Positions 1 through 64,000 of a stretch of DNA of 64,000 bases are shown in pieces. The first letter of the stretch is position 1, and the number at the start of each line of letters is the position of its first letter. Source of the DNA: Thiobacillus sp. SCUT-2 (lineage in GTDB: Bacteria; Pseudomonadota; Gammaproteobacteria; Burkholderiales; Thiobacillaceae); contig NZ_CP141769.1 of assembly GCF_035621355.1 (NCBI RefSeq), forward strand, positions 372,001-436,000. Direction: 5' to 3'. Both the position numbers and the translations under genes were made by a program. A model generated the notes under the pieces. It had not been told where the DNA came from, did not search any database, and worked only from the letters and a program-made list of their open reading frames with translations.

Positions 1-33
1 AGAGGCTTCGCTTCGCGAGCCCGAAGCGCATGA
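1..33 (+). CDS. C-terminal tail of an upstream gene (partial)
   Basis: An open frame enters from the left edge and reads ten codons (RGFASRARSA) before a TGA at 31-33. That TGA overlaps the ATG of the next gene in an ATGA arrangement, the junction used repeatedly in this operon, so the frame is probably the end of a real upstream gene. In other XrtA loci the gene before this glycosyltransferase is often a FemAB-related protein, but ten residues cannot identify it. Confidence 0.35.
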   Translation, partial: RGFASRARSA

Positions 34-1253
34 GCGAAGGCCTGCTGTTTCTCGCGCACCGCATCCCGTATCCGCCCAACAAGGGCGACAAGATCCGTTC
101 GTTCCACCTCCTGCGCCATCTGAGCACGCGCTACCGCGTTCATCTCGGCGCCTTCGTCGACGATCCCGCCGACTGGCAGTATCGCGAGGCGCTGCGGCCC
201 TACTGTGCGTCGGTCAGGCTGGTGCCGCTGCACCCGCGCCGGGCGCGGCTGGCGAGCCTGGCGGGCCTGCTGACCGGCGAGGCGCTGACCTTGCCTTATT
301 ACCGGAGCGGCGCGCTCAGGCGCTGGGCCGCCGCCCTGGCGGCCGACGGTACCGTGACGCGCGGGCTGGCCTTCTCCTCGGCGATGGCGCAGTTCATGCC
401 GCCCGGGCTTGCGCGCCGGGTGCTCGACATGGTCGATGTCGATTCCGACAAGTGGACGCAATACGCGCCGACCCAGCGCTGGCCGTTGTCGTGGCTGTAT
501 GCGCGCGAAGGCCGCAAGCTGGCGGCGTGGGAGGCGCGGGTGGCCGGGTGTTTCGACGCGACCTTGCTGGTATCGCCCGCCGAGGCGGCCTTGCTGCGGC
601 AGCGCGTGCCGGCGGCATGCGACCGCATCGGCGTGTTCGAGAATGGCGTCGACGCCGAGTATTTTTCGCCGGTCCGGGACTATCCGGATCCCTATGCGGC
701 CGGGCAGATCAGCGTGGTGTTCACCGGCGCGATGGACTACTGGCCGAACGTGGATGCCGTCAGCTGGTTTGCCGAGCGGGTCTTTCCTGCGGTCCGGGAG
801 GCGGTCCCATCGGCCCAGTTCACGATCGTCGGCAGCCGGCCTGCCGAAGACGTGCTTGCGCTGGCGCGCCAGCCCGGCGTCGTGGTGACCGGCAGCGTAC
901 CCGACGTCCGCCCCTGGCTTGCCCATGCGGCCTGCGCCGTGGCGCCGCTGCGCATCGCGCGCGGCGTGCAGAACAAGGTGCTGGAGGCGATGGCGATGGC
1001 CCGTCCCGTAGTCGTCACGCCGCAGGCGGCCGAAGGGATCCATGGTGCGCCGGGGCGCGATTTCGTGGTTGCGGCCGACGCAGCCGGGTTCGCCGCGGAA
1101 GTCGTCGCGGCGCTGCGTCTCCGGGCTTCCGTGCCGCAGGCGCGCGCGCGCGTGCTGGCGCAGTATGACTGGACCCGCAACGTGTCCGCCGTCGATCCGC
1201 TGCTCGAGGCGGCTTCACCGGCCGCCCCCCTTCTGGAGACCTGCCCCGCATGA
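30..1253 (+). CDS. XrtA/PEP-CTERM-associated glycosyltransferase (TIGR03087-like, GT4 fold)
   Basis: Predicted cytoplasmic GT-B glycosyltransferase of 407 residues that would add a sugar during assembly of the exosortase-A-associated exopolysaccharide. The N-terminus carries HRIPYPPNKGDKIRSF, a stretch I associate with the TIGR03087 family. The C-terminal half has the GT4 nucleotide-sugar region, with GAMDYWPNVDAV near residue 235 and VQNKVLEAMAMARPVVVTP near residue 315. It overlaps the upstream frame and the downstream exosortase gene by ATGA junctions, which implies translational coupling. The adjacent exosortase A gene supports the family call. Donor and acceptor sugars cannot be read from the sequence. 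Confidence 0.88.
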   Translation: MSEGLLFLAHRIPYPPNKGDKIRSFHLLRHLSTRYRVHLGAFVDDPADWQYREALRPYCASVRLVPLHPRRARLASLAGLLTGEALTLPYYRSGALRRWAAALAADGTVTRGLAFSSAMAQFMPPGLARRVLDMVDVDSDKWTQYAPTQRWPLSWLYAREGRKLAAWEARVAGCFDATLLVSPAEAALLRQRVPAACDRIGVFENGVDAEYFSPVRDYPDPYAAGQISVVFTGAMDYWPNVDAVSWFAERVFPAVREAVPSAQFTIVGSRPAEDVLALARQPGVVVTGSVPDVRPWLAHAACAVAPLRIARGVQNKVLEAMAMARPVVVTPQAAEGIHGAPGRDFVVAADAAGFAAEVVAALRLRASVPQARARVLAQYDWTRNVSAVDPLLEAASPAAPLLETCPA

Positions 1254-2803
1254 GTGCCTTGCCCGATACCCTGCCTGCAGCCGCGCCGCGCGGCACCTGG
1301 CCCCTGTACGGAGGGGTGACGGCCCTCGTCCTGCTGGCGCTGGCCGCGATCTTCTGGCCGACCTTTCACGCGATGGCGGCCATCTGGGAGCGTTCGGAGA
1401 CCTTCGCCCACGGCTACCTGATCTTCCCGATCAGTCTCTGGCTGATCTGGCGCAAGCGCGAGGCGCTTGCCCGCGTTCGCCCGCGCCCCGACCTGCGCGG
1501 GCTCGTCCTGCTGGCCGGTGCCGGGGCGGCCTGGCTGCTGGCCGACGCTGGCAGCGTCGCCGTCGTCGCGCAATATGCCTTCGTCGCGATGCTGGTCGCC
1601 GCGGTCTGGATCCTGCTCGGGGAAGCGTTTCTGCGGGCAGCCTTCTTTCCGCTGATGTTCCTGTTCTTCGCGGTGCCGATGGGAGAGTTCCTGATCCACC
1701 CCCTGATGAACGTGACCGCCGATTTCACGGTGTCGATGCTGCGGGCGACCGGCATTCCGGTCTACCGCGAAGGCACGTTCTTCAGCATTCCCAGCGGCAA
1801 CTGGTCGGTCGTCGAAGGGTGCTCCGGCCTGCGCTACCTGATCGCCTCGGTGACGCTCGGCGTGCTGTACGCCTATCTGTCCTACCGTTCGTTCAAGCGC
1901 CGCCTGCTGTTCTCGCTCGCCGCGATGGTGGTGCCGGTGTTCGCCAACAGCGGGCGCGCCTACCTGATCGTGATGATCGCCCACCTTTCCGACATGAAGC
2001 TCGCACTCGGTGTCGATCACTACATCTACGGCTGGGTCTTCTTCGGCATTGTCATGCTGCTGTTGTTCTGGGTCGGCAGCTTCTGGCGCGAGGACGACCT
2101 TCCCATGCCGGCGCAGCCGTCTCCGCAGCGGAATGCCGCTCCCGAGCGTGGCACCGGCCGGCCGCTGCTGCCGGTCGCGCTGGCGGCGCTCGTGCTCGCG
2201 GGGCTGTGGCCGGTCTACGCGCACTGGCTGGAGACGCGCCCGCTGCCGAACCTGCCCGCACTCGCGGTCCAGCCCGCGGGCGGCTGGCGCCCTGCGCCGC
2301 CGTTCACGACCTGGGTGCCCCACTGGATCGGCGCCGACCGTCAGCTGCGGCAAACCTTCGCCGAGGGGCGGCAGGCGGTCATGCTCGAGCTCGATTACTA
2401 CGTGACGCAGCGGCAGGACGCCGAGCTCATCAACTCGCAGAATTTCATGATCAGGCAGAAGGACCCTGCGTGGGCGAACGTCGGCGAGGGCCTCGTCACG
2501 GTGCGGATCGGCGGCAGGACGCGACAGGTCCGGCAGGCGAAGATGCTCGGCAGCGATGGTCAGCGGATACTCGTGTGGCAGTGGAACCTGATCGACCGGA
2601 ACACGGTCGTCAACGACTATTACGCCAAGCTGGTGCTGGCGCTCGACCGCGTGCGGCTGGCCCGCGACGATGGTCTGTCGGTGCTGATCGCCACGCCGTA
2701 TCCGGAAACGGGCATCCAGGGCGCGGCGGCGACGCTGGCCCGGTTTGCGGCGGACATGGAACCGGAGATCGCGCGTGCGCTCGATCGGGTCGACGGGCCG
2801 TGA
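1250..2803 (+). CDS. xrtA: Exosortase A fused to an EpsI domain
   Basis: Inner-membrane cysteine transpeptidase-like enzyme that in this family recognises C-terminal PEP-CTERM sorting signals. The 517 residues have about eight hydrophobic segments up to roughly residue 285. The expected catalytic triad is present: Cys191 in VEGCSGLRYL, Arg236 in NSGRAYLIV and His257 in DHYIYGWVFF. After a linker and one more membrane segment (about 300-325), residues 340-515 form an EpsI-type periplasmic domain, a module that is a separate gene in some other XrtA loci. The start overlaps the previous gene by four bases. No PEP-CTERM substrate was found in this window, so targets must be encoded elsewhere. Confidence 0.95.
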   Translation: MSALPDTLPAAAPRGTWPLYGGVTALVLLALAAIFWPTFHAMAAIWERSETFAHGYLIFPISLWLIWRKREALARVRPRPDLRGLVLLAGAGAAWLLADAGSVAVVAQYAFVAMLVAAVWILLGEAFLRAAFFPLMFLFFAVPMGEFLIHPLMNVTADFTVSMLRATGIPVYREGTFFSIPSGNWSVVEGCSGLRYLIASVTLGVLYAYLSYRSFKRRLLFSLAAMVVPVFANSGRAYLIVMIAHLSDMKLALGVDHYIYGWVFFGIVMLLLFWVGSFWREDDLPMPAQPSPQRNAAPERGTGRPLLPVALAALVLAGLWPVYAHWLETRPLPNLPALAVQPAGGWRPAPPFTTWVPHWIGADRQLRQTFAEGRQAVMLELDYYVTQRQDAELINSQNFMIRQKDPAWANVGEGLVTVRIGGRTRQVRQAKMLGSDGQRILVWQWNLIDRNTVVNDYYAKLVLALDRVRLARDDGLSVLIATPYPETGIQGAAATLARFAADMEPEIARALDRVDGP

Positions 2804-3948
2804 CCGCGCATATCGTGCACATCGTCCACCGCTTCGATACCGGCGGCATGGAAAACGGGATGGTGAACCTGTTCAACACGCTGCCGCCCGAGCGCTATCG
2901 GCACAGCGTCGTCGCACTGACCGACTTCAGCGATTTCCGCCGCCGCATCACGGCGCAGGAGGTCGGGTTCCACGCCCTGCGGCGGCCCCCGGGCCGCGGC
3001 CTCGGCTGGATGGGGCGGCTCCGCACCCTGCTGCGCGAACTGCGTCCCGACCTCGTCCACACCCGCAACCTCGCTGCGCTGGAGGCGCAGTTCGTCGCGG
3101 CGGCGGCCGGCATCCGCGCCACCGTGCACGGAGAGCACGGACGCGACATGTTCGACCTGCACGGACGGAGCCGGAAGTACAACCTGCTGCGACGCGCGGC
3201 GCGCCCCTTCGTGTCGAATTACGTTGCGGTGAGCCGCGACCTGGAGAACTGGTTGCGCGAGGTCGTCCGCGTGCCGCCGCGCAAGCTCCACCAGATCTAC
3301 AACGGCGTCGACAGCGCGCGATTCCGTCCGCGCGCCGGCGCGCGCCCCGCCATCCTGCCGCCGGCGTTTGCCGACGCCTCCAGCACGGTCCTCGGCTCGG
3401 TCGGCCGCATGGTCGAGGTGAAGGACTACCCCATGCTCGCGCGCGCCTTCATCCGTCTTCATCGCGAGCGTCCGGCGCAGGCGGAACGGGCACGCCTGGT
3501 CATCGTCGGCGAAGGTCCTGCGCGCGCAGCCTGCCTCGAACTGCTCCGGGGGGCCGGCCTGGCGCATCGGGCCTGGCTGCCGGGCGAGCGCCACGACATC
3601 CCCGCACTGATGCAGGCGTTCGACGTCTTCGTCCTGCCGTCGAAAAACGAGGGCATCTCCAATACCATACTCGAAGCGCTGGCGAGCGGCCTGCCGGTGG
3701 TCGCCACCGCGGTGGGCGGCAGCGTCGAACTGGTGGAGAGCGGGATCAACGGCCGGCTGGTCGAGGCGGGCGGCGAGGAGCGCATGGCACAGGCCTTGCT
3801 GGATTATCTGGGGGACGACGGCGCGGCGGCGCGCATCGCCGAACAGGGCCGAAATGCACGGCGCGCGGCCGAGCAGCGCTTCAGCATCCCGGCGATGGCG
3901 GCGGCCTACGCTGCGGTGTACGAGCAGACACTGGGGCGTCGGCGCTGA
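2800..3948 (+). CDS. XrtA/PEP-CTERM-associated glycosyltransferase (TIGR03088-like, GT4)
   Basis: Predicted 382-residue GT-B glycosyltransferase. I chose the GTG at 2800 because it overlaps the xrtA stop (GTGA) and places the family N-terminus HIVHRFDTGGMENGMVNL at residues 7-24; the frame is open much further upstream, but that part lies inside xrtA. The C-terminal GT4 signature FVLPSKNEGISNTILEALA is near residue 280. It sits directly after exosortase A, the usual place for TIGR03088 members, and probably extends the same glycan as the gene at position 30. A gap of 50 bases separates it from the amidotransferase gene. Confidence 0.88.
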   Translation: MTAHIVHIVHRFDTGGMENGMVNLFNTLPPERYRHSVVALTDFSDFRRRITAQEVGFHALRRPPGRGLGWMGRLRTLLRELRPDLVHTRNLAALEAQFVAAAAGIRATVHGEHGRDMFDLHGRSRKYNLLRRAARPFVSNYVAVSRDLENWLREVVRVPPRKLHQIYNGVDSARFRPRAGARPAILPPAFADASSTVLGSVGRMVEVKDYPMLARAFIRLHRERPAQAERARLVIVGEGPARAACLELLRGAGLAHRAWLPGERHDIPALMQAFDVFVLPSKNEGISNTILEALASGLPVVATAVGGSVELVESGINGRLVEAGGEERMAQALLDYLGDDGAAARIAEQGRNARRAAEQRFSIPAMAAAYAAVYEQTLGRRR

Positions 3949-3998
3949 AGGGCCGTCGGCGCGCCCGATAAATCGACAGGACACGGACAGCAACCCAC

Positions 3999-5918
3999 AT
4001 GTGCGGCATTACAGGCATATTCGACATCGGCGGCTCGAACGCGATTTCGCGCGAGCTGCTGCATCGGATGAACGAAGCGCAGTTCCATCGCGGCCCCGAC
4101 GAGGGCGGGCTGCATCTCGAGCCGGGGCTCGGACTGGGGCACCGGCGACTGTCGATCATCGATCTGGCCAGCGGCCAGCAGCCGCTCTTCAACGAGGACG
4201 GCTCGGTCGTCGTCGTGTTCAACGGCGAGATCTACAATTTCCAGCAGCTGGTTCCCGAGCTCGAGGCGCTGGGCCACGTCTTCCGCACCCATTCCGACAC
4301 CGAAGTCATCGTCCATGCCTGGGAGGCCTGGGGCGAGACCTGCGTCCGGCGCTTCCGCGGCATGTTCGCCTTCGCGCTGTGGGACCGGAATCGCGAGACG
4401 CTGTTCGTCGTGCGCGACCGCTTCGGCGTCAAGCCCCTCTACTATGCCTTCCTGGACACCGGCGAATTCATCTTCGGTTCCGAGCTGAAGGCCCTGCTCG
4501 TGCATCCGAGCCTCGCACGCGACATCGACCCGCTGGCGGTCGAGGAATATTTCGCGTACGGCTATGTCCCCGAGCCGCGCACCATCTTCAAGCGCGTGCA
4601 GAAGCTGCCGCCGGGCTTCACCCTCACCCTCAGGCGCGGAGCGGCGCGCGCCTTGCCGAAGCAATACTGGGACGTGCCGTTCGAGCCGGTCCCCGTGAAG
4701 GACGAGGCGGCGGCGATGGACGAGCTGGTCGAGCGCCTGAAGGAGTCGATCCGCCTGCGCATGATCGCCGACGTGCCGCTCGGCGCCTTTCTTTCCGGCG
4801 GCGTCGATTCGAGCGCGGTGGTCGCGATGATGGCGACGCAGTCGCCCACGCCGGTGAACACCTGCTCGATCGGCTTCGACGATCCCGCCTTCGACGAGGT
4901 GGCGTTCGCGCAGCAGGTCGCCGACCGCTACCGCACGCGGCACCATGTGGAGACCGTCGCCGCCGACGACTTCAGCCTGGTCGGCAAGCTCGCGCAGGTC
5001 TACGACGAGCCCTACGCCGATTCGTCGGCGCTGCCGACCTACCGGGTCTGCGAGCTGGCGCGCAAGCACGTGAAGGTGGCGCTGTCGGGCGACGGCGGCG
5101 ACGAACATTTCGCCGGCTACCGGCGCTATCGCTGGTTCCGCTACGAGGAGCGGATGCGCTCGGTAATGCCGCTGATGCTGCGCCGCCCGCTGTTCGGCGC
5201 GCTCGGCCGGCTGTACCCGAAGGCCGACTGGGCGCCGCGGGTATTCCGCGCCAAGACGACCTTCGAGGCGCTCGCGCGCGACACCGTCGAAGGCTATTTC
5301 CACGGCGTCTCGCTGCTGTCCGACGCGCAGCGCAGGCAGCTGTTCTCGCCCGCGTTCAAGCGCGAGCTGCAAGGCTACGAAGCAGTCGAGGTCCTGCGTC
5401 GCCACGCGGCCGTGGCGCCGACCGACGATCCGCTGTCGCTGGTGCAGTATCTCGACATGAAGACCTATCTGGTCGGCGACATCCTCACCAAGGTCGACCG
5501 CGCCAGCATGGCGCATGCGCTCGAGGTGCGCGAGCCCCTGCTCGACCACGAGCTGATGGGCTGGGTGTCGGGCCTGCCGACCGATCTCAAGTTGCGCGGG
5601 ACCGAGGGCAAGTATCTGCTGAAGAAGGCGATGGAGCCCTATCTGCCGCACGACGTGCTGTACCGCCGGAAGATGGGCTTTTCGGTGCCGCTGGCGGCCT
5701 GGTTCCGCGGGCCGCTCGCGGCGACCATCCGCAGTGTCGTGCTCGGGGAGCGGCTGGCGTCGACCGGCCTCTTCAACCGGGACTACCTGCGCGAGGTGGT
5801 CGACGCCCACCAGTCCGGTCGCCGCGACTGTTCGGTGATCCTGTGGACGGTCCTGATGTTCGATGCCTTCCTCGGCCAGGTGCTGGGGATGGACGAGGCA
5901 CAACGCGAGGCGGCATGA
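3999..5918 (+). CDS. XrtA-associated asparagine synthase-like amidotransferase (TIGR03108-like)
   Basis: Glutamine-dependent amidotransferase of 639 residues, built like asparagine synthase B. The chain begins Met-Cys-Gly-Ile, so the N-terminal nucleophile Cys2 is intact. FNGEIYN lies near residue 74 and RGMFAFALWD near 120. The synthetase half has the pyrophosphate loop SGGVDSS near residue 266 and SGDGGDEHFAGY near 365. In exosortase A loci this protein is thought to amidate a sugar or glycan intermediate rather than aspartate, but the substrate is unproven. The stop overlaps the next start by ATGA. Compare the second, cysteine-less homologue at 14553-16379. Confidence 0.92.
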   Translation: MCGITGIFDIGGSNAISRELLHRMNEAQFHRGPDEGGLHLEPGLGLGHRRLSIIDLASGQQPLFNEDGSVVVVFNGEIYNFQQLVPELEALGHVFRTHSDTEVIVHAWEAWGETCVRRFRGMFAFALWDRNRETLFVVRDRFGVKPLYYAFLDTGEFIFGSELKALLVHPSLARDIDPLAVEEYFAYGYVPEPRTIFKRVQKLPPGFTLTLRRGAARALPKQYWDVPFEPVPVKDEAAAMDELVERLKESIRLRMIADVPLGAFLSGGVDSSAVVAMMATQSPTPVNTCSIGFDDPAFDEVAFAQQVADRYRTRHHVETVAADDFSLVGKLAQVYDEPYADSSALPTYRVCELARKHVKVALSGDGGDEHFAGYRRYRWFRYEERMRSVMPLMLRRPLFGALGRLYPKADWAPRVFRAKTTFEALARDTVEGYFHGVSLLSDAQRRQLFSPAFKRELQGYEAVEVLRRHAAVAPTDDPLSLVQYLDMKTYLVGDILTKVDRASMAHALEVREPLLDHELMGWVSGLPTDLKLRGTEGKYLLKKAMEPYLPHDVLYRRKMGFSVPLAAWFRGPLAATIRSVVLGERLASTGLFNRDYLREVVDAHQSGRRDCSVILWTVLMFDAFLGQVLGMDEAQREAA

Positions 5919-7141
5919 AGATCCTGCACGTATTCGACCATACCCTGCCGCTGCATTCCGGCTACACCTTCCGCAGCGCGGCGATTCTGCGCAACCAGCG
6001 CAAGCTGGGCTGGCAGACCTGGCATCTTTCCGGCCCCCGCCAGATCGACTGCACCGTGCCCGAGGAGGACGCCGACGGCCTGCATTTCTATCGCACGCCG
6101 AAGCCGGCGGGATTGCTCACCAGGCTGCCCGGAGGCGAGCCGTTCGCGGCGATGGCGGCGATCGAGAAGCGCCTGCTCGGGCTGGCACGTGAACTGCAGC
6201 CCGACGTCATCCACGCCCACTCGCCGGTGCTCGACGCCGTTCCGGCGATCCGCGTCGGCCGCAGGCTGGGGATTCCCGTCGTCTACGAAATCCGCGCCTT
6301 CTGGGAGGACGCCGCGGTCGACCACGGCAGCACGCGCGAGGGCAGCCTTCGCTACCGGCTGACGCGCGCGCTGGAAACGTGGGCCGTCAAGCGGGCCGAC
6401 GCGGTGACCGTCATCTGCGAGGGCCTGCGCGGCGATCTCGTCGGGCGCGGCATCCCGCCCGGCAAGATCACCGTCATCCCCAACGCGGTCGATATCGAGA
6501 AATTCGCGCTGGGCGGCAAGGCGGATCCCGAACTGAAGATGAAGCTCGGGCTCGGGAACAGCCGCGTGCTCGGCTTCATCGGCTCGTTCTACGCCTACGA
6601 GGGGCTCGACCTGCTGATCGCCGCCCTGCCTGCGATTCTCAGGCAGGTGCCGGACGTCAAGGTGCTCCTGGTCGGCGGGGGGCCGCAGGACACGGCGTTG
6701 AAGCGGCAGGTCATGGCGCTCGACCTCAAGGATCGCGTCGTCTTCACCGGGCGCGTGCCGCATGCCGACGTGAACCGCTACTACGATCTGATCGACGTGC
6801 TCGTGTATCCGCGCCATCCGATGCGCCTGACCGAGCTCGTCACGCCGCTGAAGCCGCTCGAGGCGATGGCACAGGGCCGGCTGATGGTGGCCTCCGACGT
6901 CGGCGGGCACCGCGAACTGATCCAGGACGGCAAGACCGGCGTGCTGTTTCGCGCGGGCCAGGCGGGCGAACTGGCGAGCAAGGTCGTGGCGCTGCTCAAA
7001 TACGAGCAGGGCTGGGATGGCATGAAGAAGAACGGCCGCCATTTCGTGGAGACCGAACGCAACTGGGCCGCCAGCGTGGCGCGCTATCGGGGCGTGTACG
7101 GCAGCCTCGCCGGGCCGGGATGGGAGGCGGCGCTTGGCTGA
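5915..7141 (+). CDS. XrtA-associated glycosyltransferase (TIGR04063-like, GT4)
   Basis: Predicted 408-residue GT-B glycosyltransferase. The ATG at 5915 overlaps the preceding stop and gives the N-terminus MKILHVFDHTLPLHSGYTFR, which I associate with the TIGR04063 group of exosortase-A-linked enzymes. The donor-binding half shows GFIGSFYAYEGLD near residue 215 and TPLKPLEAMAQGRLMVASD near residue 305. The frame is open far upstream, but that portion is an out-of-frame shadow of the amidotransferase gene. The end overlaps the next glycosyltransferase by eight bases. Role inferred: another sugar addition step in the XrtA-linked glycan pathway. Confidence 0.87.
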   Translation: MKILHVFDHTLPLHSGYTFRSAAILRNQRKLGWQTWHLSGPRQIDCTVPEEDADGLHFYRTPKPAGLLTRLPGGEPFAAMAAIEKRLLGLARELQPDVIHAHSPVLDAVPAIRVGRRLGIPVVYEIRAFWEDAAVDHGSTREGSLRYRLTRALETWAVKRADAVTVICEGLRGDLVGRGIPPGKITVIPNAVDIEKFALGGKADPELKMKLGLGNSRVLGFIGSFYAYEGLDLLIAALPAILRQVPDVKVLLVGGGPQDTALKRQVMALDLKDRVVFTGRVPHADVNRYYDLIDVLVYPRHPMRLTELVTPLKPLEAMAQGRLMVASDVGGHRELIQDGKTGVLFRAGQAGELASKVVALLKYEQGWDGMKKNGRHFVETERNWAASVARYRGVYGSLAGPGWEAALG

Positions 7142-8396
7142 GGCACGTGCCGGTGCGGCGGGGGCGATCGATCTCGTCGTGTTCAGTACGCTGTTTCCCA
7201 GCGTCGCGCGCCCTGGCGCCGGCCTGTTCATCCGGGAACGCATGTTCCGCGTGGCGCAGCACCGCCCGCTTGCCGTCGTGTCGCCGCAGCCCTGGTTCCC
7301 CGGGCTGGCCCTGATCCGTCGGGTGCGCCCAGGCTACCGTCCTCAGGCGCCGGCACTGGAAATCCAGCAGGGCATCCGCGTGTATCACCCGCGCTTTCTC
7401 GCCGCCCCGGGGATCCTCCGCCGGTTCGACGGACTGTCGATGGCGCTGGCCAGTTTCTTCCTGCTGCGACGCCTGAAGCGCGAAGGGGCACGGCTCATCG
7501 ACGCGCACTTCGCCTACCCGGACGGTGCGGCCGCCGTCACGCTGGGGCGTTGGCTTGGCCTGTCGGTGACGATCACCCTTCGCGGCACCGAGGTGCCGCA
7601 CAGCCGCGACACACGACTGCGCCGTCGGCTGGCGCGCGCGCTCGGCGCGGCGACGCGGGTCTTTGCGGTGTCCGACTCGCTCCGGCGCCTCGCCCTCGAT
7701 CTCGGCGCTGCCCCCGAGAAGACCGAGGTGATCGGGAACGGCGTCGACCTCGGCATGTTTCACCCGGTTGATCGTCATGCGGCGCGCGCCCGCTACGACC
7801 TGCCCGATCGGGCGCAGGTGCTCGTTTCGGTGGGCGGGCTGGTCGAGCGCAAGGGCATGCACCGCGTCATCGACTGCCTGCCGATGCTCATCGAGCGCCA
7901 TCCGGACCTGCACTATGTCGTCGTCGGCGGCGGCGGCCCCGAAGGCGACATGCGCGCCGAACTCGAGGCGCAGGCAGCGCGCCTCGGCCTGAGCGACCGC
8001 GTGCATTTTCTGGGTGCCTTGCCGCCGGAAGCCCTCAAATGGCCGCTGTCGGCCGCCGACGTCTTCGTGCTCGCGACGCGCAATGAAGGCTGGGCCAACG
8101 TATTCTTGGAAGCCATGGCATGCGGCCTGCCCGTCGTCACCACGGACGTCGGCGGCAATGCGGAAGTCGTCTGCCATCCCGGCCTCGGGCGCATCGTGCC
8201 GTTTGGCGATGCGGCCGCCTTGCAGGCGGCGCTGGACGAGGCGCTCGACGCGCACTGGGACCGGGATGCGATCCTTGCATACGCGCGCGCCAACCAGTGG
8301 GATGCGCGCGTCGCCCAGCTGCTGCGCGCATTCGCGCCCCTGCTTTCCTCCCCGTCGCCTGCCGATCGGCACATGCCGACGGCCGCACGCCGATGA
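7134..8396 (+). CDS. Glycosyltransferase family 4 protein
   Basis: Predicted 420-residue GT-B enzyme with N-terminal FSTLFPSVARPGAGLFIRER, resembling colanic-acid-type GT4 proteins. The C-terminal domain has GLVERKGMHRVIDCLP near residue 240 and TRNEGWANVFLEAMACGLPVV near 315. The best start is a TTG at 7134 that overlaps the previous stop; an in-frame GTG at residue 16 would delete part of the first beta strand and is less likely. It is followed by a sulfotransferase gene with an ATGA overlap, so the two products may act on the same glycan. Confidence 0.85.
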   Translation: MAEARAGAAGAIDLVVFSTLFPSVARPGAGLFIRERMFRVAQHRPLAVVSPQPWFPGLALIRRVRPGYRPQAPALEIQQGIRVYHPRFLAAPGILRRFDGLSMALASFFLLRRLKREGARLIDAHFAYPDGAAAVTLGRWLGLSVTITLRGTEVPHSRDTRLRRRLARALGAATRVFAVSDSLRRLALDLGAAPEKTEVIGNGVDLGMFHPVDRHAARARYDLPDRAQVLVSVGGLVERKGMHRVIDCLPMLIERHPDLHYVVVGGGGPEGDMRAELEAQAARLGLSDRVHFLGALPPEALKWPLSAADVFVLATRNEGWANVFLEAMACGLPVVTTDVGGNAEVVCHPGLGRIVPFGDAAALQAALDEALDAHWDRDAILAYARANQWDARVAQLLRAFAPLLSSPSPADRHMPTAARR

Positions 8397-9238
8397 GCGC
8401 ACCTCGGCCTGCGACCGGACACGACGCGCGCAGCGTGCCTGCACGGCTTCGCCATGCCATCTGGCGGCACGCCAAGGCGGTGCGGCAGCGTCTGCTTCCC
8501 CGCCGGGTGGCGCAGCACGTCTTCGTCGCGGGGATGCAGCGTTCGGGCACCAACCTCCTGATGGACGTGCTCGATGCGAGTGCCGCCACCCAGGTGTTCC
8601 ACGAAACCGACCCGCGTGCCTTCGAGCGCTACGAAATGCGGGATTGCGAGGTGATCGGCCAGCTGGTGCGGCAGAGCGTGGCGCCGGTATTCGTCATCAA
8701 GGCCCTGTGCGAGCTCGATCGGCTCCCGTTCCTGATGGAGCGCTTCAACCCGGCGAAAACGCTCTGGATGGTGAGGGACTGGCGCGACAGCGTCGATTCG
8801 GCGATCAAGTCGTTCGGCAATTTCGTGCCGCAATGGCAGCGGCTGGCGCACGGCGACGCGAGCGACTGGCGCGGGCGCGGCATGTCGGCCACTACCCGCG
8901 AGCGGCTGCGCGCACTGTATCGGCCCGACGCCAGCGAGGCGGAAGGTGCGGCGATCATGTGGTTCTACCGCAATGCGATCTTCTTCGAGCAGCAGCTCGC
9001 CGCGGATCCCCGCGTCCGGGTGGTGTTCTACGAGTCGCTGGTTCAGCAGCCGATGCGCGAAGTGGCCGCGGTGTACGATTTTCTCGGCCTGTCCGGCTTC
9101 AATGCCGCGATCGCGGCGCGCATCCATGCGCGCTCCGTCAGGCACCGCAGCCCGCCCGACATCTCGCCGGCGGTGGCCGGCTTGTGCGACGAGCTGCTGA
9201 TGCGCTTCAAGGCGCTGCCCCGGGAGGGATCGGCATGA
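8393..9238 (+). CDS. Sulfotransferase family protein
   Basis: Predicted 281-residue PAPS-dependent sulfotransferase. The 5'-phosphosulfate loop is FVAGMQRSGTNLLMDVLDA near residue 45, and the 3'-phosphate-binding region fits LWMVRDWRDSVDSAIKS near residue 125. ATG 8393 is used because it overlaps the preceding stop, whereas the frame upstream of it lies inside the glycosyltransferase. This is the first of three unrelated-looking sulfotransferases in the glycan region (others at 16504 and 27070), suggesting the polymer or an attached group is sulfated. The acceptor is unknown. Confidence 0.85.
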   Translation: MSAPRPATGHDARSVPARLRHAIWRHAKAVRQRLLPRRVAQHVFVAGMQRSGTNLLMDVLDASAATQVFHETDPRAFERYEMRDCEVIGQLVRQSVAPVFVIKALCELDRLPFLMERFNPAKTLWMVRDWRDSVDSAIKSFGNFVPQWQRLAHGDASDWRGRGMSATTRERLRALYRPDASEAEGAAIMWFYRNAIFFEQQLAADPRVRVVFYESLVQQPMREVAAVYDFLGLSGFNAAIAARIHARSVRHRSPPDISPAVAGLCDELLMRFKALPREGSA

Positions 9239-10620
9239 GCGTACCGGCCTGGCTGGCGCGAAGCGTGTTCCGCGTGCAGGAGGCGGTGATGCGCCGGCCG
9301 ACGTTCGCGCTGCTCGAGGTGCTGCAGCGTACGCAGTGGCTCTCGCCGGACGACATGCGCGAATACCAGCGCGCGCGGCTCAACGGGCTGCTGCAGTCGG
9401 CGCTGGCGCACAGCCCCTGGCACGCGCAGCGGCTGCAGGCAGCCGGCCTCGCCGAGGCCGTCCGCGCCGGTGCGGTCGGGCCGGGCGACCTGGCGCGGCT
9501 GCCGACGATGGACAAGCGCGATGCGCGCAGTCACATCGATGCGCTCGTGTGGCGGGGGGTGCCCGGCGGGGTGTTCCCGTACACGACAGGCGGCTCCAGC
9601 GGCGAACCGCTGATGTTCTATTTCGGCCGCGCCCGCCAGGCGGCGGATGCGGCGGGGCGCCTGCGGGCGCGGCGCTGGTGGGGCGTGCAGCCGGGCGAGC
9701 GCGAGGTCTACCTGTGGGGCGCACCGGTCGAGCTCAACGCGACCGACCGTGTCAAGACGCTGCGCGACCGCCTCGTGAACCAGCTGTTGCTGAACGCGTT
9801 CGAGATGTCGCCGGCGCGCATGGATGTGTATCTCGAAGCCATCGAGGCCTGGAATCCCAAGGCGATCTACGGCTACGCCAGCAGCCTGGCCCTGCTCGCC
9901 GCGCATGCCGAGGCGCGGTCGGTCAAGCCGCGCCTGCCGGCGCTGCGCGTGGTGAGCAGCACCGGCGAGCCGCTGTTCCTGCATCAGCGCGAGCTGATCG
10001 AGCGCGTATTCGGCGTGCCGGTGTCGGTCGAATACGGCGCGCGCGATGCCGGCCTGATGGCGCTCGAGTCGCCGGACGGCGTCCTGCTGCAGATGAGCGA
10101 GACGCACCTCATCGAGGTCCTCGACGCGGCAGGCAATCCGGCCGAGGAGGGCGAGGCCGTGATTACTTCCCTGGTGTCGGCGGCGCAGCCCTTCATCCGC
10201 TATCGCACGGGCGACGTGGTGCGGCGGAGCGGGCGCAGGGATCCCGGTGGCCGTGGGCTTGCCGTGCTGGATGCCGTCGTGGGGCGCCAGACGGATTTCC
10301 TCGTCGCGGCCGACGGCCGCATCATGCACGCACTGGCGGCGATCTATGTGCTGCGGGCGGTTCCGGGCGTGGCCCAGTTCAAGCTGGTGCAGCATGCGGT
10401 CGACCGGGTCGAGGTCCAGCTGGTGCCGGACGCGCACTGGAACGACGCGGCGCGCGAGACGGTGGTCCGGGGCTTGCGGGCGCGCCTGGGCGATGCGCTG
10501 GCGGTCGAGCTGAACCTGCGCGAGTCGATCGCGCCGGAAGCGTCCGGCAAGCATCGCTACGTGGTCAGCCACGTGCGCCTGGACGAGGCGCTGGCGCAGG
10601 CGGGGGGCACCGCATCATGA
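9235..10620 (+). CDS. CapK/PaaK-like adenylate-forming enzyme
   Basis: Protein of 461 residues in the phenylacetate-CoA ligase-like branch of the ANL superfamily, often annotated CapK in capsule loci. The AMP-binding loop YTTGGSSGEPLMFYF spans about residues 116-130. SSTGEPL near 242 and YRTGDVVRR near 325 match later conserved motifs. ATG 9235 overlaps the sulfotransferase stop. Such proteins are presumed to activate an acyl or other carboxylate for attachment to the glycan, but neither substrate nor acceptor can be read here. The MBOAT/SGNH pair about 1.5 kb downstream could use an activated acyl group, which is only an inference. Confidence 0.8.
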   Translation: MSVPAWLARSVFRVQEAVMRRPTFALLEVLQRTQWLSPDDMREYQRARLNGLLQSALAHSPWHAQRLQAAGLAEAVRAGAVGPGDLARLPTMDKRDARSHIDALVWRGVPGGVFPYTTGGSSGEPLMFYFGRARQAADAAGRLRARRWWGVQPGEREVYLWGAPVELNATDRVKTLRDRLVNQLLLNAFEMSPARMDVYLEAIEAWNPKAIYGYASSLALLAAHAEARSVKPRLPALRVVSSTGEPLFLHQRELIERVFGVPVSVEYGARDAGLMALESPDGVLLQMSETHLIEVLDAAGNPAEEGEAVITSLVSAAQPFIRYRTGDVVRRSGRRDPGGRGLAVLDAVVGRQTDFLVAADGRIMHALAAIYVLRAVPGVAQFKLVQHAVDRVEVQLVPDAHWNDAARETVVRGLRARLGDALAVELNLRESIAPEASGKHRYVVSHVRLDEALAQAGGTAS

Positions 10621-10780
10621 CGCGGCGCCCGGCCGGGTTCGGCCTGTCGCTGCGGCGGGCGAGGCCGGGTGTCGCCGCGCCCGGTTTCGAGGGCATGGGC
10701 GCAAGCTGCTTTGCAGATGCGCCGATGATGGATATCGTGGGCAGACGCAGTCCGCCCGAAATGCAGAGAGCCGAATCCGC

Positions 10781-12103
10781 ATGAGAGACCTGTTCATCAC
10801 CGGCCTGATCTTCAGCCTGCTGCCGTTCGTCTTCAGGAGGCCGTGGCTGGGCATCCTGCTGTGGTCGTGGCTGGGGTACATGAACCCCCACCGGCTGGCC
10901 TGGGGATTCGCCTACAACATGCCCTTCTCGATGATCGTCGGGGCGGTGACCATCCTCGCGTTCATGGCGTCCAGGGAGAAGAAGGACATGCCGTGGACGC
11001 GCGAGATCTTTGTCCTGCTGTTGCTGACGGGGTGGATGCTGTTCACCACCTTCTTCGCGTTTTATCCCGCGCTCGCCTGGCTGGAGTGGAACAAGGTCTG
11101 GAAGATCATGCTCATGGTCCTTCTGACGACGCTGATCATCAACGAACGCTACAAGCTGCACTGGCTGATGTGGGTGATCGTCCTCTCGTTCGGCTTCTAC
11201 GGCGTCAAGGGCGGCATCTTCACCATCATCAACGGCGGCGTCTACCGCGTTCAGGGGCCGACGGGAACCTTCATCGCCGGCAACAACGAAATGGCACTGG
11301 CGCTGGTGATGACCGTCCCCCTCATCCGTTATCTTCACCTGCAGGAGCCCCGCAAGTGGGTCAAGATCGGCCTCGCCACGGCCATGGTGCTGACCGGCGT
11401 GGCGGCCATCGGCAGCCAGTCGCGTGGCGGCATGCTGGCGATGGCCGCCATGGGCCTGTTCCTGTGGGTGAAGAGCCGCAACAAGATCGTGACCGGCTTT
11501 TACATGGCGATCGCGGTGGCCGTCATGGCGTCGGTGATGCCGCAGGCCTGGTACGACCGCATGAACACGATCAAGACGTATCAGGAAGACCAGTCCGCGC
11601 AGGGACGGATCAACGCCTGGCATACCGCGTTCAACGTGGCGAAGGATCGCATCACCGGCGGCGGATTCGACATGTTCCGCCCCCCGACGTTCCGCCAGTA
11701 CGCACCGGATCCCTGGAACGTCCACGACGTCCACAGCATCTACTTCGAGATGATGGGCGAGCAGGGCTTCATCGGGTTTGCGCTCTTCATGCTGCTGGGC
11801 GTGCTGGCGTGGATGCGCGCCCGGCAGATCATCAAGCGATGCAAGCGTGACCCCGAGCAGAAATGGGCGGCCGACCTGGCGGCCATGATCCAGGTCAGCC
11901 TGGTCGGCTACGCGACCGCCGGGGCGTTCCTGGGCATGAGTCATTTCGACCTGCCTTACCATCTGATGATCATTCTGGTGCTCGCGGCCAAGTTCTCAGG
12001 CGCCCTCGGCAAGGTCGCGCCGGCCCCGGCCGGCGTCCACGGCAGGGGGCTGCCCCATCCGGCAAGCCGGTTCGGTACGGAGAACGCCGGGCCGAGGGCA
12101 TGA
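10781..12103 (+). CDS. Putative O-glycosylation ligase / O-antigen ligase-like, XrtA-associated (TIGR03097-like)
   Basis: Integral membrane protein of 440 residues with about ten hydrophobic helices and a long periplasmic loop between the last helices. The N-terminus (MRDLFITGLIFSLLPFVFRR, then WSWLGYMNPHRLAWGFAYN) matches the exosortase-A-associated ligase group as I know it. The Wzy_C-type region has IGSQSRGGMLAM near residue 207 and a histidine-containing loop with VHDVHSIYFEM near 315. Members are proposed to transfer finished glycan to protein or to polymerise it. A gap of 160 bases precedes it, so it may have its own promoter. The ATG of 10781 is preceded by GAGAGCC. Confidence 0.85.
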   Translation: MRDLFITGLIFSLLPFVFRRPWLGILLWSWLGYMNPHRLAWGFAYNMPFSMIVGAVTILAFMASREKKDMPWTREIFVLLLLTGWMLFTTFFAFYPALAWLEWNKVWKIMLMVLLTTLIINERYKLHWLMWVIVLSFGFYGVKGGIFTIINGGVYRVQGPTGTFIAGNNEMALALVMTVPLIRYLHLQEPRKWVKIGLATAMVLTGVAAIGSQSRGGMLAMAAMGLFLWVKSRNKIVTGFYMAIAVAVMASVMPQAWYDRMNTIKTYQEDQSAQGRINAWHTAFNVAKDRITGGGFDMFRPPTFRQYAPDPWNVHDVHSIYFEMMGEQGFIGFALFMLLGVLAWMRARQIIKRCKRDPEQKWAADLAAMIQVSLVGYATAGAFLGMSHFDLPYHLMIILVLAAKFSGALGKVAPAPAGVHGRGLPHPASRFGTENAGPRA

Positions 12104-12104
12104 T

Positions 12105-13100
12105 GTGAACTGGCCAAGGGTCCGCCTGCCGCCGGGCCTGGGCGCCGCATTCTGGCTGGCGGCGGCGCTGCTCGGGCTGGCCGAAGCGGCGCTGCACAGC
12201 GAGGCCGTGCTGCTCCGGTACCGGTCGGTGTTCGCGGTGGGGCGCGCCTACGACAAGCTGCATGCGCTCGAGCAGCGCCCGCCTGCCCTTCTTTTCATCG
12301 GCAACAGCCGCGTCGACAACGGCATCGATCCGCTCGCCGTGGCGCGCGCATGGCCCGGCGCGCCGCTCCACGGTTTCAACCTCGGGCTGCCCGGCGCGAA
12401 CGCCGTCGTCTACCACGGTGCGCTGCGCCGCCTCGACGCACGCGGACTTCTGGGCGGCGGGGCGATCCGGGCGGTGGTGCTGGGGCTGGACGAAAGCGCG
12501 CTGCAGGACGGCGATTCGCTCGGCTATGCAAGCTTCCTCGCCGACCGTCGTGCGCTGTGGGACGCCGCGCGCTACCGCGAGTGGCTGGGCAGCCTGGTGC
12601 GACTGTGGTCCTACTCCGGAAACCTGCGCCAGCTGCGCGAGCCCGAGAAGGCGCTGCGCTTCGTCGAGGCGAGCGTGCGCGAGGTCGATCCGGTCGGCGG
12701 CGCCGCCGCAGGCCGCCTGGGCTACCGGCCGGGCTTTGGCGCGGCCCAGAACGCCAACCAGGTCGCGAGCCAGGAGCAGGCTGCCTGGTCTCCGCCGAGC
12801 CCGGCCGTCGAGGCCTTCCTCTGGCATGCGATTGGACTGCTGCAGATGCGCGGCGTGCAGGTGTTCGTCACGCTGCCGCCTCTCCGCGATCGCCGCCCGG
12901 CCTTCGTCGACGCGCGCCCCGATGCCGCGCCCTACCGCGATTTGCTGGCGCGGCTGCGGCAGCGCGGTGTCGTCGTGCTGCCGCAGCCAGTCGGCTACCG
13001 GGCCGCCGATTTCATCAACGCCGGCCACCTGAACGATCACGGCGCGCAGCGATACAGCGCGGAGCTGGCCCGCCAGCTTGCCATGGCGGGGTTTCGCTAG
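12105..13100 (+). CDS. Membrane-anchored SGNH-type hydrolase-like protein, partner of the MBOAT acyltransferase
   Basis: Predicted 331-residue extracytoplasmic protein with one N-terminal membrane anchor (about residues 10-28). The SGNH block I is approximated by LLFIGNSRVDNGIDP near residue 62, and a C-terminal Asn-His-Asp/His block (FINAGHLNDHGAQRY) is near residue 304. This layout resembles the AlgJ/AlgX/DltD-like partners that pass acyl groups from an MBOAT membrane enzyme to a polysaccharide. The GTG start at 12105 overlaps the upstream end (ATGATGTG), and the MBOAT gene begins four bases after the stop, which strongly suggests one functional unit. Substrate is inferred, not shown. Confidence 0.7.
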   Translation: MNWPRVRLPPGLGAAFWLAAALLGLAEAALHSEAVLLRYRSVFAVGRAYDKLHALEQRPPALLFIGNSRVDNGIDPLAVARAWPGAPLHGFNLGLPGANAVVYHGALRRLDARGLLGGGAIRAVVLGLDESALQDGDSLGYASFLADRRALWDAARYREWLGSLVRLWSYSGNLRQLREPEKALRFVEASVREVDPVGGAAAGRLGYRPGFGAAQNANQVASQEQAAWSPPSPAVEAFLWHAIGLLQMRGVQVFVTLPPLRDRRPAFVDARPDAAPYRDLLARLRQRGVVVLPQPVGYRAADFINAGHLNDHGAQRYSAELARQLAMAGFR

Positions 13101-13103
13101 GCC

Positions 13104-14537
13104 GTGCTGTTCAGCTCCCCGACCTTCCTGCTCTTTTTTGCCGTCCTGCTGCTTTTCTACGCAGGTGCGCGCAGCTATCGTGAACGTGCGGCCATCGTGC
13201 TCGCCGGCAGCCTCCTGTTCTACGCGTCCTGGAAGCCGGCCTACCTGCTGCTGCTCACGGCATCGGTCAGCCTCAACTATTGGCTCTATTCGGCCCTGTC
13301 GGCGACCCGCAGCAAGCGCCTGCTGGTGGCCGGGCTGGCGCTGAATCTCGGCTTCCTCGGCATCATCAAGTATCTGGGCATGGCGCTCGACACGCTGTCA
13401 GGCCTCGCCGGCTGGCTCGAGCTGCCTGTCCCCGCCGCGCCGCCTGCGTGGGTGCACTGGGCCTTGCCGCTGGGGATCAGCTTCTACACCTTCCACATGC
13501 TGTCGGTCATGATCGACGTCTATCGGGGCGAGTGGACCCACCGCATATCGTTTCGCGCCTGGTGGATGTACGTGACCTTCTTCCCGCACATGATCGCCGG
13601 GCCCATCCTGCGGGCGTCCGAACTGGTCGAACAGCTGGAAGATCTGCAGCCGCTGAGGGCGCGCGAAGTGAAGCTCGGGGCCCTGATCTTCCTGGCCGGA
13701 CTCGTCAAGAAGGTGCTGTTCGCCGACAACCTGGCGCCGCTGGCGGACGCGTTGTTCGGGCAGCCGCAGGCGCTCGGCCTCTACGCCGCCTGGCTCGCGG
13801 CCACCGCCTTTGCACTGCAGATCTATTTCGACTTTTCCGGCTACAGCGAGATGGCGGTCGGCCTGGCACGCATGTTCGGCGTGGTGCTGCCACGCAACTT
13901 CCTGCATCCGTACACCAGCCGCAGCGTGCGCGAGTTCTGGCAGCGCTGGCACATCACGCTGTCGCGCTGGCTGCGCGACTACCTCTACATCTCGCTGGGC
14001 GGGAACCGCCGCGGCAAGGCGCGCAACCTGGCCAACCTGATGATCACGATGCTGCTCGGCGGGCTCTGGCACGGCGCCGCCTGGACGTTCGTGTTCTGGG
14101 GGCTCCTGCACGGGAGCTATCTCGTTCTGCACCGCGTGCTGCTGGATGCCTGCACGCGGGTCGGCGTGCTCGAAGGCTCCGCCGCCGCGCGCGCCCTGTC
14201 CTGGCTGGGCTGGCCGGTGACGCTTGCACTGGTATGGCTGACCTGGGTGTTCTTTCGTGCGCCGACCTTCCACGATGCGTGGACCATCACGGCCGCGATG
14301 CTGGGAATGGCGGATGCCGCCGGCGCGCCGGCGGTGCGCACCTATGTGCAGGCGCTCGTCTGGGCGAGCCTGCTGCTGGTCCTGGTCGAGCCCGCCATCG
14401 AGCGGGCGCTTAAGCGCGGATTGCGGCGCTGGGGGGAACTGCATTTCACGCTGCGCGGCACCGCATATGCGGGCATTGCACTGATGGTGATCCTCTTCGG
14501 CGGCAGCAGCCAGAAATTCATCTATTTCGATTTCTGA
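13104..14537 (+). CDS. MBOAT-family O-acyltransferase (AlgI/DltB-like)
   Basis: Polytopic inner-membrane protein of 477 residues. Signature segments are YFDFSGYSEMAVGLARMFG near residue 240, the conserved VREFWQRWHITLSRWLRDY near 275 and the catalytic-histidine motif GGLWHGAAWTFVFWG near 318. AlgI and DltB relatives move acyl groups across the membrane to O-acylate exported polymers. The immediately preceding SGNH-like gene fits the usual two-component arrangement. The start is GTG 13104. This gene closes the first + strand block; the asparagine-synthase-like gene beyond it points the other way, 15 bases from this stop. Confidence 0.93.
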   Translation: MLFSSPTFLLFFAVLLLFYAGARSYRERAAIVLAGSLLFYASWKPAYLLLLTASVSLNYWLYSALSATRSKRLLVAGLALNLGFLGIIKYLGMALDTLSGLAGWLELPVPAAPPAWVHWALPLGISFYTFHMLSVMIDVYRGEWTHRISFRAWWMYVTFFPHMIAGPILRASELVEQLEDLQPLRAREVKLGALIFLAGLVKKVLFADNLAPLADALFGQPQALGLYAAWLAATAFALQIYFDFSGYSEMAVGLARMFGVVLPRNFLHPYTSRSVREFWQRWHITLSRWLRDYLYISLGGNRRGKARNLANLMITMLLGGLWHGAAWTFVFWGLLHGSYLVLHRVLLDACTRVGVLEGSAAARALSWLGWPVTLALVWLTWVFFRAPTFHDAWTITAAMLGMADAAGAPAVRTYVQALVWASLLLVLVEPAIERALKRGLRRWGELHFTLRGTAYAGIALMVILFGGSSQKFIYFDF

Positions 14538-14552
14538 GGCGTGATGCGCGCA

Positions 14553-16379
14553 TCAATGTCCGTTCGCCTGCAGCCATCGTTCCAGCATCATGGTGACCCA
14601 GACCATCACGCCGTAATAGCTTGCATGGGGGCCGCGCAGCATGCCGGACATGTGATCCAGGTACGCCGGGCGCATCCATCCCCGTGCCTTGAAGTCCGAC
14701 AGGCTGTCTCCGACGAGTTCGCCGAGCGGCGCGTGCTGCGTGCACCACACGCCGAACGGCAAGCCGAAGCCGTGCTTGGCCTTGCTGATGATCTTTTCCG
14801 GCAAAACGTCGCGCAGCGCTTCCTTGAAGAACCAGCGCAGGGTCTGGCCGCGCACCTTGTAGTCCACCGGCAGATGGTTCGCGAAAGCGACGAGCCGGTC
14901 GTCGAGGAGGGGATAGCGCACCTCGATTCCTGCCGCTTCGGTCATCGTGCCAACCTTGCGGAGATCGTTGTCCGCAAGCGTGAACTTCAGGTCGACGTGC
15001 ATCATGCGGTTGATGTAGTGGTCCGACGCAGTGCGCGCATACACGTCGACGAGCGCCGCATCGGCTGCAGAGGGATCGACGGCATGGATGAAATCCTGCG
15101 CAAGGATTTCGTCGAGCGGCGTGCGGTGGAGAAAGTTGTAGCTTTCGAGGCGCAGCGGCAGCCCCATGTTGGCTTGACGGACGTAGCTCTTCAGCTTGGC
15201 AAGCGGGAAGCGGCCGGACAGCAGGGGGACGTGGGCGATCGGCTCGATCACGCCGCGCCGGAAGGCGGCGGGCAGGCGGAAGTAGTTCTCGAACAGCCGC
15301 TGCTTCGCATAGCGGGCGTTGCCGCCGAATATCTCGTCGCCGCCGTCGCCCGCGAGCATGCGCTCGAACCCCGCGTCGCGCGCGGTACGGGCGCAGAAAT
15401 AGGTCGGCACCGCAGAGTCGTTGCCGAACGGCTCGTCGTACTCGCGCGCGATGACGGGAATTGCCGTGACGATGTCGGCGGGCTTCAGATAGTACTCATG
15501 GCGCCGGCTGCCGTAGCGCTCGGCGGCGCAGCGCGCGTATTCCATTTCGTCGAAGCCGTCGGCGTCGAAGCCGATGGAGAAGGTGTCGATCGGGGCGCCG
15601 CGCGCAGCGGTAAGCGTGCCGACCACGGTGGAACTGTCGGTGCCGCCGGACAGGAACGCCGCGGTCGCCGGGGCATCGGTGTCGCGCACGGCCTGGTCGA
15701 GCAGGTCACGGAAATGGGTACGATGCGCGGCAAAGTCGGCGTCGACCGGCGTGTAGTCGGCATGCCAGTAGAAGCGGGCATCCAGGTGGCCGTTCTTCAG
15801 GGTCACGATCTGCCCCGGCAGCAGCTTGTGCACGCCCTGATAGAGACTGCGCGGCGCCGGGATGGTGTGAAAGTAGAGGTAGTCGTAGATCGCCTGGGGG
15901 TCGATCGTGCGCCCGATGCCGGGATGGGCCGCCACGTTCTGCACGCTGCTGCCGAAGACGAGATGGCCGCCGCGATGCGCGTAGCAGAGGCGTTCGGCAC
16001 CGACGCGATCGAGCGCGAGGCAGGCCCGCTTCTTGAGCGGCTCGAGCACGGCGAAGGCGAAGTTGCCCTGCATCAGCAGCGGCAGCTGTTCGCCATGGCG
16101 CACCCAGCCGTGCGCGACGGCGTTGGCCGGGCCCTGCTCGCGGGCGATGAATGCGAGTTCGTCGTCGAGGAAGCGCGGCCGGCCGGCCAGCGCCGCGGCG
16201 AGGCCATTCTCGACGTGGATGTCCGCCTTGCCGAAGCGCGAGCATGCCGCAACACCCAGCAGCTGGCTGCTGTGTTCGTGCAGCAGCCCCTCCGGCGACA
16301 GGCAGGCCGCGCGCCCCATGTGCCGAATCAGGTCGTGATGTGCGCCGTGGTCGCCCAACCAGCCGAAAATGCCATCCAT
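14553..16379 (-). CDS. Asparagine synthase-like protein lacking the glutaminase cysteine
   Basis: Predicted 608-residue protein with the two-domain asparagine synthase architecture. ATG 16379 gives Met-Asp-Gly-Ile-Phe-Gly, so the N-terminal nucleophile Cys2 is replaced by Asp. The frame is open further upstream but has no Met-Cys alternative and no family similarity there. The synthetase half looks intact: SGGTDSS near residue 252 and LAGDGGDEIFGG near 340. Glutaminase activity should be lost, so it would need free ammonia or perform another ATP-dependent condensation, as beta-lactam-synthetase-like relatives do. It stands alone on the minus strand, divergent from a sulfotransferase. Substrate unknown. 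Confidence 0.85.
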   Translation of the reverse strand: MDGIFGWLGDHGAHHDLIRHMGRAACLSPEGLLHEHSSQLLGVAACSRFGKADIHVENGLAAALAGRPRFLDDELAFIAREQGPANAVAHGWVRHGEQLPLLMQGNFAFAVLEPLKKRACLALDRVGAERLCYAHRGGHLVFGSSVQNVAAHPGIGRTIDPQAIYDYLYFHTIPAPRSLYQGVHKLLPGQIVTLKNGHLDARFYWHADYTPVDADFAAHRTHFRDLLDQAVRDTDAPATAAFLSGGTDSSTVVGTLTAARGAPIDTFSIGFDADGFDEMEYARCAAERYGSRRHEYYLKPADIVTAIPVIAREYDEPFGNDSAVPTYFCARTARDAGFERMLAGDGGDEIFGGNARYAKQRLFENYFRLPAAFRRGVIEPIAHVPLLSGRFPLAKLKSYVRQANMGLPLRLESYNFLHRTPLDEILAQDFIHAVDPSAADAALVDVYARTASDHYINRMMHVDLKFTLADNDLRKVGTMTEAAGIEVRYPLLDDRLVAFANHLPVDYKVRGQTLRWFFKEALRDVLPEKIISKAKHGFGLPFGVWCTQHAPLGELVGDSLSDFKARGWMRPAYLDHMSGMLRGPHASYYGVMVWVTMMLERWLQANGH

Positions 16380-16503
16380 GGTGTGTCGTGTCCGCGTGAT
16401 ACGGGATAATGTCCGCCAAATATAAACGAGCCGGTGGATTGGCACGAATTCCGTCGCCCGGCGGCGGGCGCCCGGAGCTCCGTCCGATAACGACATAAAG
16501 CGC

Positions 16504-17430
16504 ATGAGTTTGAGCGAATTCTCTGACAAGGTGGCGAAAACGCTGGCGTTCCATGCGCGCCGCGTGCAGCGTGCCGCGCGCGGCCTGCGGTGGGACCTGC
16601 AGCGGATTCCGGCAAGGCGGCCGGTCATCGTCGTCGGCTGCTCGCGCGCCGGCACCACCCTGGTCTACAAGACGCTCTCGGAGTCGCGCGAGATCGGCAG
16701 CTTGCAGCGCGAAACCCACGACTACTGGACCGGCCTGCACCCGCTGTCCGCCAAGGGCTGGGACACCCACGCGCTCGAAGCGGCGGATGCCAGCCCTGCG
16801 GACCGCGACACCGTCAGCCGCTATTTCTACAGCTGGACCGGGTGCCAGCGCTGGGTCGACAAGAACAATCAGAACGGCCTGTGCGTGCCCTATCTGCGCG
16901 CGCTCTTCCCCGACGCCCTCTTCGTCTACGTCAAGCGCAGCCCGGGGGACAACCTCAACTCGCTGATCGAGGGCTGGCGCAAGCCCGACGAGTTCGCGAC
17001 CTGGTCCGCCGCGTTGCCCGAGACGGTGGCGGTCGAGAACGGGCAACTGACGCAGTGGTGTTTCTTTCTCGCCGAAGGCTGGCGCAAGTACACAACCGCG
17101 CCGGTCGAGGCGGTGGCCGCGTTCCAGTACGAAGCCATCAACCGTGCGATCCTCGACGCGCGGGCCGGCGTGCCGTCCGGGCAGTGGATCGAGGTGTTCT
17201 ACGAGGATTTCCTGCGCGACCCGGTCACGACCTTCCGACGGGTGTTCGAGGGATGCGGCCTGGCCTTCGATGCGCGCCTGGAGGCCCATTGTGCCCAGGT
17301 CCTCGGCATGCCCTACAACGCCTTTTCCGAGATCCGGCTCGACAAGTGGAAGGATGGCCGCAACCGCGAAAAGATCGAGCGCGTGCTGCCGCAGGTGGCC
17401 GATGTCGCTGCGCGGATGGGCTATCGATGA
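16504..17430 (+). CDS. Sulfotransferase family protein
   Basis: Predicted 308-residue sulfotransferase. The phosphosulfate loop reads VIVVGCSRAGTTLVYKTL near residue 41, and a second motif, LFVYVKRSPGDNLNSLIEG, lies near residue 140. It opens the second + strand block and is divergent from the asparagine-synthase-like gene; the 124 bases between them should hold both promoters, though I could not assign boxes with confidence. It is coupled by ATGA to the deacetylase-like gene. Acceptor unknown; context points to a surface glycan. Confidence 0.82.
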   Translation: MSLSEFSDKVAKTLAFHARRVQRAARGLRWDLQRIPARRPVIVVGCSRAGTTLVYKTLSESREIGSLQRETHDYWTGLHPLSAKGWDTHALEAADASPADRDTVSRYFYSWTGCQRWVDKNNQNGLCVPYLRALFPDALFVYVKRSPGDNLNSLIEGWRKPDEFATWSAALPETVAVENGQLTQWCFFLAEGWRKYTTAPVEAVAAFQYEAINRAILDARAGVPSGQWIEVFYEDFLRDPVTTFRRVFEGCGLAFDARLEAHCAQVLGMPYNAFSEIRLDKWKDGRNREKIERVLPQVADVAARMGYR

Positions 17431-18620
17431 GTTTCGTGGCCGCGGGACTCGCGATGCTGCTGCTGTTGTGGCTCGCCACGCTGCTCGCGTTCGCCGTACC
17501 GCTGGTCGCGCGCTGGCGCGAGCCCGTGCTGAAATGCCCGGTGCTGATCATCGAGAGCGATGACTGGGGCGCCGGGCCGCTGCGGCAGGCCGATCTGCTC
17601 GGGCGGCTGGCGGCCCTCCTGCAGCGCATCCGCGACCGGACGGGCCGACCGGCGGCGATGACCCTCGGCGTCGTGCTGGCGGTGCCGGACGGGGCGCGCA
17701 TCGCCGCCAGCGGCTGCAGCGCCTATCACGAGCTGTCGCTTGCCGACGGCCGCTTCGAGGGGGTGCGTGCAGCGATGCAGGCGGGAATGCAGGCGGGCGT
17801 GTTCGCGCCGCAGCTGCACGGCCAGTGCCACTACTGGCCGCCGGCGCTGATGGCCGCGGCACGGGGCGACGCCGGGGTGCGTGCGTGGCTCGGTGCCGCC
17901 GAGCCCGCCATGACCGAGGAGCTTCCGTCGCCGCTGCAAAGCCGCTGGATCGACGCATCGCGCCTGCCGTCGCGGGCGTTGGACGCCGCGACCATCGGGC
18001 AGGCGGTGGCGGCCGAGGCGGCCGCCTACGGGTCCCTCTTCGGCGCCCCGCCCCGGGTGGCGGTTGCCACCACCTTCGTCTGGAACGAGGTGGTCGAGCG
18101 GGCGTGGGCGGAGGCCGGCGTCGAGGTCGTCGTCACGCCGGGCCGCCGTGCCACGTGCCGCAACGCCGCGGGCCAGCCAGACGGCATCGACGCGACCATG
18201 CTGAGCGGAAGCCGTTCGGGTGCGGGGCAGACCTACCTGGTGCGCGACGCGTATTTCGAACCGTCGCTGGGACATGGGGCGCAGAGACTGGCGGACAGCC
18301 TGACGGCGCGGACCCGCCAAGGGCGTGCCTGCCTCGCCGAAACGCATCGCTTCAATTTTCTGCGGGCCGAGGCGGCCAGCCTGGCCGCGCTGGAGGCGGC
18401 GCTGCAAGGCGCGCTGACGGCGTGCCCCGGGCTGCGCTTCCTGTTCCCGCTGGAGCTTGCGCACGCACTGCGGACGCGCGACCCGGCCTGGGTCGAGACC
18501 CGCTTGCGCCCGCGCCTCGCGGCCTGGTGCGCGCGCCTCGACGAGATTCCCCGCTTCGCCCGCGCGGCGCGGCTGACCGGCCTGGCGCTGCCGCTCGGCT
18601 GGCTGGGGCGCGCGGCATGA
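17427..18620 (+). CDS. Membrane-anchored polysaccharide-deacetylase-like protein
   Basis: Predicted 397-residue protein with one N-terminal transmembrane anchor (about residues 2-24). After it, LIIESDDWG near residue 40 replaces the usual TFDDG motif of NodB deacetylases but keeps the Asp pair. HGQCHYW near residue 132 supplies the H-x3-H metal pair. The rest is divergent. A metal-dependent glycan deacetylase or related hydrolase is likely, but the family is remote enough that substrate and even activity are uncertain. The start overlaps the sulfotransferase stop, and the end overlaps a GT2 gene, so it belongs to the same transcription unit. Confidence 0.65.
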   Translation: MSFVAAGLAMLLLLWLATLLAFAVPLVARWREPVLKCPVLIIESDDWGAGPLRQADLLGRLAALLQRIRDRTGRPAAMTLGVVLAVPDGARIAASGCSAYHELSLADGRFEGVRAAMQAGMQAGVFAPQLHGQCHYWPPALMAAARGDAGVRAWLGAAEPAMTEELPSPLQSRWIDASRLPSRALDAATIGQAVAAEAAAYGSLFGAPPRVAVATTFVWNEVVERAWAEAGVEVVVTPGRRATCRNAAGQPDGIDATMLSGSRSGAGQTYLVRDAYFEPSLGHGAQRLADSLTARTRQGRACLAETHRFNFLRAEAASLAALEAALQGALTACPGLRFLFPLELAHALRTRDPAWVETRLRPRLAAWCARLDEIPRFARAARLTGLALPLGWLGRAA

Positions 18621-19546
18621 GCCCGCGCTTCTCCGTGATCATCCCGGCGTTCAACGCCGCCGCAACGCTGGCGCGCGCGATCGAATCGGTGCGCGCACAG
18701 ACGTGGCCCGTGCATGAAATCATCGTGGTCGACGACGGCTCGACCGATGCCACGCCGGAGGTCGCGCGCCGGTTCGGCGACGCGGTGCGGTTGATCGCGC
18801 AGCGCAACAGCGGCGTGTCGGCCGCGCGCAACGCGGGCGCCGCGGCCGCCACGGGCGACTGGCTGGCATTTCTCGACGCCGACGACTGGTATGCGCCCGA
18901 TCGCATCGCGCTGCACGCCGCGTGGATCGAGGAAGATCCCGCGCTCGATTGCCTGACCGGAGACTACGAGTATCGCGATGCCGAGGGCAGGCTGCTCGCC
19001 ACCTCGATGGCGCAGCACGAATCGGGGCGGAGCATGCAGGCGAAGGCCGCGGGGGCGGCGCGCGCGGTGATGGAGGCGCCGGCCGAGATGGCGGCTTTCG
19101 TCGCCGACCATTTCGGCGACACGCATACGCTGTCCGTGCCGCGGGCGCGGTTCATCGAACTGGGCGGCTATCCGGCCGGATTCAAGGTGTGCGAGGATGT
19201 GCATTTCCTGACCCGCCTGGTTGCGGGAAGCCGCCGCATCGGGGTGGTCTGCCGCAGTCTGGGGGTGTACGTGATTCATGGCGGCAGCGCCACGCGCCGC
19301 GACCCGGTGGCCGCGCAGCGTGAGAACGTGCGCACGCTGTCCGACCTGGTGCGGCTGGCCGCTGCGTTTCCTGAACCGCTGCGGCAGGCCGTCGCAAGCC
19401 GCATGCGGAGTGCGCGCTACAACCTTGGCTGCGCGCTGGCCAGGGATGGCCGGCGCATCGCGGCCATCCGCGCGGTGCTGCCGACGCTGGCCGAGCAACC
19501 CGGCTGGCAGAGCCTGCGCGCGGTGTTGTCGATGCTGAAGGGGTGA
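18617..19546 (+). CDS. Glycosyltransferase family 2 protein
   Basis: Predicted 309-residue GT-A enzyme. The N-terminus FSVIIPAFNAAATLARAIES, the nucleotide-binding VDDGSTD near residue 39 and the metal-binding FLDADDWY near residue 85 are all typical of GT2. A later acidic motif, KVCEDVHFLTRL, lies near 192. ATG 18617 overlaps the preceding stop. It likely adds a sugar at the cytoplasmic face; the donor cannot be predicted. A GTG-started GT4 gene follows after four bases. Confidence 0.88.
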   Translation: MSPRFSVIIPAFNAAATLARAIESVRAQTWPVHEIIVVDDGSTDATPEVARRFGDAVRLIAQRNSGVSAARNAGAAAATGDWLAFLDADDWYAPDRIALHAAWIEEDPALDCLTGDYEYRDAEGRLLATSMAQHESGRSMQAKAAGAARAVMEAPAEMAAFVADHFGDTHTLSVPRARFIELGGYPAGFKVCEDVHFLTRLVAGSRRIGVVCRSLGVYVIHGGSATRRDPVAAQRENVRTLSDLVRLAAAFPEPLRQAVASRMRSARYNLGCALARDGRRIAAIRAVLPTLAEQPGWQSLRAVLSMLKG

Positions 19547-19550
19547 AGAG

Positions 19551-20687
19551 GTGAGCCGGCTGCTGGTGCTGACCGAATTGTTCCTGCCGACGAAGGGCGG
19601 CACTGCGGTGTGGGCCGCCGAGGTGTACAAGCGTCTGGGCGGCAGGGAAATCCATATCGTGACCGCCGACGTCGCGGGCGCGCCGGCCGTGGATGCGGTG
19701 CATCCCAACACGATTCACCGCCTGGGCCTCAGGCGCGTGGCCTGGCTTCGTCCCGAGTCGCTCGCGATGTACGTCCGTTTCTTCGTCAAGTCGATGGGGC
19801 TGGCGCTCACGCGCCGGTTTGATGCGGTGCACGCGTTTCGCGCGCTGCCCGAGGGGCTGGTGGCCTGGGCGGTCGCGCGGCTGACGTTCAGGCCCGTGGT
19901 CGTTTATGCGCACGGCGAAGAGCTCACCAGCTGGGGGCACGGGGCCAAGTTCCGGGCCATGCGGTTCGCCCTGCGGCACGCCGACCGGGTCGTCGCAAAC
20001 AGCGAGCACACGCGTGACACGCTGGTCGGCATGGGCATCGCGCCCGGCCGCATCGCGCTCATCTATCCGGGCGTCGACGTCTCGGTGTTCCGGCCCGGCC
20101 TGGATACCGCGGGGTTGCGTGAAGGATTGGGGATCGGCACAGACGACAGGCTGGTGTTTTCCGTCGGCCGGCTGTCGCGCCGCAAGGGCTTCGACCAGAC
20201 CATCCGGGCCGTCGGCACGCTGCACGGCGAAGGCGTGCCGGTGCGCTACGTCATCGCGGGCATCGGCGAAGACGCCGCCTATCTCGACGCCCTGGTCGAA
20301 GAACTCGGCCTGCAGGGCGTCGTCCATCGCATCGGCGCGGTCAGCGAGGCGGATCTGCCACGCTGGCTGAACGCCTGCGATGCATTCGCCATGCCCAACC
20401 GCGCGATCAATGGCGATAATGAAGGCTTCGGCATGGTATTCATCGAAGCGGCGGCGTGCGGCAAGCCGAGCCTGGCCGGAACCGCCGGCGGCACGGGATC
20501 GGCCGTGCTGCACGCCGAGACGGGTTTGCGGGTGGATGGCCTGTCGGTCGATGCGGTCGCCGCGGGCTTGCGGACCCTGTTGACGCAGCCGGCGTTGGCG
20601 CGGGAATGGGGAGCACGCGCATTGCAGCGAGTGGAACGTGAATTCTCCTGGGAGCGGGTGGCTGAAAAGACCCGGCAATTGACATGA
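19551..20687 (+). CDS. Glycosyltransferase family 4 protein
   Basis: Predicted 378-residue GT-B enzyme beginning at GTG 19551, which has GAAGAG just upstream. The N-terminal substrate domain starts LLVLTELFLPTKGGTAVWAA. The GT4 core shows VGRLSRRKGFDQTIRAVG near residue 204 and GFGMVFIEAAACGKPSLAG near 293, like PimB/mannosyltransferase-type enzymes. It is flanked by two GT2 genes in the same direction, 4 and 25 bases away, and probably works in the same glycan pathway. Specific sugar unknown. Confidence 0.88.
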   Translation: MSRLLVLTELFLPTKGGTAVWAAEVYKRLGGREIHIVTADVAGAPAVDAVHPNTIHRLGLRRVAWLRPESLAMYVRFFVKSMGLALTRRFDAVHAFRALPEGLVAWAVARLTFRPVVVYAHGEELTSWGHGAKFRAMRFALRHADRVVANSEHTRDTLVGMGIAPGRIALIYPGVDVSVFRPGLDTAGLREGLGIGTDDRLVFSVGRLSRRKGFDQTIRAVGTLHGEGVPVRYVIAGIGEDAAYLDALVEELGLQGVVHRIGAVSEADLPRWLNACDAFAMPNRAINGDNEGFGMVFIEAAACGKPSLAGTAGGTGSAVLHAETGLRVDGLSVDAVAAGLRTLLTQPALAREWGARALQRVEREFSWERVAEKTRQLT

Positions 20688-20712
20688 TGGCGTCCGGCCC
20701 CGAAGCGCGTCC

Positions 20713-21579
20713 ATGAGCGAAACCCTGCACCCCTGGCCCGTTGCGGTGTTTGCCCACAACGAGGCGCGCAACATCATTGCCTGCCTCGACAGCCTCCAGG
20801 CGGCTGCCTCGCGGCCGCTTGCCTGCCATGTCCTGGCCAACGCCTGCACGGACCGCACCGAAGCGCTCGTGCGCGAATACGCTGCCGATCACCCCGATGT
20901 CCGCCTCGTCTCGATCGCCCTGGGCGACAAGGCCAACGCGTGGAACGTATTCGTCCACGAGGTCGTCGCGCATGCCGACACACCGTGCTTCTTCATCGAC
21001 GGCGATGTCCGCGCGACCCCCGGCGCGCTCGATGCCATGGCGCGGGCGCTGGCGCAGCATCCGCAGGCCAACGGCGTGTCGGCATTGCCGCGAAGCGGGC
21101 GCGGCGTCAAGGCATTCCAGCGCGACATGCTCAGGGACAGCGGCGTGGCGGGCAATCTATATGGCTTGCGAGCCGGCTTCGTGGAACGCATCCGCGCGCA
21201 GGCCATCAAAATGCCCATCGGCACCATCGGCGAGGACGCGCTGATGGGGGCGATGCTGAAATGGGACTTGCGGGGCGACAGCCGCTGGGACAACGCACGG
21301 GTGGTCGTCGCCCGCGAGGCCGGGTTCGAGTTCGATTCGGTATCGCCCTGGCTGCCGCGGGAGTGGAAGAAATATTTCAGGCGGCGCGTGCGCTACAGCG
21401 TGCGGGGATACCAGAACAAGATGCTGGGACGGGCGATCCAGCCCGCCGGGTTCGCGGCGCTGCCGCATCATGTGCGTGAACTGTATCCGCGTTACCCTGA
21501 GGTGCTCCGGCTGGAGTGGCGGGGGCTGAATACGCTGTTCGACTGGCTGGCCCTCCACGAAATCAGGACGGCCCGCTGA
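20713..21579 (+). CDS. Glycosyltransferase family 2 protein
   Basis: Predicted 288-residue GT-A glycosyltransferase. It has the opening VAVFAHNEARNIIACLDSL, the metal-binding FFIDGDVRATPGALDAM near residue 95, and the later acidic catalytic segment GEDALMGAMLKWDL near residue 176. No membrane helices are evident, so it should act in the cytoplasm on a lipid-linked or nucleotide-sugar substrate. It lies 25 bases after a GT4 gene and 36 bases before an exported TPR protein, all in one direction. Confidence 0.85.
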   Translation: MSETLHPWPVAVFAHNEARNIIACLDSLQAAASRPLACHVLANACTDRTEALVREYAADHPDVRLVSIALGDKANAWNVFVHEVVAHADTPCFFIDGDVRATPGALDAMARALAQHPQANGVSALPRSGRGVKAFQRDMLRDSGVAGNLYGLRAGFVERIRAQAIKMPIGTIGEDALMGAMLKWDLRGDSRWDNARVVVAREAGFEFDSVSPWLPREWKKYFRRRVRYSVRGYQNKMLGRAIQPAGFAALPHHVRELYPRYPEVLRLEWRGLNTLFDWLALHEIRTAR

Positions 21580-21615
21580 TCGAAGGCATGGCCGAATCAC
21601 AGAGGAACCGATGTC

Positions 21616-22380
21616 ATGAACCGTTTCAAGAAATGTCTGCTCGCGCTGTCCGCCATGCTGCTCGCGATTCCGCCGGCGTCGGCCGACTGGGCCCCCAGCC
21701 AGGCCGAAATGGCCGTCTTGCCGGCATACTGCGCCGCCAAGTTCGGCGAGTCCCAGCATCCCGAGGCGGCGAAGGTGTGGCGTGCCTCGATGGGGAGCGA
21801 TTTCGTGCATGTCCATCACTACTGCGCCGGGCTCAATTTCGTGAACCGCGCATCCGCCATGACCTCCCAGAACAAGGATCGGCGCGGCACGCTGGAGGCG
21901 GCCGTCCGCAATTTCGACTACATGCTTGTGCATACCCACCCGGATTTCTATCTCCGCCCCGAAATCCTGATGAACCGCGGCATTGCCCTGTCGATGATGA
22001 ACAGGACGGGCGAGGCGGTCGGGGATCTGCTGAAATCGATCGAGGCGGACCCCGGGCAGCCGCGCGCCTACCTGGCGCTCGCCGATCTCTACGAGAAGCA
22101 GAAGAACCGGGCCAAGGCATTGGAAACCGTGACGGAGGGCCTGCGTCACAACCCCGACACGAAGAGCCTGCAGCGGCGCTATGCCGAACTGGGCGGCAAA
22201 TTGCCGTATCCGGAGCCGGTGGCGGCCGAGCCGGCCGGTTCCTCCGTGGCAAAGCCCGACGATCCGGCAGCCGGCCAGGGTGCGCCGGCGCCCGGCGTCA
22301 CGCCGCCCGAAAGCGGCCCGTCAGCCGAGCCCAAGATCGGCTCGCCCGACAATCCTTATTGCCGCTTCTGCCCCGACTGA
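21616..22380 (+). CDS. Exported tetratricopeptide-repeat protein of unknown function
   Basis: Predicted 254-residue protein with a clear Sec signal peptide (MNRFKKCLLALSAMLLAIPP then ASA, cleavage near residue 24). The mature part contains about two TPR-like helical repeats between residues 115 and 185 (for example PRAYLALADLYEKQKNRAKA). It ends in a Pro/Ala-rich tail finishing with a cysteine-containing PYCRFCPD. RBS-like AGAGGAA precedes the ATG. It could be a periplasmic scaffold in glycan export, by analogy with TPR proteins in other exopolysaccharide loci. Its last 60 bases overlap the convergent GT61 gene. Confidence 0.72.
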   Translation: MNRFKKCLLALSAMLLAIPPASADWAPSQAEMAVLPAYCAAKFGESQHPEAAKVWRASMGSDFVHVHHYCAGLNFVNRASAMTSQNKDRRGTLEAAVRNFDYMLVHTHPDFYLRPEILMNRGIALSMMNRTGEAVGDLLKSIEADPGQPRAYLALADLYEKQKNRAKALETVTEGLRHNPDTKSLQRRYAELGGKLPYPEPVAAEPAGSSVAKPDDPAAGQGAPAPGVTPPESGPSAEPKIGSPDNPYCRFCPD

Positions 22381-23640
22381 TCCTGCGTCCGCCCGCCCGG
22401 CTGCCCGATGGGCGAGCGCCAGGGCGGCTTGCAAATCGTGGGGATCGACGTAGAAATCGGCATCGCCGTAGCCGCGCCGCTGGCTGACCGTCCTGCAGAA
22501 TAGCGCGTAATACCCCTGGTGCTTCAGGCTCGCGAGGTCCCAGAAGAAATGCCCCGTTATGCTGTCCGGAATCAGCACGATCACCTGGGCATGACGGGGG
22601 GAGAACACCATGTTCGTCATCGCGGCCCCGAGTATTCCGACGACGATCCGGGCTTGCGAGAACGCGCTTATCTGCTCGCGGACGCTCATTGTCTCCGGAT
22701 AGACGACATCGAATCCGTTCGCGACCAGCATCTCGATGATTTCGCCCTCGTTGGTCGGGCGGCGCTTGAAGGCGGCGCCCCGGGACACGTACAGAAGGCC
22801 GGCGCCGGGGCTTCGGGCGCCCGGCGTCGCCGCCCTTTCGGCCAGGCGCTCGCAGAACCGGATTGCCGTCTCCGACTTCCAGGTGGGGTGGCCGGTGATG
22901 GGCGACGCGTAGAACAAGCGTTCGAAGACCCCGATTTCGCCGTTCCCGCCGAACTCGACGACCTGCTGCTTCGCGATGCCGGCCAGCGCCAGCAATTCGT
23001 GGAACGCCGCCCGCAGCGCCGGATTCGAGGTCTCCGGAATCGCGAGACGCGCGTCGGCGAGATCCGGAATCTCGTTCAGCAGGCGAGCGTTCGGAAGGCA
23101 CTCGAGCAGGAAGTGCCCGTAATTGTCCGTGTGCCGGTTTGCCAGAAGAACCGAGTCGCCCGGGAACATCCGGGCGGCCCTGACTTTCCGCAAGACGAAG
23201 CGGTCTGCGTGGACTCGTATGAATCCGTCGGGCTCATGCCGGTTGACGGTGAACTGCTCGGCCGATTCGGCGATGATGCTTCCGTCAAGCGTGCCGACGA
23301 CGCCCGACCGGGTCGCGATCGCTGCCGGGATCGAATAGAGCTCGAGCGGCGGGACATCCTGCGGACGCTCGCTCCATTGCAGTTCCCGGTTCGAATAAAG
23401 TGGCCGGGGGCGAACATATCGTGTCGCGGGGTGCAGCAGCCGGGACGTGATCGATGCATCGCCGGCTGCCGTGGAAGCGGCGTTGCCGCCCCGAGGGATC
23501 AACGATCGGGCCGGCTGGATCGTATAGAGCTGGGCCTGCTTGCGTTCGAGGAACAGGAGCGCGATGCGGCCGGTCGCCGCAACGAGGCAGGAACGCATCC
23601 AGCCAGAAAATCTGGAAATCTTCCATTTTGCGACGCCCAC
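22321..23640 (-). CDS. Glycosyltransferase family 61 (DUF563) protein
   Basis: Predicted 439-residue protein with the GT61/DUF563 core: NYGHFLLECLPNARLL near residue 168, LYVSRGAAFKRRPTNE near 285, then a conserved stretch at about 327-345 (SQARIVVGILGAAMTNMVF). I chose GTG 23640 because GGAAGGAAG lies just upstream on the minus strand; longer in-frame starts would add an unrelated 49-residue leader. GT61 enzymes include xylosyl- and GlcNAc-transferases, and the donor here is unknown. The 3' end overlaps the convergent TPR gene by 60 bases, which is unusual. The 265 bases between this start and the next gene hold nothing I recognise. Confidence 0.8.
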   Translation of the reverse strand: MGVAKWKISRFSGWMRSCLVAATGRIALLFLERKQAQLYTIQPARSLIPRGGNAASTAAGDASITSRLLHPATRYVRPRPLYSNRELQWSERPQDVPPLELYSIPAAIATRSGVVGTLDGSIIAESAEQFTVNRHEPDGFIRVHADRFVLRKVRAARMFPGDSVLLANRHTDNYGHFLLECLPNARLLNEIPDLADARLAIPETSNPALRAAFHELLALAGIAKQQVVEFGGNGEIGVFERLFYASPITGHPTWKSETAIRFCERLAERAATPGARSPGAGLLYVSRGAAFKRRPTNEGEIIEMLVANGFDVVYPETMSVREQISAFSQARIVVGILGAAMTNMVFSPRHAQVIVLIPDSITGHFFWDLASLKHQGYYALFCRTVSQRRGYGDADFYVDPHDLQAALALAHRAAGRADAGSVGAEAAIRIVGRADLGLG

Positions 23641-23905
23641 GTGTCTTCCTTCCGTTTCGGTGAAACAGTCGGTCTGGCCGGACGCTCGCTGCGCCGCCTC
23701 CTCGGAAACACTATAGACGCTGTCCGAGCGGATGCTCGGCACGCGGGGAGGCGGCAGCTCGCGGGGGGGCCGGTGGATCGCGGGCATTCCGCGGCGACCC
23801 GGAGGAGGGCATGCCGGCGCCGCCGGCGCGCGTGACGAAATCAGTGCCGGCGTCGTCGCTGCTGCGGCGCCGGCGTCGGCGAAGGCATGGAGGTACGGCG
23901 GGCCG

Positions 23906-26900
23906 TCAGGGCGATCGTGCGGGGGGCTGCCCGGGTGCGTCCGCGGCGGTTTCCCCGCCGCGCGTCTCCGGCCGGCCGGAGACGGCTCCGATCAAGCCGT
24001 CGAGCGTCGACTGCAGGGCAGCGGCAAGCTCGGCGCGCTCGGCGGCGAGGTCGCGTCGACACTCGGGGTCGGTTTCGAGGTCGAACAGCCGGTAGGACGG
24101 CCCCTCTTCCAGCGGCTGGTAGACCAGCTTCCAACGCCCGCGCCGGATCATGCGATCCTTGGCCGCAAGAATGGTATCGCAGTACTGGGCCTTGATTGCC
24201 AGCGTGCCGCTTTCCCGGTCGGGGATCTCCATCAGTTCGAGCAGGTCCGGGTAACGCAGGTGCGTATCGGGCAGCCCGGGGATGTTCGCGATCCAGATGC
24301 CAGTTTCGTTGAAGGCATGGAGATCCGGGCAGGCGCCCCCTTCGCTGAGGCAGCCGGCGAGCGAAACGCCCTCGATGCCGGGAGGGACAGCCTGTCCGGC
24401 CAGTTCCAGCAGCGTCGGCGCGAGGTCGATCGAGCGGACCACGTTGTCGATCCTGCCGCGCGGCGCCCGGCGCGGATCGCGGACGATCAGCGGAATCCGC
24501 GGGCTGGCCTCGCCCACGGCCGAGTTGCCCTGGCCCCAGGTGTCGTGCTCGAAGAATTCCATTCCATGGTCCGAGTAGACGACCACGAGGGTGTCGCCTG
24601 CGAGTCCGCACGCGTCGAGATGCGCGAGCATTCTTCCGACCTCGTCGTCGAATTCGGCCACGCAGCCGTCGTAGAGATCGACGATCTGGCCGAGGTCGAA
24701 TTCCTCCTGCGGCGCGCCCTGGCGGCGGATGATCTCGAACGGGTCGGTGAGCCGGGCCATCCCGAACTTCGATTCGCCTGCGTAGGCCGGGTCGGCGAAA
24801 CGCGTGTACCACGGCCATTCCGATGCGAACGGTGGATGGGTGGTCGAGTAGAACACGTTGAGGAGGAACGGCCCGGTGCCGGATGCGAGGCGCGACACCA
24901 GGCGGCGCGCGCGGCGTCCCAGCGGCTGCGTCAGCGGCACGCCGCCCAGGTAATACAGTTCGGGAAGCAGCAGGCGTCCCAGCCTGTTATGCGTGAACAG
25001 CGAGACGAAGAGCCGTAGATCCTTGGGGCCCTGGCGGATGAGATATTTCAGGTTCCACTGGTCTTCAGGCAGGTCGGAATAATCGAAGCCGAACGAGTAC
25101 TTGCCCATGTCGGCGCCGCACCAGTCCGAAATCACGGCAGTGCGGTACCCGGCTTTCCCGAGCAGTCCCGGGAGCGTCTCGACCTTGAGGCGGGTGTCGT
25201 CGTCGCTCGCGAAGTTGTCGCGGATGCCATGGGTATGCGGCCAGGTCCCCGTCAGGAGGGAAATCAGGCTCGGCGCGGTGCGCGCACACGGGACGTAGCA
25301 GTTGGCGAAGAGTGCGCCGCTTGCGGCCAGCCGGTCGATGTTCGGCGTCAGGGCGCGGCGATATCCCAAGGCGCCGAGCCGGTCGGCACGCAGCGTATCG
25401 GAGCCGATCATCAGGATATTCGGCGGGGCGCCGGCGGCGCGCACGGCGCGTTTGCGCGGCGGCCGCGCTTCGGGCTGCCAGGCGGCCCAGAGGATGGCGC
25501 CGGCAAAGAACAGCGTGGCGGCCCACAAGGCGACGAGGGCGTCCAGGCGGTTTTCCTTCGCCAGTTGCCAGGATGCGCCCACGAAGAGCAATCCGATCAT
25601 CGCTGTCGCAGCCGCCTGAACACGCGCGAGGCGTGCCGGCGTCAGCGTGTGCCAGAGGCCGTACAGGCGGCTCATGCGGTAGTGCATCGATGCCGCCAGC
25701 AGGCCGGGATTGAAGCGCAGCTTGCGAACGAATTGAAGCGCGAAGCCGCCGGCGATGCCGAACAGCGATGCGACGACGGCCAGCCAGGGTGACCACTCGG
25801 CCCGCACCGCGGTGGCGAGCATGAAATAGACCAGCACGCCGGCGCCCGCGCTGAAGAGCATCAGCGCGAACGCCCAGGCGGTCAGTCGCGCCAGCGCGAG
25901 CAGCGTGTAGCGCCGGTAATGCCGGAGTATTTCCTCGCGGATGCGGGGGCCGGTATGCGAAAAGTCCAGCAGCGATTTGACGAGCAGCGCGCCGGTGCCG
26001 ACCCCGGCGACGCCCAGCGCGGGGAACAGGCCGGCCCAGCGGGCCCCGCCGCTGGCGAACCACGCGATCAGGCCGCACACGGCCGTGAACAGCGCCAGCG
26101 ACTCGGTGAGCACGAGGCCGCGGTCGGGCGGCAGATCCAGACCCTTGCCGCGATGGCCCGATTCCCGGCGGCCCCGGATCTCGCCGAGCGCCGCCGCCGT
26201 GCGCACCCAGTAGAAGCGCCGCTTCGCCCACGACAGGCTGAACACGCCATGCGCGCCGTACTCGGCGAGCTTGCGCCACATGTAAAGCGGAACCGTCCCG
26301 CGGCCGCGCAGCCGCGCCGCGGAGCGGCTGCGCTGGAAGCTCTTCTTCAGCAGGTAGCCGAGCCGCAGCCGTTCGTTGTCGACGAAGTGGTACTGCACGA
26401 CGTGCGGCGCGTACTGGCAGCGTTCCCCGCGGGCCAGCGCCCGCAGGACGTAGTCGCTGTCTTCGCCGCCGCCGAGGTCGTGGCCGCGCGGGCCGAGCTC
26501 GGTGGAAAACGGCCCCGTCGATTCGAACACGCGGCGGCGCAGGACCAGGTTGCCGCCGCCGGGAATCGGGCCCGTCTCGGCCGTGATCGGCCGCGGCGAA
26601 TCGCCCTGGTCGTAGCGCGGAACCGGCAACGGGTAGATGCGGTACGCGCCATCGTCATGGACCCAGGCGGGTTCGCTGCCGTCCCAGTCCGGCAGGATCT
26701 TGCCGCAATAGATGCCCGCATCGGGCCATCTGTCCGCGGCCTGATCGATCGCCGTCAGGTAGGCCGGATCCACGCGGTGATCGTCGTCCATCAGCGCAAG
26801 CAGGTCGCTGTCGATGGTCGGGATGGCGGCGTTGAGCGCATGGGACTTGCCCGGCGTGGGCACTTCGATGAGGCGCAGCGGCAGCCAGTCGCGCGCGGCG

Positions 26901-27073
26901 CACTCGGCCTGGTAGGCCTGCATGTCCGCGACCGTGTCGTCGCTGCAGGCGTTCGCCGCCACGACGATCTGCACGGGCATCCGCGGACGCGCCGCGCGAT
27001 TGAGCGAGGCCAGGGTCTGGCCGAGCAGGGCGGCCCGGTTGTGCGTGCAGATCAGGACAGTGAGCGTGCTCAC
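23906..27073 (-). CDS. Fusion protein: GT2 glycosyltransferase, membrane region, sulfatase-fold domain with Thr nucleophile
   Basis: Very long, 1,055 residues. Residues 1-270 form a GT2 domain (VLICTHNRAALLGQTLASLN, LMDDDHRVD near 93, GGEDSDYVLRA near 200). About 315-540 contain several membrane helices. About 548-1,030 match the alkaline-phosphatase/sulfatase superfamily, with metal ligands in NILMIGSDTLRADRLG (near 548) and VYSDHGMEFFEHD (near 830). At the usual C-x-P-S-R sulfatase site the sequence is TAPSLISLLTG with Thr599, so formylglycine cannot form there. A phosphoryl or phosphoethanolamine-type transferase or phosphodiesterase fits better than a sulfatase. GTG start overlaps the upstream sulfotransferase stop. 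Confidence 0.85.
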   Translation of the reverse strand: MSTLTVLICTHNRAALLGQTLASLNRAARPRMPVQIVVAANACSDDTVADMQAYQAECAARDWLPLRLIEVPTPGKSHALNAAIPTIDSDLLALMDDDHRVDPAYLTAIDQAADRWPDAGIYCGKILPDWDGSEPAWVHDDGAYRIYPLPVPRYDQGDSPRPITAETGPIPGGGNLVLRRRVFESTGPFSTELGPRGHDLGGGEDSDYVLRALARGERCQYAPHVVQYHFVDNERLRLGYLLKKSFQRSRSAARLRGRGTVPLYMWRKLAEYGAHGVFSLSWAKRRFYWVRTAAALGEIRGRRESGHRGKGLDLPPDRGLVLTESLALFTAVCGLIAWFASGGARWAGLFPALGVAGVGTGALLVKSLLDFSHTGPRIREEILRHYRRYTLLALARLTAWAFALMLFSAGAGVLVYFMLATAVRAEWSPWLAVVASLFGIAGGFALQFVRKLRFNPGLLAASMHYRMSRLYGLWHTLTPARLARVQAAATAMIGLLFVGASWQLAKENRLDALVALWAATLFFAGAILWAAWQPEARPPRKRAVRAAGAPPNILMIGSDTLRADRLGALGYRRALTPNIDRLAASGALFANCYVPCARTAPSLISLLTGTWPHTHGIRDNFASDDDTRLKVETLPGLLGKAGYRTAVISDWCGADMGKYSFGFDYSDLPEDQWNLKYLIRQGPKDLRLFVSLFTHNRLGRLLLPELYYLGGVPLTQPLGRRARRLVSRLASGTGPFLLNVFYSTTHPPFASEWPWYTRFADPAYAGESKFGMARLTDPFEIIRRQGAPQEEFDLGQIVDLYDGCVAEFDDEVGRMLAHLDACGLAGDTLVVVYSDHGMEFFEHDTWGQGNSAVGEASPRIPLIVRDPRRAPRGRIDNVVRSIDLAPTLLELAGQAVPPGIEGVSLAGCLSEGGACPDLHAFNETGIWIANIPGLPDTHLRYPDLLELMEIPDRESGTLAIKAQYCDTILAAKDRMIRRGRWKLVYQPLEEGPSYRLFDLETDPECRRDLAAERAELAAALQSTLDGLIGAVSGRPETRGGETAADAPGQPPARSP

Positions 27074-28038
27074 GCGAGAATCCCCTTGGCGCGCCTCCAG
27101 AACCCCGTGAGCAAACGGTTGTGAAGCCGGTACGCCGCCTTCACCGCAAGCGCGGGCGGGGTGCCCGCGGTCGTCAATTCATAGCCGAGCTCGCGCAGCG
27201 TGTCGCCCGCCACACTCTCGAACGCCCTGACTTGCGCGGCGGACATCCTGCTGCGCCATTTCCCGGCGTTGTCCGCCTTCAGCGGCGCGTGGACCAGCGG
27301 CGTCTTGCCGGGATCGTCGACCGAGGCGACCGCAAACAGCTCGGGCGAGTAGGTTTCGCCGAGAAAGTCGCAGAGCTGACGCATCGTGTGCTCGGGGGTC
27401 GCAAGCAGGTCCTCGTAGCGCATCTCCATGTACTGGGCGGACGGCAGTTCCGCGCCGAGTGCGCGCCCTTTCTCGACGTAGCTCGCCCAGTATTCCGCGG
27501 CGAAGTAGGCGTTGTAGACGTAGAAGTCGTGCTGCCTGCCGAACAGCGACAGCGCGACGTCGCGGCCGTCGCGGATCAGATGGACGATCTGCGCGTCGGG
27601 AAACCACTCGATCAGCTTCGGGATGTGCATCACGTAATAAGGCGTCTTGTCGCCCCAGCGGGACTTGCCCTCGCCGCGTGCATTCCTTTCGAACACGCCG
27701 GAGATGATCGCGGGCATCGTGTGGCGGCCCTCGGCGTGCAGTTCGCCGGCGAGCCTGTCGACGTCGAATTTCAGGCCGAACAGATCGGTCTCGAGGAAAT
27801 TGCGGCTCTGCGCGAGCATGGCCTGCAGGACCGCGCGGATGCTTTCGAGCCGCGACAGGTCGCCAAAGCGATGCTGGTTCCGGTAGAGCGGGATGAAGAA
27901 ATGCGATTCCCCGGTCGGCAGCGAAATGCGCGGGTGGTTGCGCAGCCGGTACTGCAGCATCGTGGTGCCGGATCGCGGCGCGCCGACGATGAAGATCGGC
28001 CCTTGCCGCGGCGGTGTGGGCGGGCGTGGCGAGGTCAC
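27070..28038 (-). CDS. Sulfotransferase family protein
   Basis: Predicted 322-residue PAPS-dependent sulfotransferase with textbook 5'-phosphosulfate loop FIVGAPRSGTTMLQYRLRN near residue 16. The 3'-phosphate-binding segment is IVHLIRDGRDVALSLFGR near residue 150. MEMRYEDLLATPEHTMRQL near 207 is typical of the Sulfotransfer_3 group. The GTG start overlaps the stop of the deacetylase gene upstream, and the stop overlaps the GT2/sulfatase-fold fusion, so all three are probably translated together. This is the third sulfotransferase of the region. Confidence 0.9.
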   Translation of the reverse strand: MTSPRPPTPPRQGPIFIVGAPRSGTTMLQYRLRNHPRISLPTGESHFFIPLYRNQHRFGDLSRLESIRAVLQAMLAQSRNFLETDLFGLKFDVDRLAGELHAEGRHTMPAIISGVFERNARGEGKSRWGDKTPYYVMHIPKLIEWFPDAQIVHLIRDGRDVALSLFGRQHDFYVYNAYFAAEYWASYVEKGRALGAELPSAQYMEMRYEDLLATPEHTMRQLCDFLGETYSPELFAVASVDDPGKTPLVHAPLKADNAGKWRSRMSAAQVRAFESVAGDTLRELGYELTTAGTPPALAVKAAYRLHNRLLTGFWRRAKGILA

Positions 28039-28871
28039 GTCGAGCTTCCGGTCAGGCGAACGTACTTGAACAGCGCGTGCGGCATGAGCCCATAGTGCGG
28101 GAAAAGCGCGCGGACGCGCCAGTGCTGGCGCTGCACCCAGCGGCTCCTGCGCACGGCGCGACGCCAGACCTCCGCGTCGTGCCGCGCGGCCAGCTGGCCC
28201 AGGGTGTTCACGCGTACGCCGGGCTGGCCGCGGAGCCAGTGCAGCAGATCCGAGAAGTCCTCCAGCGTGAGCGGTGCGTCGGCATGTCCGGATTCCTTGA
28301 AGTCGTAGTGGTGCATCACGGCGATGACGGCGAGACCACCTGCCGGGCGCCGGCGCGCGTCGGCCAGTGCGGGCCGCAGCTCGGTGAGCTGGCAGGTGCG
28401 CGGCAACTGCGCGAGCGGTCCGGATTCGACCCAGCCATGCTCGCCGCCGGCCGAGAGGTAGCGAAAGCCCTGCCGCTCCAGCACGGCGGCAGTGGTGGCA
28501 TCGAAGGTGTTGAACGGGGGCACGAAGCCGGAGATGGCGCAGCCGAATGCAGCTTCGAGCACCGCCTGCCCGGTGGAGATCTTCTCGGCCTGCGCCGGTT
28601 CATCGAGCCCGCAGAACTCCGAAGGCGGCATGTCGCCCGGGCGGCACGGCACATGGTCGAAGCCGTGCTGGGCGATTTCCACCCGCCCGAGCTGCTGTGC
28701 CTCGACGAGATGCGGCGCGCATGCGGCGGTCAGGCGGCGCTGTCCGGCGCACGGGATGACCGCGAAGGTCGCGCAGACATCGTGCGCCGCCAGGACCTGC
28801 AGGATGGCGCGCTCGAGCGCATGATCGCTGACCGCGGAGGGATCGTCGAAACGGATGGCGACGTCGGTCAT
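28035..28871 (-). CDS. Polysaccharide-deacetylase-like protein
   Basis: Predicted 278-residue NodB-fold protein. ATG 28871 gives MTDVAIRFDDPSAVSD, whose Asp-Asp pair corresponds to deacetylase motif 1. QHGFDHVPC near residue 77 supplies the H-x3-H metal pair, and FVPPFNTFD near 122 matches the RxPxG-type third motif loosely. A late histidine motif, IAVMHHYDF, lies near residue 182. It probably removes acyl groups from glycan or a glycolipid intermediate; no signal peptide is seen, so a cytoplasmic site is possible. Four bases separate it from the upstream GT2 gene. Confidence 0.75.
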   Translation of the reverse strand: MTDVAIRFDDPSAVSDHALERAILQVLAAHDVCATFAVIPCAGQRRLTAACAPHLVEAQQLGRVEIAQHGFDHVPCRPGDMPPSEFCGLDEPAQAEKISTGQAVLEAAFGCAISGFVPPFNTFDATTAAVLERQGFRYLSAGGEHGWVESGPLAQLPRTCQLTELRPALADARRRPAGGLAVIAVMHHYDFKESGHADAPLTLEDFSDLLHWLRGQPGVRVNTLGQLAARHDAEVWRRAVRRSRWVQRQHWRVRALFPHYGLMPHALFKYVRLTGSST

Positions 28872-28875
28872 GCGC

Positions 28876-29802
28876 TCAACCCTCCTGCCGGCTGCGATAG
28901 CCCTGCAGGCTGCCGAGCGCATGCGCCGCGTTCATCGCCTGGCGGACGAGACCTGGCTTGCCGCTGAGCGCCAGCCTTGCGGTGCGGCCGACGTGCCTGA
29001 GGAACTGCGCCAGCATGAAGGGGGGCACGCCGAGGGGCGCATGCCGGTAGCGCGGCAGCTCGTAGCGGCCGTGACGCACGCCGGCGCGGTAATGGAGCTT
29101 GATGAAATAGCGGCGATCGAGCCGCCAGGGCTCGACGGCATGCAGGACGGCCATGTCGGGGCGATAGCGGATGCGTGCCTGGCGGGCGAGCAGGGCGTTC
29201 AGCATCGCGGCGTCTTCGCCGCCGCCGATGTCCTTGCCCGCGCGCGTGTAGCGGGGATCGAAGCGCAGCGACGGATCGTCGCGAAACAGGCGCATGTCGT
29301 ACGCGACGTTGGCGGTCCACACGGGTGTCCCTGCGTCCTCGATCCAGAAGCGCTCGGGGCCATGGTCGACGGCGGCGAGAAAGCCGAGCAGGTTGTCCTC
29401 CAGCCATGCAGGGCGTGTCGTCGTCCGGAAGTCCATTTCCACCCGCCCGCCCGCACATTCGGCGCCCTCGTTCAGGATCGCATCGGCGGCGGCGTCGAGG
29501 AGACCCGGGCAGGGCAGTTCGTCGTCGTCGATGAACACCAGGATGTCGCTGCCGAGCGCTTCGTCGATTCCGCGATTGCGCGCGGCGACGATACCCTGCA
29601 CCGGCTCGTTGACCCAGCGCAGGCGGATTCCCGGCATGGCCGCCAGGCGCGCCAGCGTATCCGGCGTCGCGTCCGTGCTGTTGTTGTTGATCACCAGGAT
29701 CTCGAACGGAATCGGGCAGCTTTGCTCGCGCATGGCGCCCACCAGCGCATCCAGCCGGTCCGCCCGGTTGTAAGTGCAGAAAGCGAAGGTCAGCAGGGAC
29801 AT
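28876..29802 (-). CDS. Glycosyltransferase family 2 protein
   Basis: Predicted 308-residue GT-A enzyme with FAFCTYNRADRLDALVGAM at the N-terminus, VINNNSTDATPDTLARL near residue 38 and FIDDDELP near residue 90 as the metal-binding motif. GGGEDAAMLNALL near residue 193 is the later acidic signature. The C-terminus has basic and amphipathic segments but no certain membrane helix. It lies between another GT2 gene and a deacetylase in the minus-strand glycan block. Sugar donor unknown. Confidence 0.87.
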   Translation of the reverse strand: MSLLTFAFCTYNRADRLDALVGAMREQSCPIPFEILVINNNSTDATPDTLARLAAMPGIRLRWVNEPVQGIVAARNRGIDEALGSDILVFIDDDELPCPGLLDAAADAILNEGAECAGGRVEMDFRTTTRPAWLEDNLLGFLAAVDHGPERFWIEDAGTPVWTANVAYDMRLFRDDPSLRFDPRYTRAGKDIGGGEDAAMLNALLARQARIRYRPDMAVLHAVEPWRLDRRYFIKLHYRAGVRHGRYELPRYRHAPLGVPPFMLAQFLRHVGRTARLALSGKPGLVRQAMNAAHALGSLQGYRSRQEG

Positions 29803-29823
29803 GGCATGGCGGCGGTAAACGGT

Positions 29824-30771
29824 TCAGATCGGTCCATCGAAGGCACGCGGAATGCTTTCGCGCAGCCCCAACAGCCGGCGATGCCAGGATTCCGGCAGCC
29901 AGGCCGGCAGCATGTACTTCCAGTCGGCAAGTCTGCCATAGCCGTGCTTCATGACCGCACGGAAAATTCGGCGGGCAGCGGGCAGGTCGCGTTGCCAGTA
30001 GCACGCGTAGCCGCGCAGCAGGAGTTCGCCGTCGGTCAGTGCGCGCAGGGCCCGACGGCTGAAGCGCGATGCGATCTCCGGATGCGCCGTCAGATAGGCC
30101 TGCTGGACGTCGAAGTGGGCGAGCGCAATGCGCGCCTGGTCGGCGATCATCTGGTTGCCGTGATGCCGGTAATAGGCCAGCACCTCCGGGACGCGCACGA
30201 GCGGATGCGGGATCGCGCTGCGAAGCCACAGTGCGAAATCCTCGCAGCGCTTGAGCGCCGGGTCGAAGAGGCCGGCGTCGAACAGATGTTCGCGCCGGAT
30301 CATGGCCGCGTGCACGGGCCAGCGCGGGCTGCACAGCAGCTTTGCGGTCTTGTCGGGCATGGCCTCGTAATCGGGCGGGATGAAGGGTTCGCCACGCCCG
30401 CCCGGCAAGCCGGCGTTCTTCCATCCGCAGTACGCGATCGCCGCCTGCGGGTGCGCATCCAGCGCGGCCGACAGTTTCGCCAGGAAATCAGGCGCCCACC
30501 AGTCGTCCGCGTCGAGAAATGCAAACAGCGCACCTTGCGCCGCGCGAATACCGGCGTTGCGCGCCGCGGGCAGTCCGGCGTTCGCCTGGTCGACGACGCG
30601 AATGCGCGGGCCATAGCGCGCCATGATGGCCCGCGAGTCATCCGTCGAGCCGTCGTTCACCACGATGACTTCGTGGTCGACGCCGATCTGGCTCAGCGCC
30701 GAGTCGATGGCCTCGTGCAGGAACGCCGCGCCGTTGTAGCAGGGAATGACGACGGAGATGCGCGGGCTCAT
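29824..30771 (-). CDS. Glycosyltransferase family 2 protein
   Basis: Predicted 315-residue GT-A enzyme. ISVVIPCYNGAAFLHEAIDS opens the domain, VNDGSTDDSRAIM lies near residue 38 and FLDADDWWAPDFLAKL near residue 85. KRCEDFALWLRS near residue 175 contains the acidic motif of the acceptor region. ATG 30771 overlaps the upstream deacetylase stop; the frame is open beyond it, but that part lies over the deacetylase gene in another frame. It is probably another chain-building enzyme of the minus-strand block. Confidence 0.87.
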   Translation of the reverse strand: MSPRISVVIPCYNGAAFLHEAIDSALSQIGVDHEVIVVNDGSTDDSRAIMARYGPRIRVVDQANAGLPAARNAGIRAAQGALFAFLDADDWWAPDFLAKLSAALDAHPQAAIAYCGWKNAGLPGGRGEPFIPPDYEAMPDKTAKLLCSPRWPVHAAMIRREHLFDAGLFDPALKRCEDFALWLRSAIPHPLVRVPEVLAYYRHHGNQMIADQARIALAHFDVQQAYLTAHPEIASRFSRRALRALTDGELLLRGYACYWQRDLPAARRIFRAVMKHGYGRLADWKYMLPAWLPESWHRRLLGLRESIPRAFDGPI

Positions 30772-31583
30772 GGACGGGACGCGAAAGCCTGGGCAAAGCG
30801 GACGAACTCGTACCGAAGCAACTTGCGAAAGCTGGTCTGGTTGTCGCCAAAACTCAGATTGCGCACGAACATGCTCATCGTGTCGGTATTGAAGACGGTC
30901 AGGCGGCGCAGGCGGTACGGGTCGGCGTCGCGCAAGGCCCACCCCGAGCACGTGGTGCACGCCGTGGCATAGCCCGCTTGTGCCGCGGCCGCGGCGCAGC
31001 GCGCGTCCCAGGCGCCGTACGGATAGGCGAAGCTCGTCACCGCCGTGCCGAGCGCGTCTTCCAGGGCCGCCTTGGAATCGGCCAGTTCCTGCCTCAGGCT
31101 CGGGTCGTCCACGCTCGTCAGGCGGACGTGGTTCACCGTGTGGGAGCCGATCTCCATGCCGCCCGCCTGCATGTCGCGCAGTTCGGCTGCGTTCAGCATG
31201 CGCCCGGCCGGCCGGCCGGAATCCCGCCAGTGCGGCGTGCGGCCCAGCGCGCCGGAGACGACGAACCAGCTCGCGCGCATTCCCCGCCGGTGCAGGGCTT
31301 CGCACGCGGCGAGGTTGTCGAGATAGCCGTCGTCGAAAGTGATGACGGCCGTGCGTCCGCGCCAGGCCGTGGCCGGGGCGGCGACCAGCTCCGCCACGGT
31401 CGGTGTCGCATAGCCCTCGCCGGCGAGAAAATCGAGCTGATCGCAGAAGCGCTGCATGGACACGGCCCACGGCCATTCGGGGGCAAGCTTTCCCGGCGTG
31501 ATGGCGTGATACATGAGGATGACCGGCCCGTGCTGCCCGGCCTGGCGGTGAAGCGCGCGCGAGAGCGGATCGATCCAGGTCAT
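30768..31583 (-). CDS. Polysaccharide deacetylase family protein
   Basis: Predicted 271-residue NodB-fold deacetylase with well-preserved motifs: VILMYHAITPG near residue 21, motif 1 VITFDDGYLDN near residue 79 and motif 2 EIGSHTVNHVRL near residue 144. SFAYPYGAWDARC near 187 corresponds to motif 3. Of the three deacetylase-fold proteins here this is the most canonical, so metal-dependent N- or O-deacetylation of a glycan is likely. ATG 31583 overlaps the stop of the flippase gene, and its own stop overlaps the GT2 gene, so the three are probably co-translated. Confidence 0.88.
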   Translation of the reverse strand: MTWIDPLSRALHRQAGQHGPVILMYHAITPGKLAPEWPWAVSMQRFCDQLDFLAGEGYATPTVAELVAAPATAWRGRTAVITFDDGYLDNLAACEALHRRGMRASWFVVSGALGRTPHWRDSGRPAGRMLNAAELRDMQAGGMEIGSHTVNHVRLTSVDDPSLRQELADSKAALEDALGTAVTSFAYPYGAWDARCAAAAAQAGYATACTTCSGWALRDADPYRLRRLTVFNTDTMSMFVRNLSFGDNQTSFRKLLRYEFVRFAQAFASRP

Positions 31584-33046
31584 GCGAGGGCCTTGGTGAG
31601 CTTGAGCCGGGCCTTCCAGCGTGCCGTTTCGGTCGCCAGGGCCGGAATCGGCAGATAGAGGAAGCAGAGGAGGTATGCCAAGCCGCCGGTGGCGGCCATG
31701 GTCAGCACATAGAGCGCATCGACGGCCCGCACCGGCGGCGGAACGACGCGGTCGACGAGCCAGAGGACGGCGAGCAGGATGGCGTTGAGCAGCGCCGCCG
31801 GCACGAAGGCACGCGCCAGGTCGCGCCAGCGGGCGCGCAGCGACCGCTTGGCGAGCCAGTACATGTGAAGCGTGATATACAGCTGCGCGAGGACCATGCC
31901 GCTGGCCACGCCGGTCATGCCGTATGGCAGGCCGGCGAGGATCGCCCCTGCGGCAACGGCGATCATGATGAGCTGCGCGACGAGTTCCTTGTCCAGCCAG
32001 CTGCGCGCCGCCAGGACGGCACCGGCCAGGTTCTCGATCATCATCAGCGGCGCGGCGAGGCTGAGAATCATCAGCGGCGCGGCCGAATCCGCCCAGCGCT
32101 GGCCGAACAGCGTGACGACCAGGGGTTTGGCGAGCCAGAGGAAGCCGACGTAGAACGGCAGGGCGTAGACGGCCACCAGCGTGAGGCTGCGAAAGAACAG
32201 ATACCGGCACTTGTCGAGATTGTCCTGCTCCTTCGCCAGCGCCCGGAACACCACGTCGTAAACCGAACCGGTGATGAAGCCGTGCGGGCGCGCCGCGAGG
32301 CTTTCGGCCTTGTTGTAGAGACCCACGCCCGCGGCGCCCAGACTGCGCGACAGAATGAAGGTGGGCAACTGCCGGCGTATATAGCAGACGATATTGTTGC
32401 TGGACGCCAGGACGCCGTACCGCATCAGTTCCCCGGCACGCGCAAAGTCGAAACAGAGGCCGGGACGCCAGCGCGCATACCAGGAGAACTGGAGCGCACC
32501 GGCGATCGACCCGAACAGCCCGGCGAGGATCAGGCTCCAGGGGCCGTGGCCCAGATACGCCAGGCTCAGCGCGATGCCGTTGTAGAACACCAGGTTGACC
32601 AGCTGGACCGCCGTCTTTGCCTTGAAGCGCATTTCCCGGTGCAACATGTTGCTCGGTACGTTGAAGAACGGGCGCACGAGAAAGGAAAGCGCTGCCACGC
32701 GCAGGAGGTCGGCATACAGCGGATTGCCGTACCAGCGCCCGAACCAGGGTGCGAGGGCGAAGAAGATGCCGACGATCGTCATGCCGATCAGCAATTGCAG
32801 CGTGAACAGCAGGTCGTAATCGCGCTTGCTGGCTTCCCTTGCCCGGACGATCGCCTGGCCCATCCCCCCCCCGGCAACGAATCCGGCCAGGCTGGTGAAG
32901 ATCAGGATGGTCGCGACCATGCCGAATTCGGCCGGCAACAGGAGGCGGGCCAGGATCAGTCCTAGCGCGAAGTTGATCAGCTGGCTGCCCGTGTTTCCGA
33001 TGAATACCCACTTGGCGCCATGGCGGATGGAATTGCCCAGGCTCAT
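31580..33046 (-). CDS. Wzx/WzxC-type polysaccharide flippase
   Basis: Integral membrane protein of 488 residues with about twelve to fourteen hydrophobic helices, beginning SLGNSIRHGAKWVFIGNTGS. The MOP-superfamily region ILARLLLPAEFGMVATIL at about 31-48 and LSRSLGAAGVGLYNKAESLA near residue 233 resemble WzxC/TuaB-type transporters, which move lipid-linked sugar repeats across the inner membrane. It is the only flippase in the window and so the best candidate for exporting the repeat units built by the surrounding glycosyltransferases. A 55-base gap separates it from the methyltransferase gene upstream. Confidence 0.88.
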   Translation of the reverse strand: MSLGNSIRHGAKWVFIGNTGSQLINFALGLILARLLLPAEFGMVATILIFTSLAGFVAGGGMGQAIVRAREASKRDYDLLFTLQLLIGMTIVGIFFALAPWFGRWYGNPLYADLLRVAALSFLVRPFFNVPSNMLHREMRFKAKTAVQLVNLVFYNGIALSLAYLGHGPWSLILAGLFGSIAGALQFSWYARWRPGLCFDFARAGELMRYGVLASSNNIVCYIRRQLPTFILSRSLGAAGVGLYNKAESLAARPHGFITGSVYDVVFRALAKEQDNLDKCRYLFFRSLTLVAVYALPFYVGFLWLAKPLVVTLFGQRWADSAAPLMILSLAAPLMMIENLAGAVLAARSWLDKELVAQLIMIAVAAGAILAGLPYGMTGVASGMVLAQLYITLHMYWLAKRSLRARWRDLARAFVPAALLNAILLAVLWLVDRVVPPPVRAVDALYVLTMAATGGLAYLLCFLYLPIPALATETARWKARLKLTKALA

Positions 33047-33101
33047 TTCTTGTCGCGGCGGGCGAAGTGCGGAGAATGCATGGCAAGCATATCAGCAAGG
33101 T

Positions 33102-33935
33102 CTATGCCTGGGCACCGGTGTTCTGCCTGCGCACGAGCACCTGGTCGCGGCCGCGCCGCGATCCCAGGCGCGCGGCAGCCAGCAGCGCGAGGGGAACGGC
33201 CAGCGGCATGCGGCTGGCGAGCCAGAGCTTCCAGCGCGGCAGCCGTCTTGCCGAGAAGACGTGCAGGCGCCCCGCCGGGTAATACCACATGCCCAGTTGC
33301 CGGGCCAGGCGGTCGAGCCCGCGGCGGGAAAAGAACGCGATATGCTGGCCGGTGGAAAAGGCATAGTAGCTCCAGTCCGCAGGAGCAGGTGGGTGCCCGT
33401 CGGCGAACACCTCGGTCGTGAAAACCAGGGTGTCGCTGCGCTGTTCTGCCAGCGTGCGGCGAATGAACGCGCGCGGATCGGGGAGGTGCTCAAGGACTTC
33501 GATGGCGCTGACCGCGGTGCTCGCGCCTTCCCGTACGTTCGCGTCGAAGCCGCGCGCGAAGAGGTTCTTCGCGTAGCGGTCGGACCAGTAATAATCGTAG
33601 CCGAGATCCCGCATCAGCCGGGTGAGAAGCCCGTATCCTCCCCCGACATCGACGAACTTGCCCTCGCCGCGGTCCCCCAGCACCGTATAGCAGAATGCCG
33701 CAAGTCGCAGCGCCGTGAAAATGTTGCGCGCGGCGACATCGGTGTCCTCCGCGGCGAGGGCTTCCGTGTACGCCTCCTCCAGCCAGGTGGGTTGATCGAC
33801 GAACACGTGATCGCATCCGCGGCAGTAGTGATAGGGCACGACGTATCGGTTCAGGACGGTGGCGGAGAACAGGGCAGGAGTCGGGGTCCCGCACAGACGA
33901 CAGGCGACCGTGGCGGTCGGGGAAGCGGGGCTCAT
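33102..33935 (-). CDS. Class I SAM-dependent methyltransferase with N-terminal Cys pairs
   Basis: Predicted 277-residue methyltransferase. Residues 12-15 (CRLC) and about 38-41 (CRGC) form two C-x2-C pairs that probably bind zinc, as in sugar-modifying methyltransferases of the Methyltransf_13/14 type. The SAM-binding motif I is KFVDVGGGYGLLTRLMRD near residue 92, and SAIEVLEHLPDPRAF near 142 is a typical post-II motif. ATG 33935 overlaps the upstream GT4 stop; upstream open frame is a shadow of that gene. It could methylate a sugar of the glycan. Confidence 0.82.
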   Translation of the reverse strand: MSPASPTATVACRLCGTPTPALFSATVLNRYVVPYHYCRGCDHVFVDQPTWLEEAYTEALAAEDTDVAARNIFTALRLAAFCYTVLGDRGEGKFVDVGGGYGLLTRLMRDLGYDYYWSDRYAKNLFARGFDANVREGASTAVSAIEVLEHLPDPRAFIRRTLAEQRSDTLVFTTEVFADGHPPAPADWSYYAFSTGQHIAFFSRRGLDRLARQLGMWYYPAGRLHVFSARRLPRWKLWLASRMPLAVPLALLAAARLGSRRGRDQVLVRRQNTGAQA

Positions 33936-35068
33936 CGGGTTTCGTTCCCCTGCGCGGCGGCGGGTGCGTCCGTCGCGCAAAGCTGTGCGACGCGTTCGTC
34001 GAACACGCGGCGCGTGTAGTGCCGGTCGAGCAACGCGCGTCCCCGCTCGACTTGTCGCTGGCGCTCGCCGGGGGCACCCAGCCAGGCAAGGCAGAGCCCG
34101 GCGAACTCGGACTCGTCGCGGGCGACGCCCAGGCCCGCTCCGGCCAGGTCCGCCTGGAACGCTTCGGCGCAATGCGGCGTCGTCACGCAGGCACGGCCAT
34201 AGGCGATCGATTCCAGGATCTTGATGTTCGTGCCGCCTCCCGAATGAATCGGCGCGATGGTGAGCGCGGCATTGCGGTAGGCCTCGCCCAAGTCGTCGAC
34301 GAAACCGGGCGCGGTGACGCCGGGGTACCGTTCCCATTCCGCCCGGAGCGCAGGCGGCGCGGCGCCCGCGAGGAGCAGGCGGGCCGCCGGCCGGGCGGCC
34401 CTGATGACGGGCCAGCAATGTGCGAGGAAGCGGTCGATTCCTTCGCGATTGGGTCCGTACCAGAGCGACCCGACGAACAGGAGCGTGGTGCTGTCCGACT
34501 GCGGAAACGGCTGGCCAGGCGGATCGAAGGGGATGTTGGGCAATAGCGCCGATGACAGGTCAGGGTGTCGCGCCTGGTCGCGGCGGCTTACGAAGAAGAA
34601 CGCGTCGAAGCGCCGCAGCTGGCGCCGCGCCAGCCATGCCGCATAGCCCGACTTGAGCCTGGCCAGGGGGGCCGGCGCATGCCCTCCGTAGTGGTAGCGC
34701 CAGTCGTCGAGATCCACCACGGTACGTGCGCCGCGGGGAAGGCGAAGCTTGCTGGCGGGGTTGAGATAGCGGCTGACGATCACGCGGTAGCGGCGAAGAT
34801 CGACGTCGCCGGCTTCGAGCATGCGTTGCAGCCTGTCGTCGGGGGCGAATTTTCCGATGCCCAGCGGCGACTGGTGCCACAGTCCATGGGCGAGGATGCC
34901 CGGGGCCGGCGGGCTCAATCGAGTGGGGCCCGGGGTGGGCTCCAGGAGCACGACGTCGACATCGCCGAGCCGCTCCAACGCGGCATGCAGCAAGGCCGTG
35001 CGCTGCTGGGCACCGGAGCGGGGAGCGAACGGCGACGCGGGGGACAGCAGCAGGATCGAGTCGGACAT
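33932..35068 (-). CDS. Glycosyltransferase family 4 protein
   Basis: Predicted 378-residue GT-B enzyme. The opening [20 protein letters not shown] is an N-terminal acceptor-domain motif. [20 protein letters not shown] near residue 195 and [19 protein letters not shown] near 276 are GT4 features, similar to the layout of the glycosyltransferase at position 30. It is the first gene of the long minus-strand block and lies divergent to aroB, marking the right edge of the glycan region. The 160 bases between them carry the aroB promoter and probably one for this block. Confidence 0.85.
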
Positions 35069-35184
35069 GAGGGCGAGCAGCTCTGTCGTGGGGGGGGCGC
35101 GGAAGTTTCGACGAAACGAACGAAATCATAACGCCGGCGGGCCTGTTGCGCGCGGAGTCCGCGAATGCAGCAGCCTGCGCCGGT

Positions 35185-35193
35185 TGCTACAAT
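35185..35193 (+). promoter_or_regulatory. Possible extended -10 promoter element for aroB
   Basis: TGC followed by TACAAT forms an extended -10 element 35 bases before the aroB ATG. No good -35 box lies at the right spacing, which is acceptable for extended -10 promoters. Seen by eye only. Confidence 0.4.
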
Positions 35194-35228
35194 GTGCCGT
35201 CCCCACCTCCTGCCCCTCGCTTCGCCCC

Positions 35229-36308
35229 ATGCAAACGCTCACCGTCGACCTCGGCGACCGCTCCTATCCCATCCACATCGGCGCCGGCCTGCTCGCCCGC
35301 GGCGATCTCATCGTGCCGCACCTGGCGCAGAAGCGGGTGATGGTGGTGACGAACACGACGGTCGCGCCCTTGTACCTTGCGCAGCTGACAGCGACGCTGG
35401 AGGGCGCCGGGGTGCAGGTGGCGAGCGTCGTGCTGCCCGACGGCGAGGCGTACAAGACCTGGGAAACGCTGAACCTGATCTTCGATGCGCTCCTGACCGA
35501 ACGCGCCGAGCGCAAGACCACGCTGATCGCGCTGGGGGGTGGCGTGATCGGCGACATGACCGGTTTCGCCGCCGCGTGCTACCAGCGCGGCGTGCCCTTC
35601 ATCCAGATTCCCACGACGCTGCTGTCGCAGGTCGATTCCTCGGTCGGCGGCAAGACCGGCATCAACCATCCGCTCGGCAAGAACATGATCGGTGCCTTCT
35701 ACCAGCCGAAGGCGGTGCTGGCCGACACCGACACGCTGAAGACGCTGCCGCCGCGCGAGCTCTCCGCCGGGCTGGCCGAGGTGATCAAGTACGGCCTGAT
35801 CTGGGACGCGGAATTTCTCGGCTGGCTGGAAGCCAACATGGAAAAGCTGCGCGCACTCGACCCGGTGGCGATCGCGCACGCGATCTATCGGTCGTGCGAG
35901 ATCAAGGCGCAGGTGGTGGCGCAGGACGAGCGCGAGGGCGGCTTGCGGGCCATCCTCAACCTCGGCCACACCTTCGGCCACGCGATCGAGACCGGCATGG
36001 GCTACGGCAACTGGCTGCACGGCGAGGCGGTCGCCGCGGGCATGGTGCTGGCGGCGCAGACCTCGCAGCGCCTGGGCTGGATCGCCGAGGCCGACGTCGC
36101 ACGCACGCGCACGCTGATCCGCGCGGCGGGGCTGCCCGACGTCGCCCCCGATCTCGGTTTCGAGAAATACCTCGAATACATGGGCCACGACAAGAAGGTC
36201 GAAGGCGGCAAGATGCGCTTCGTGCTGTTGAAGAAGCTGGGCGAGGCGGTGATCACCGGCGATGTCCCTCACGATGTGCTGAGCGGCGTGCTGGCCAGGC
36301 CGCACTGA
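35229..36308 (+). CDS. aroB: 3-dehydroquinate synthase
   Basis: Second enzyme of the shikimate pathway, converting DAHP to 3-dehydroquinate in the cytoplasm with NAD and a divalent metal. The 359-residue length is normal. Family motifs are clear: [13 protein letters not shown] near residue 70, [16 protein letters not shown] near 100, the [18 protein letters not shown] region near 130, and metal-ligand histidines in [11 protein letters not shown] (near 247) and WLHGEAVA (near 262). The ATG at 35229 follows a 160-base divergent gap. In most betaproteobacteria aroK directly precedes aroB; here a glycan cluster sits in that place. dgt follows after ten bases. Confidence 0.97.
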
Positions 36309-36318
36309 AGGAGACCGG

Positions 36319-37449
<1,131 letters not shown>

Positions 37450-37464
37450 GGCGCCCGCGGGCAT

Positions 37465-38166
37465 CTAGCCCGAGGCGTCGGCGGGCGGCAGGGTACGGGC
37501 CGCGACCCAGCAGTCGACGGCGCGCGCGCCTGCCCGTTTCAGCGCCGCGGCGAGCTCGTCGAGACTGGTCCCGGTCGTCATCACGTCGTCCACCAGTGCG
37601 ATGTGCAATCCGCGAACGTCGCCCTCGCAGGAAAACGCCCCGCGCACGTTGCGCCGCCGTGCATCGTGCTTGAGGCCCTGTTGCGGCGGCGTGTCGCGGT
37701 TGCGCCGGCAACTGTCCAGGTCGAGCGGCAGACCGACGCGCTGCGCGACCTCGCGGGCGATCTCGGTGGCGTGATTGAAGCCGCGCGCGCGGATACGGGC
37801 CGGGTGCAGGGGCATGGCGATCAGCCGGTCCGGCAGCGGGGCGTCGGCCACGGCGCGCGCAAGCGCCGCGCCGAGTACCGGCGCGACGGCGAGCTGCCCC
37901 TGATATTTCAGGCGCGGGATCAGGCGGTCCAGCGGGAAGGCGTAGGCCAGCGCCGCCGACGTGCGGTCGAATGCGGGCGGGCGCTTGAGGCAGGCACCGC
38001 AGGTCTGCCCGAGCGGGGTCGGGGTGGCGCAGCGCGGGCACTGCGGCGCGCCGTGCCAGGGCAGGTCCGCCAGGCACGCGGCGCACAACGGCTCGGGCCC
38101 CGCGACGGCGCCGCACAGCAGGCAGTGTTGCGGAAAGGCCTGCCTAAATAATGATCGGATGTTCAA
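37465..38166 (-). CDS. comF: ComF family protein
   Basis: Predicted 233-residue phosphoribosyltransferase-fold protein of the ComF family, linked to natural DNA uptake in other bacteria. The N-terminus has three C-x2-C pairs (CLLC, CPRC, CGAC), probably a zinc site, with CAAC between. IALVDDVMTTGTSLDELA near residue 185 is the PRPP-binding loop. I chose TTG 38166, which has an AAGGA just upstream; no ATG gives a compatible N-terminus and longer frames run into the divergent gene. It is convergent with dgt and divergent from the membrane-protein gene before bioB. Confidence 0.85.
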   Translation of the reverse strand: MNIRSLFRQAFPQHCLLCGAVAGPEPLCAACLADLPWHGAPQCPRCATPTPLGQTCGACLKRPPAFDRTSAALAYAFPLDRLIPRLKYQGQLAVAPVLGAALARAVADAPLPDRLIAMPLHPARIRARGFNHATEIAREVAQRVGLPLDLDSCRRNRDTPPQQGLKHDARRRNVRGAFSCEGDVRGLHIALVDDVMTTGTSLDELAAALKRAGARAVDCWVAARTLPPADASG

Positions 38167-38211
38167 TTGTCCTTGGGTTGAAGTTTGACAGTGGCGCGCC
38201 CGGCCCCGAAA

Positions 38212-38682
38212 ATGGCCGCCATCATGAAAGCCAAACGTGTGATCTCGGCCGCGTCGTCCCGCTTCTCGGCGCAGATTTTCAACATTATCACGGTCGCGGT
38301 GATGCTGATCTCGCTGTCGGCGCTGCTCCTGGGCAAGCTGCTCGCCAGCCAGAAGATCGGCTTCCTGCCGTTCGTGCTGTCGATGCCGCCGATCATGATC
38401 TGGCTGGGCGCCTCGATGTTCGTCTACGCGACCGTCGCGCATCATCCGAATTCCAGGGCCGCGCATTACAACAAGTGGGCCGGCTATCGCTTCTACGGCG
38501 TGATGGGCACGCTGATGGTGTTCGGGCAGCCGCTGTACGACGTGCTTGGCGGCTGGCAGGGACTGATGCTGGTGATGGGACTGGCGGTGGTGATCATCGT
38601 GCCCTGGGCGCTGTACGACATTTTCAAGGCCGCGCGCGAGCCGTGGCAGGACATGACCATCGAGGTGGCAATCAATGAATGA
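38212..38682 (+). CDS. Small membrane protein of unknown function upstream of bioB
   Basis: Predicted 156-residue protein with about four hydrophobic helices ([20 protein letters not shown], then [20 protein letters not shown], and two more around residues 100-135). I do not recognise a named domain. The start is uncertain: ATG 38212, ATG 38224 and TTG 38185 are all in frame, and none has a strong RBS. The last eight bases overlap bioB, so it is probably the first gene of the biotin operon and translationally coupled to it. A transport role for biotin or a precursor is possible but purely contextual. Confidence 0.7.
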
Positions 38683-39628
38683 CATGACGCATCCCCCCGC
38701 CCGGCTGTCGGTGGCCGAGACCGAGGCGCTGTTCGCGCTGCCGTTCGCCGATCTGATGTTCCGGGCGCAGACGGTGCATCGCGAGCACTTCGACCCGAAC
38801 CGGGTCCAGCTGTCGACGCTGCTGTCGATCAAGACCGGCGGGTGTTCCGAGGACTGCGGCTATTGCCCGCAGTCGGCGCGCTACGACGCCGGCGTGGAGA
38901 ACCAGGGGCTGCTGGATCTGGACGACGTCCTGGCGGCGGCAAAGGCCGCCAAGGCAGCCGGCGCCACCCGCTTCTGCATGGGCGCGGCATGGCGCGGACC
39001 CAAGCAGCGCGAGCTCGAGCCGGTGCTCGACATGGTCCGCGAAGTCAAGGCGCTCGGGCTGGAAACGTGTGCCACGCTCGGCATGCTGAAGGAGGGCCAG
39101 GCGGAGCAGCTGAAGGAAGCCGGCCTCGACTACTACAACCACAACCTCGACACCGCCCCGGAGTTCTACGGCGAGATCATCACGACCCGCGACTACCAGG
39201 ACCGCCTCGACACGCTCGAGCGCGTGCGCCAGGCCGATCTCCACGTGTGCTGCGGCGGCATCGTCGGCATGGGCGAGTCGCGCACCCAGCGCGCGGGGCT
39301 CATCGCGCAACTCGCTTCGCTCGACCCCCAACCCGAGTCGGTGCCGATCAATCTGCTCGTCCAGGTCGAAGGCACGCCGCTCGCCGGCACCGACGCGCTC
39401 GACCCGCTGGAGTTCGTGCGCACCATCGCGGTGGCGCGCATCTGCATGCCGCAGAGCTTCGTGCGGCTGTCGGCGGGACGGCAGCAGATGAGCGATGCGG
39501 TGCAGGCGCTGTGCTTCCTCGCCGGCGCCAACTCGATCTTCTACGGCGAGAAGCTTCTCACGACCGGCAATCCCGAATGGGAGCGCGACCAGCGCCTGTT
39601 CGACTCGCTGGGCCTGCAGCCGTTGTGA
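38675..39628 (+). CDS. bioB: Biotin synthase
   Basis: Radical-SAM sulfur-insertion enzyme converting dethiobiotin to biotin, 317 residues, normal length. The radical-SAM cluster cysteines are Cys57, Cys61 and Cys64 in [18 protein letters not shown]. Other conserved blocks are [11 protein letters not shown] near residue 129, the [2Fe-2S]-ligand [11 protein letters not shown] near 190 and [14 protein letters not shown] near 285. It overlaps the membrane-protein gene upstream, and its stop overlaps the GTG of bioF, so the operon is tightly coupled. The Tyr-Asn-His-Asn motif (YYNHNLDT) near 150 fits the family. Confidence 0.98.
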
Positions 39629-40785
39629 GCTTCGCTGCGCTGGCCCGCCTGCAGCAGGGGCTGGCGGCGCTGAGCGCCGATCATCTCGAGCGCCGCCGGG
39701 CGGTCCTCGAAGGACCCCAGGGCGCGCACGTCACGATCAACGGCCAGGACGCCGTCTCCTTCTGCAGCAACGATTATCTCGGCCTCGCCGCCGATCCCGC
39801 CATCGTTCGCGCGGCGCATGGCGCGCTCGATCAATGCGGCGTCGGTGCCGGGGCCGCGCACCTCATCAGCGGCCATCACCGTTTCCACCACGATTTCGAG
39901 GACGCCTTTGCCCGCTTCGTCGGCAAGTCGGCCGCCCTGTTGTTTTCCACCGGCTACATGGCCAACCTCGCGGTGGTGACGGCGCTGGTCGGCCGCCACG
40001 GCGAAGTGTTCGCCGACAAGCTCAACCACGCGTCGCTCGTCGACGCCGCGCAGCTGGCGGGGGGGCATTTCACCCGTTACCGCCACGGCGACCTCGCCCA
40101 GCTCGAGGGGCAGCTGGCCGCGAGCCGGGCACAGGAGCGGCTGATCGTCTCCGATCTCGTGTTCAGCATGGACGGCGACGTGGTGTCGGTCGATGCGCTG
40201 CTCGATCTGGCGGAGCGCTACGACGCCTGGCTCTATCTCGACGACGCACATGGCTTCGGTGTCCTGAATGGCGGGCGCGGCGGCCTCACCGAACGCGCCC
40301 GCGCGAGCGACCGCGTGATCTATCTCGCCACGCTCGGCAAGGCGGCGGGCGTGTCCGGCGCGGCGGTTGCGGCCCACCAGACGGTGATCGACTGGCTCGT
40401 GCAGAAGGCGCGCCCTTATATCTATACCACGGCGTCGCCGCCCGTCCTGGCCGCCTGTCTCCTCGAGAGCCTGCGCCAGATCGAAGGCGGCGATGCGCGT
40501 CGTGCGCGCCTGCAGCAGCACGTCGCGCAGCTGCGCACCGGCCTCGCCGATCTCAAGCGCGGGACGCTGATGCCTTCGGCGACCCCGATCCAGCCGCTCG
40601 TGGTGGGCGCCAACGCCGAGGCGGTCCGGCTGTCCCAGGCCTTGCGCGAGCGGGGCCTGCGGGTGCCCGCGATCCGCACGCCGACGGTGCCGGCCAACAC
40701 CGCCCGTCTTCGCATCACGCTGTCTTCGGCCCATGCCGCCGACGACGTCGCGCGACTGGTCGATGCCCTGCATGCGCTCAGCTAG
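39625..40785 (+). CDS. bioF: 8-amino-7-oxononanoate synthase
   Basis: PLP-dependent enzyme joining pimeloyl-ACP and alanine in the second committed step of biotin ring synthesis; 386 residues. [13 protein letters not shown] near residue 46, [15 protein letters not shown] near 86 and [14 protein letters not shown] near 207 are typical alpha-oxoamine synthase motifs. Lys239 in [13 protein letters not shown] is the expected PLP lysine. GTG 39625 overlaps the bioB stop (GTGA); the frame upstream is a shadow of bioB. bioH begins inside its 3' end. Confidence 0.97.
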
Positions 40786-41518
40786 GCCGGTCCTTGCCCT
40801 GCTGCACGGATGGGGCATGAACGCGCGCGTCTTCGACGCGCTGGCCGCGCGGCTGGCGGTGGATTTCGAGCTGCGCCTGCTCGACCTGCCGGGGCACGGC
40901 GGGCGCGCCGCGCTCGCCGACAATACGCTCGATTCCTGGGGCGACGACCTTGCGCGCCAGCTGCCGGCGGGTGCGGTCGTCGTCGGCTGGTCGCTGGGCG
41001 GGCAAGTGGCGATGCGCGCGGCACTCGATCATCCGGAAACGATCGGACGCCTGGTTCTGCTTGCCTCGACGCCCAAATTCGTGGCGGACGGCGGTTGGGC
41101 GGGGGGGCTCGCGATCGGCGAACTCGAGGCATTCGGCGCGGCGCTGATGAGCGATCCGGAAGCGACGCTTGTCCGCTTCCTCAGCCTGCAGACGCGCGGC
41201 ATGCCGGGGCAGAAGGCGCTGCTGCAGCAGCTGCGGCAGACCGTGCTCGCCGCGCCGCCGGCCGAGGCTGCCGCGCTGGCGGCGGGGCTGGCCATCCTGC
41301 GCGAGACCGACCTGCGCGCCGACCTGCCGCGCCTGACCCAGCCGACGCTCGTGCTGCACGGGGCGCTCGATACCCTCACGCCGGCGGCGGCCGGCGCCTG
41401 GCTCGCCGATTCGCTGCCGGCCGCGCAGCATGTCGAACTGGCCCGCGCCGCGCACGCGCCGCACCTCTCCCACGTCGACGAGGTCGCGATCGCGATCGCG
41501 CGCTTTGCCCATGGCTGA
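40772..41518 (+). CDS. bioH: Pimeloyl-ACP methyl ester carboxylesterase
   Basis: Alpha/beta-hydrolase of 248 residues that removes the methyl group from pimeloyl-ACP methyl ester, ending the disguised fatty-acid route to pimelate. The N-terminus PVLALLHGWGMNARVFD carries the oxyanion region. The nucleophile is Ser74 in VVGWSLGGQVA, the acid is the Asp in HGALDTLTP near residue 200, and the histidine is in ARAAHAPHLSH near 230. It starts 14 bases inside bioF and ends overlapping bioC. Placement next to bioC, as a functional pair, supports the call over a generic hydrolase. Confidence 0.93.
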   Translation: MRSARPVLALLHGWGMNARVFDALAARLAVDFELRLLDLPGHGGRAALADNTLDSWGDDLARQLPAGAVVVGWSLGGQVAMRAALDHPETIGRLVLLASTPKFVADGGWAGGLAIGELEAFGAALMSDPEATLVRFLSLQTRGMPGQKALLQQLRQTVLAAPPAEAAALAAGLAILRETDLRADLPRLTQPTLVLHGALDTLTPAAAGAWLADSLPAAQHVELARAAHAPHLSHVDEVAIAIARFAHG

Positions 41519-42476
41519 CGAACGCGCGATGCCGCCGGCGGATGAGGGGGCCCATGCGGGCCTCCAGGCGCTCGATTTCGCCGAGGTGAGGCGCGCCTTC
41601 GACCATGCCGCGGCCAGCTACGATGCGCACGCCGTGCTCCAGCGCGAGGTGTGCGATCGCCTGCTGGAGCGGCTCGACTACATGCGCCTGCAGCCGGAAC
41701 GCGTGCTCGACGTCGGCTGCGGCACCGGCTACGGGCTCGCCCATCTGCGCGCGCGTTATGCGCAGGCCGACCTGTGTGCGCTCGACATCGCGCCCGCGAT
41801 GCTCGCGCAGGCGCGCGCGCGGCTGCCGCAGTCCCGCTGGGCCGGGCGGATGCTGGCGGGCCTGAGGGCTCGGCCATCCGCGAGCACCGGCCTCGTTTGC
41901 GCCGACATGGAGCGCCTGCCGCTTGCCGCGAACAGCGCGCATCTGGTCTGGTCGAGCCTTGCGCTGCAATGGGCACACGATCTCGAGGCGACGTTCAGGG
42001 GCTTCCATCGCGTCCTCGCGCCTGGCGGCCTGCTGGTGTTCGCGACTTTCGGACCCGATACCCTGAAGGAACTGCGTGCTGCCTTCGCGGCGATCGACGA
42101 CGCGCCGCACGTCAACCGCTTTCTCGATCTGCATGACATCGGCGACATGCTGATCCACGCCGGCTTCGCCAGCCCGGTGATGGAAATGGAGATGCTCACG
42201 CTGACGTACGCGGATCTCCGGACCCTGATGCGGGACCTCAAGGGAATCGGTGCCCACAACGCGGCCGCGGGACGGCGGCGTGGCCTGCTCGGCAAGTCGG
42301 CATGGAGCCGGCTGGAGCGCGCCTACGAGACGAACCGCAGCGCAGGGCGTCTGCCGGCGACCTTCGAGGTGATCTACGGCCATGCCTGGGCCGGCGACAA
42401 GACGCGGCGCGAGGACGGGCGCCAGGTGATCCAGCTCGCCATCGGCGAGCGCCGGCGCAGGATGGGACGCGCATGA
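41511..42476 (+). CDS. bioC: Malonyl-ACP O-methyltransferase
   Basis: SAM-dependent methyltransferase of 321 residues that methylates malonyl-ACP to start pimelate synthesis. FDHAAASYDAHAVLQREVC near residue 30 and RVLDVGCGTGYGLAHLRARY near 64 (SAM motif I) are characteristic, as is LALQWAHDLEATFRGFHRVL near 150. LVFATFGPDTLKELRAAF near residue 180 and the C-terminal GRLPATFEVIYGHAW match BioC proteins. It is somewhat longer than E. coli BioC, with an insertion near residue 110-125. The start overlaps bioH and the stop overlaps bioD by ATGA. Confidence 0.95.
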   Translation: MADERAMPPADEGAHAGLQALDFAEVRRAFDHAAASYDAHAVLQREVCDRLLERLDYMRLQPERVLDVGCGTGYGLAHLRARYAQADLCALDIAPAMLAQARARLPQSRWAGRMLAGLRARPSASTGLVCADMERLPLAANSAHLVWSSLALQWAHDLEATFRGFHRVLAPGGLLVFATFGPDTLKELRAAFAAIDDAPHVNRFLDLHDIGDMLIHAGFASPVMEMEMLTLTYADLRTLMRDLKGIGAHNAAAGRRRGLLGKSAWSRLERAYETNRSAGRLPATFEVIYGHAWAGDKTRREDGRQVIQLAIGERRRRMGRA

Positions 42477-43141
42477 AGGGCTTCTTCGTCACCGGCACCG
42501 ACACGGGCGCGGGAAAGACGCGGGTCGCGGTCGCGCTTGTCCACGCCCTGCGCGCGCAGGGCCTGCGCGTCGCCGCGATGAAGCCGGTGGCGGCGGGATG
42601 CGTGCCGGGCGAACTGAACGAAGACGTCGCCGCGCTGGTGGAAGCGGCGGACGTGAAGGCCGGCCTGCGCGACGTCAATCCGTATGCGTTCGCCGAGCCG
42701 GTCGCGCCTCACATCGCAGCGGGCCTGGCGGGTGTGCGCATCGACCTCGACGTCATCGCGGCCGCCTACGAGCGGCTCGCGGCACACGCGGACGCCGTGG
42801 TGGTCGAAGGGGCCGGCGGCTGGCGCGTGCCCCTGAACGAGCGGGAGGACATGGCCGGGCTGGCGGAGCGTCTCGGGCTGCCCGTCGTGCTGGTGGTCGG
42901 GCTTCGCCTCGGCTGCCTCAATCATGCGCTGCTGACGGCGGAGTCCATCGTCCGCCGCGGCCTGCCGTGGGCGGGCTGGGTCGGCAACCACATCGAACGC
43001 GAGATGCCGTATGCCGCGGAAAACATCGCCGCCCTCCGTTCGCGGCTGCCGGGGCCGTGTCTCGGCGTGCAGCCGTTTTGCGTATCCGGCGCCGCCGCCG
43101 CGGATCCGTCGTCCTGGCTCGATCTGCTCCTCAATAATTAG
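42473..43141 (+). CDS. bioD: ATP-dependent dethiobiotin synthetase
   Basis: Carboxylates diaminopelargonate to dethiobiotin using ATP; 222 residues, normal length. The P-loop is GTDTGAGKT at residues 8-16. AAMKPVAAGC near 34, VVEGAGGWRVPLN near 108 and GCLNHALLTAESI near 145 match the family. ATG 42473 overlaps bioC. It is the last gene of the biotin operon; no bioA (diaminopelargonate aminotransferase) is in the window, so that step must be encoded elsewhere. An AT-rich stretch with a dyad follows directly. Confidence 0.97.
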   Translation: MKGFFVTGTDTGAGKTRVAVALVHALRAQGLRVAAMKPVAAGCVPGELNEDVAALVEAADVKAGLRDVNPYAFAEPVAPHIAAGLAGVRIDLDVIAAAYERLAAHADAVVVEGAGGWRVPLNEREDMAGLAERLGLPVVLVVGLRLGCLNHALLTAESIVRRGLPWAGWVGNHIEREMPYAAENIAALRSRLPGPCLGVQPFCVSGAAAADPSSWLDLLLNN

Positions 43142-43146
43142 TATCT

Positions 43147-43174
43147 TAGAATAGTCGGTAATAACGATATTCTA
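43147..43174. promoter_or_regulatory. AT-rich inverted repeat between bioD and the oxidase cluster
   Basis: Perfect 7-base arms TAGAATA and TATTCTA are separated by 14 bases, within a strikingly AT-rich stretch of about 60 bases in otherwise GC-rich DNA. It could be an operator for the oxidase cluster or a weak terminator for bioD; no T-run follows, which argues against a standard terminator. Confidence 0.4.
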
Positions 43175-43277
43175 TCGAGAAATCAATAAGTTAGTACGTT
43201 CGTTTGTCTTGTCCCGGGCGAGCGCGTCGTGTTACTGTCTGCGACAAGATGCCGCACACGGTTTCCTCGGTCCCGAC

Positions 43278-43763
43278 ATGGATAAGGTGGATTCGAACGG
43301 CTGTGAAGAGGGCGTGTCCGCCACGTTCGTCTTCCGCTCCCGCCCCAACCAGTCGCTGACACGTGGCGAGCAGCGCGTCGTGTTCTGGACGCTCGCAATG
43401 GTGTGTCTTGGAACGGCAAGCGGCTTCGCGCTGTTGGGCTACTGGCCGATCCTGCCGTTTGCCGGACTTGAGATCGGCCTCCTGGCCTGGGCGCACGAGG
43501 TACTGCGCACCCGCGAAGGGGCGTACGAAACGATCACGATCGAAGGGGACAAGGTGGTGCTGGAATGGCAGGCCGGCACCCGCGCGGACCACCGCGAAAT
43601 GAACCGCCGCTGGGCACGCGTCACATGCGAATGCGCATCGCCCGGAAGAAACTGCCACCTGCGCCTGAGTTCACATGGGCGCGATACGGAAGTCGGACAG
43701 TACCTGAGCGACGAGGCACGGCTGCGACTGGCCGCAACCTTGCGCAGAAAGTTGCGGGAATAA
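43278..43763 (+). CDS. DUF2244 domain membrane protein
   Basis: Predicted 161-residue protein with two adjacent hydrophobic helices (about residues 38-77, VFWTLAMVCLGTASGFALLG and YWPILPFAGLEIGLLAWAHE) and a C-terminal soluble domain with VVLEWQAGTRADHREMNRRW near 95. The layout and location at the head of a cytochrome c oxidase cluster fit DUF2244. Function is unknown; association with oxidase assembly is inferred from its neighbours. Start ATG 43278 is preferred over an upstream in-frame start because it gives the usual length. The next gene begins 55 bases after the stop. Confidence 0.75.
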   Translation: MDKVDSNGCEEGVSATFVFRSRPNQSLTRGEQRVVFWTLAMVCLGTASGFALLGYWPILPFAGLEIGLLAWAHEVLRTREGAYETITIEGDKVVLEWQAGTRADHREMNRRWARVTCECASPGRNCHLRLSSHGRDTEVGQYLSDEARLRLAATLRRKLRE

Positions 43764-43818
43764 CACTCCACACACCGCAACCACGACCCATAACAATGTC
43801 GAGAGGATGGGGGACGCG

Positions 43819-44970
43819 ATGAAGAGCATGTGGCAACGGGCCGCCTTGGTCGGGATGATGGGGGCTGCCAGCCAGTCGGCGCTGGCGGATTACGCGTACA
43901 ACTTGCAGCCGCCGGTGAGCGAGGTGGCACGGGATATCTTCCACCTGCACAACCTCATCATGATGGTGTGCATCGGCATCTTCATCGTCGTGTTCGCCAC
44001 GATGTTTTATTCCCTCGTCAAGCATCGCAAGTCGTCCGGCCACCAGGCGGCCCATTTCCACGAAAACACGACCGTCGAAATCATCTGGACGGTCATCCCC
44101 TTCATCATCCTCGTCGGCATGGCATATCCGGCCGCCAAGGTCGTGATCGAAATGAAGGATACGTCGAACCCCGACATGACCGTGAAGATCACCGGCTACC
44201 AATGGAAGTGGGGCTACGACTACCTGAACGACGGCGTCCACTTCTACAGCACGCTGGCGACCCCGCGCGAGCAGATCAACGGTACCGCCGAGAAGGATCC
44301 GCACTATCTGCTGGAAGTCGACAACCCCATGGTGGTGCCCGTCGGCAAGCGCGTGCGCCTGCTGGTCACCGCCAACGACGTGATCCATTCCTGGTGGGTT
44401 CCCGCCGTCGGCGTGAAGCAGGACGGCATTCCGGGCTTCATTCGCGATGCCTGGTTCAAGGCGGACAAGATCGGCACCTACCGCGGCCAGTGCGCGGAAC
44501 TGTGCGGCAAGGACCACGGCTTCATGCCGATCGTGGTGAAGGTGGTATCGGAGGACGACTACCGCGCGTGGGTGGCCAAGCAGAAGGGCAGTGCGCAGGC
44601 GGCGGCGGCCGACAACGGCAAGACATTCAGCCGTGACGAACTGGTCGAGCGCGGCGAAAAGGTCTTTCAGGCCAACTGCGCGGCCTGCCATCAGGCCAAC
44701 GGGATGGGGATCCCGGGCACCTTCCCGGCGCTGAACGGCTCCAAGGTCGCCACCGGCCCGATCGCTGCCCACATCGGGATCGTGTTGCACGGCGGGCGCC
44801 CGGGCACTGCCATGGTCGGGTTCGCAGACCGATTGTCCGACGCGGAAATCGCCGCCGTCGTGACCTACGAACGCAACGCCTGGAACAACAAGATGGGTGA
44901 TGCGGCGCAACCCGCCGACATCGCGGCCGCCCGCGGGGCCGTCGTCGCCGCCGCGCCCGCCGCGCAGTGA
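43819..44970 (+). CDS. coxB: Cytochrome c oxidase subunit II with C-terminal cytochrome c domain
   Basis: Electron-entry subunit of the aa3-type oxidase, 383 residues. A signal peptide (about residues 1-23, ending SQSALA) is followed by two membrane helices (about 45-65 and 88-108). The CuA site is Cys225, Cys229 and His233 in QCAELCGKDHGFM. A linker leads to a cytochrome c domain with the haem motif Cys287-x2-Cys290-His291 (CAACH) and a later Met candidate. This is the caa3-like form. I prefer ATG 43819, which has GGGGGA upstream, over ATG 43807. Confidence 0.96.
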   Translation: MKSMWQRAALVGMMGAASQSALADYAYNLQPPVSEVARDIFHLHNLIMMVCIGIFIVVFATMFYSLVKHRKSSGHQAAHFHENTTVEIIWTVIPFIILVGMAYPAAKVVIEMKDTSNPDMTVKITGYQWKWGYDYLNDGVHFYSTLATPREQINGTAEKDPHYLLEVDNPMVVPVGKRVRLLVTANDVIHSWWVPAVGVKQDGIPGFIRDAWFKADKIGTYRGQCAELCGKDHGFMPIVVKVVSEDDYRAWVAKQKGSAQAAAADNGKTFSRDELVERGEKVFQANCAACHQANGMGIPGTFPALNGSKVATGPIAAHIGIVLHGGRPGTAMVGFADRLSDAEIAAVVTYERNAWNNKMGDAAQPADIAAARGAVVAAAPAAQ

Positions 44971-44993
44971 ACAACCGAGAGGAGAGCACAGAC

Positions 44994-46574
44994 ATGTCTG
45001 ACGCAGCACACGCCCACGACGAGCACGGACACCACGCGCATCCCACCGGTTTGATGCGCTGGCTCACGACGACCAACCACAAGGATATCGGGTCGCTCTA
45101 CCTGTTCTTCGCCCTCATCATGCTGTTCATGGCGGGGTCGATGGCCCTCCTGATCCGTGCCGAACTCTTCAAGCCGGGCCTCCAGTTGATGCACCCGGAC
45201 TTCTTCAACCAGCTCACCACGATGCATGGGCTGATCATGATCTTCGGCGTCATCATGCCGGCCTTTTCGGGGTTCGCGAACTGGCAGGTTCCGCTGATGC
45301 TGGGGGCGCCGGACATGGCGTTCCCGCGCATGAACAACTGGGCATTCTGGCTGCTGCCGGTCGCGGGCGTCATGCTGCTCGGCTCGTTCTGGCTGCCCGG
45401 CGGCGCCGTGGCGGGCGGATGGACCATGTATCCCCCGCTCTTCATCCAGGGGGGCGTGTCGTATGACCTGACGATCCTCGCCGTTCACATCATGGGCCTG
45501 TCGTCGATCATGGGTTCGATCAACATCATCACGACCATCCTCAACATGCGCGCGCCGGGCCTCACGCTGATGAAGATGCCGCTGTTCTGCTGGACCTGGC
45601 TGATCACCGCGTACCTTCTGATCGCGACCATGCCGGTGCTGGCCGGCGCGGTGACCATGCTGCTGACGGACCGCAACTTCGGCACCCATTTCTTCAACGC
45701 GGCCGGTGGCGGCGACCCCGTGATGTTCCAGCACATCTTCTGGTTCTTCGCCCATCCGGAGGTCTACATCCTGATCCTTCCCGCGTTCGGCATCGTCTCC
45801 CAGGTCATTCCGACCTTTGCGCGCAAGCCCCTGTTCGGCTACGCGTCGATGGTCTACGCGACGGCATCGATCGCGATCCTGTCGTTCATCGTCTGGGCGC
45901 ACCACATGTTCACCGTCGGCATGCCGGTCGCCGGGCAGCTGTTCTTCATGTTCTCGACCATGCTGATTGCCGTTCCGACAGGCGTGAAGGTGTTCAACTG
46001 GGTGGCGACCATGTGGAAAGGCTCGATGACCTTCGAGACGCCCATGCTGTTCGCCATCGCCTTCGTCTGCCTGTTCACGATCGGCGGCTTCTCCGGCCTG
46101 GTACTGGCGATGGCGCCGGTCGACATCCAGCTGCAGGACACCTATTACGTCGTGGCCCATTTCCACTACGTGCTGGTGTCGGGTGCGCTGTTCTCGATCT
46201 TCGCCGGGATCTACTACTGGCTGCCAAAATGGACCGGCCACATGTATAGCGAGACGCTCGGCAAGACGCATTTCTGGCTGTCGGTCATCGGCATGAACAT
46301 CGTGTTCTTCCCGATGCACTTCCTCGGCCTCGCCGGCATGCCCCGCCGCATTCCGGACTACGCCCTGCAGTTCACCGAGTTCAATCAGATCGCGACGGTG
46401 GGGGCCTTCATTTTCGGATTCAGCCAGCTGATCTTCCTGACGGTCGTGCTGAAGACGATCAAGGGCGGCGCCAAGGCGAGCGACCGGGTCTGGGAGGGCG
46501 CGGAAGGCCTGGAGTGGACGGTACCTTCGCCGGCACCCTACCACACCTTCGAAACCGCCCCGGTGGTCAAATGA
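44994..46574 (+). CDS. coxA: Cytochrome c oxidase subunit I
   Basis: Catalytic subunit of the aa3 oxidase, reducing oxygen at haem a3-CuB while pumping protons; 526 residues with twelve membrane helices. The CuB histidine and cross-linked tyrosine are in WFFAHPEVYILILPAFG, the other CuB ligands in VWAHHMFTVG, and the haem ligands in THGLIMIF-type MHGLIMIFGV and VAHFHYVLVSG. ATG 44994 has GAGAGGAGA upstream. The first 25 residues are histidine-rich. The last base pairs overlap a 39-residue gene. Confidence 0.98.
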   Translation: MSDAAHAHDEHGHHAHPTGLMRWLTTTNHKDIGSLYLFFALIMLFMAGSMALLIRAELFKPGLQLMHPDFFNQLTTMHGLIMIFGVIMPAFSGFANWQVPLMLGAPDMAFPRMNNWAFWLLPVAGVMLLGSFWLPGGAVAGGWTMYPPLFIQGGVSYDLTILAVHIMGLSSIMGSINIITTILNMRAPGLTLMKMPLFCWTWLITAYLLIATMPVLAGAVTMLLTDRNFGTHFFNAAGGGDPVMFQHIFWFFAHPEVYILILPAFGIVSQVIPTFARKPLFGYASMVYATASIAILSFIVWAHHMFTVGMPVAGQLFFMFSTMLIAVPTGVKVFNWVATMWKGSMTFETPMLFAIAFVCLFTIGGFSGLVLAMAPVDIQLQDTYYVVAHFHYVLVSGALFSIFAGIYYWLPKWTGHMYSETLGKTHFWLSVIGMNIVFFPMHFLGLAGMPRRIPDYALQFTEFNQIATVGAFIFGFSQLIFLTVVLKTIKGGAKASDRVWEGAEGLEWTVPSPAPYHTFETAPVVK

Positions 46575-46690
46575 GTGGCGGTGCGAACGGCATGGCTGAC
46601 CGGGGAAAGGGCAAGTACCTCACGGCAGGCATCCTGGCGGCGATCGCGCTCGGCCTTTTCCTGTATACCCTCTATCACGGGCTGAAATAG
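46571..46690 (+). CDS. Cytochrome oxidase small assembly protein
   Basis: A 39-residue reading frame whose ATG overlaps the coxA stop (ATGA). A short basic head (SGGANGMADRGKGKY) is followed by one hydrophobic helix (LTAGILAAIALGLFLYTLYH). Betaproteobacterial oxidase clusters often carry an equally small single-helix protein between coxA and ctaG, annotated as a cytochrome oxidase small assembly protein. It is short enough to be missed by length-filtered gene calling. Position and topology are the only evidence; ctaG begins six bases after its stop. Confidence 0.8.
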   Translation: MSGGANGMADRGKGKYLTAGILAAIALGLFLYTLYHGLK

Positions 46691-46695
46691 GGCAT

Positions 46696-47250
46696 ATGGC
46701 CAGCGTCAAGTCCACCATGTTGTTCAAGCTCGTCGTCGTGGCGGTGGGCATGTTCGGCTTCGGGTTTGCGCTGGTGCCGTTCTACTACAAGATCTGCGCA
46801 GTGACCGGAATCAATTCCGGCGATGAGCAGGCGCTGGTGAAGAACACCCAGGTCGACACGAGCCGTTGGGTGAATCTCGAATTCGACGCCAACACGAATG
46901 AGGGTTTGCCCTGGCGCTTCACGCCCGTGCAGCGCAGCCTCAGGGTGCATCCGGGGCAGCTCGTGCAGGTCGAATACGACGTCGTCAATACGAGCGACCG
47001 TCCGATCGTCGGACAGGCGGTGCCCAGCTATGGGCCGCAACGCGCCGGGGCGTTCTTCAGGAAGATCGAGTGTTTCTGCTTTACGCCGCAGAAGCTGGCG
47101 GCGGGTGAGCGACGCCGGATGCCCGTGCTGTTCGTGCTGGATCCGTCGATGGACCGGGACCTGCACACCGTTACGCTGTCCTATACCTTCTTCAACGCGG
47201 ACCCGAAGGCACAGGCGGCGGCGTTGCGAGGGGGCGCGCCACATGGCTGA
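46696..47250 (+). CDS. ctaG: Cytochrome c oxidase assembly protein CtaG (Cox11 family)
   Basis: Membrane-anchored copper chaperone that loads CuB into subunit I; 184 residues. One N-terminal helix (about residues 8-28, LFKLVVVAVGMFGFGFALVP) is followed by the periplasmic immunoglobulin-like domain. The copper ligands are in ECFCFTPQKLAAGE near residue 131, and QAVPSYGPQRAGAFFRKI precedes them as usual. The start has a GGGCAT-type weak RBS. It overlaps the DUF2970 gene by eight bases. Confidence 0.97.
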   Translation: MASVKSTMLFKLVVVAVGMFGFGFALVPFYYKICAVTGINSGDEQALVKNTQVDTSRWVNLEFDANTNEGLPWRFTPVQRSLRVHPGQLVQVEYDVVNTSDRPIVGQAVPSYGPQRAGAFFRKIECFCFTPQKLAAGERRRMPVLFVLDPSMDRDLHTVTLSYTFFNADPKAQAAALRGGAPHG

Positions 47251-47440
47251 GCCTGGGGGGGTGAAGGCGGCACTTGCGGTGTTCTGGAGCTTTTTCGGCG
47301 TCCGCAAGCGGCGCGATTACGACGCCGACGCGCGCAGCCTGACGCCGGCACAGGTGATCATCGCGGGGCTGATCGGGGGCGTGACGTTCGTACTGACGGT
47401 GTTGCTGGTGGTGTACCTGGTGCTGCAGTTCGTGAAGTGA
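47243..47440 (+). CDS. DUF2970 domain small membrane protein
   Basis: Predicted 65-residue protein with AVFWSFFGVRKRRDYDAD near residue 12 and one C-terminal membrane helix (IIAGLIGGVTFVLTVLLVVY). Both features match DUF2970, a family found between ctaG and coxC in betaproteobacterial oxidase operons. Its function is unknown; an assembly role for the aa3 oxidase is inferred from position. ATG 47243 overlaps the ctaG end. coxC begins 29 bases after its stop. Confidence 0.85.
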   Translation: MAEPGGVKAALAVFWSFFGVRKRRDYDADARSLTPAQVIIAGLIGGVTFVLTVLLVVYLVLQFVK

Positions 47441-47469
47441 ACCGACAATAGAAGACGAGGGGAGACGAG

Positions 47470-48336
47470 ATGAGCCTGGCCCAAACCGACAAATACTATC
47501 TGCCGCAACCATCGCTCTGGCCGATCGTGGGGTCCGTCGCCCTGCTGACGATGGCGATCGGGGGCGTCATGACCCTGCACGATGTCAACCACGGCGGCTG
47601 GGTGCTCGTCGCCGGCGTCGCGGTCCTCTTTTTCATGATGTTCGGCTGGTTCGGCGAAGTGATCCGGGACAGCGAGGCGGGACGCTACAACAAGCAGGTC
47701 GACAGCTCGTTCCGCTGGTCGATGAGCTGGTTCATCTTTTCCGAGGTGATGTTCTTCGCGGCCTTCTTCGGCGCGCTCTTCTACACGCGGGTGTTGTCGG
47801 TGCCGTGGCTCGGCGAGTCCGATACGATGCAGCAGCTCTGGCCCAACTTCAAGGCGACGTGGCCCACTGCCGGGCCGGGTCTGACCGCCGATGGCCTCAA
47901 GTTCACACCGATGGAAGCGTGGGGCATTCCGGCGATCAACACGCTGCTGCTGCTGAGCTCGGGCGTCACGGTGACGTGGGCGCACTGGGGCCTCAAGAAG
48001 AACAACCGCATGCAGCTGATCATCGGCCTCGCCATGACGGTGGCGCTGGGCGTGACCTTCCTGTTCCTGCAGGCCTACGAATATCACCATGCCTACACCG
48101 AAATGGGCCTGACCCTCGGCGCGGGCGTCTACGGCGCGACGTTCTTCATGCTCACGGGCTTCCATGGATTTCACGTGCTGGTCGGCACGACGATGCTCGT
48201 CGTGATGCTGCTGCGCTCGATGGCCGGGCATTTCACGGCCGATCACCATTTCGCATTTGAGGCGGTGTCGTGGTACTGGCACTTCGTCGACGTCGTGTGG
48301 GTGCTGCTGTTCATCCTGGTCTACTGGCTGATCTAG
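47470..48336 (+). CDS. coxC: Cytochrome c oxidase subunit III
   Basis: Third core subunit of the aa3 oxidase, 288 residues, with seven predicted membrane helices. Family features include PSLWPIVGSVALLTMAIG, WSMSWFIFSEVMFFAAFFGA near residue 82 and the C-terminal TGFHGFHVLVGT near 234, ending AVSWYWHFVDVVWVLLFI. The ATG has a GAGGGGAGACGAG upstream. It is the last gene of the first part of the operon; a small DUF2909 gene on the other strand follows after 54 bases, where I saw only a weak six-pair stem. Confidence 0.97.
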   Translation: MSLAQTDKYYLPQPSLWPIVGSVALLTMAIGGVMTLHDVNHGGWVLVAGVAVLFFMMFGWFGEVIRDSEAGRYNKQVDSSFRWSMSWFIFSEVMFFAAFFGALFYTRVLSVPWLGESDTMQQLWPNFKATWPTAGPGLTADGLKFTPMEAWGIPAINTLLLLSSGVTVTWAHWGLKKNNRMQLIIGLAMTVALGVTFLFLQAYEYHHAYTEMGLTLGAGVYGATFFMLTGFHGFHVLVGTTMLVVMLLRSMAGHFTADHHFAFEAVSWYWHFVDVVWVLLFILVYWLI

Positions 48337-48390
48337 GACGCTCGTGCACCGGGAAGCCGCGCCTAGCAAGGGCTTCGGGGGCAAGACGGG

Positions 48391-48591
48391 CTATCGCAAG
48401 CCGCTTTGCGGGATGATGCCGAAGTAATAGCCCGCCATCAGCAGGAGGAAGAGGGTGAGGGAGAGCGCGATGCGCACGGTGAGCATCTTGACCGTGCGAT
48501 CCGACCCTCCCTTGTCCTTGACAAGGTAGTAGAGGGCACTGGCCAGGCTGGCCAAAATGAACACGATGAAGAGCAGGGCAATGATGCGCAT
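48391..48591 (-). CDS. DUF2909 twin-transmembrane protein
   Basis: Predicted 66-residue protein with two hydrophobic helices separated by a basic/acidic loop (LVKDKGGSDRTVKML). The pattern and its place between coxC and SURF1, on the opposite strand, match DUF2909 proteins of betaproteobacterial oxidase clusters. Function unknown. The ATG at 48591 lies 48 bases from the divergent SURF1 start, so the two genes share a very short promoter region. Confidence 0.8.
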   Translation of the reverse strand: MRIIALLFIVFILASLASALYYLVKDKGGSDRTVKMLTVRIALSLTLFLLLMAGYYFGIIPQSGLR

Positions 48592-48639
48592 GGGGCGGGA
48601 CGCTCGCAAAAATTCCAGTCTATCCGGATCGAGGGTCCC

Positions 48640-49377
48640 GTGCACTTGCTGAAGGTGCGCGTCGGGTCGTGGCAGTTCTCGCCTGGCGTGTGGCCGACGC
48701 TGGCAGCCTTGTTCTTTTTCGTCCTGACGCTCGAACTCGGCAACTGGCAGCTGGGACGGGCCGAGGCGAAGCGCGCCTTGCAGGACCGCTATGACGTGGC
48801 GTTGCGCGAGGCCCCGATTCATGTCGGCGGCGAGCCGCTCGATCCGGAAAGCGTGCTCTACCGCAAGCTCGAAGTGCGCGGCGTATTCGATGCGGCGCAC
48901 ACGATTTTGCTGGACAACCGCATCTATCAAGGCGTTGCCGGCTATCACGTCCTCACGCCCCTGATGATCGAGGGCGGGTCGCTGGCCATCCTGGTCAATC
49001 GCGGCTGGGTGGCCGTGGGACGATCCCGCGCGCAGCCTCCGTTCCCGCCGACGCCCGAAGGCACCGTGCACCTGGAGGGCATCGCGGTCGACCCTCATAG
49101 CCGCTATCTCGAGCTGGCGCCGACGGCACCGCAGGGGCGCGTGTGGCAGAACCTCGACTTCGCGCGCTATGCCGCCTCGACCCGCCTGCGTCTGCAGCCG
49201 GTGATGCTGCTGCAGACCAGCGCGCTGGCAGACGGCCTGCGGCGCGACTGGCCGCGCCCCGATGCCGGCGTCACGATGCACGAGGGCTATGCGATCCAGT
49301 GGTACGGGCTGGCGGCGACGCTTGCGGTGCTCTGGCTGGTACTCAACATCAGGCGGCATGCCGGCGACGACAGCTGA
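48640..49377 (+). CDS. SURF1 family oxidase assembly protein
   Basis: Predicted 245-residue inner-membrane protein with helices at both ends (LAALFFFVLTLELGNWQLGR near residue 25 and GLAATLAVLWLVLNIRR near 222), the SURF1 hairpin topology. Conserved pieces are GNWQLGRAEAK, ILLDNRIYQGVAGYHVLTPL near 90, VNRGWVAVGRSR near 119 and the C-terminal HEGYAIQWYGLA. SURF1 proteins help insert haem a into subunit I. GTG 48640 with GAGGG upstream is the best start; the frame is open earlier but overlaps the divergent gene. Confidence 0.93.
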   Translation: MHLLKVRVGSWQFSPGVWPTLAALFFFVLTLELGNWQLGRAEAKRALQDRYDVALREAPIHVGGEPLDPESVLYRKLEVRGVFDAAHTILLDNRIYQGVAGYHVLTPLMIEGGSLAILVNRGWVAVGRSRAQPPFPPTPEGTVHLEGIAVDPHSRYLELAPTAPQGRVWQNLDFARYAASTRLRLQPVMLLQTSALADGLRRDWPRPDAGVTMHEGYAIQWYGLAATLAVLWLVLNIRRHAGDDS

Positions 49378-49414
49378 CGAGGGTAGAGACAATGAGCGGA
49401 GGGTGGCTTCAGAC

Positions 49415-49981
49415 ATGCGATTGACTTCGCGCGGCAAGTTCCTGTTGGTGGTGGGCGTCTTCGTGGCGCCCGTGGTCGCAGCCTATCTGGCCTACGCGGG
49501 ATGGCGGCCGTCGGCGCACTCGAATTACGGCGATCTGCTCAACGTCACGCCTTTGCAGCAGACAGCCGGGCAGACGCCGGATGGCCACGCCTTCGATCTC
49601 GGCGAACTTCGCGGCAAGTGGGTCATGGTGCGTGTGGGGCCGGGGCATTGCGACGCCGCATGCGCATGGCAGCTGTACCTGATGCGGCAGACGCGCATCG
49701 CTCAGGGCAAGGAGCAGTCGCGCATCGAGCGCCTCTGGGTGCTGACCGACACGGCTCCGCCGGACACCGCCGTGCTTGCGGCCCATCCCGGATTGCATGT
49801 CTGGCGGCCGGCGTCTCCGGCCTTCGCGGCGCAGTTTCCGGCGCCGCAGGGCAGCGCCACGGCGCATATCTATTTGATCGACCCCCTTGGCAACCTGATG
49901 ATGCGATTCCCGTCGCACGTCGACGCGAAGGGCATGATGAAAGACCTGCGCCTGCTTCTCAAGGCGTCCCAGATTGGCTGA
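49415..49981 (+). CDS. Sco-like membrane-anchored thioredoxin-fold protein
   Basis: Predicted 188-residue protein with an N-terminal anchor (FLLVVGVFVAPVVAAYLAYA) and a thioredoxin-like domain. Cys79 and Cys83 in PGHCDAACAWQLYLM keep the C-x3-C spacing of Sco copper chaperones, though the sequence around them differs. HIYLIDPLGNLMMRF near residue 150 is a typical Sco strand. It sits between SURF1 and ctaA, where many betaproteobacteria have such a gene of poorly known role. Copper or thiol chemistry for CuA assembly is likely but unproven. Confidence 0.78.
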   Translation: MRLTSRGKFLLVVGVFVAPVVAAYLAYAGWRPSAHSNYGDLLNVTPLQQTAGQTPDGHAFDLGELRGKWVMVRVGPGHCDAACAWQLYLMRQTRIAQGKEQSRIERLWVLTDTAPPDTAVLAAHPGLHVWRPASPAFAAQFPAPQGSATAHIYLIDPLGNLMMRFPSHVDAKGMMKDLRLLLKASQIG

Positions 49982-49990
49982 GCGAATGCG

Positions 49991-50968
49991 GTGACGACCT
50001 ACCATAGAATCATCCTCGCCGCTTTGCTTCTGGCCTTCGGCGTCGTGACGCTTGGGGCGTACGTGCGCCTGTCCGATGCCGGCCTGGGCTGCCCCGATTG
50101 GCCGGGTTGCTACGGCAAGATCACGCCCCACAGTGCCGCCGCCGCCATCGATGCGCAGCTCGCCAGGCAACCGGACGGGCCGGTGTCGCATGCGAAGGCA
50201 TGGAAGGAAATGGTTCACCGGTATTTCGCGGGGACGCTCGGCCTGCTGATCCTGGTCATCGCACTGCTTGCCTGGCGGCGGAGTCGCGACGGGGCCGGAA
50301 AGGCGCTCGCGCTGCTGCTGCTTGGCGTCGTCGTGTTCCAGGCGATGCTGGGCATGTGGACGGTGACCCAGCTGCTCAAGCCCGTGATCGTCAGTTCCCA
50401 CCTGCTGGGCGGCATGACCACCTTGTCGCTGCTCACGTGGTTGTGGCTGCGCGAACGCCGCCGGCCCGTGCTGGGGGCGCGCCGCGGGGAGGCGTTGCGG
50501 GGGGCGGCCTTTCTGGGACTGCTTCTGGTAGCCGTCCAGATCGCCCTGGGCGGCTGGGTCAGCACGAATTATGCGGCCCTGGCCTGTCCGGATTTTCCGA
50601 CCTGCCATGGGGCATGGCTGCCGCCAATGGACTTCGAGCAGGGCTTCACGCTGCATCGCAAGCTCGGCGAAACCGCGACGGGCGCCTTGCTTCCCCTCAC
50701 CGCGCTCACGGCCATCCACTGGACGCATCGGGTCATGGCATTGCTCGTGACGCTGTACCTTGGCTGGCTGGTTGTGCGTCTCCTGCGCACGCCCGGGCAG
50801 GCGACGATGGGTGGGGTCGTCGGCGCGCTGCTGACACTGCAGGTTTCGCTGGGCATCAGCAATGTCGTCTTCAGCCTGCCGCTGCCGGTGGCGGTGGCGC
50901 ACAACGCCGGCGCGGCACTGCTGCTGTCCAGCATGGTATGGCTGAATTTCCGGTTACGCAGGAGATGA
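49991..50968 (+). CDS. ctaA: Haem A synthase (COX15/CtaA family)
   Basis: Eight-helix membrane protein of 325 residues that oxidises haem O to haem A for the aa3 oxidase. [20 protein letters not shown] near residue 19 and [19 protein letters not shown] near 188 carry paired cysteines of the two halves. The haem-ligand histidines fit EMVHRYFAG near residue 75, SSHLLGG near 136, LHRKLGE near 219 and IHWTHRVMA near 239. GTG 49991 is the likely start. It is followed after two bases by ctaB. Confidence 0.95.
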
Positions 50969-50970
50969 AC

Positions 50971-51867
50971 ATGGAATCCTTGATGATCCAGGGCGCGGCG
51001 TGCCGCTGCCAGCAGTTTCTGGCCTTGTGCAAGCTGCGCGTCGTGAGCCTGATCGTGTTCACCGCGGTGATCGGCATGTTTCTCGCCGTGCCCGGCTGGC
51101 CGGAGTGGCAAGCCTTGTGGGCGGGAACGCTGGGGATCGCCTTGGTGGCGGGTGCGGCCGCGGCGTTCAATTGCCTGGTCGAGCAGAAGATCGATGCGGT
51201 GATGGCACGCACGCGCGCGCGCCCCTTGCCGCGCGGCGAACTCACGAGCACGCAAACGCTCATGTTTTCCGGCGCGGTGGGGGGCGCAGGCCTGTTCCTG
51301 CTGAACCAGTTCGTCAATCCCCTGACGATGTGGCTGACGCTCGCGACCTTCGTCGGCTACGCGGTGATCTATACGGTGCTGCTGAAGCCGGCGACGCCGC
51401 AGAACATCGTGATAGGCGGGGCATCCGGCGCGATGCCGCCCGTGCTCGGCTGGGCGGCGGCAACCGGGGAGATTCACCACGATGCGCTGCTCCTGTTCCT
51501 CATTATCTTCGCCTGGACCCCGCCGCATTTCTGGGCGCTGGCGCTGTACCGCCGCGAGGAATATGCCAAGGCGGGGTTGCCGATGCTGCCCGTCACGCAC
51601 GGCGAGCCGTATACGCGGCTTCACCTGCTCCTCTATACGCTCCTGCTGTTTGCGGTGTCCATGCTGCCGGTCGGCACCGGAATGGGCGGCTGGATCTACC
51701 TGATCGGCGCGACGCTCCTCGGCGCCCGCTTCATCCAGTACGCCTGGCGCCTGCATCGCGCGTACAGCGACGCGCTCGCGCGGCAGACTTTCCGCTACTC
51801 CATCTGGTATTTGAGCGCATTGTTTGCGATCATGCTCGTCGATCACTACATCCCAATACCCCTATGA
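50971..51867 (+). CDS. ctaB: Protohaem IX farnesyltransferase (haem O synthase)
   Basis: UbiA-family prenyltransferase of 298 residues that farnesylates haem B to haem O, the substrate of the preceding ctaA product. [20 protein letters not shown] near residue 66 is the first Asp-rich site, and [19 protein letters not shown] near 190 the second conserved segment. [14 protein letters not shown] near 178 is a family hallmark. Eight to nine helices are predicted. Start ATG 50971 is set by AGGAG seven bases upstream; ATG 50965 is in frame but too close to that RBS. Confidence 0.97.
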
Positions 51868-51951
51868 TTCCAATGGGGAATTGCGGGTTTATATAGATAT
51901 TCGGACAGGATTGTTTTATATTGTGCCCAGTTCGTTTTCTTGGGGCACCCG

Positions 51952-52416
51952 ATGATCCTTTCCCGCACCAGTCAGTATGCCGTCCAGGCGCTGATCTACA
52001 TGGCGACCCAGCCTGATGCCACGCCGGTGCTGAACAAGGATATCGCGGCCAAACTGGGCGTCCCGGCGCCCTATCTTGCAAAGATCCTGCAGAGCCTCGC
52101 CAAGGGCAATCTGCTGTTTTCCTTCCGCGGGCGCCTGGGCGGGTTCTGCCTGCGCGAGGGCGGCGACAAGATCACCTTGATGCAGATCCTGCTGCTGACA
52201 GAAGGCCCGGCCTTCACCCAGAGTTGCCTCCTGGGACTCAAGAAGTGCAGCGACGAAACCGCGTGCCCGCTGCATTTCCGCTGGGTCCCGGTCAAGAAGA
52301 AGATCATCGACCTCCTGCAGGACACCACGCTGGACAAGCTCGCCAAGGCCGTCGAATCCGGCAAGTACCGCCTTGCCGACATTCCCGGCCAGCTGTTCGA
52401 GCAGGTCAAGGCGTGA
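51952..52416 (+). CDS. Rrf2-family transcriptional regulator, probably iron-sulfur sensing
   Basis: Predicted 154-residue winged-helix regulator: SRTSQYAVQALIYMA at the N-terminus, a DNA-binding helix near KDIAAKLGVPAPYLAKILQ (about 33-51) and the wing GRLGGFCLREGG. Cys92, Cys99 and Cys105 form a C-x6-C-x5-C cluster at almost the same positions as the cluster ligands of IscR and RirA, so an Fe-S sensor is likely. It lies between ctaB and Sco1 and is coupled to the latter by GTGA. The 84 bases upstream are AT-rich (for example TTTATATAG) and may hold its promoter and operator. Candidate regulator of this gene or the adjacent oxidases. Confidence 0.9.
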   Translation: MILSRTSQYAVQALIYMATQPDATPVLNKDIAAKLGVPAPYLAKILQSLAKGNLLFSFRGRLGGFCLREGGDKITLMQILLLTEGPAFTQSCLLGLKKCSDETACPLHFRWVPVKKKIIDLLQDTTLDKLAKAVESGKYRLADIPGQLFEQVKA

Positions 52417-53006
52417 AGACCTGGCTCGCCGCGCTTTGCGCGGCCGCCGCGTTCGTCCTCGCCGGCTGCCAGCCGGCTTCGCATGCCCCGTCCTTCAAGG
52501 CAACCGATATCACGGGCGCCACCTTCGGGCGGGATTTTCGGCTGACCGATCACAACGGCCACGTACGCAGCCTGGTCGACTTTCGCGGCAAGGTCGTTGC
52601 CCTGTTCTTCGGCTACACTCATTGCCCGGACGTCTGCCCCACCACGCTGGCGGACTTCGCTGCCGCGCTCAAGCAGCTCGGACCGCAGGCGGCGCAGGTC
52701 CAGGTCCTCTTCGTCACGCTCGATCCCGAGCGCGACACGCCCGCCCTTCTCAGGCAGTTCGTGCCGGCATTCGACCCGAGCTTCCTGGGCATGTACACGG
52801 ATTCCGGAGCCTTGGCGGCGTTGGCGAATGAATTCAAAGTGGTCTATCAAAAGACTTCGGTGAAGGGCGCGGACGACTACCTGATCGACCACAGTGCAGG
52901 AACGTATGTCTATGATCCCAAAGGCAATCTAAGGCTGCTGATTCCCTATGGCAGCAGCGCCGCGGATATCGCCCACGACCTGAAGGCGCTGTTGGCTGCG
53001 CCATGA
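52413..53006 (+). CDS. SCO1/SenC family copper-chaperone lipoprotein
   Basis: Predicted 197-residue lipoprotein: a short signal ending LAGC gives a lipobox cysteine at residue 19. The thioredoxin-like domain has the copper-binding Cys71 and Cys75 in YTHCPDVCPTTL and the third ligand histidine in DDYLIDHSAG near residue 158. Sco proteins deliver copper to CuA of subunit II or to cbb3 oxidases. GTG 52413 overlaps the Rrf2 stop, so it is co-translated with the regulator. The cbb3 operon starts 123 bases downstream with its own promoter. Confidence 0.95.
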   Translation: MKTWLAALCAAAAFVLAGCQPASHAPSFKATDITGATFGRDFRLTDHNGHVRSLVDFRGKVVALFFGYTHCPDVCPTTLADFAAALKQLGPQAAQVQVLFVTLDPERDTPALLRQFVPAFDPSFLGMYTDSGALAALANEFKVVYQKTSVKGADDYLIDHSAGTYVYDPKGNLRLLIPYGSSAADIAHDLKALLAAP

Positions 53007-53021
53007 GCCGTTTTTGCCGGC

Positions 53022-53051
53022 TTGCGGGACCCGCGGCGGCTAGCATATAAT
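53022..53051 (+). promoter_or_regulatory. Candidate sigma-70 promoter of the ccoNOQP operon
   Basis: TTGCGG at 53022-53027 and a perfect TATAAT at 53046-53051 are 18 bases apart, ending 78 bases before the ccoN ATG. Downstream at 53071-53080 is a perfect palindrome AGCATATGCT. I found no TTGAT-N4-ATCAA box in the 123-base gap, although FNR-type control is usual for this operon. Confidence 0.5.
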
Positions 53052-53129
53052 CCCGCAGTTTTTTAATATAAGCATATGCTGTTTGAGGCGCGGCAATAAG
53101 CGCTATTTCGGGTACAACAGGAGCGGGCC

Positions 53130-54584
53130 ATGGCGGTAACCACATATTCCGGTGCGGAGCAATACAACTTTGATGTCGTCAAGAAATTTGCCGTCATGTC
53201 GATCGTATGGGCGGTCATCGGCATGTTCGTGGGCGTGTATATCGCCTCCGAGCTGGCTTGGCCGTTTCTGAATTTCGACAGCCCCTACTTTTCGTTCGGA
53301 CGCTTCCGCCCCGTTCACACCACCTCGGTGATCTTCGGCTTCGGCGGTTCCGCGCTGTTCGCCACCTCGTACTACGTGGTCCAGCGCACCTGCCAGACCC
53401 GGCTCGTCTCCGACGGCATGGCGAGCTTCACGTTCTGGGGCTGGATGGCGGCGATCGCGCTGGCCGATATCAGCTACGTCCTCGGCTACACCCAGTCGCG
53501 CGAATACGCGGAGATGGAGTGGCCGATCGACATCCTGATCGAGATCGTGTGGGTGACCTACCTGACCGTGTTCGTCGGCACCATCATGCGCCGCAAGCAG
53601 CCGCACATCTACGTCGCCAACTGGTTCTATCTCGCCTTCATCCTGGCCACCGCGCTGCTGCACACCTTCAACAACCTGGCGATGCCGATCAACCTGTTCT
53701 CGATGAAGTCCTACAGCCTGTTCTCGGGCGTGCAGGATGCGATGACGCAGTGGTGGTACGGCCACAACGCGGTGGGCTTCTTCCTGACCGCCGCCTTCCT
53801 CGGCATGATGTACTACTTCGTGCCGAAGCAGGCCGGTCGTCCGATCTACTCGTATCGCCTGTCGATCGTCCACTTCTGGGCGCTGGGCTTCATGTACATG
53901 TGGGTCGGTGCGCATCACCTGCACTGGACCGCGCTGCCCGACTGGACCTCGTCGCTGGCCGCCGCGTTCTCGATCCTGCTGCTGATGCCCTCCTGGGGCG
54001 GCATGATCAACGGCATCATGACCCTGTCGGGTGCCTGGGACAAACTCCGTACCGACCCCATCATGCGCTTCATGATCGTCGCCCTGTCGTTCTACGGCAT
54101 GTCGACCTTCGAAGGCCCGATGATGTCGCTGAAGGAAGTGAACGCGCTGTCGCATTACACCGACTGGACCGTGGGCCACGTGCATTCGGGCGCCCTGGGC
54201 TGGGTCGCGATGATCTCCTTCGGTTCCCTGTATCACATGATGCCGAAGCTGTGGGACACCAAGATGTACAGCCGCAAACTGGTCGAGTGGCACTTCTGGC
54301 TGGCGACCATCGGCATCGTCCTGTACATCGTCGCGATGTGGATTTCCGGCATCACCCAGGGCCTGATGTGGCGTGCGTTCGACCAGTTCGGCAACCTGCA
54401 GTACTCGTTCGTCGAGTCGGTCGCGGCCATGCATCCCTTCTACGCCATGCGTGCGATCGGCGGCATGTTCTTCCTGACCGGCATGGTGCTGATGGCTTTC
54501 AACATGTTCATGACCATTCGTCAGGGCAAGCGCGAAAGCGCCGTGCTGGAAGCCAAGCTCGCCGGCAAGCTGGCTCACGCGTGA
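53130..54584 (+). CDS. ccoN: cbb3-type cytochrome c oxidase subunit I
   Basis: Catalytic subunit of the high-affinity cbb3 oxidase used at low oxygen, 484 residues with twelve membrane helices. Histidine sites are in [18 protein letters not shown] near residue 62 (low-spin haem), [18 protein letters not shown] near 210 (CuB), [14 protein letters not shown] near 259 (CuB pair) and [17 protein letters not shown] near 340 (haem ligands). AGGAG lies before ATG 53130. It begins the ccoNOQP transcription unit, after a recognisable promoter. Confidence 0.98.
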
Positions 54585-54606
54585 TTCGGGAAGAAAGTAG
54601 ACAAAC

Positions 54607-55353
54607 ATGAATTTCAATTTCAAACACGAATGGATTGAGACCAACATCGGCCTGATGGCCGTGTTGACGATGCTGGCGATCAGCGTCGGCGGCCTGGTGG
54701 AGATCGCGCCGCTGTTCTTCATCGACAAGACCATCGAGAAGGTCGACGGCGTGCGCCCCTACACGCCGCTCGAACTGCGCGGGCGCGACATCTATCAGCG
54801 CGAAGGCTGCTACCTGTGTCATTCGCAGATGATCCGTCCCTTCCGCGATGAGAAGCTGCGCTACGGGCATTATTCCCTTGCTGCCGAATCTCAGTACGAC
54901 CATCCCTTCCAGTGGGGTTCCAAGCGCACGGGCCCCGACCTCGCCCGGGTCGGCGGCAAGTACTCGAACGAGTGGCACGTGCAGCACCTGACCGCTCCGC
55001 GTTCGATGGTGCCGGAATCGGTGATGCCCAACTATCCGTGGCTGAAGGCGACGCCGCTGGACATCTCTGACATCACGGACCGCATGAAGGCGCTGCGCAA
55101 GGTGGGCGTGCCGTATTCGCTGACCGACGCCGAGTACAAGGCCAACGTCGCGAAATTCGGTGAAACCGTCGCCAAGGAGCTGCACATCCCCAATGCGCAG
55201 CAGAGCCTCATCGAACAGGCCAACTTCGGCAACTACGATGGGGATCGCTCCGGTATTTCTGAGATGGACGCGTTGGTGGCCTACCTGCAGGTTCTCGGCA
55301 CCATGGTCGACTTCAGCAAATACAAGGACGACGCGTTCATCAACGACCGCTGA
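54607..55353 (+). CDS. ccoO: cbb3-type cytochrome c oxidase subunit II (monohaem)
   Basis: Membrane-anchored c-type cytochrome of 248 residues that passes electrons to CcoN. One N-terminal helix (about residues 13-33) precedes the haem site CYLCH in [15 protein letters not shown] near residue 65. [20 protein letters not shown] near 95 and [16 protein letters not shown] near 130 (axial methionine region) are conserved. It starts 22 bases after ccoN. Confidence 0.98.
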
Positions 55354-55376
55354 TCCAGACAGACCGGAGGCTTGCG

Positions 55377-55562
55377 ATGGACTTCCTGATGTGGTTCTCG
55401 AAACCCGAGCACACCAAGCCTCTGGGACTGGTCATTTTTTTCGTCACCTTCATCGGCATCGTGATCTACGCCTACGGTAGCAAGAAGCGCAGCGACCAAC
55501 TGGAGTCGTATCGCGACATACCGTTCCTTGACGATCAGGACGGCACAAAGGACAAGCAATGA
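55377..55562 (+). CDS. ccoQ: CcoQ-like small subunit of cbb3 oxidase
   Basis: Predicted 61-residue protein with a single membrane helix (TKPLGLVIFFVTFIGIVIYA), then a charged tail KKRSDQLESYRDIPFLDD. CcoQ proteins stabilise the oxidase and vary greatly in sequence, so position between ccoO and ccoP is the main evidence. The stop overlaps ccoP by ATGA. RBS-like GGAGG precedes the ATG. Confidence 0.9.
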   Translation: MDFLMWFSKPEHTKPLGLVIFFVTFIGIVIYAYGSKKRSDQLESYRDIPFLDDQDGTKDKQ

Positions 55563-56479
55563 GCGAGCAAAAACTACAATCTCAAACTGTGCAAACGACG
55601 GGCCACGCCTGGGACGGCGACCTGCAGGAATACAACAATCCGCTGCCGGTCTGGTGGGTTTACACCTTCTACGTGACGGTGGCATTCGCCATCATCTATT
55701 GGATCATCTATCCGTCCTGGCCGTTCGGCAAGGGCTGGATCGGCGGCCTGTCGAGCATCACCTACGTGAACAGCGACGGCGAGACCAAGACCCACAGCTG
55801 GAACACGCGGGCCCTGCTGATGGAAAAGCTGAACAAGGCGGATGCCGAGCAGAAGCCGTATTTCGACAAGGTCGCGTCCATGTCCTACGAGCAGATTGCC
55901 AAGGACCCGGACATGAACGGCTTCATCCTGTCCGCGGGCAAGGCGCTGTTTTCCGACAACTGCGCCCCCTGTCACCAGCAGGGCGGTCAGGGCAAGATCG
56001 GCTTCTTCCCCAACCTGACCGACGATGACTGGCTCTACGGCGGCACGTACGCGAAGATCAACGAAACCATCACCAACGGTCGCCACGGCTACATGCCGAC
56101 GTTCAGCGAGGTGCTCTCGCCCGAGCAGATCGACGACCTGGCCAACTATGTCGCGAGCCTTTCCGGGATCGGCCACGACGCGGCGAAGGCGGCGGCGGGG
56201 AACACGCTGTTCCATAGCGACACCGCCGCGTGCTACTACTGCCACGGCGCGGACGCCAAGGGCCGCCAGGTGATCGGTTCGGCGAACCTGACCGACAAGG
56301 TCTGGCTGTGGGCCGACGTACCGGGCGCGGACACCGCGGAGGGCAAGGTGGCCGCCATTCGCACCGTCATCAGCAACGGTCTGAACAAAGGCGTCATGCC
56401 GACGTGGGGCGGTCGCCTCTCTGCCGAACAAATCAAGGTTCTGACGGTCTACGTTCACGAATTGGGCGGCGGCCAATAA
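55559..56479 (+). CDS. ccoP: cbb3-type cytochrome c oxidase subunit III (dihaem)
   Basis: Dihaem c-type cytochrome of 306 residues that receives electrons from soluble cytochromes. DGDLQEYNNPLPVWWVYTFY near residue 20 is a family hallmark and leads into the membrane helix. The haem motifs are CAPCH near residue 138 and CYYCH near 224. RHGYMPTFSEVLSPEQIDDL near 175 and KGVMPTWGGRLSAEQIKVL near 278 hold the axial methionines. A strong terminator follows 18 bases after the stop, ending this unit before ccoG. Confidence 0.98.
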   Translation: MSEQKLQSQTVQTTGHAWDGDLQEYNNPLPVWWVYTFYVTVAFAIIYWIIYPSWPFGKGWIGGLSSITYVNSDGETKTHSWNTRALLMEKLNKADAEQKPYFDKVASMSYEQIAKDPDMNGFILSAGKALFSDNCAPCHQQGGQGKIGFFPNLTDDDWLYGGTYAKINETITNGRHGYMPTFSEVLSPEQIDDLANYVASLSGIGHDAAKAAAGNTLFHSDTAACYYCHGADAKGRQVIGSANLTDKVWLWADVPGADTAEGKVAAIRTVISNGLNKGVMPTWGGRLSAEQIKVLTVYVHELGGGQ

Positions 56480-56497
56480 GACGGTCGAACGAGTTGT

Positions 56498-56526
56498 GCA
56501 AAGCCCCCGATATCGGGGGCTTTTGC
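56498..56526 (+). terminator. Rho-independent terminator after ccoP
   Basis: AAGCCCCCGA and TCGGGGGCTT form an uninterrupted stem, with a TTTT stretch next to it on the + strand. It lies between ccoP and ccoG, so ccoG-H-S is probably transcribed from a separate start or by read-through. Confidence 0.9.
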
Positions 56527-56552
56527 TTCCTGCCATTCCAAACGGTCGAGCC

Positions 56553-57989
56553 ATGCAAACAGGTTTAGAAGAACAAGTTGCGCTTTATCAGAAGCGCATT
56601 CCCATTTTCACGCGTTCGGTGAAGGGACGGTTCCGCCGCTTCAAGACCTCGGTGCTGGTGTTCGCCTATGCGATGTTCTTCCTGCTGCCGTGGCTTCCGT
56701 GGGCGCGGTCCGACGCACCGTCGCAGGCCGTCTTGTTCGATCTGCCGGGCCGGCGTTTCCTGATCTTCGGCTTGACGGTGTATCCGCAGGACGTGCTCTG
56801 GCTCGCGCTCCTGCTCTTCATCGCGGCGATCCTGCTGTTTTTCGTGACAGGTCTCGTGGGCCGCGCGTTCTGCGGTTATTTCTGCTTCCAGACGCTGTGG
56901 ACCGACTTCTTCATCTGGATCGAGCAGAAGATCCAGGGCGAGCGTCCGGCGCGCATCCGTCTTTATCGCCAACCCTGGGACCGGGAGAAGGTGCTCAAGG
57001 TCGGTGGCACCCATTTCGCCTGGCTGCTCGCGTCCTTCTGGACCGGGATGACATTCGCGGCCTACTTCGCCTACGCGCCGCAGCTCGTCGTCGATTTCGT
57101 CACCGGGCAGGCGGCGGCGGCAGCCTACATCACGGCCGGCGTGCTCACGGTCTCGACCTACGCCGCCGCCGGGCTGATGCGCGAGCAGATCTGCACCTAT
57201 GTCTGCCCCTACGGCCGGTTCCAGAGCGTCATGTACGAAGCCGACACGCTCGCTGTCCACTATGATGCGCGCCGCGGCGAGGGGGCCCACGGGCGCGCCA
57301 GCGCGCGCGCGGGTCAGCGGGCGCTCGCCGAACGCCACGAGAAAGGGCTCGGCGACTGCGTCGACTGCGGCCTCTGCGTCCAGGTCTGCCCGACGGGCAT
57401 CGATATCCGCGATGGGCTTCAGTACAAGTGCATCTCGTGCGGGCTGTGCATCGACGCCTGCAATACGATCATGGATTCGTTCGGCTATCCGCGCGGCCTG
57501 ATCCGCTACGATTCGGAAAAGAACCTCGCCGCCGCCGTTCCCGCCAAGCCCCGGGTCGAGTGGAAGCGCCTGAAAACCATCGGCTACGGCGTCGCGCTGA
57601 TCCTGATGACGAGCTTCCTCGTCTACAGCGTCAGCACGCGTGGCAGCTACGACCGCACCGTCAACCAGATCCGTCTGCCGCTGTATGTCGTGCTGTCGAA
57701 CGGCGACATCCGCAACCGCTACCAGATCCACATCACCAACAAGGCGGGGCAGGAACAGACCTACGTGATCAGCGCCCGCGGTGTGCCCGCCGGCGCGCTG
57801 GACCTGGGCAGTTTCCAGGAGATCACGGTGAAGCCTGGCCACAGCGGCACCGTGCTGGCCAGCGTCCGGCTGTCGCCCGAATTGGCGGCGCGCACGAAGC
57901 ACTTCGAATTGATCATCACGCCGCGCGGGAAGCCTGCGGAGGCCCGCAGCGAGACCGTCCGCTTCGATTCCCCGGGAAGACCCACATGA
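56553..57989 (+). CDS. ccoG: cbb3 oxidase accessory ferredoxin-like protein CcoG (FixG/RdxA)
   Basis: Membrane ferredoxin-like protein of 478 residues with about five helices, known in this family as a cupric reductase supporting cbb3 copper loading. GRAFCGYFCFQTLWTDFFIW near residue 105 and CTYVCPYGRFQSVMYE near 214 contain conserved cysteines in membrane-flanking loops. Two [4Fe-4S] motifs are CVDCGLCVQVCPTG near 270 and CISCGLCIDACNT near 293. ATG 56553 is 27 bases after the terminator stem. The stop overlaps the ccoH-like gene by ATGA. Confidence 0.96.
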   Translation: MQTGLEEQVALYQKRIPIFTRSVKGRFRRFKTSVLVFAYAMFFLLPWLPWARSDAPSQAVLFDLPGRRFLIFGLTVYPQDVLWLALLLFIAAILLFFVTGLVGRAFCGYFCFQTLWTDFFIWIEQKIQGERPARIRLYRQPWDREKVLKVGGTHFAWLLASFWTGMTFAAYFAYAPQLVVDFVTGQAAAAAYITAGVLTVSTYAAAGLMREQICTYVCPYGRFQSVMYEADTLAVHYDARRGEGAHGRASARAGQRALAERHEKGLGDCVDCGLCVQVCPTGIDIRDGLQYKCISCGLCIDACNTIMDSFGYPRGLIRYDSEKNLAAAVPAKPRVEWKRLKTIGYGVALILMTSFLVYSVSTRGSYDRTVNQIRLPLYVVLSNGDIRNRYQIHITNKAGQEQTYVISARGVPAGALDLGSFQEITVKPGHSGTVLASVRLSPELAARTKHFELIITPRGKPAEARSETVRFDSPGRPT

Positions 57990-58759
57990 CGACCGAACTC
58001 ACCCTGTTTGGCGGCCTCGCAGCGGTCATCGTGCTGTATGCCGCCGGCGGTTTCTTCCGCGCCCTGCCGCCCGTCCTGCGCGCGGTGATCGCGGGCGGCG
58101 TGCCGCTCGTGCTGTATTTCCTGCTGTTGATCGGGCACTGGCCTGGGCTCGACGTAGTGGCGATCCACATCTCGGTCTTTTTCGCGGCGGCACTGGTGCT
58201 CCTCGCGCTGACGCTGTTCCGCCGTCGCGGTGCACGCATGCACTGGGTACCCAAGCTGCTGATGGCGTTCTTCGCGGGGCTGGCCGTCCTGATGGCGGGT
58301 TTCCTCTACATCGCAAACAATGGCCTGCCCGAACCGGTCGCGCGCTGGTGGCTCGGCGGCAGGGAAGGCCCGATCTACAGCGGCTTTTCCGGCGTGGTTC
58401 CGCACAGCCAGGAAGCGGCAACCGCGATTTCGTCGGAACTTTCGAAGGCGCATCGCGAGGCCGAGCTGGGCTGGCAGGTCGACGTCGACGGCCTGGACAG
58501 CAAAGGCGTCCAGCGGTCGGTTCGCGTGCGGGTGCGCAATCCGACGGGCCTTCCCGTCGACGGTGTCGTGGCCGAGCTGCGCGTCGCGCGTCCCGGCGCG
58601 GCCGAGCCGGAAGTCGTGCTGTCGCTGGTGGAACTCGACGGCGGCGTCTACGGCGGCGAGCTTCGCCTCCCGGCGGGCGGCCGTTGGCTGGCCGAACTGC
58701 GCCTGAGGCGCGAGAGCAAGGTGCGCTATCAGCAGACCTGGGAGTTGGTGGCGCAATGA
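57986..58759 (+). CDS. ccoH: FixH/CcoH-like protein with extra N-terminal membrane helices
   Basis: Predicted 257-residue protein. The C-terminal 150 residues fit FixH: one helix (LLMAFFAGLAVLMAGFLYIA), then a periplasmic beta domain with GWQVDVDGLD near 165 and VRVRVRNPTGLPVDGV near 182. Ahead of this are about three more helices (residues 5-85), which makes it longer than the usual 150-180 residues. It is coupled to ccoG upstream and ccoS downstream by ATGA overlaps. The extension could replace membrane functions of a missing partner such as CcoI, which is not in this cluster. Confidence 0.85.
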   Translation: MTTELTLFGGLAAVIVLYAAGGFFRALPPVLRAVIAGGVPLVLYFLLLIGHWPGLDVVAIHISVFFAAALVLLALTLFRRRGARMHWVPKLLMAFFAGLAVLMAGFLYIANNGLPEPVARWWLGGREGPIYSGFSGVVPHSQEAATAISSELSKAHREAELGWQVDVDGLDSKGVQRSVRVRVRNPTGLPVDGVVAELRVARPGAAEPEVVLSLVELDGGVYGGELRLPAGGRWLAELRLRRESKVRYQQTWELVAQ

Positions 58760-58941
58760 GCGGCATCATGGGATTTCTGTTCCTGATGTCCGGCATCTTC
58801 GTGCTGCTGATCGTCGTGGGCGTGTTCTGGTCGATCAAGAGCGGGCAATTCGACGACCTCGAGGGGCCGGCCGAGCGCATCCTGACGGACGACGACGACC
58901 CCCGCTTGCCGACGCGTCGCTTGAGCGGCAAGGACGAATAA
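58756..58941 (+). CDS. ccoS: cbb3 oxidase maturation protein CcoS
   Basis: Predicted 61-residue single-helix protein (FLFLMSGIFVLLIVVGVFWS) followed by SGQFDDLEGPAERIL, the conserved CcoS tail motif, and an acidic cluster DDDDPR. CcoS is required in other bacteria for inserting cofactors into CcoN. ATG 58756 overlaps the upstream stop. A 35-residue frame follows 34 bases later. Confidence 0.95.
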   Translation: MSGIMGFLFLMSGIFVLLIVVGVFWSIKSGQFDDLEGPAERILTDDDDPRLPTRRLSGKDE

Positions 58942-58975
58942 TTTAAAATCACGCAACTTTAATGGAGTACGCATA

Positions 58976-59083
58976 ATGAAACAGGTACTGACTTTTCAGG
59001 GTTTTCCGATGGTCGTGGTGCTGGCCTTGATCATCTGGGCGTGGATCAGCATCCTGTCCGTCCTGATCGGCTCCTTCTTCTAA
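58976..59083 (+). CDS. 35-residue single-helix membrane peptide, unannotated
   Basis: A short open frame beginning MKQVLTFQGFPMVV and continuing as one uninterrupted hydrophobic helix (VVVLALIIWAWISILSVLIG) to SFF. GGAG sits eight bases before the ATG, and a strong hairpin begins 23 bases after the stop, so it looks like the last gene of ccoG-H-S. I do not recognise its family. A similarly small one-helix subunit (CcoM) is known from a pseudomonad cbb3 oxidase, and this could be a positional analogue. Too short for most gene finders. Confidence 0.6.
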   Translation: MKQVLTFQGFPMVVVLALIIWAWISILSVLIGSFF

Positions 59084-59106
59084 CGCCCAAGCCGTTCTCT
59101 CCCACA

Positions 59107-59142
59107 CGACAACGCCCTGCGAAGGTTTGCAGGGCGTTGTCG
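59107..59142 (+). terminator. Hairpin terminator after the ccoS region
   Basis: CGACAACGCCCTGC and GCAGGGCGTTGTCG form a perfect 14-pair stem with an 8-base loop. The following T-run is poor (CGTCTGCGTTT), so it may be a weak or bidirectional terminator. Confidence 0.7.
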
Positions 59143-59364
59143 CGTCTGCGTTTCCCTCGCGTCCGGCGATCCGGCCTCCAGGCAGGTCGACACCACCCGG
59201 CGCTGGCGTCCGGTGCCGGGTGGGGCGCCCGGCGGGTGCCTGTTTTCAGGGCTCCCCGGATGGGGTCAGCTTGTCGGCGAGCGCCGCACAGCGGAGCGCG
59301 TGGTCGTGGCGCCGGCCGTGCCAGGGGCGAAGGTCGGCACCTCGGGTGCCGGCGGGAAGGAAGA

Positions 59365-59397
59365 CAAACAAAAATGGCCACGGGCTGCCCGTGGCCA
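59365..59397 (-). terminator. Rho-independent terminator of rpoH
   Basis: On the minus strand a perfect ten-pair stem (TGGCCACGGG with CCCGTGGCCA) is followed by TTTTTGTTTG, about 20 bases past the rpoH stop. The bases between here and the other hairpin (59143-59364) hold no gene I can support. Confidence 0.88.
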
Positions 59398-59417
59398 CCG
59401 CGGCCGGACTGTCTTGC

Positions 59418-60263
<846 letters not shown>

Positions 60264-60290
60264 GCGTGCAGGACCCCTTTCGCGTACATG

Positions 60291-60317
60291 TTAGCACTCT
60301 CCGCGTTTGAGTGCTAA
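60291..60317. promoter_or_regulatory. CIRCE element (HrcA operator) upstream of rpoH
   Basis: TTAGCACTC, nine bases, then GAGTGCTAA matches the CIRCE consensus exactly in both arms and spacer length. It sits 28 bases before the rpoH ATG, a position that would block transcription or its start. This implies that HrcA, not encoded here, represses rpoH. Confidence 0.95.
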
Positions 60318-60842
60318 ATGCGCGTCGGGTTCCCACGACGGCTCAGGTTCTCAACGGCCAAAGCCGCAAACACGGCAATAAAGCCGCGGGCGATGGAGTC
60401 GATAAAACGGCCCGATCGGGGTTAGGAGGTACTCACACCAGGGCGACTCGCGGCAAATGCGGACTTTGACCGCCGTCGATTCCCGGCGCCTGAGAAGCGC
60501 GTCAGGCTGCTCCACCATCCCTACCCGCGATGGCCTCCGGCATGCAGTTGGCGGCGAGCTTGGCCTTGAGCGCGGCGGCATCGGCCATCGCGCCACACTT
60601 CATGGGCCCGCTGTGGCGTTGCGCCTGGATGCCGGTGAAGTGGGCACCAGCGGCTTGTTGCGGATCTTGATGCTGATCTCCTCCTGCGTATCGGCGTAGT
60701 TGGCGATCTGGTTGCGTTGGCCATCGAATGTCGCAGCATTGCTTTTCGCTGATGGTGTGCCCCGCGTCTAAGATTCCCGTCAAGCGGGACTGGCCAACCG
60801 CGTGCATCCAGCATGCGTCTTTCGACACCAGAAAGGATCATC
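60318..60842. other. Gene-poor stretch between rpoH and the AhpD-like gene
   Basis: About 525 bases with no frame I can support. On the minus strand some runs look protein-like (for example a hydrophobic IDSIARGFIAVFAALAVEN near 60400 to 60345) but lack a start codon and are broken by stops in the same frame. It could hold the rpoH promoter and a decayed gene. No terminator or repeat seen. Confidence 0.5.
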
Positions 60843-61310
60843 ATGAAACAACGCCTTGATTACAAAAAGGTCGCGCCCATTGGCTATAGGGCCATGCTCG
60901 AGCTTGAGCAGTATGTGCAGCGATCGGGACTCGAAGACAGCCTGCTTGAACTCGTCAAGACGCGCGCTTCGCAGCTCAACCATTGCGCCTGGTGCCTCGA
61001 TATGCATACCAAGGATGCGCGCGCGCGTGGCGAGACCGAACAACGGCTCTATCTGCTGTCGGCCTGGCGCGAGGCGCAGTGCTACAGCGAACGCGAACGG
61101 GCGGCGCTCGCCTGGACCGAGTCGGTCACGCTGATTTCTCAGGCTGACGTTTCCGATGAGGTCTACGCCGAGGTGTGCCGTCACTTGAGCGAAAAGGAAC
61201 GCGTCGACCTCACGTTTGCGATCATTGCGATCAACGGCTGGAACCGCCTCAACGTTCCGTTTCGCACAACGGTGGGAACATACCAGCCAACCGCCGAGCG
61301 CACGAAGTAG
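60843..61310 (+). CDS. Carboxymuconolactone-decarboxylase/AhpD-family protein
   Basis: Predicted 155-residue AhpD-like protein. The catalytic-type redox motif is C-x2-C with downstream histidine in LNHCAWCLDMHTKDARARGE near residue 45. The helix ERERAALAWTESVTLI near 83 and AIIAINGWNRLNVPF near 130 are typical of this family, which includes alkylhydroperoxidases. ATG 60843 has AAAGGATCATC upstream; an earlier in-frame start lacks one. It stands alone between gene-poor stretches, so regulation and partners are not visible. Confidence 0.88.
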   Translation: MKQRLDYKKVAPIGYRAMLELEQYVQRSGLEDSLLELVKTRASQLNHCAWCLDMHTKDARARGETEQRLYLLSAWREAQCYSERERAALAWTESVTLISQADVSDEVYAEVCRHLSEKERVDLTFAIIAINGWNRLNVPFRTTVGTYQPTAERTK

Positions 61311-61629
61311 TGCCATCCAGGTGCCTGTCCATGACGGCCACGCGAGATGCGGTCAGGTGACGTCACGCCTCTTGCTGGTCGTCGCAAATGGCGCGCCCCA
61401 TCTGCAAGCAAGCTCGTATGTGAAATTCCCGGCGGATCAACCTAGAATGGCTTCGGCCGCGATTGCTCCGGCAGCGGGAAAGTAGAGGAAACACACTCGA
61501 GGCGAATCACCAAGCCAACAAGACCGTTTCGTGTGGAACAATCCGAGCGTGATTCGTGATGACCGTCGGCCGGACCCTGCGCGGCGGACGGTCAAAAACA
61601 ACAGCGCGGGGAAGAGGAGGGAGGAATCC
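61311..61629. other. Gene-free stretch before the DUF805 gene
   Basis: No protein-coding frame or RNA gene recognised. A TAGAAT hexamer at 61443-61448 could be a -10 box for the DUF805 gene, but no clear -35 box lies at the expected distance. Confidence 0.45.
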
Positions 61630-62001
61630 ATGGATTGGTATTTGATGGCATGGCAGAAGTATTTCGACTTCAGCGGCCGCTCGCGACGCAAGGAATACTG
61701 GATGTTCTTTCTGTTCAACCTTGGCATCGGCATCGCGCTCCTGGTCGCGGATCTTCTCACCGGGTCGTATAGCAAGACGGCGGGGATGGGGTTGTTGGGC
61801 GGCCTGTATTCGCTGGCGACGCTGATCCCGAACCTGTCGATGACGGTGAGGCGGCTTCATGACATCGGGCGCAGCGGCTGGTGGTTCTTCATCCTTCTTG
61901 TCCCGCTCATCGGGGCAATCGTGCTGCTTGTCTTCATGCTCCTCGACAGCAAGGAAGGCGCGAACGATTACGGCCCGAATCCAAAATTGATCACGCCCTA
62001 G
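61630..62001 (+). CDS. DUF805 family membrane protein
   Basis: Predicted 123-residue membrane protein with about four helices. It has the DUF805 hallmark features: aromatic N-terminus WYLMAWQKYFDFSGRSRRKE, then LSMTVRRLHDIGRSGWW near residue 67 and the ending DSKEGANDYGPNP. GGGAGGAATCC precedes the ATG as a good RBS. The family's function is unknown. It is a single gene flanked by gene-poor DNA on both sides. Confidence 0.9.
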   Translation: MDWYLMAWQKYFDFSGRSRRKEYWMFFLFNLGIGIALLVADLLTGSYSKTAGMGLLGGLYSLATLIPNLSMTVRRLHDIGRSGWWFFILLVPLIGAIVLLVFMLLDSKEGANDYGPNPKLITP

Positions 62002-62651
62002 CAGCGAGCCTGCCTGGCGAGAAAATCGCCGGGTTTCCGATCTTGCCGAGCGCGGGACGCGGGGCGGCGCCAATTGGATGGCCCGCTGCAGGCCGCCGGG
62101 CAGGCGCGTGTTGGCGGCAGATCGATTTTGCGAGCTTGTTCGCAGCCGTCCTGCGCGCGCTCCGTCCGGCTTGATTCTGATCTCCCCTGCCTGAAGTCCT
62201 GATTGGCGATCCCGGTATCGTGGCTGCGGGTGGGGCCGGCTTGCTGGGCAGGGCTGGCGGGAAGATGTGGTGGAGGTTGCGTTGGTGGCTCGCCCGCTCG
62301 CGCACCGTGGCGTCCTTGGAGAGCCGGCCGATGGGGTGGGTGCGAAGAGGCCGCTTCGGCCGAGTAAACCACGGCGGCGGGACACTACATCCGCGAACGG
62401 TTCGACTCCCGCGGTGCAGCGCGCCCCGGCGGCCTCCCTTGCGGTGATTTCGGCAAGACGCCACACCTGCCGCACGTTCACTTGACCGTCCGGGACTGGC
62501 AGATCTCGCGTCGGTTCCTGCTTCTCGGGCGCCACCGCTCGCGTCCGCGCGCATTTGCGAGCCGGGCAGCGCCTGGAGCGCTGCCTCCATTCCCTATCGT
62601 TGGCTTCTCCGGGCGATACCCCTTGCATCGGATCGTCCACTTGGCTAAGAT
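62002..62651. other. Gene-poor stretch upstream of the TetR regulator
   Basis: About 650 bases in which open frames exist on both strands only because of high GC content; none has a recognisable domain or a good RBS. No repeats, insertion-sequence ends or tRNA found by eye. It may be decayed DNA. Confidence 0.5.
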
Positions 62652-62665
62652 AGTAATAGATTACT
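62652..62665. promoter_or_regulatory. Possible TetR operator
   Basis: AGTAAT and ATTACT flank a two-base centre, giving a 14-base palindrome in an AT-rich patch 18 bases before the TetR start. The position suits autorepression; assignment is by eye. Confidence 0.5.
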
Positions 62666-62683
62666 TACTTTGTGGCTCCAGCG

Positions 62684-63292
62684 ATGGCTGAACATCCCAA
62701 ACACCTTCCCGCGGACGAGCGGCGCGCGGCGACTGTAGAAGCGGTCGTGGACCTCGCGGCCGAACAGAACCCGAGTGAGATTACGACCACCGCGATCGCG
62801 AAGCGCATGGGGCTGACCCAGGGGGCGCTGTTCCGGCACTTCCCGACGAAAGACGCCATCCTGCAAGCGGTGATGTCCTGGGTCACGGAACGCCTGCTGG
62901 CCCGGGTGGACAAGGCGGCGCGAGGCGTGGAGTCCCCGATTGCCGCCCTGGAAGCGATTTTCATGGCCCATATCGACTTCGTATCCGAACATCCCGGCGT
63001 GCCGAGGATGTTGTTCGGCGAACTGCAGCGGCCCGGGGATTCGCTGCCCAAGCGGATGGTGCAGACCTTGGTCCATCACTATGGCGAGCGCCTGCGCCGC
63101 CTTCTCGAGGCCGGCAAGACACAAGGCGAGCTGTATCCGGACCTGGATGTCGACGCCGCCATCGTACAGTTCGTCGGCAGCATCCAGGGCCTCGTGATGC
63201 AGTCCCTGCTGGCAGGCGATGCAAAGCGCCTCCGGCAGGATGCTCCGGGAGTGTTCCTGATCTATCGACGCGGCATCGGGGGAGCGCAATGA
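62684..63292 (+). CDS. TetR/AcrR family transcriptional regulator
   Basis: Predicted 202-residue repressor. The DNA-binding domain is at residues 14-62, with ITTTAIAKRMGLTQGALFRH as the helix-turn-helix. The C-terminal ligand domain includes VPRMLFGELQRPGDSLPKRM near residue 105. ATG 62684 is preferred over GTG 62672. It overlaps the efflux adaptor gene by ATGA, so it likely controls its own operon, with an operator-like palindrome just upstream. Confidence 0.92.
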   Translation: MAEHPKHLPADERRAATVEAVVDLAAEQNPSEITTTAIAKRMGLTQGALFRHFPTKDAILQAVMSWVTERLLARVDKAARGVESPIAALEAIFMAHIDFVSEHPGVPRMLFGELQRPGDSLPKRMVQTLVHHYGERLRRLLEAGKTQGELYPDLDVDAAIVQFVGSIQGLVMQSLLAGDAKRLRQDAPGVFLIYRRGIGGAQ

Positions 63293-64000
63293 AGCCCATC
63301 CGCTTGCAGCGTCGCACGCTCGGTCTTGTCGCCGTCATCGCGCCCCTTCTGGCGTTGTTCATCTACGTCGCGTTGCGGTCGGGGCCGCTCGCACCGATCC
63401 CGGTGACCGTGGCAACGGTCGAATCGAGGCCAATCTCGCCTGCGTTGTTTGGTATCGGCACGGTGCAGGCGCGCTACTCGTACAAGATCGGCCCGACGTT
63501 CGCGGGGCGCATCAAGCGCCTGGATGTCGATGTGGGCGACCGCGTCATCCCGGGCCAGGTGCTGGGGGAGATGGACCCGGTGGATCTCGACAAGCGCATC
63601 GGCGCGCAACAGGCCGCCATCAGGAGCGCCGAAGCCGCTCTGCAGCAAGCCGAATCGAAGCATTCGTTTGCCCTTGCGCAGGCGAAACGCTATGCGCTGC
63701 TGTTCGATGTCCGGGGTACCACCGAGGAAGCCTTCGCGACCAGGCAGCAAGAACTGGCTGTAGCCGAAGCGGCACTGGGCGGGGCGCGCGAGGACGTCGC
63801 CCGCTTGCGCGCCGATCTGGAGGCGCTTCGTGCGCAACGCAATAACCTGCGGCTGACGGCACCCGCCGCAGGCCTGGTCGTCGCACGTGCTGCGGATCCC
63901 GGAACCACCGTCGTTGCGGGCCAGGCGGTAATCGAGGTCGTCGATCCCGCAGCTCTATGGGTCGATGCGCACTTCGATCAGAACGGCACGCAGGGCTTGG
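63289..64000 (+). CDS. HlyD/RND-type efflux periplasmic adaptor subunit (partial)
   Basis: The gene runs off the right edge; 237 complete codons are visible. One N-terminal membrane anchor (about residues 11-28) is followed by the lipoyl/barrel-sandwich half KIGPTFAGRIKRLDVDVGDR near 61, a coiled-coil hairpin (about 95-185, rich in Ala, Gln and Glu) and the returning lipoyl strand RLTAPAAGLVVARAADPGTTV. ATG 63289 overlaps the TetR stop. A membrane transporter gene probably follows beyond the window. Substrate unknown. Confidence 0.9.
   Translation, partial: MKPIRLQRRTLGLVAVIAPLLALFIYVALRSGPLAPIPVTVATVESRPISPALFGIGTVQARYSYKIGPTFAGRIKRLDVDVGDRVIPGQVLGEMDPVDLDKRIGAQQAAIRSAEAALQQAESKHSFALAQAKRYALLFDVRGTTEEAFATRQQELAVAEAALGGAREDVARLRADLEALRAQRNNLRLTAPAAGLVVARAADPGTTVVAGQAVIEVVDPAALWVDAHFDQNGTQGL

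Follow-up and report, generated by a model that had tools for sequence, protein, structure and literature searches.

Exchangeable GT2 glycosyltransferase domains fused to a membrane-bound, probably cytoplasmic alkaline-phosphatase-superfamily domain with an invariant threonine in exosortase-A exopolysaccharide loci

Why would one polypeptide of an exopolysaccharide locus join a GT2 glycosyltransferase to a domain that Pfam names a sulfatase, and on which side of the membrane would the two work? We addressed this question for an open reading frame (ORF) in a 64,000-nucleotide stretch (the window) of the Thiobacillus sp. SCUT-2 genome, a single contig of 3.01 Mb. The initial annotation had described one 1,055-residue GT2-membrane-sulfatase-fold protein, and the ORF (23906-27073) is genuine, with its motifs intact and a gene-like codon-position GC (GC3 0.87 versus GC2 0.51). 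Pfam identified the GT2 domain (PF13641 at residues 4-230, E 6.6e-16; PF00535 also matches) and, as the best match of the whole protein, Sulfatase PF00884 (residues 551-893, E 2.3e-43), of which there is no other match in the source genome. An AlphaFold2 model (mean pLDDT 84.7, pTM 0.76) contained GT2-type strands and helices at the N-terminus and long helices between residues 318 and 531, and Foldseek matched its C-terminal domain to alkaline-phosphatase-superfamily enzymes. The parts of the gene are as follows.

23906..27073, minus strand: entire bifunctional gene, 1,055 aa, GTG start (ORF, Pfam, codon-position GC)
26174..27073, minus strand: GT2 glycosyltransferase domain, residues 1-300 (D96-D97-D98, E204-D205, H229 and R248 invariant in 50 aligned members)
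25481..26122, minus strand: membrane region, residues 318-531 (six predicted helices)
within 25481..26122, minus strand: predicted helices 318-340, 344-374, 380-422, 429-454, 479-506 and 510-531
23978..25423, minus strand: PF00884 alkaline-phosphatase-superfamily domain, residues 551-1032, probably cytoplasmic (Pfam, Foldseek, topology prediction)

Both the profile and the acidic motifs place the N-terminal domain among the GT2 enzymes. It shares these features with the HpsE-like GT2 enzymes of exopolysaccharide loci (NF038302), for which it scores 79.5 bits against a cut-off of 300, and differs from them in being joined to a membrane-phosphatase-fold module and swapped between lineages. The window holds an exosortase-A (XrtA) exopolysaccharide locus with XrtA, its amidotransferase, a TIGR03097 ligase, glycosyltransferases, an MBOAT protein, two PF13469 sulfotransferases and a Wzx flippase. 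The exosortase, amidotransferase, O-ligase and glycosyltransferases are those of XrtA/PEP-CTERM exopolysaccharide loci; in contrast, the fusion protein has no NCBIfam model at cut-off, 11 models giving weaker matches.

27070..28038, minus strand: sulfotransferase gene (PF13469), upstream of the fusion gene and probably in one operon with it (Pfam; 4-base overlap)
31580..33046, minus strand: Wzx-type flippase gene, likewise part of this locus (Pfam/NCBIfam)
1250..2803, plus strand: exosortase A (XrtA), TIGR03109 (360 bits versus a cut-off of 208)
3999..5918, plus strand: XrtA/PEP-CTERM system amidotransferase, TIGR03108 (profile match)
10781..12103, plus strand: putative O-ligase of the exosortase A system (TIGR03097; Wzy_C; profile match)

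That the fusion is unique to the window is ruled out by its recurrence across genomes. Matches were found in 51 of the 100 genomes searched (the window's own included, and one, G066, in the phosphatase-fold part only), and 46 of the 55 other genomes of the same genus among those 100 matched. A species-genome collection gave 131 stretches encoding a relative, and the best 80 of these 131, which were kept, came from Thiobacillus, Nitrotoga, Thauera, Aromatoleum, Sulfuriferula and others. We compared 110 loci, corresponding to 83 different ORFs, some genes having been fetched twice. The GT2, membrane and phosphatase-fold parts lie in a single ORF in 100 of the 110, some of these ORFs being incomplete; another GT2 subfamily stands in front in five (L072, L074, L077, L083 and L085), one (L103) is split, and in four (L068, L094, L097 and L098) the ORF begins at a contig end. 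When 369 genomes were drawn from the class, 21 carried the membrane-phosphatase module (up to three candidates scored per genome), and in several of these it is a separate gene of about 700-800 aa. A GT2 gene lies immediately upstream of the split module in L103, L134, L135, L140 and L142, and one small ORF separates the two in L143. A draw of 398 genomes from the phylum, with up to two candidates scored per genome, gave a whole-module match only in the window's genome and matches in the phosphatase-fold part alone in 52 others.

XrtA (TIGR03109) exceeded its cut-off in 73 of the 369 class-draw genomes, comprising 20 of the 21 module-positive and 53 of the 348 module-negative ones (Fisher p 1.4e-14, which is optimistic because the genomes are related to one another). 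The single module genome without XrtA, G151, encodes an ORF like the XrtA-type amidotransferase (L140:1-891, 430 bits). This co-occurrence indicates that the module tracks exosortase A and belongs to the XrtA system, and the close homologues are fused, so that recurrence of the fusion in XrtA genomes, which the initial annotation had raised, was borne out.

We then compared active-site residues across 131 modules (100 distinct sequences, 74 at 85% identity). Modules shorter than 600 aa (L056, L095 and L101) were set aside, and from L111-L131 only L112, L113, L117-L119 and L126 were kept, the rest being duplicates of longer stretches or the window itself. The outside relatives were 29 loci of the sulfatase/phosphonate branch from the phylum-draw search.

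25277..25279, minus strand: Thr599, nucleophile position (Thr in 131/131 modules; Cys in 28/29 outside relatives)
25397..25399, minus strand: Asp559, metal ligand position (131/131 modules)
24566..24571, minus strand: Asp835-His836, metal ligand positions (131/131 modules)
24836..24838, minus strand: His746, leaving-group His position (131/131 modules; His in 29/29 outside relatives)
25124..25126, minus strand: Asp650, at the sulfate-binding Lys of sulfatases (Asp in 131/131 modules; Lys in 26/29 outside relatives)
24530..24532, minus strand: Gln848, at the second catalytic Lys of sulfatases (Gln in 131/131 modules; Lys in 28/29 outside relatives)

The replacement of the usual Cys or Ser by Thr599, with the Asp and Asp-His ligands kept, had been read from the window alone and is invariant in these 131 modules. 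R598, W846, G847, G849 and N850 are likewise invariant in 131 of 131 modules, and residue 603 is Arg in 28 of the 29 outside relatives and Leu in the fusion family; one outside relative, L193, has Thr at position 599. In the AlphaFold2 model Thr599 forms the N-terminus of helix 599-608, Asp559 comes directly after strand 552-558, and strand 828-834 leads into Asp835-His836; in a model of the split protein L103, too, the Thr starts the nucleophile helix and the ligands lie at strand ends. A nucleophile at a helix start with ligands after strands is the usual layout in the alkaline phosphatase superfamily. By modelled fold and residue placement, the C-terminal domain belongs to this superfamily, with Thr599 predicted at the nucleophile place. 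The segment carrying Gln848 (842-850) has a pLDDT below 50, and in a pairwise alignment with 4upl the second lost Lys falls at the invariant Asn850 and not at Gln848.

Among the matches listed by Foldseek, the best were 4uph, 7stt and 4upl, and 2vqr and choline sulfatases also appeared. Phosphonate monoester hydrolases and choline sulfatases (2vqr, 4uph, 6fny) share with the fusion protein the fold (4uph, E 1.9e-19, TM-score 0.64 on target), the Asp ... Asp-His metal site and the leaving-group His. Unlike them, the fusion protein has Thr for the formylglycine-forming Cys, Leu for Arg, and Asp and Gln for the two Lys residues, and is membrane-anchored and fused to a GT2 domain. In 20 of the 29 outside relatives a Met lies about 20 residues or fewer before the ligand Asp (judged by eye; true starts may differ), and these therefore probably have no signal peptide. 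The S1 sulfatase signature [CS]-x-P-x-R, with its convertible Cys or Ser, is replaced by T-A-P-S-L, and the second signature, G-K-x-H with its Lys at the sulfate, by S-D-W-C. In choline sulfatase the matching positions serve as nucleophile, as sulfate-contacting Lys and as a His-Lys general acid pair (PMC5870055). In S1 sulfatases the Arg stabilises formylglycine, Thr is thought not to be convertible to formylglycine, and Thr is ordinary in PF00884, being present in 30 of the 59 seed sequences in Pfam (PMC5066984). Because C-x-P-S-R has become T-x-P-S-L and the Lys residues have become Asp650 and Gln848, the protein is, judging from its residues, almost certainly not a formylglycine sulfatase, in agreement with the initial annotation. 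The nearest relatives of the module nonetheless resemble formylglycine sulfatases. Our reading is that the family may have departed from the sulfatase/phosphonate-hydrolase branch and acquired an MCR-1-like Thr.

The sulfatase-fold domain had been expected to face the periplasm, coupling sugar addition inside to decoration outside. The model of the window protein has six membrane-length helices, and the mean hydropathy profile shows six peaks. The mean Arg/Lys content of successive loops in 50 members, from before helix 1 to after helix 6, was 16.4, 0.8, 3.8, 0.2, 6.0, 1.0 and 3.9, the rich loops being the odd-numbered ones, on the GT2 side. A simple recipe combining hydropathy with the positive-inside rule placed the phosphatase-fold domain in the cytoplasm for 49 of 51 fused representatives (45 with six helices), for four of four type-C fused representatives (eight helices, the GT2 domain having extra ones) and for 10 of 17 split representatives, the other seven being called periplasmic. 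Applied to EptA-type controls, the same recipe gave a periplasmic domain in 12 of 15 and was wrong in three, with mostly small margins. Since the Arg/Lys-rich loops are also longer, counting per residue leaves a bias of only about twofold in the fused proteins; loop sums favoured the cytoplasmic side in 51/51 fused, 4/4 type-C and 13/17 split representatives. A cytoplasmic position of the phosphatase-fold domain is thus likely on these predictions, and both active sites of the fused form are probably cytoplasmic, because the helix number is even (six) and Arg and Lys lie on the GT2 side. Of the earlier interpretation, the Thr, the ligands, the non-sulfatase nature and the recurrence in XrtA genomes stand, whereas the periplasmic side and the inside-outside coupling are not supported, given the predicted even helix number (six or eight) and loop charges.

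The split forms are more varied. Five helices were detected in 12 of the 17, six in four and four in one, and L103 has five in its own AlphaFold2 model, helix 1 being the one missing. Six of the seven called periplasmic fall in one seven-member clade (L136, L138, L139, L141, L143, L146 and L147; support 91), whose charge bias is weak; in the remaining one, L145, only four helices were detected. Fused-type GT2 genes lie nearby in nine of the ten split loci outside this clade and in two of the seven inside it (the upstream side of L146 ends at a contig end). The split L137, nested among fused forms on the tree, has six helices and the N-terminus MKIR, and might resemble a fused protein after loss of its GT2 domain.

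We compared the histories of the two halves on a quickly built tree with 72 modules (74 rows minus L097 and L126, whose ORFs are truncated by a contig end). The GT2 groups were named once identities had been inspected, type B being assigned by eye at about 42-48% GT2 identity to the window's domain. The fused or split state required four changes on this tree; GT2 types A, B and C together with the split state required 15. Forcing type B into one clade cost 550 log-likelihood units and was rejected (p-AU 2e-95), a test that L089, L093 and L099 may inflate as divergent type A members; forcing type C cost 62 units (p-AU 0.019). L016 (type A) and L029 (type B) are sister modules (support 99). Compared in blocks of 40 codons, they share 80-100% identity over the phosphatase-fold part, apart from 57% in its final block, but 52-87% across the membrane part and 25-62% across the GT2 part; the step lies near residue 320 of the window protein. 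The same-type pairs L016/L008 and L030/L059 have no such step. These comparisons indicate that the GT2 domain is swapped repeatedly on the membrane-phosphatase-fold module. Firm cases of exchange are L016/L029 and L020/L030.

What, then, could the Thr domain do? A phosphoryl- or phosphoethanolamine-transferase activity is possible from its residues, and the EptA/MCR enzymes share the Thr nucleophile and Asp-His ligands (by residue only) and the membrane helices that precede the catalytic domain. LtaS and GacH are further enzymes of this kind. The catalytic domain of LtaS lies outside, and all membrane-bound Thr-type enzymes of the superfamily known to us act outside the cytoplasm. The domain of MCR-1, a Thr-type enzyme with Thr285, Asp465, His466 and the first ligand Glu246, likewise lies outside (PMC5216409). 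The Thr and Asp-His residues shared with MCR-1, and the seven of 17 split relatives with the domain called outside (six in one clade, plus L145), would suit a periplasmic transferase joined across the membrane to a cytoplasmic glycosyltransferase, as first proposed. We consider that model unlikely, as the fused form has an even helix number and an Arg/Lys bias, the first ligand is Asp559 in 131/131 modules and not Glu, and PF08019, the EptA N-terminal domain, was found neither in the protein nor in its genome. No EptA/MCR-type enzyme was named among the matches listed (two sets of 50 from Foldseek and two of 60 from sequence searches), and the catalytic domain of the fusion protein, unlike that of EptA/MCR, is probably cytoplasmic with a GT2 domain fused in front.

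The Thr domain could instead be a cytoplasmic hydrolase, a phosphatase or phosphodiesterase working next to the glycosyltransferase, either by trimming or proof-reading a nucleotide- or lipid-linked substrate or by clearing away the nucleotide product and so driving sugar transfer. This would fit the predicted side, the nearest fold and sequence matches among those listed (choline sulfatases, phosphonate monoester hydrolases and further hydrolases of the S1 type) and the general function that an unchanging module next to swapped GT2 domains would suggest. It is somewhat unlikely, since the Lys residues of mono-metal hydrolases are lost (Asp650, Gln848) and a second metal site is not assignable. 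The absence of four residues that the nearest relatives have, Cys, Arg and two Lys, could also mean a dead or purely structural domain serving as scaffold for the glycosyltransferase; the invariance of the Thr and metal ligands in 131/131 modules and the occurrence of the module without a fused GT2 domain make this quite improbable. Most remote is a true sulfatase partnering the two sulfotransferases of the locus. PF00884 is the top Pfam match, a sulfotransferase gene overlaps, and among 37 well-flanked loci 27 show a sulfotransferase match no more than 9 kb away at a 60-bit threshold (because of which L140, with a PF13469 match beside its module, was scored negative). However, PF13469 occurs in at least 62 of 73 genomes regardless (72 XrtA-positive and G151), so that we rejected a special coupling of module and sulfotransferases, and with neither a Cys or Ser for formylglycine nor the sulfate-site Arg and Lys, a sulfatase is rejected on active-site residues.

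The explanation that we tentatively prefer is a membrane-bound enzyme that takes part in XrtA-type exopolysaccharide assembly, with two heads at the cytoplasmic face and phospho chemistry through Thr599. The GT2 domain would extend the growing lipid-linked repeat unit by one sugar, and the alkaline-phosphatase-fold domain would have access to this intermediate from that side as well. With one divalent metal held by Asp559, Asp835 and His836, Thr599 would form a covalent phospho-type intermediate. A phospho group such as a phosphodiester headgroup would then be moved onto the repeat unit or taken off, after which the Wzx flippase would export the unit. Lineages would diversify the product through GT2 exchange and keep the membrane-phosphatase-fold module. 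With both heads predicted cytoplasmic in loci of the Wzx/ligase type, action on a lipid-linked unit before flipping is the simplest reading, and a Thr working with a single metal points towards a phospho-enzyme; the lipid-linked substrate, phospho chemistry, metal and transfer over hydrolysis are what we infer. The fusion, its intact motifs, its co-occurrence with XrtA, the domain exchange and the non-sulfatase nature are supported by sequence and statistics. Against this preferred explanation stand the outside domains of MCR-1 (PMC5216409) and of LtaS, the seven of 17 split relatives called outside, the roughly twofold per-residue bias, the closest solved structures and outside relatives, which among the matches listed are hydrolases of the sulfatase/phosphonate branch and not transferases, and the low pLDDT (<50) and alternative Asn850 alignment of the Gln848 stretch. 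A more specific and rather speculative version is an inner-leaflet exopolysaccharide 'decorase', a cytoplasmic, membrane-bound Thr-type phosphotransferase that would modify lipid-linked units before flipping and evolve by swaps of its fused glycosyltransferase, one helix gained at fusion keeping both heads on one side.

GT2 domains, PF00884 proteins with Thr and XrtA loci are each known singly. In one open literature collection we found no paper on a sulfatase-glycosyltransferase pairing among titles and abstract beginnings, and a term search of the main text of PMC1569441 gave neither 'sulfatase' nor 'sulfotransferase'. The joined, glycosyltransferase-swapping and probably cytoplasmic form was not found in the literature of that collection. 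The case corrects an easy mistake, as a PF00884 match reads 'sulfatase' and hints at a periplasmic place. If the proposal is true, a cytoplasmic Thr-type enzyme tied to a glycosyltransferase would mean that non-sugar decoration of the exopolysaccharide precedes export, and the natural swaps in sister genes would offer a ready system for studying how domain exchange alters the repeat unit.

Features identified in the window included the following:

14541-16409 (+), 622-residue open reading frame within the exopolysaccharide locus
16504-17430 (+), sulfotransferase (Pfam, PF13469)
27070-28038 (-), sulfotransferase (Pfam, PF13469), overlapping the fusion gene
28035-28922 (-), polysaccharide-deacetylase-like protein (PF01522, DUF2334), adjoining the preceding sulfotransferase

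A single exopolysaccharide locus harbors two PF13469 sulfotransferases, and the deacetylase-like protein showed a weak likeness (19 bits) to the XrtA deacetylase model TIGR03006. A Pfam search with the 622-residue protein returned no match at E 0.001, and a match to it was found close to the module, the membrane and phosphatase-fold part of the fusion protein, in 12 of 37 well-flanked loci. Since a longer open reading frame on the minus strand overlaps it, this plus-strand frame may not be the real one.

Elsewhere in the genome of the window, an exosortase-like match was also detected:

G000:C1:2022486-2023271, second exosortase-like match, 146.6 bits, under the XrtA cut-off

Among the relatives, a frame shift was seen in one copy of the fusion, splitting its GT2 part over two frames and leaving the remainder open:

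L065:849-4003, fusion copy in a Thiobacillus MAG

Stand-alone modules, without a fused GT2 domain, form a clade (loci L136, L138, L139, L141, L143, L146 and L147) in which the charge bias is weak or reversed. The catalytic domain of these proteins may be flipped to the outside, which, if true, would represent a topology switch inside one family.
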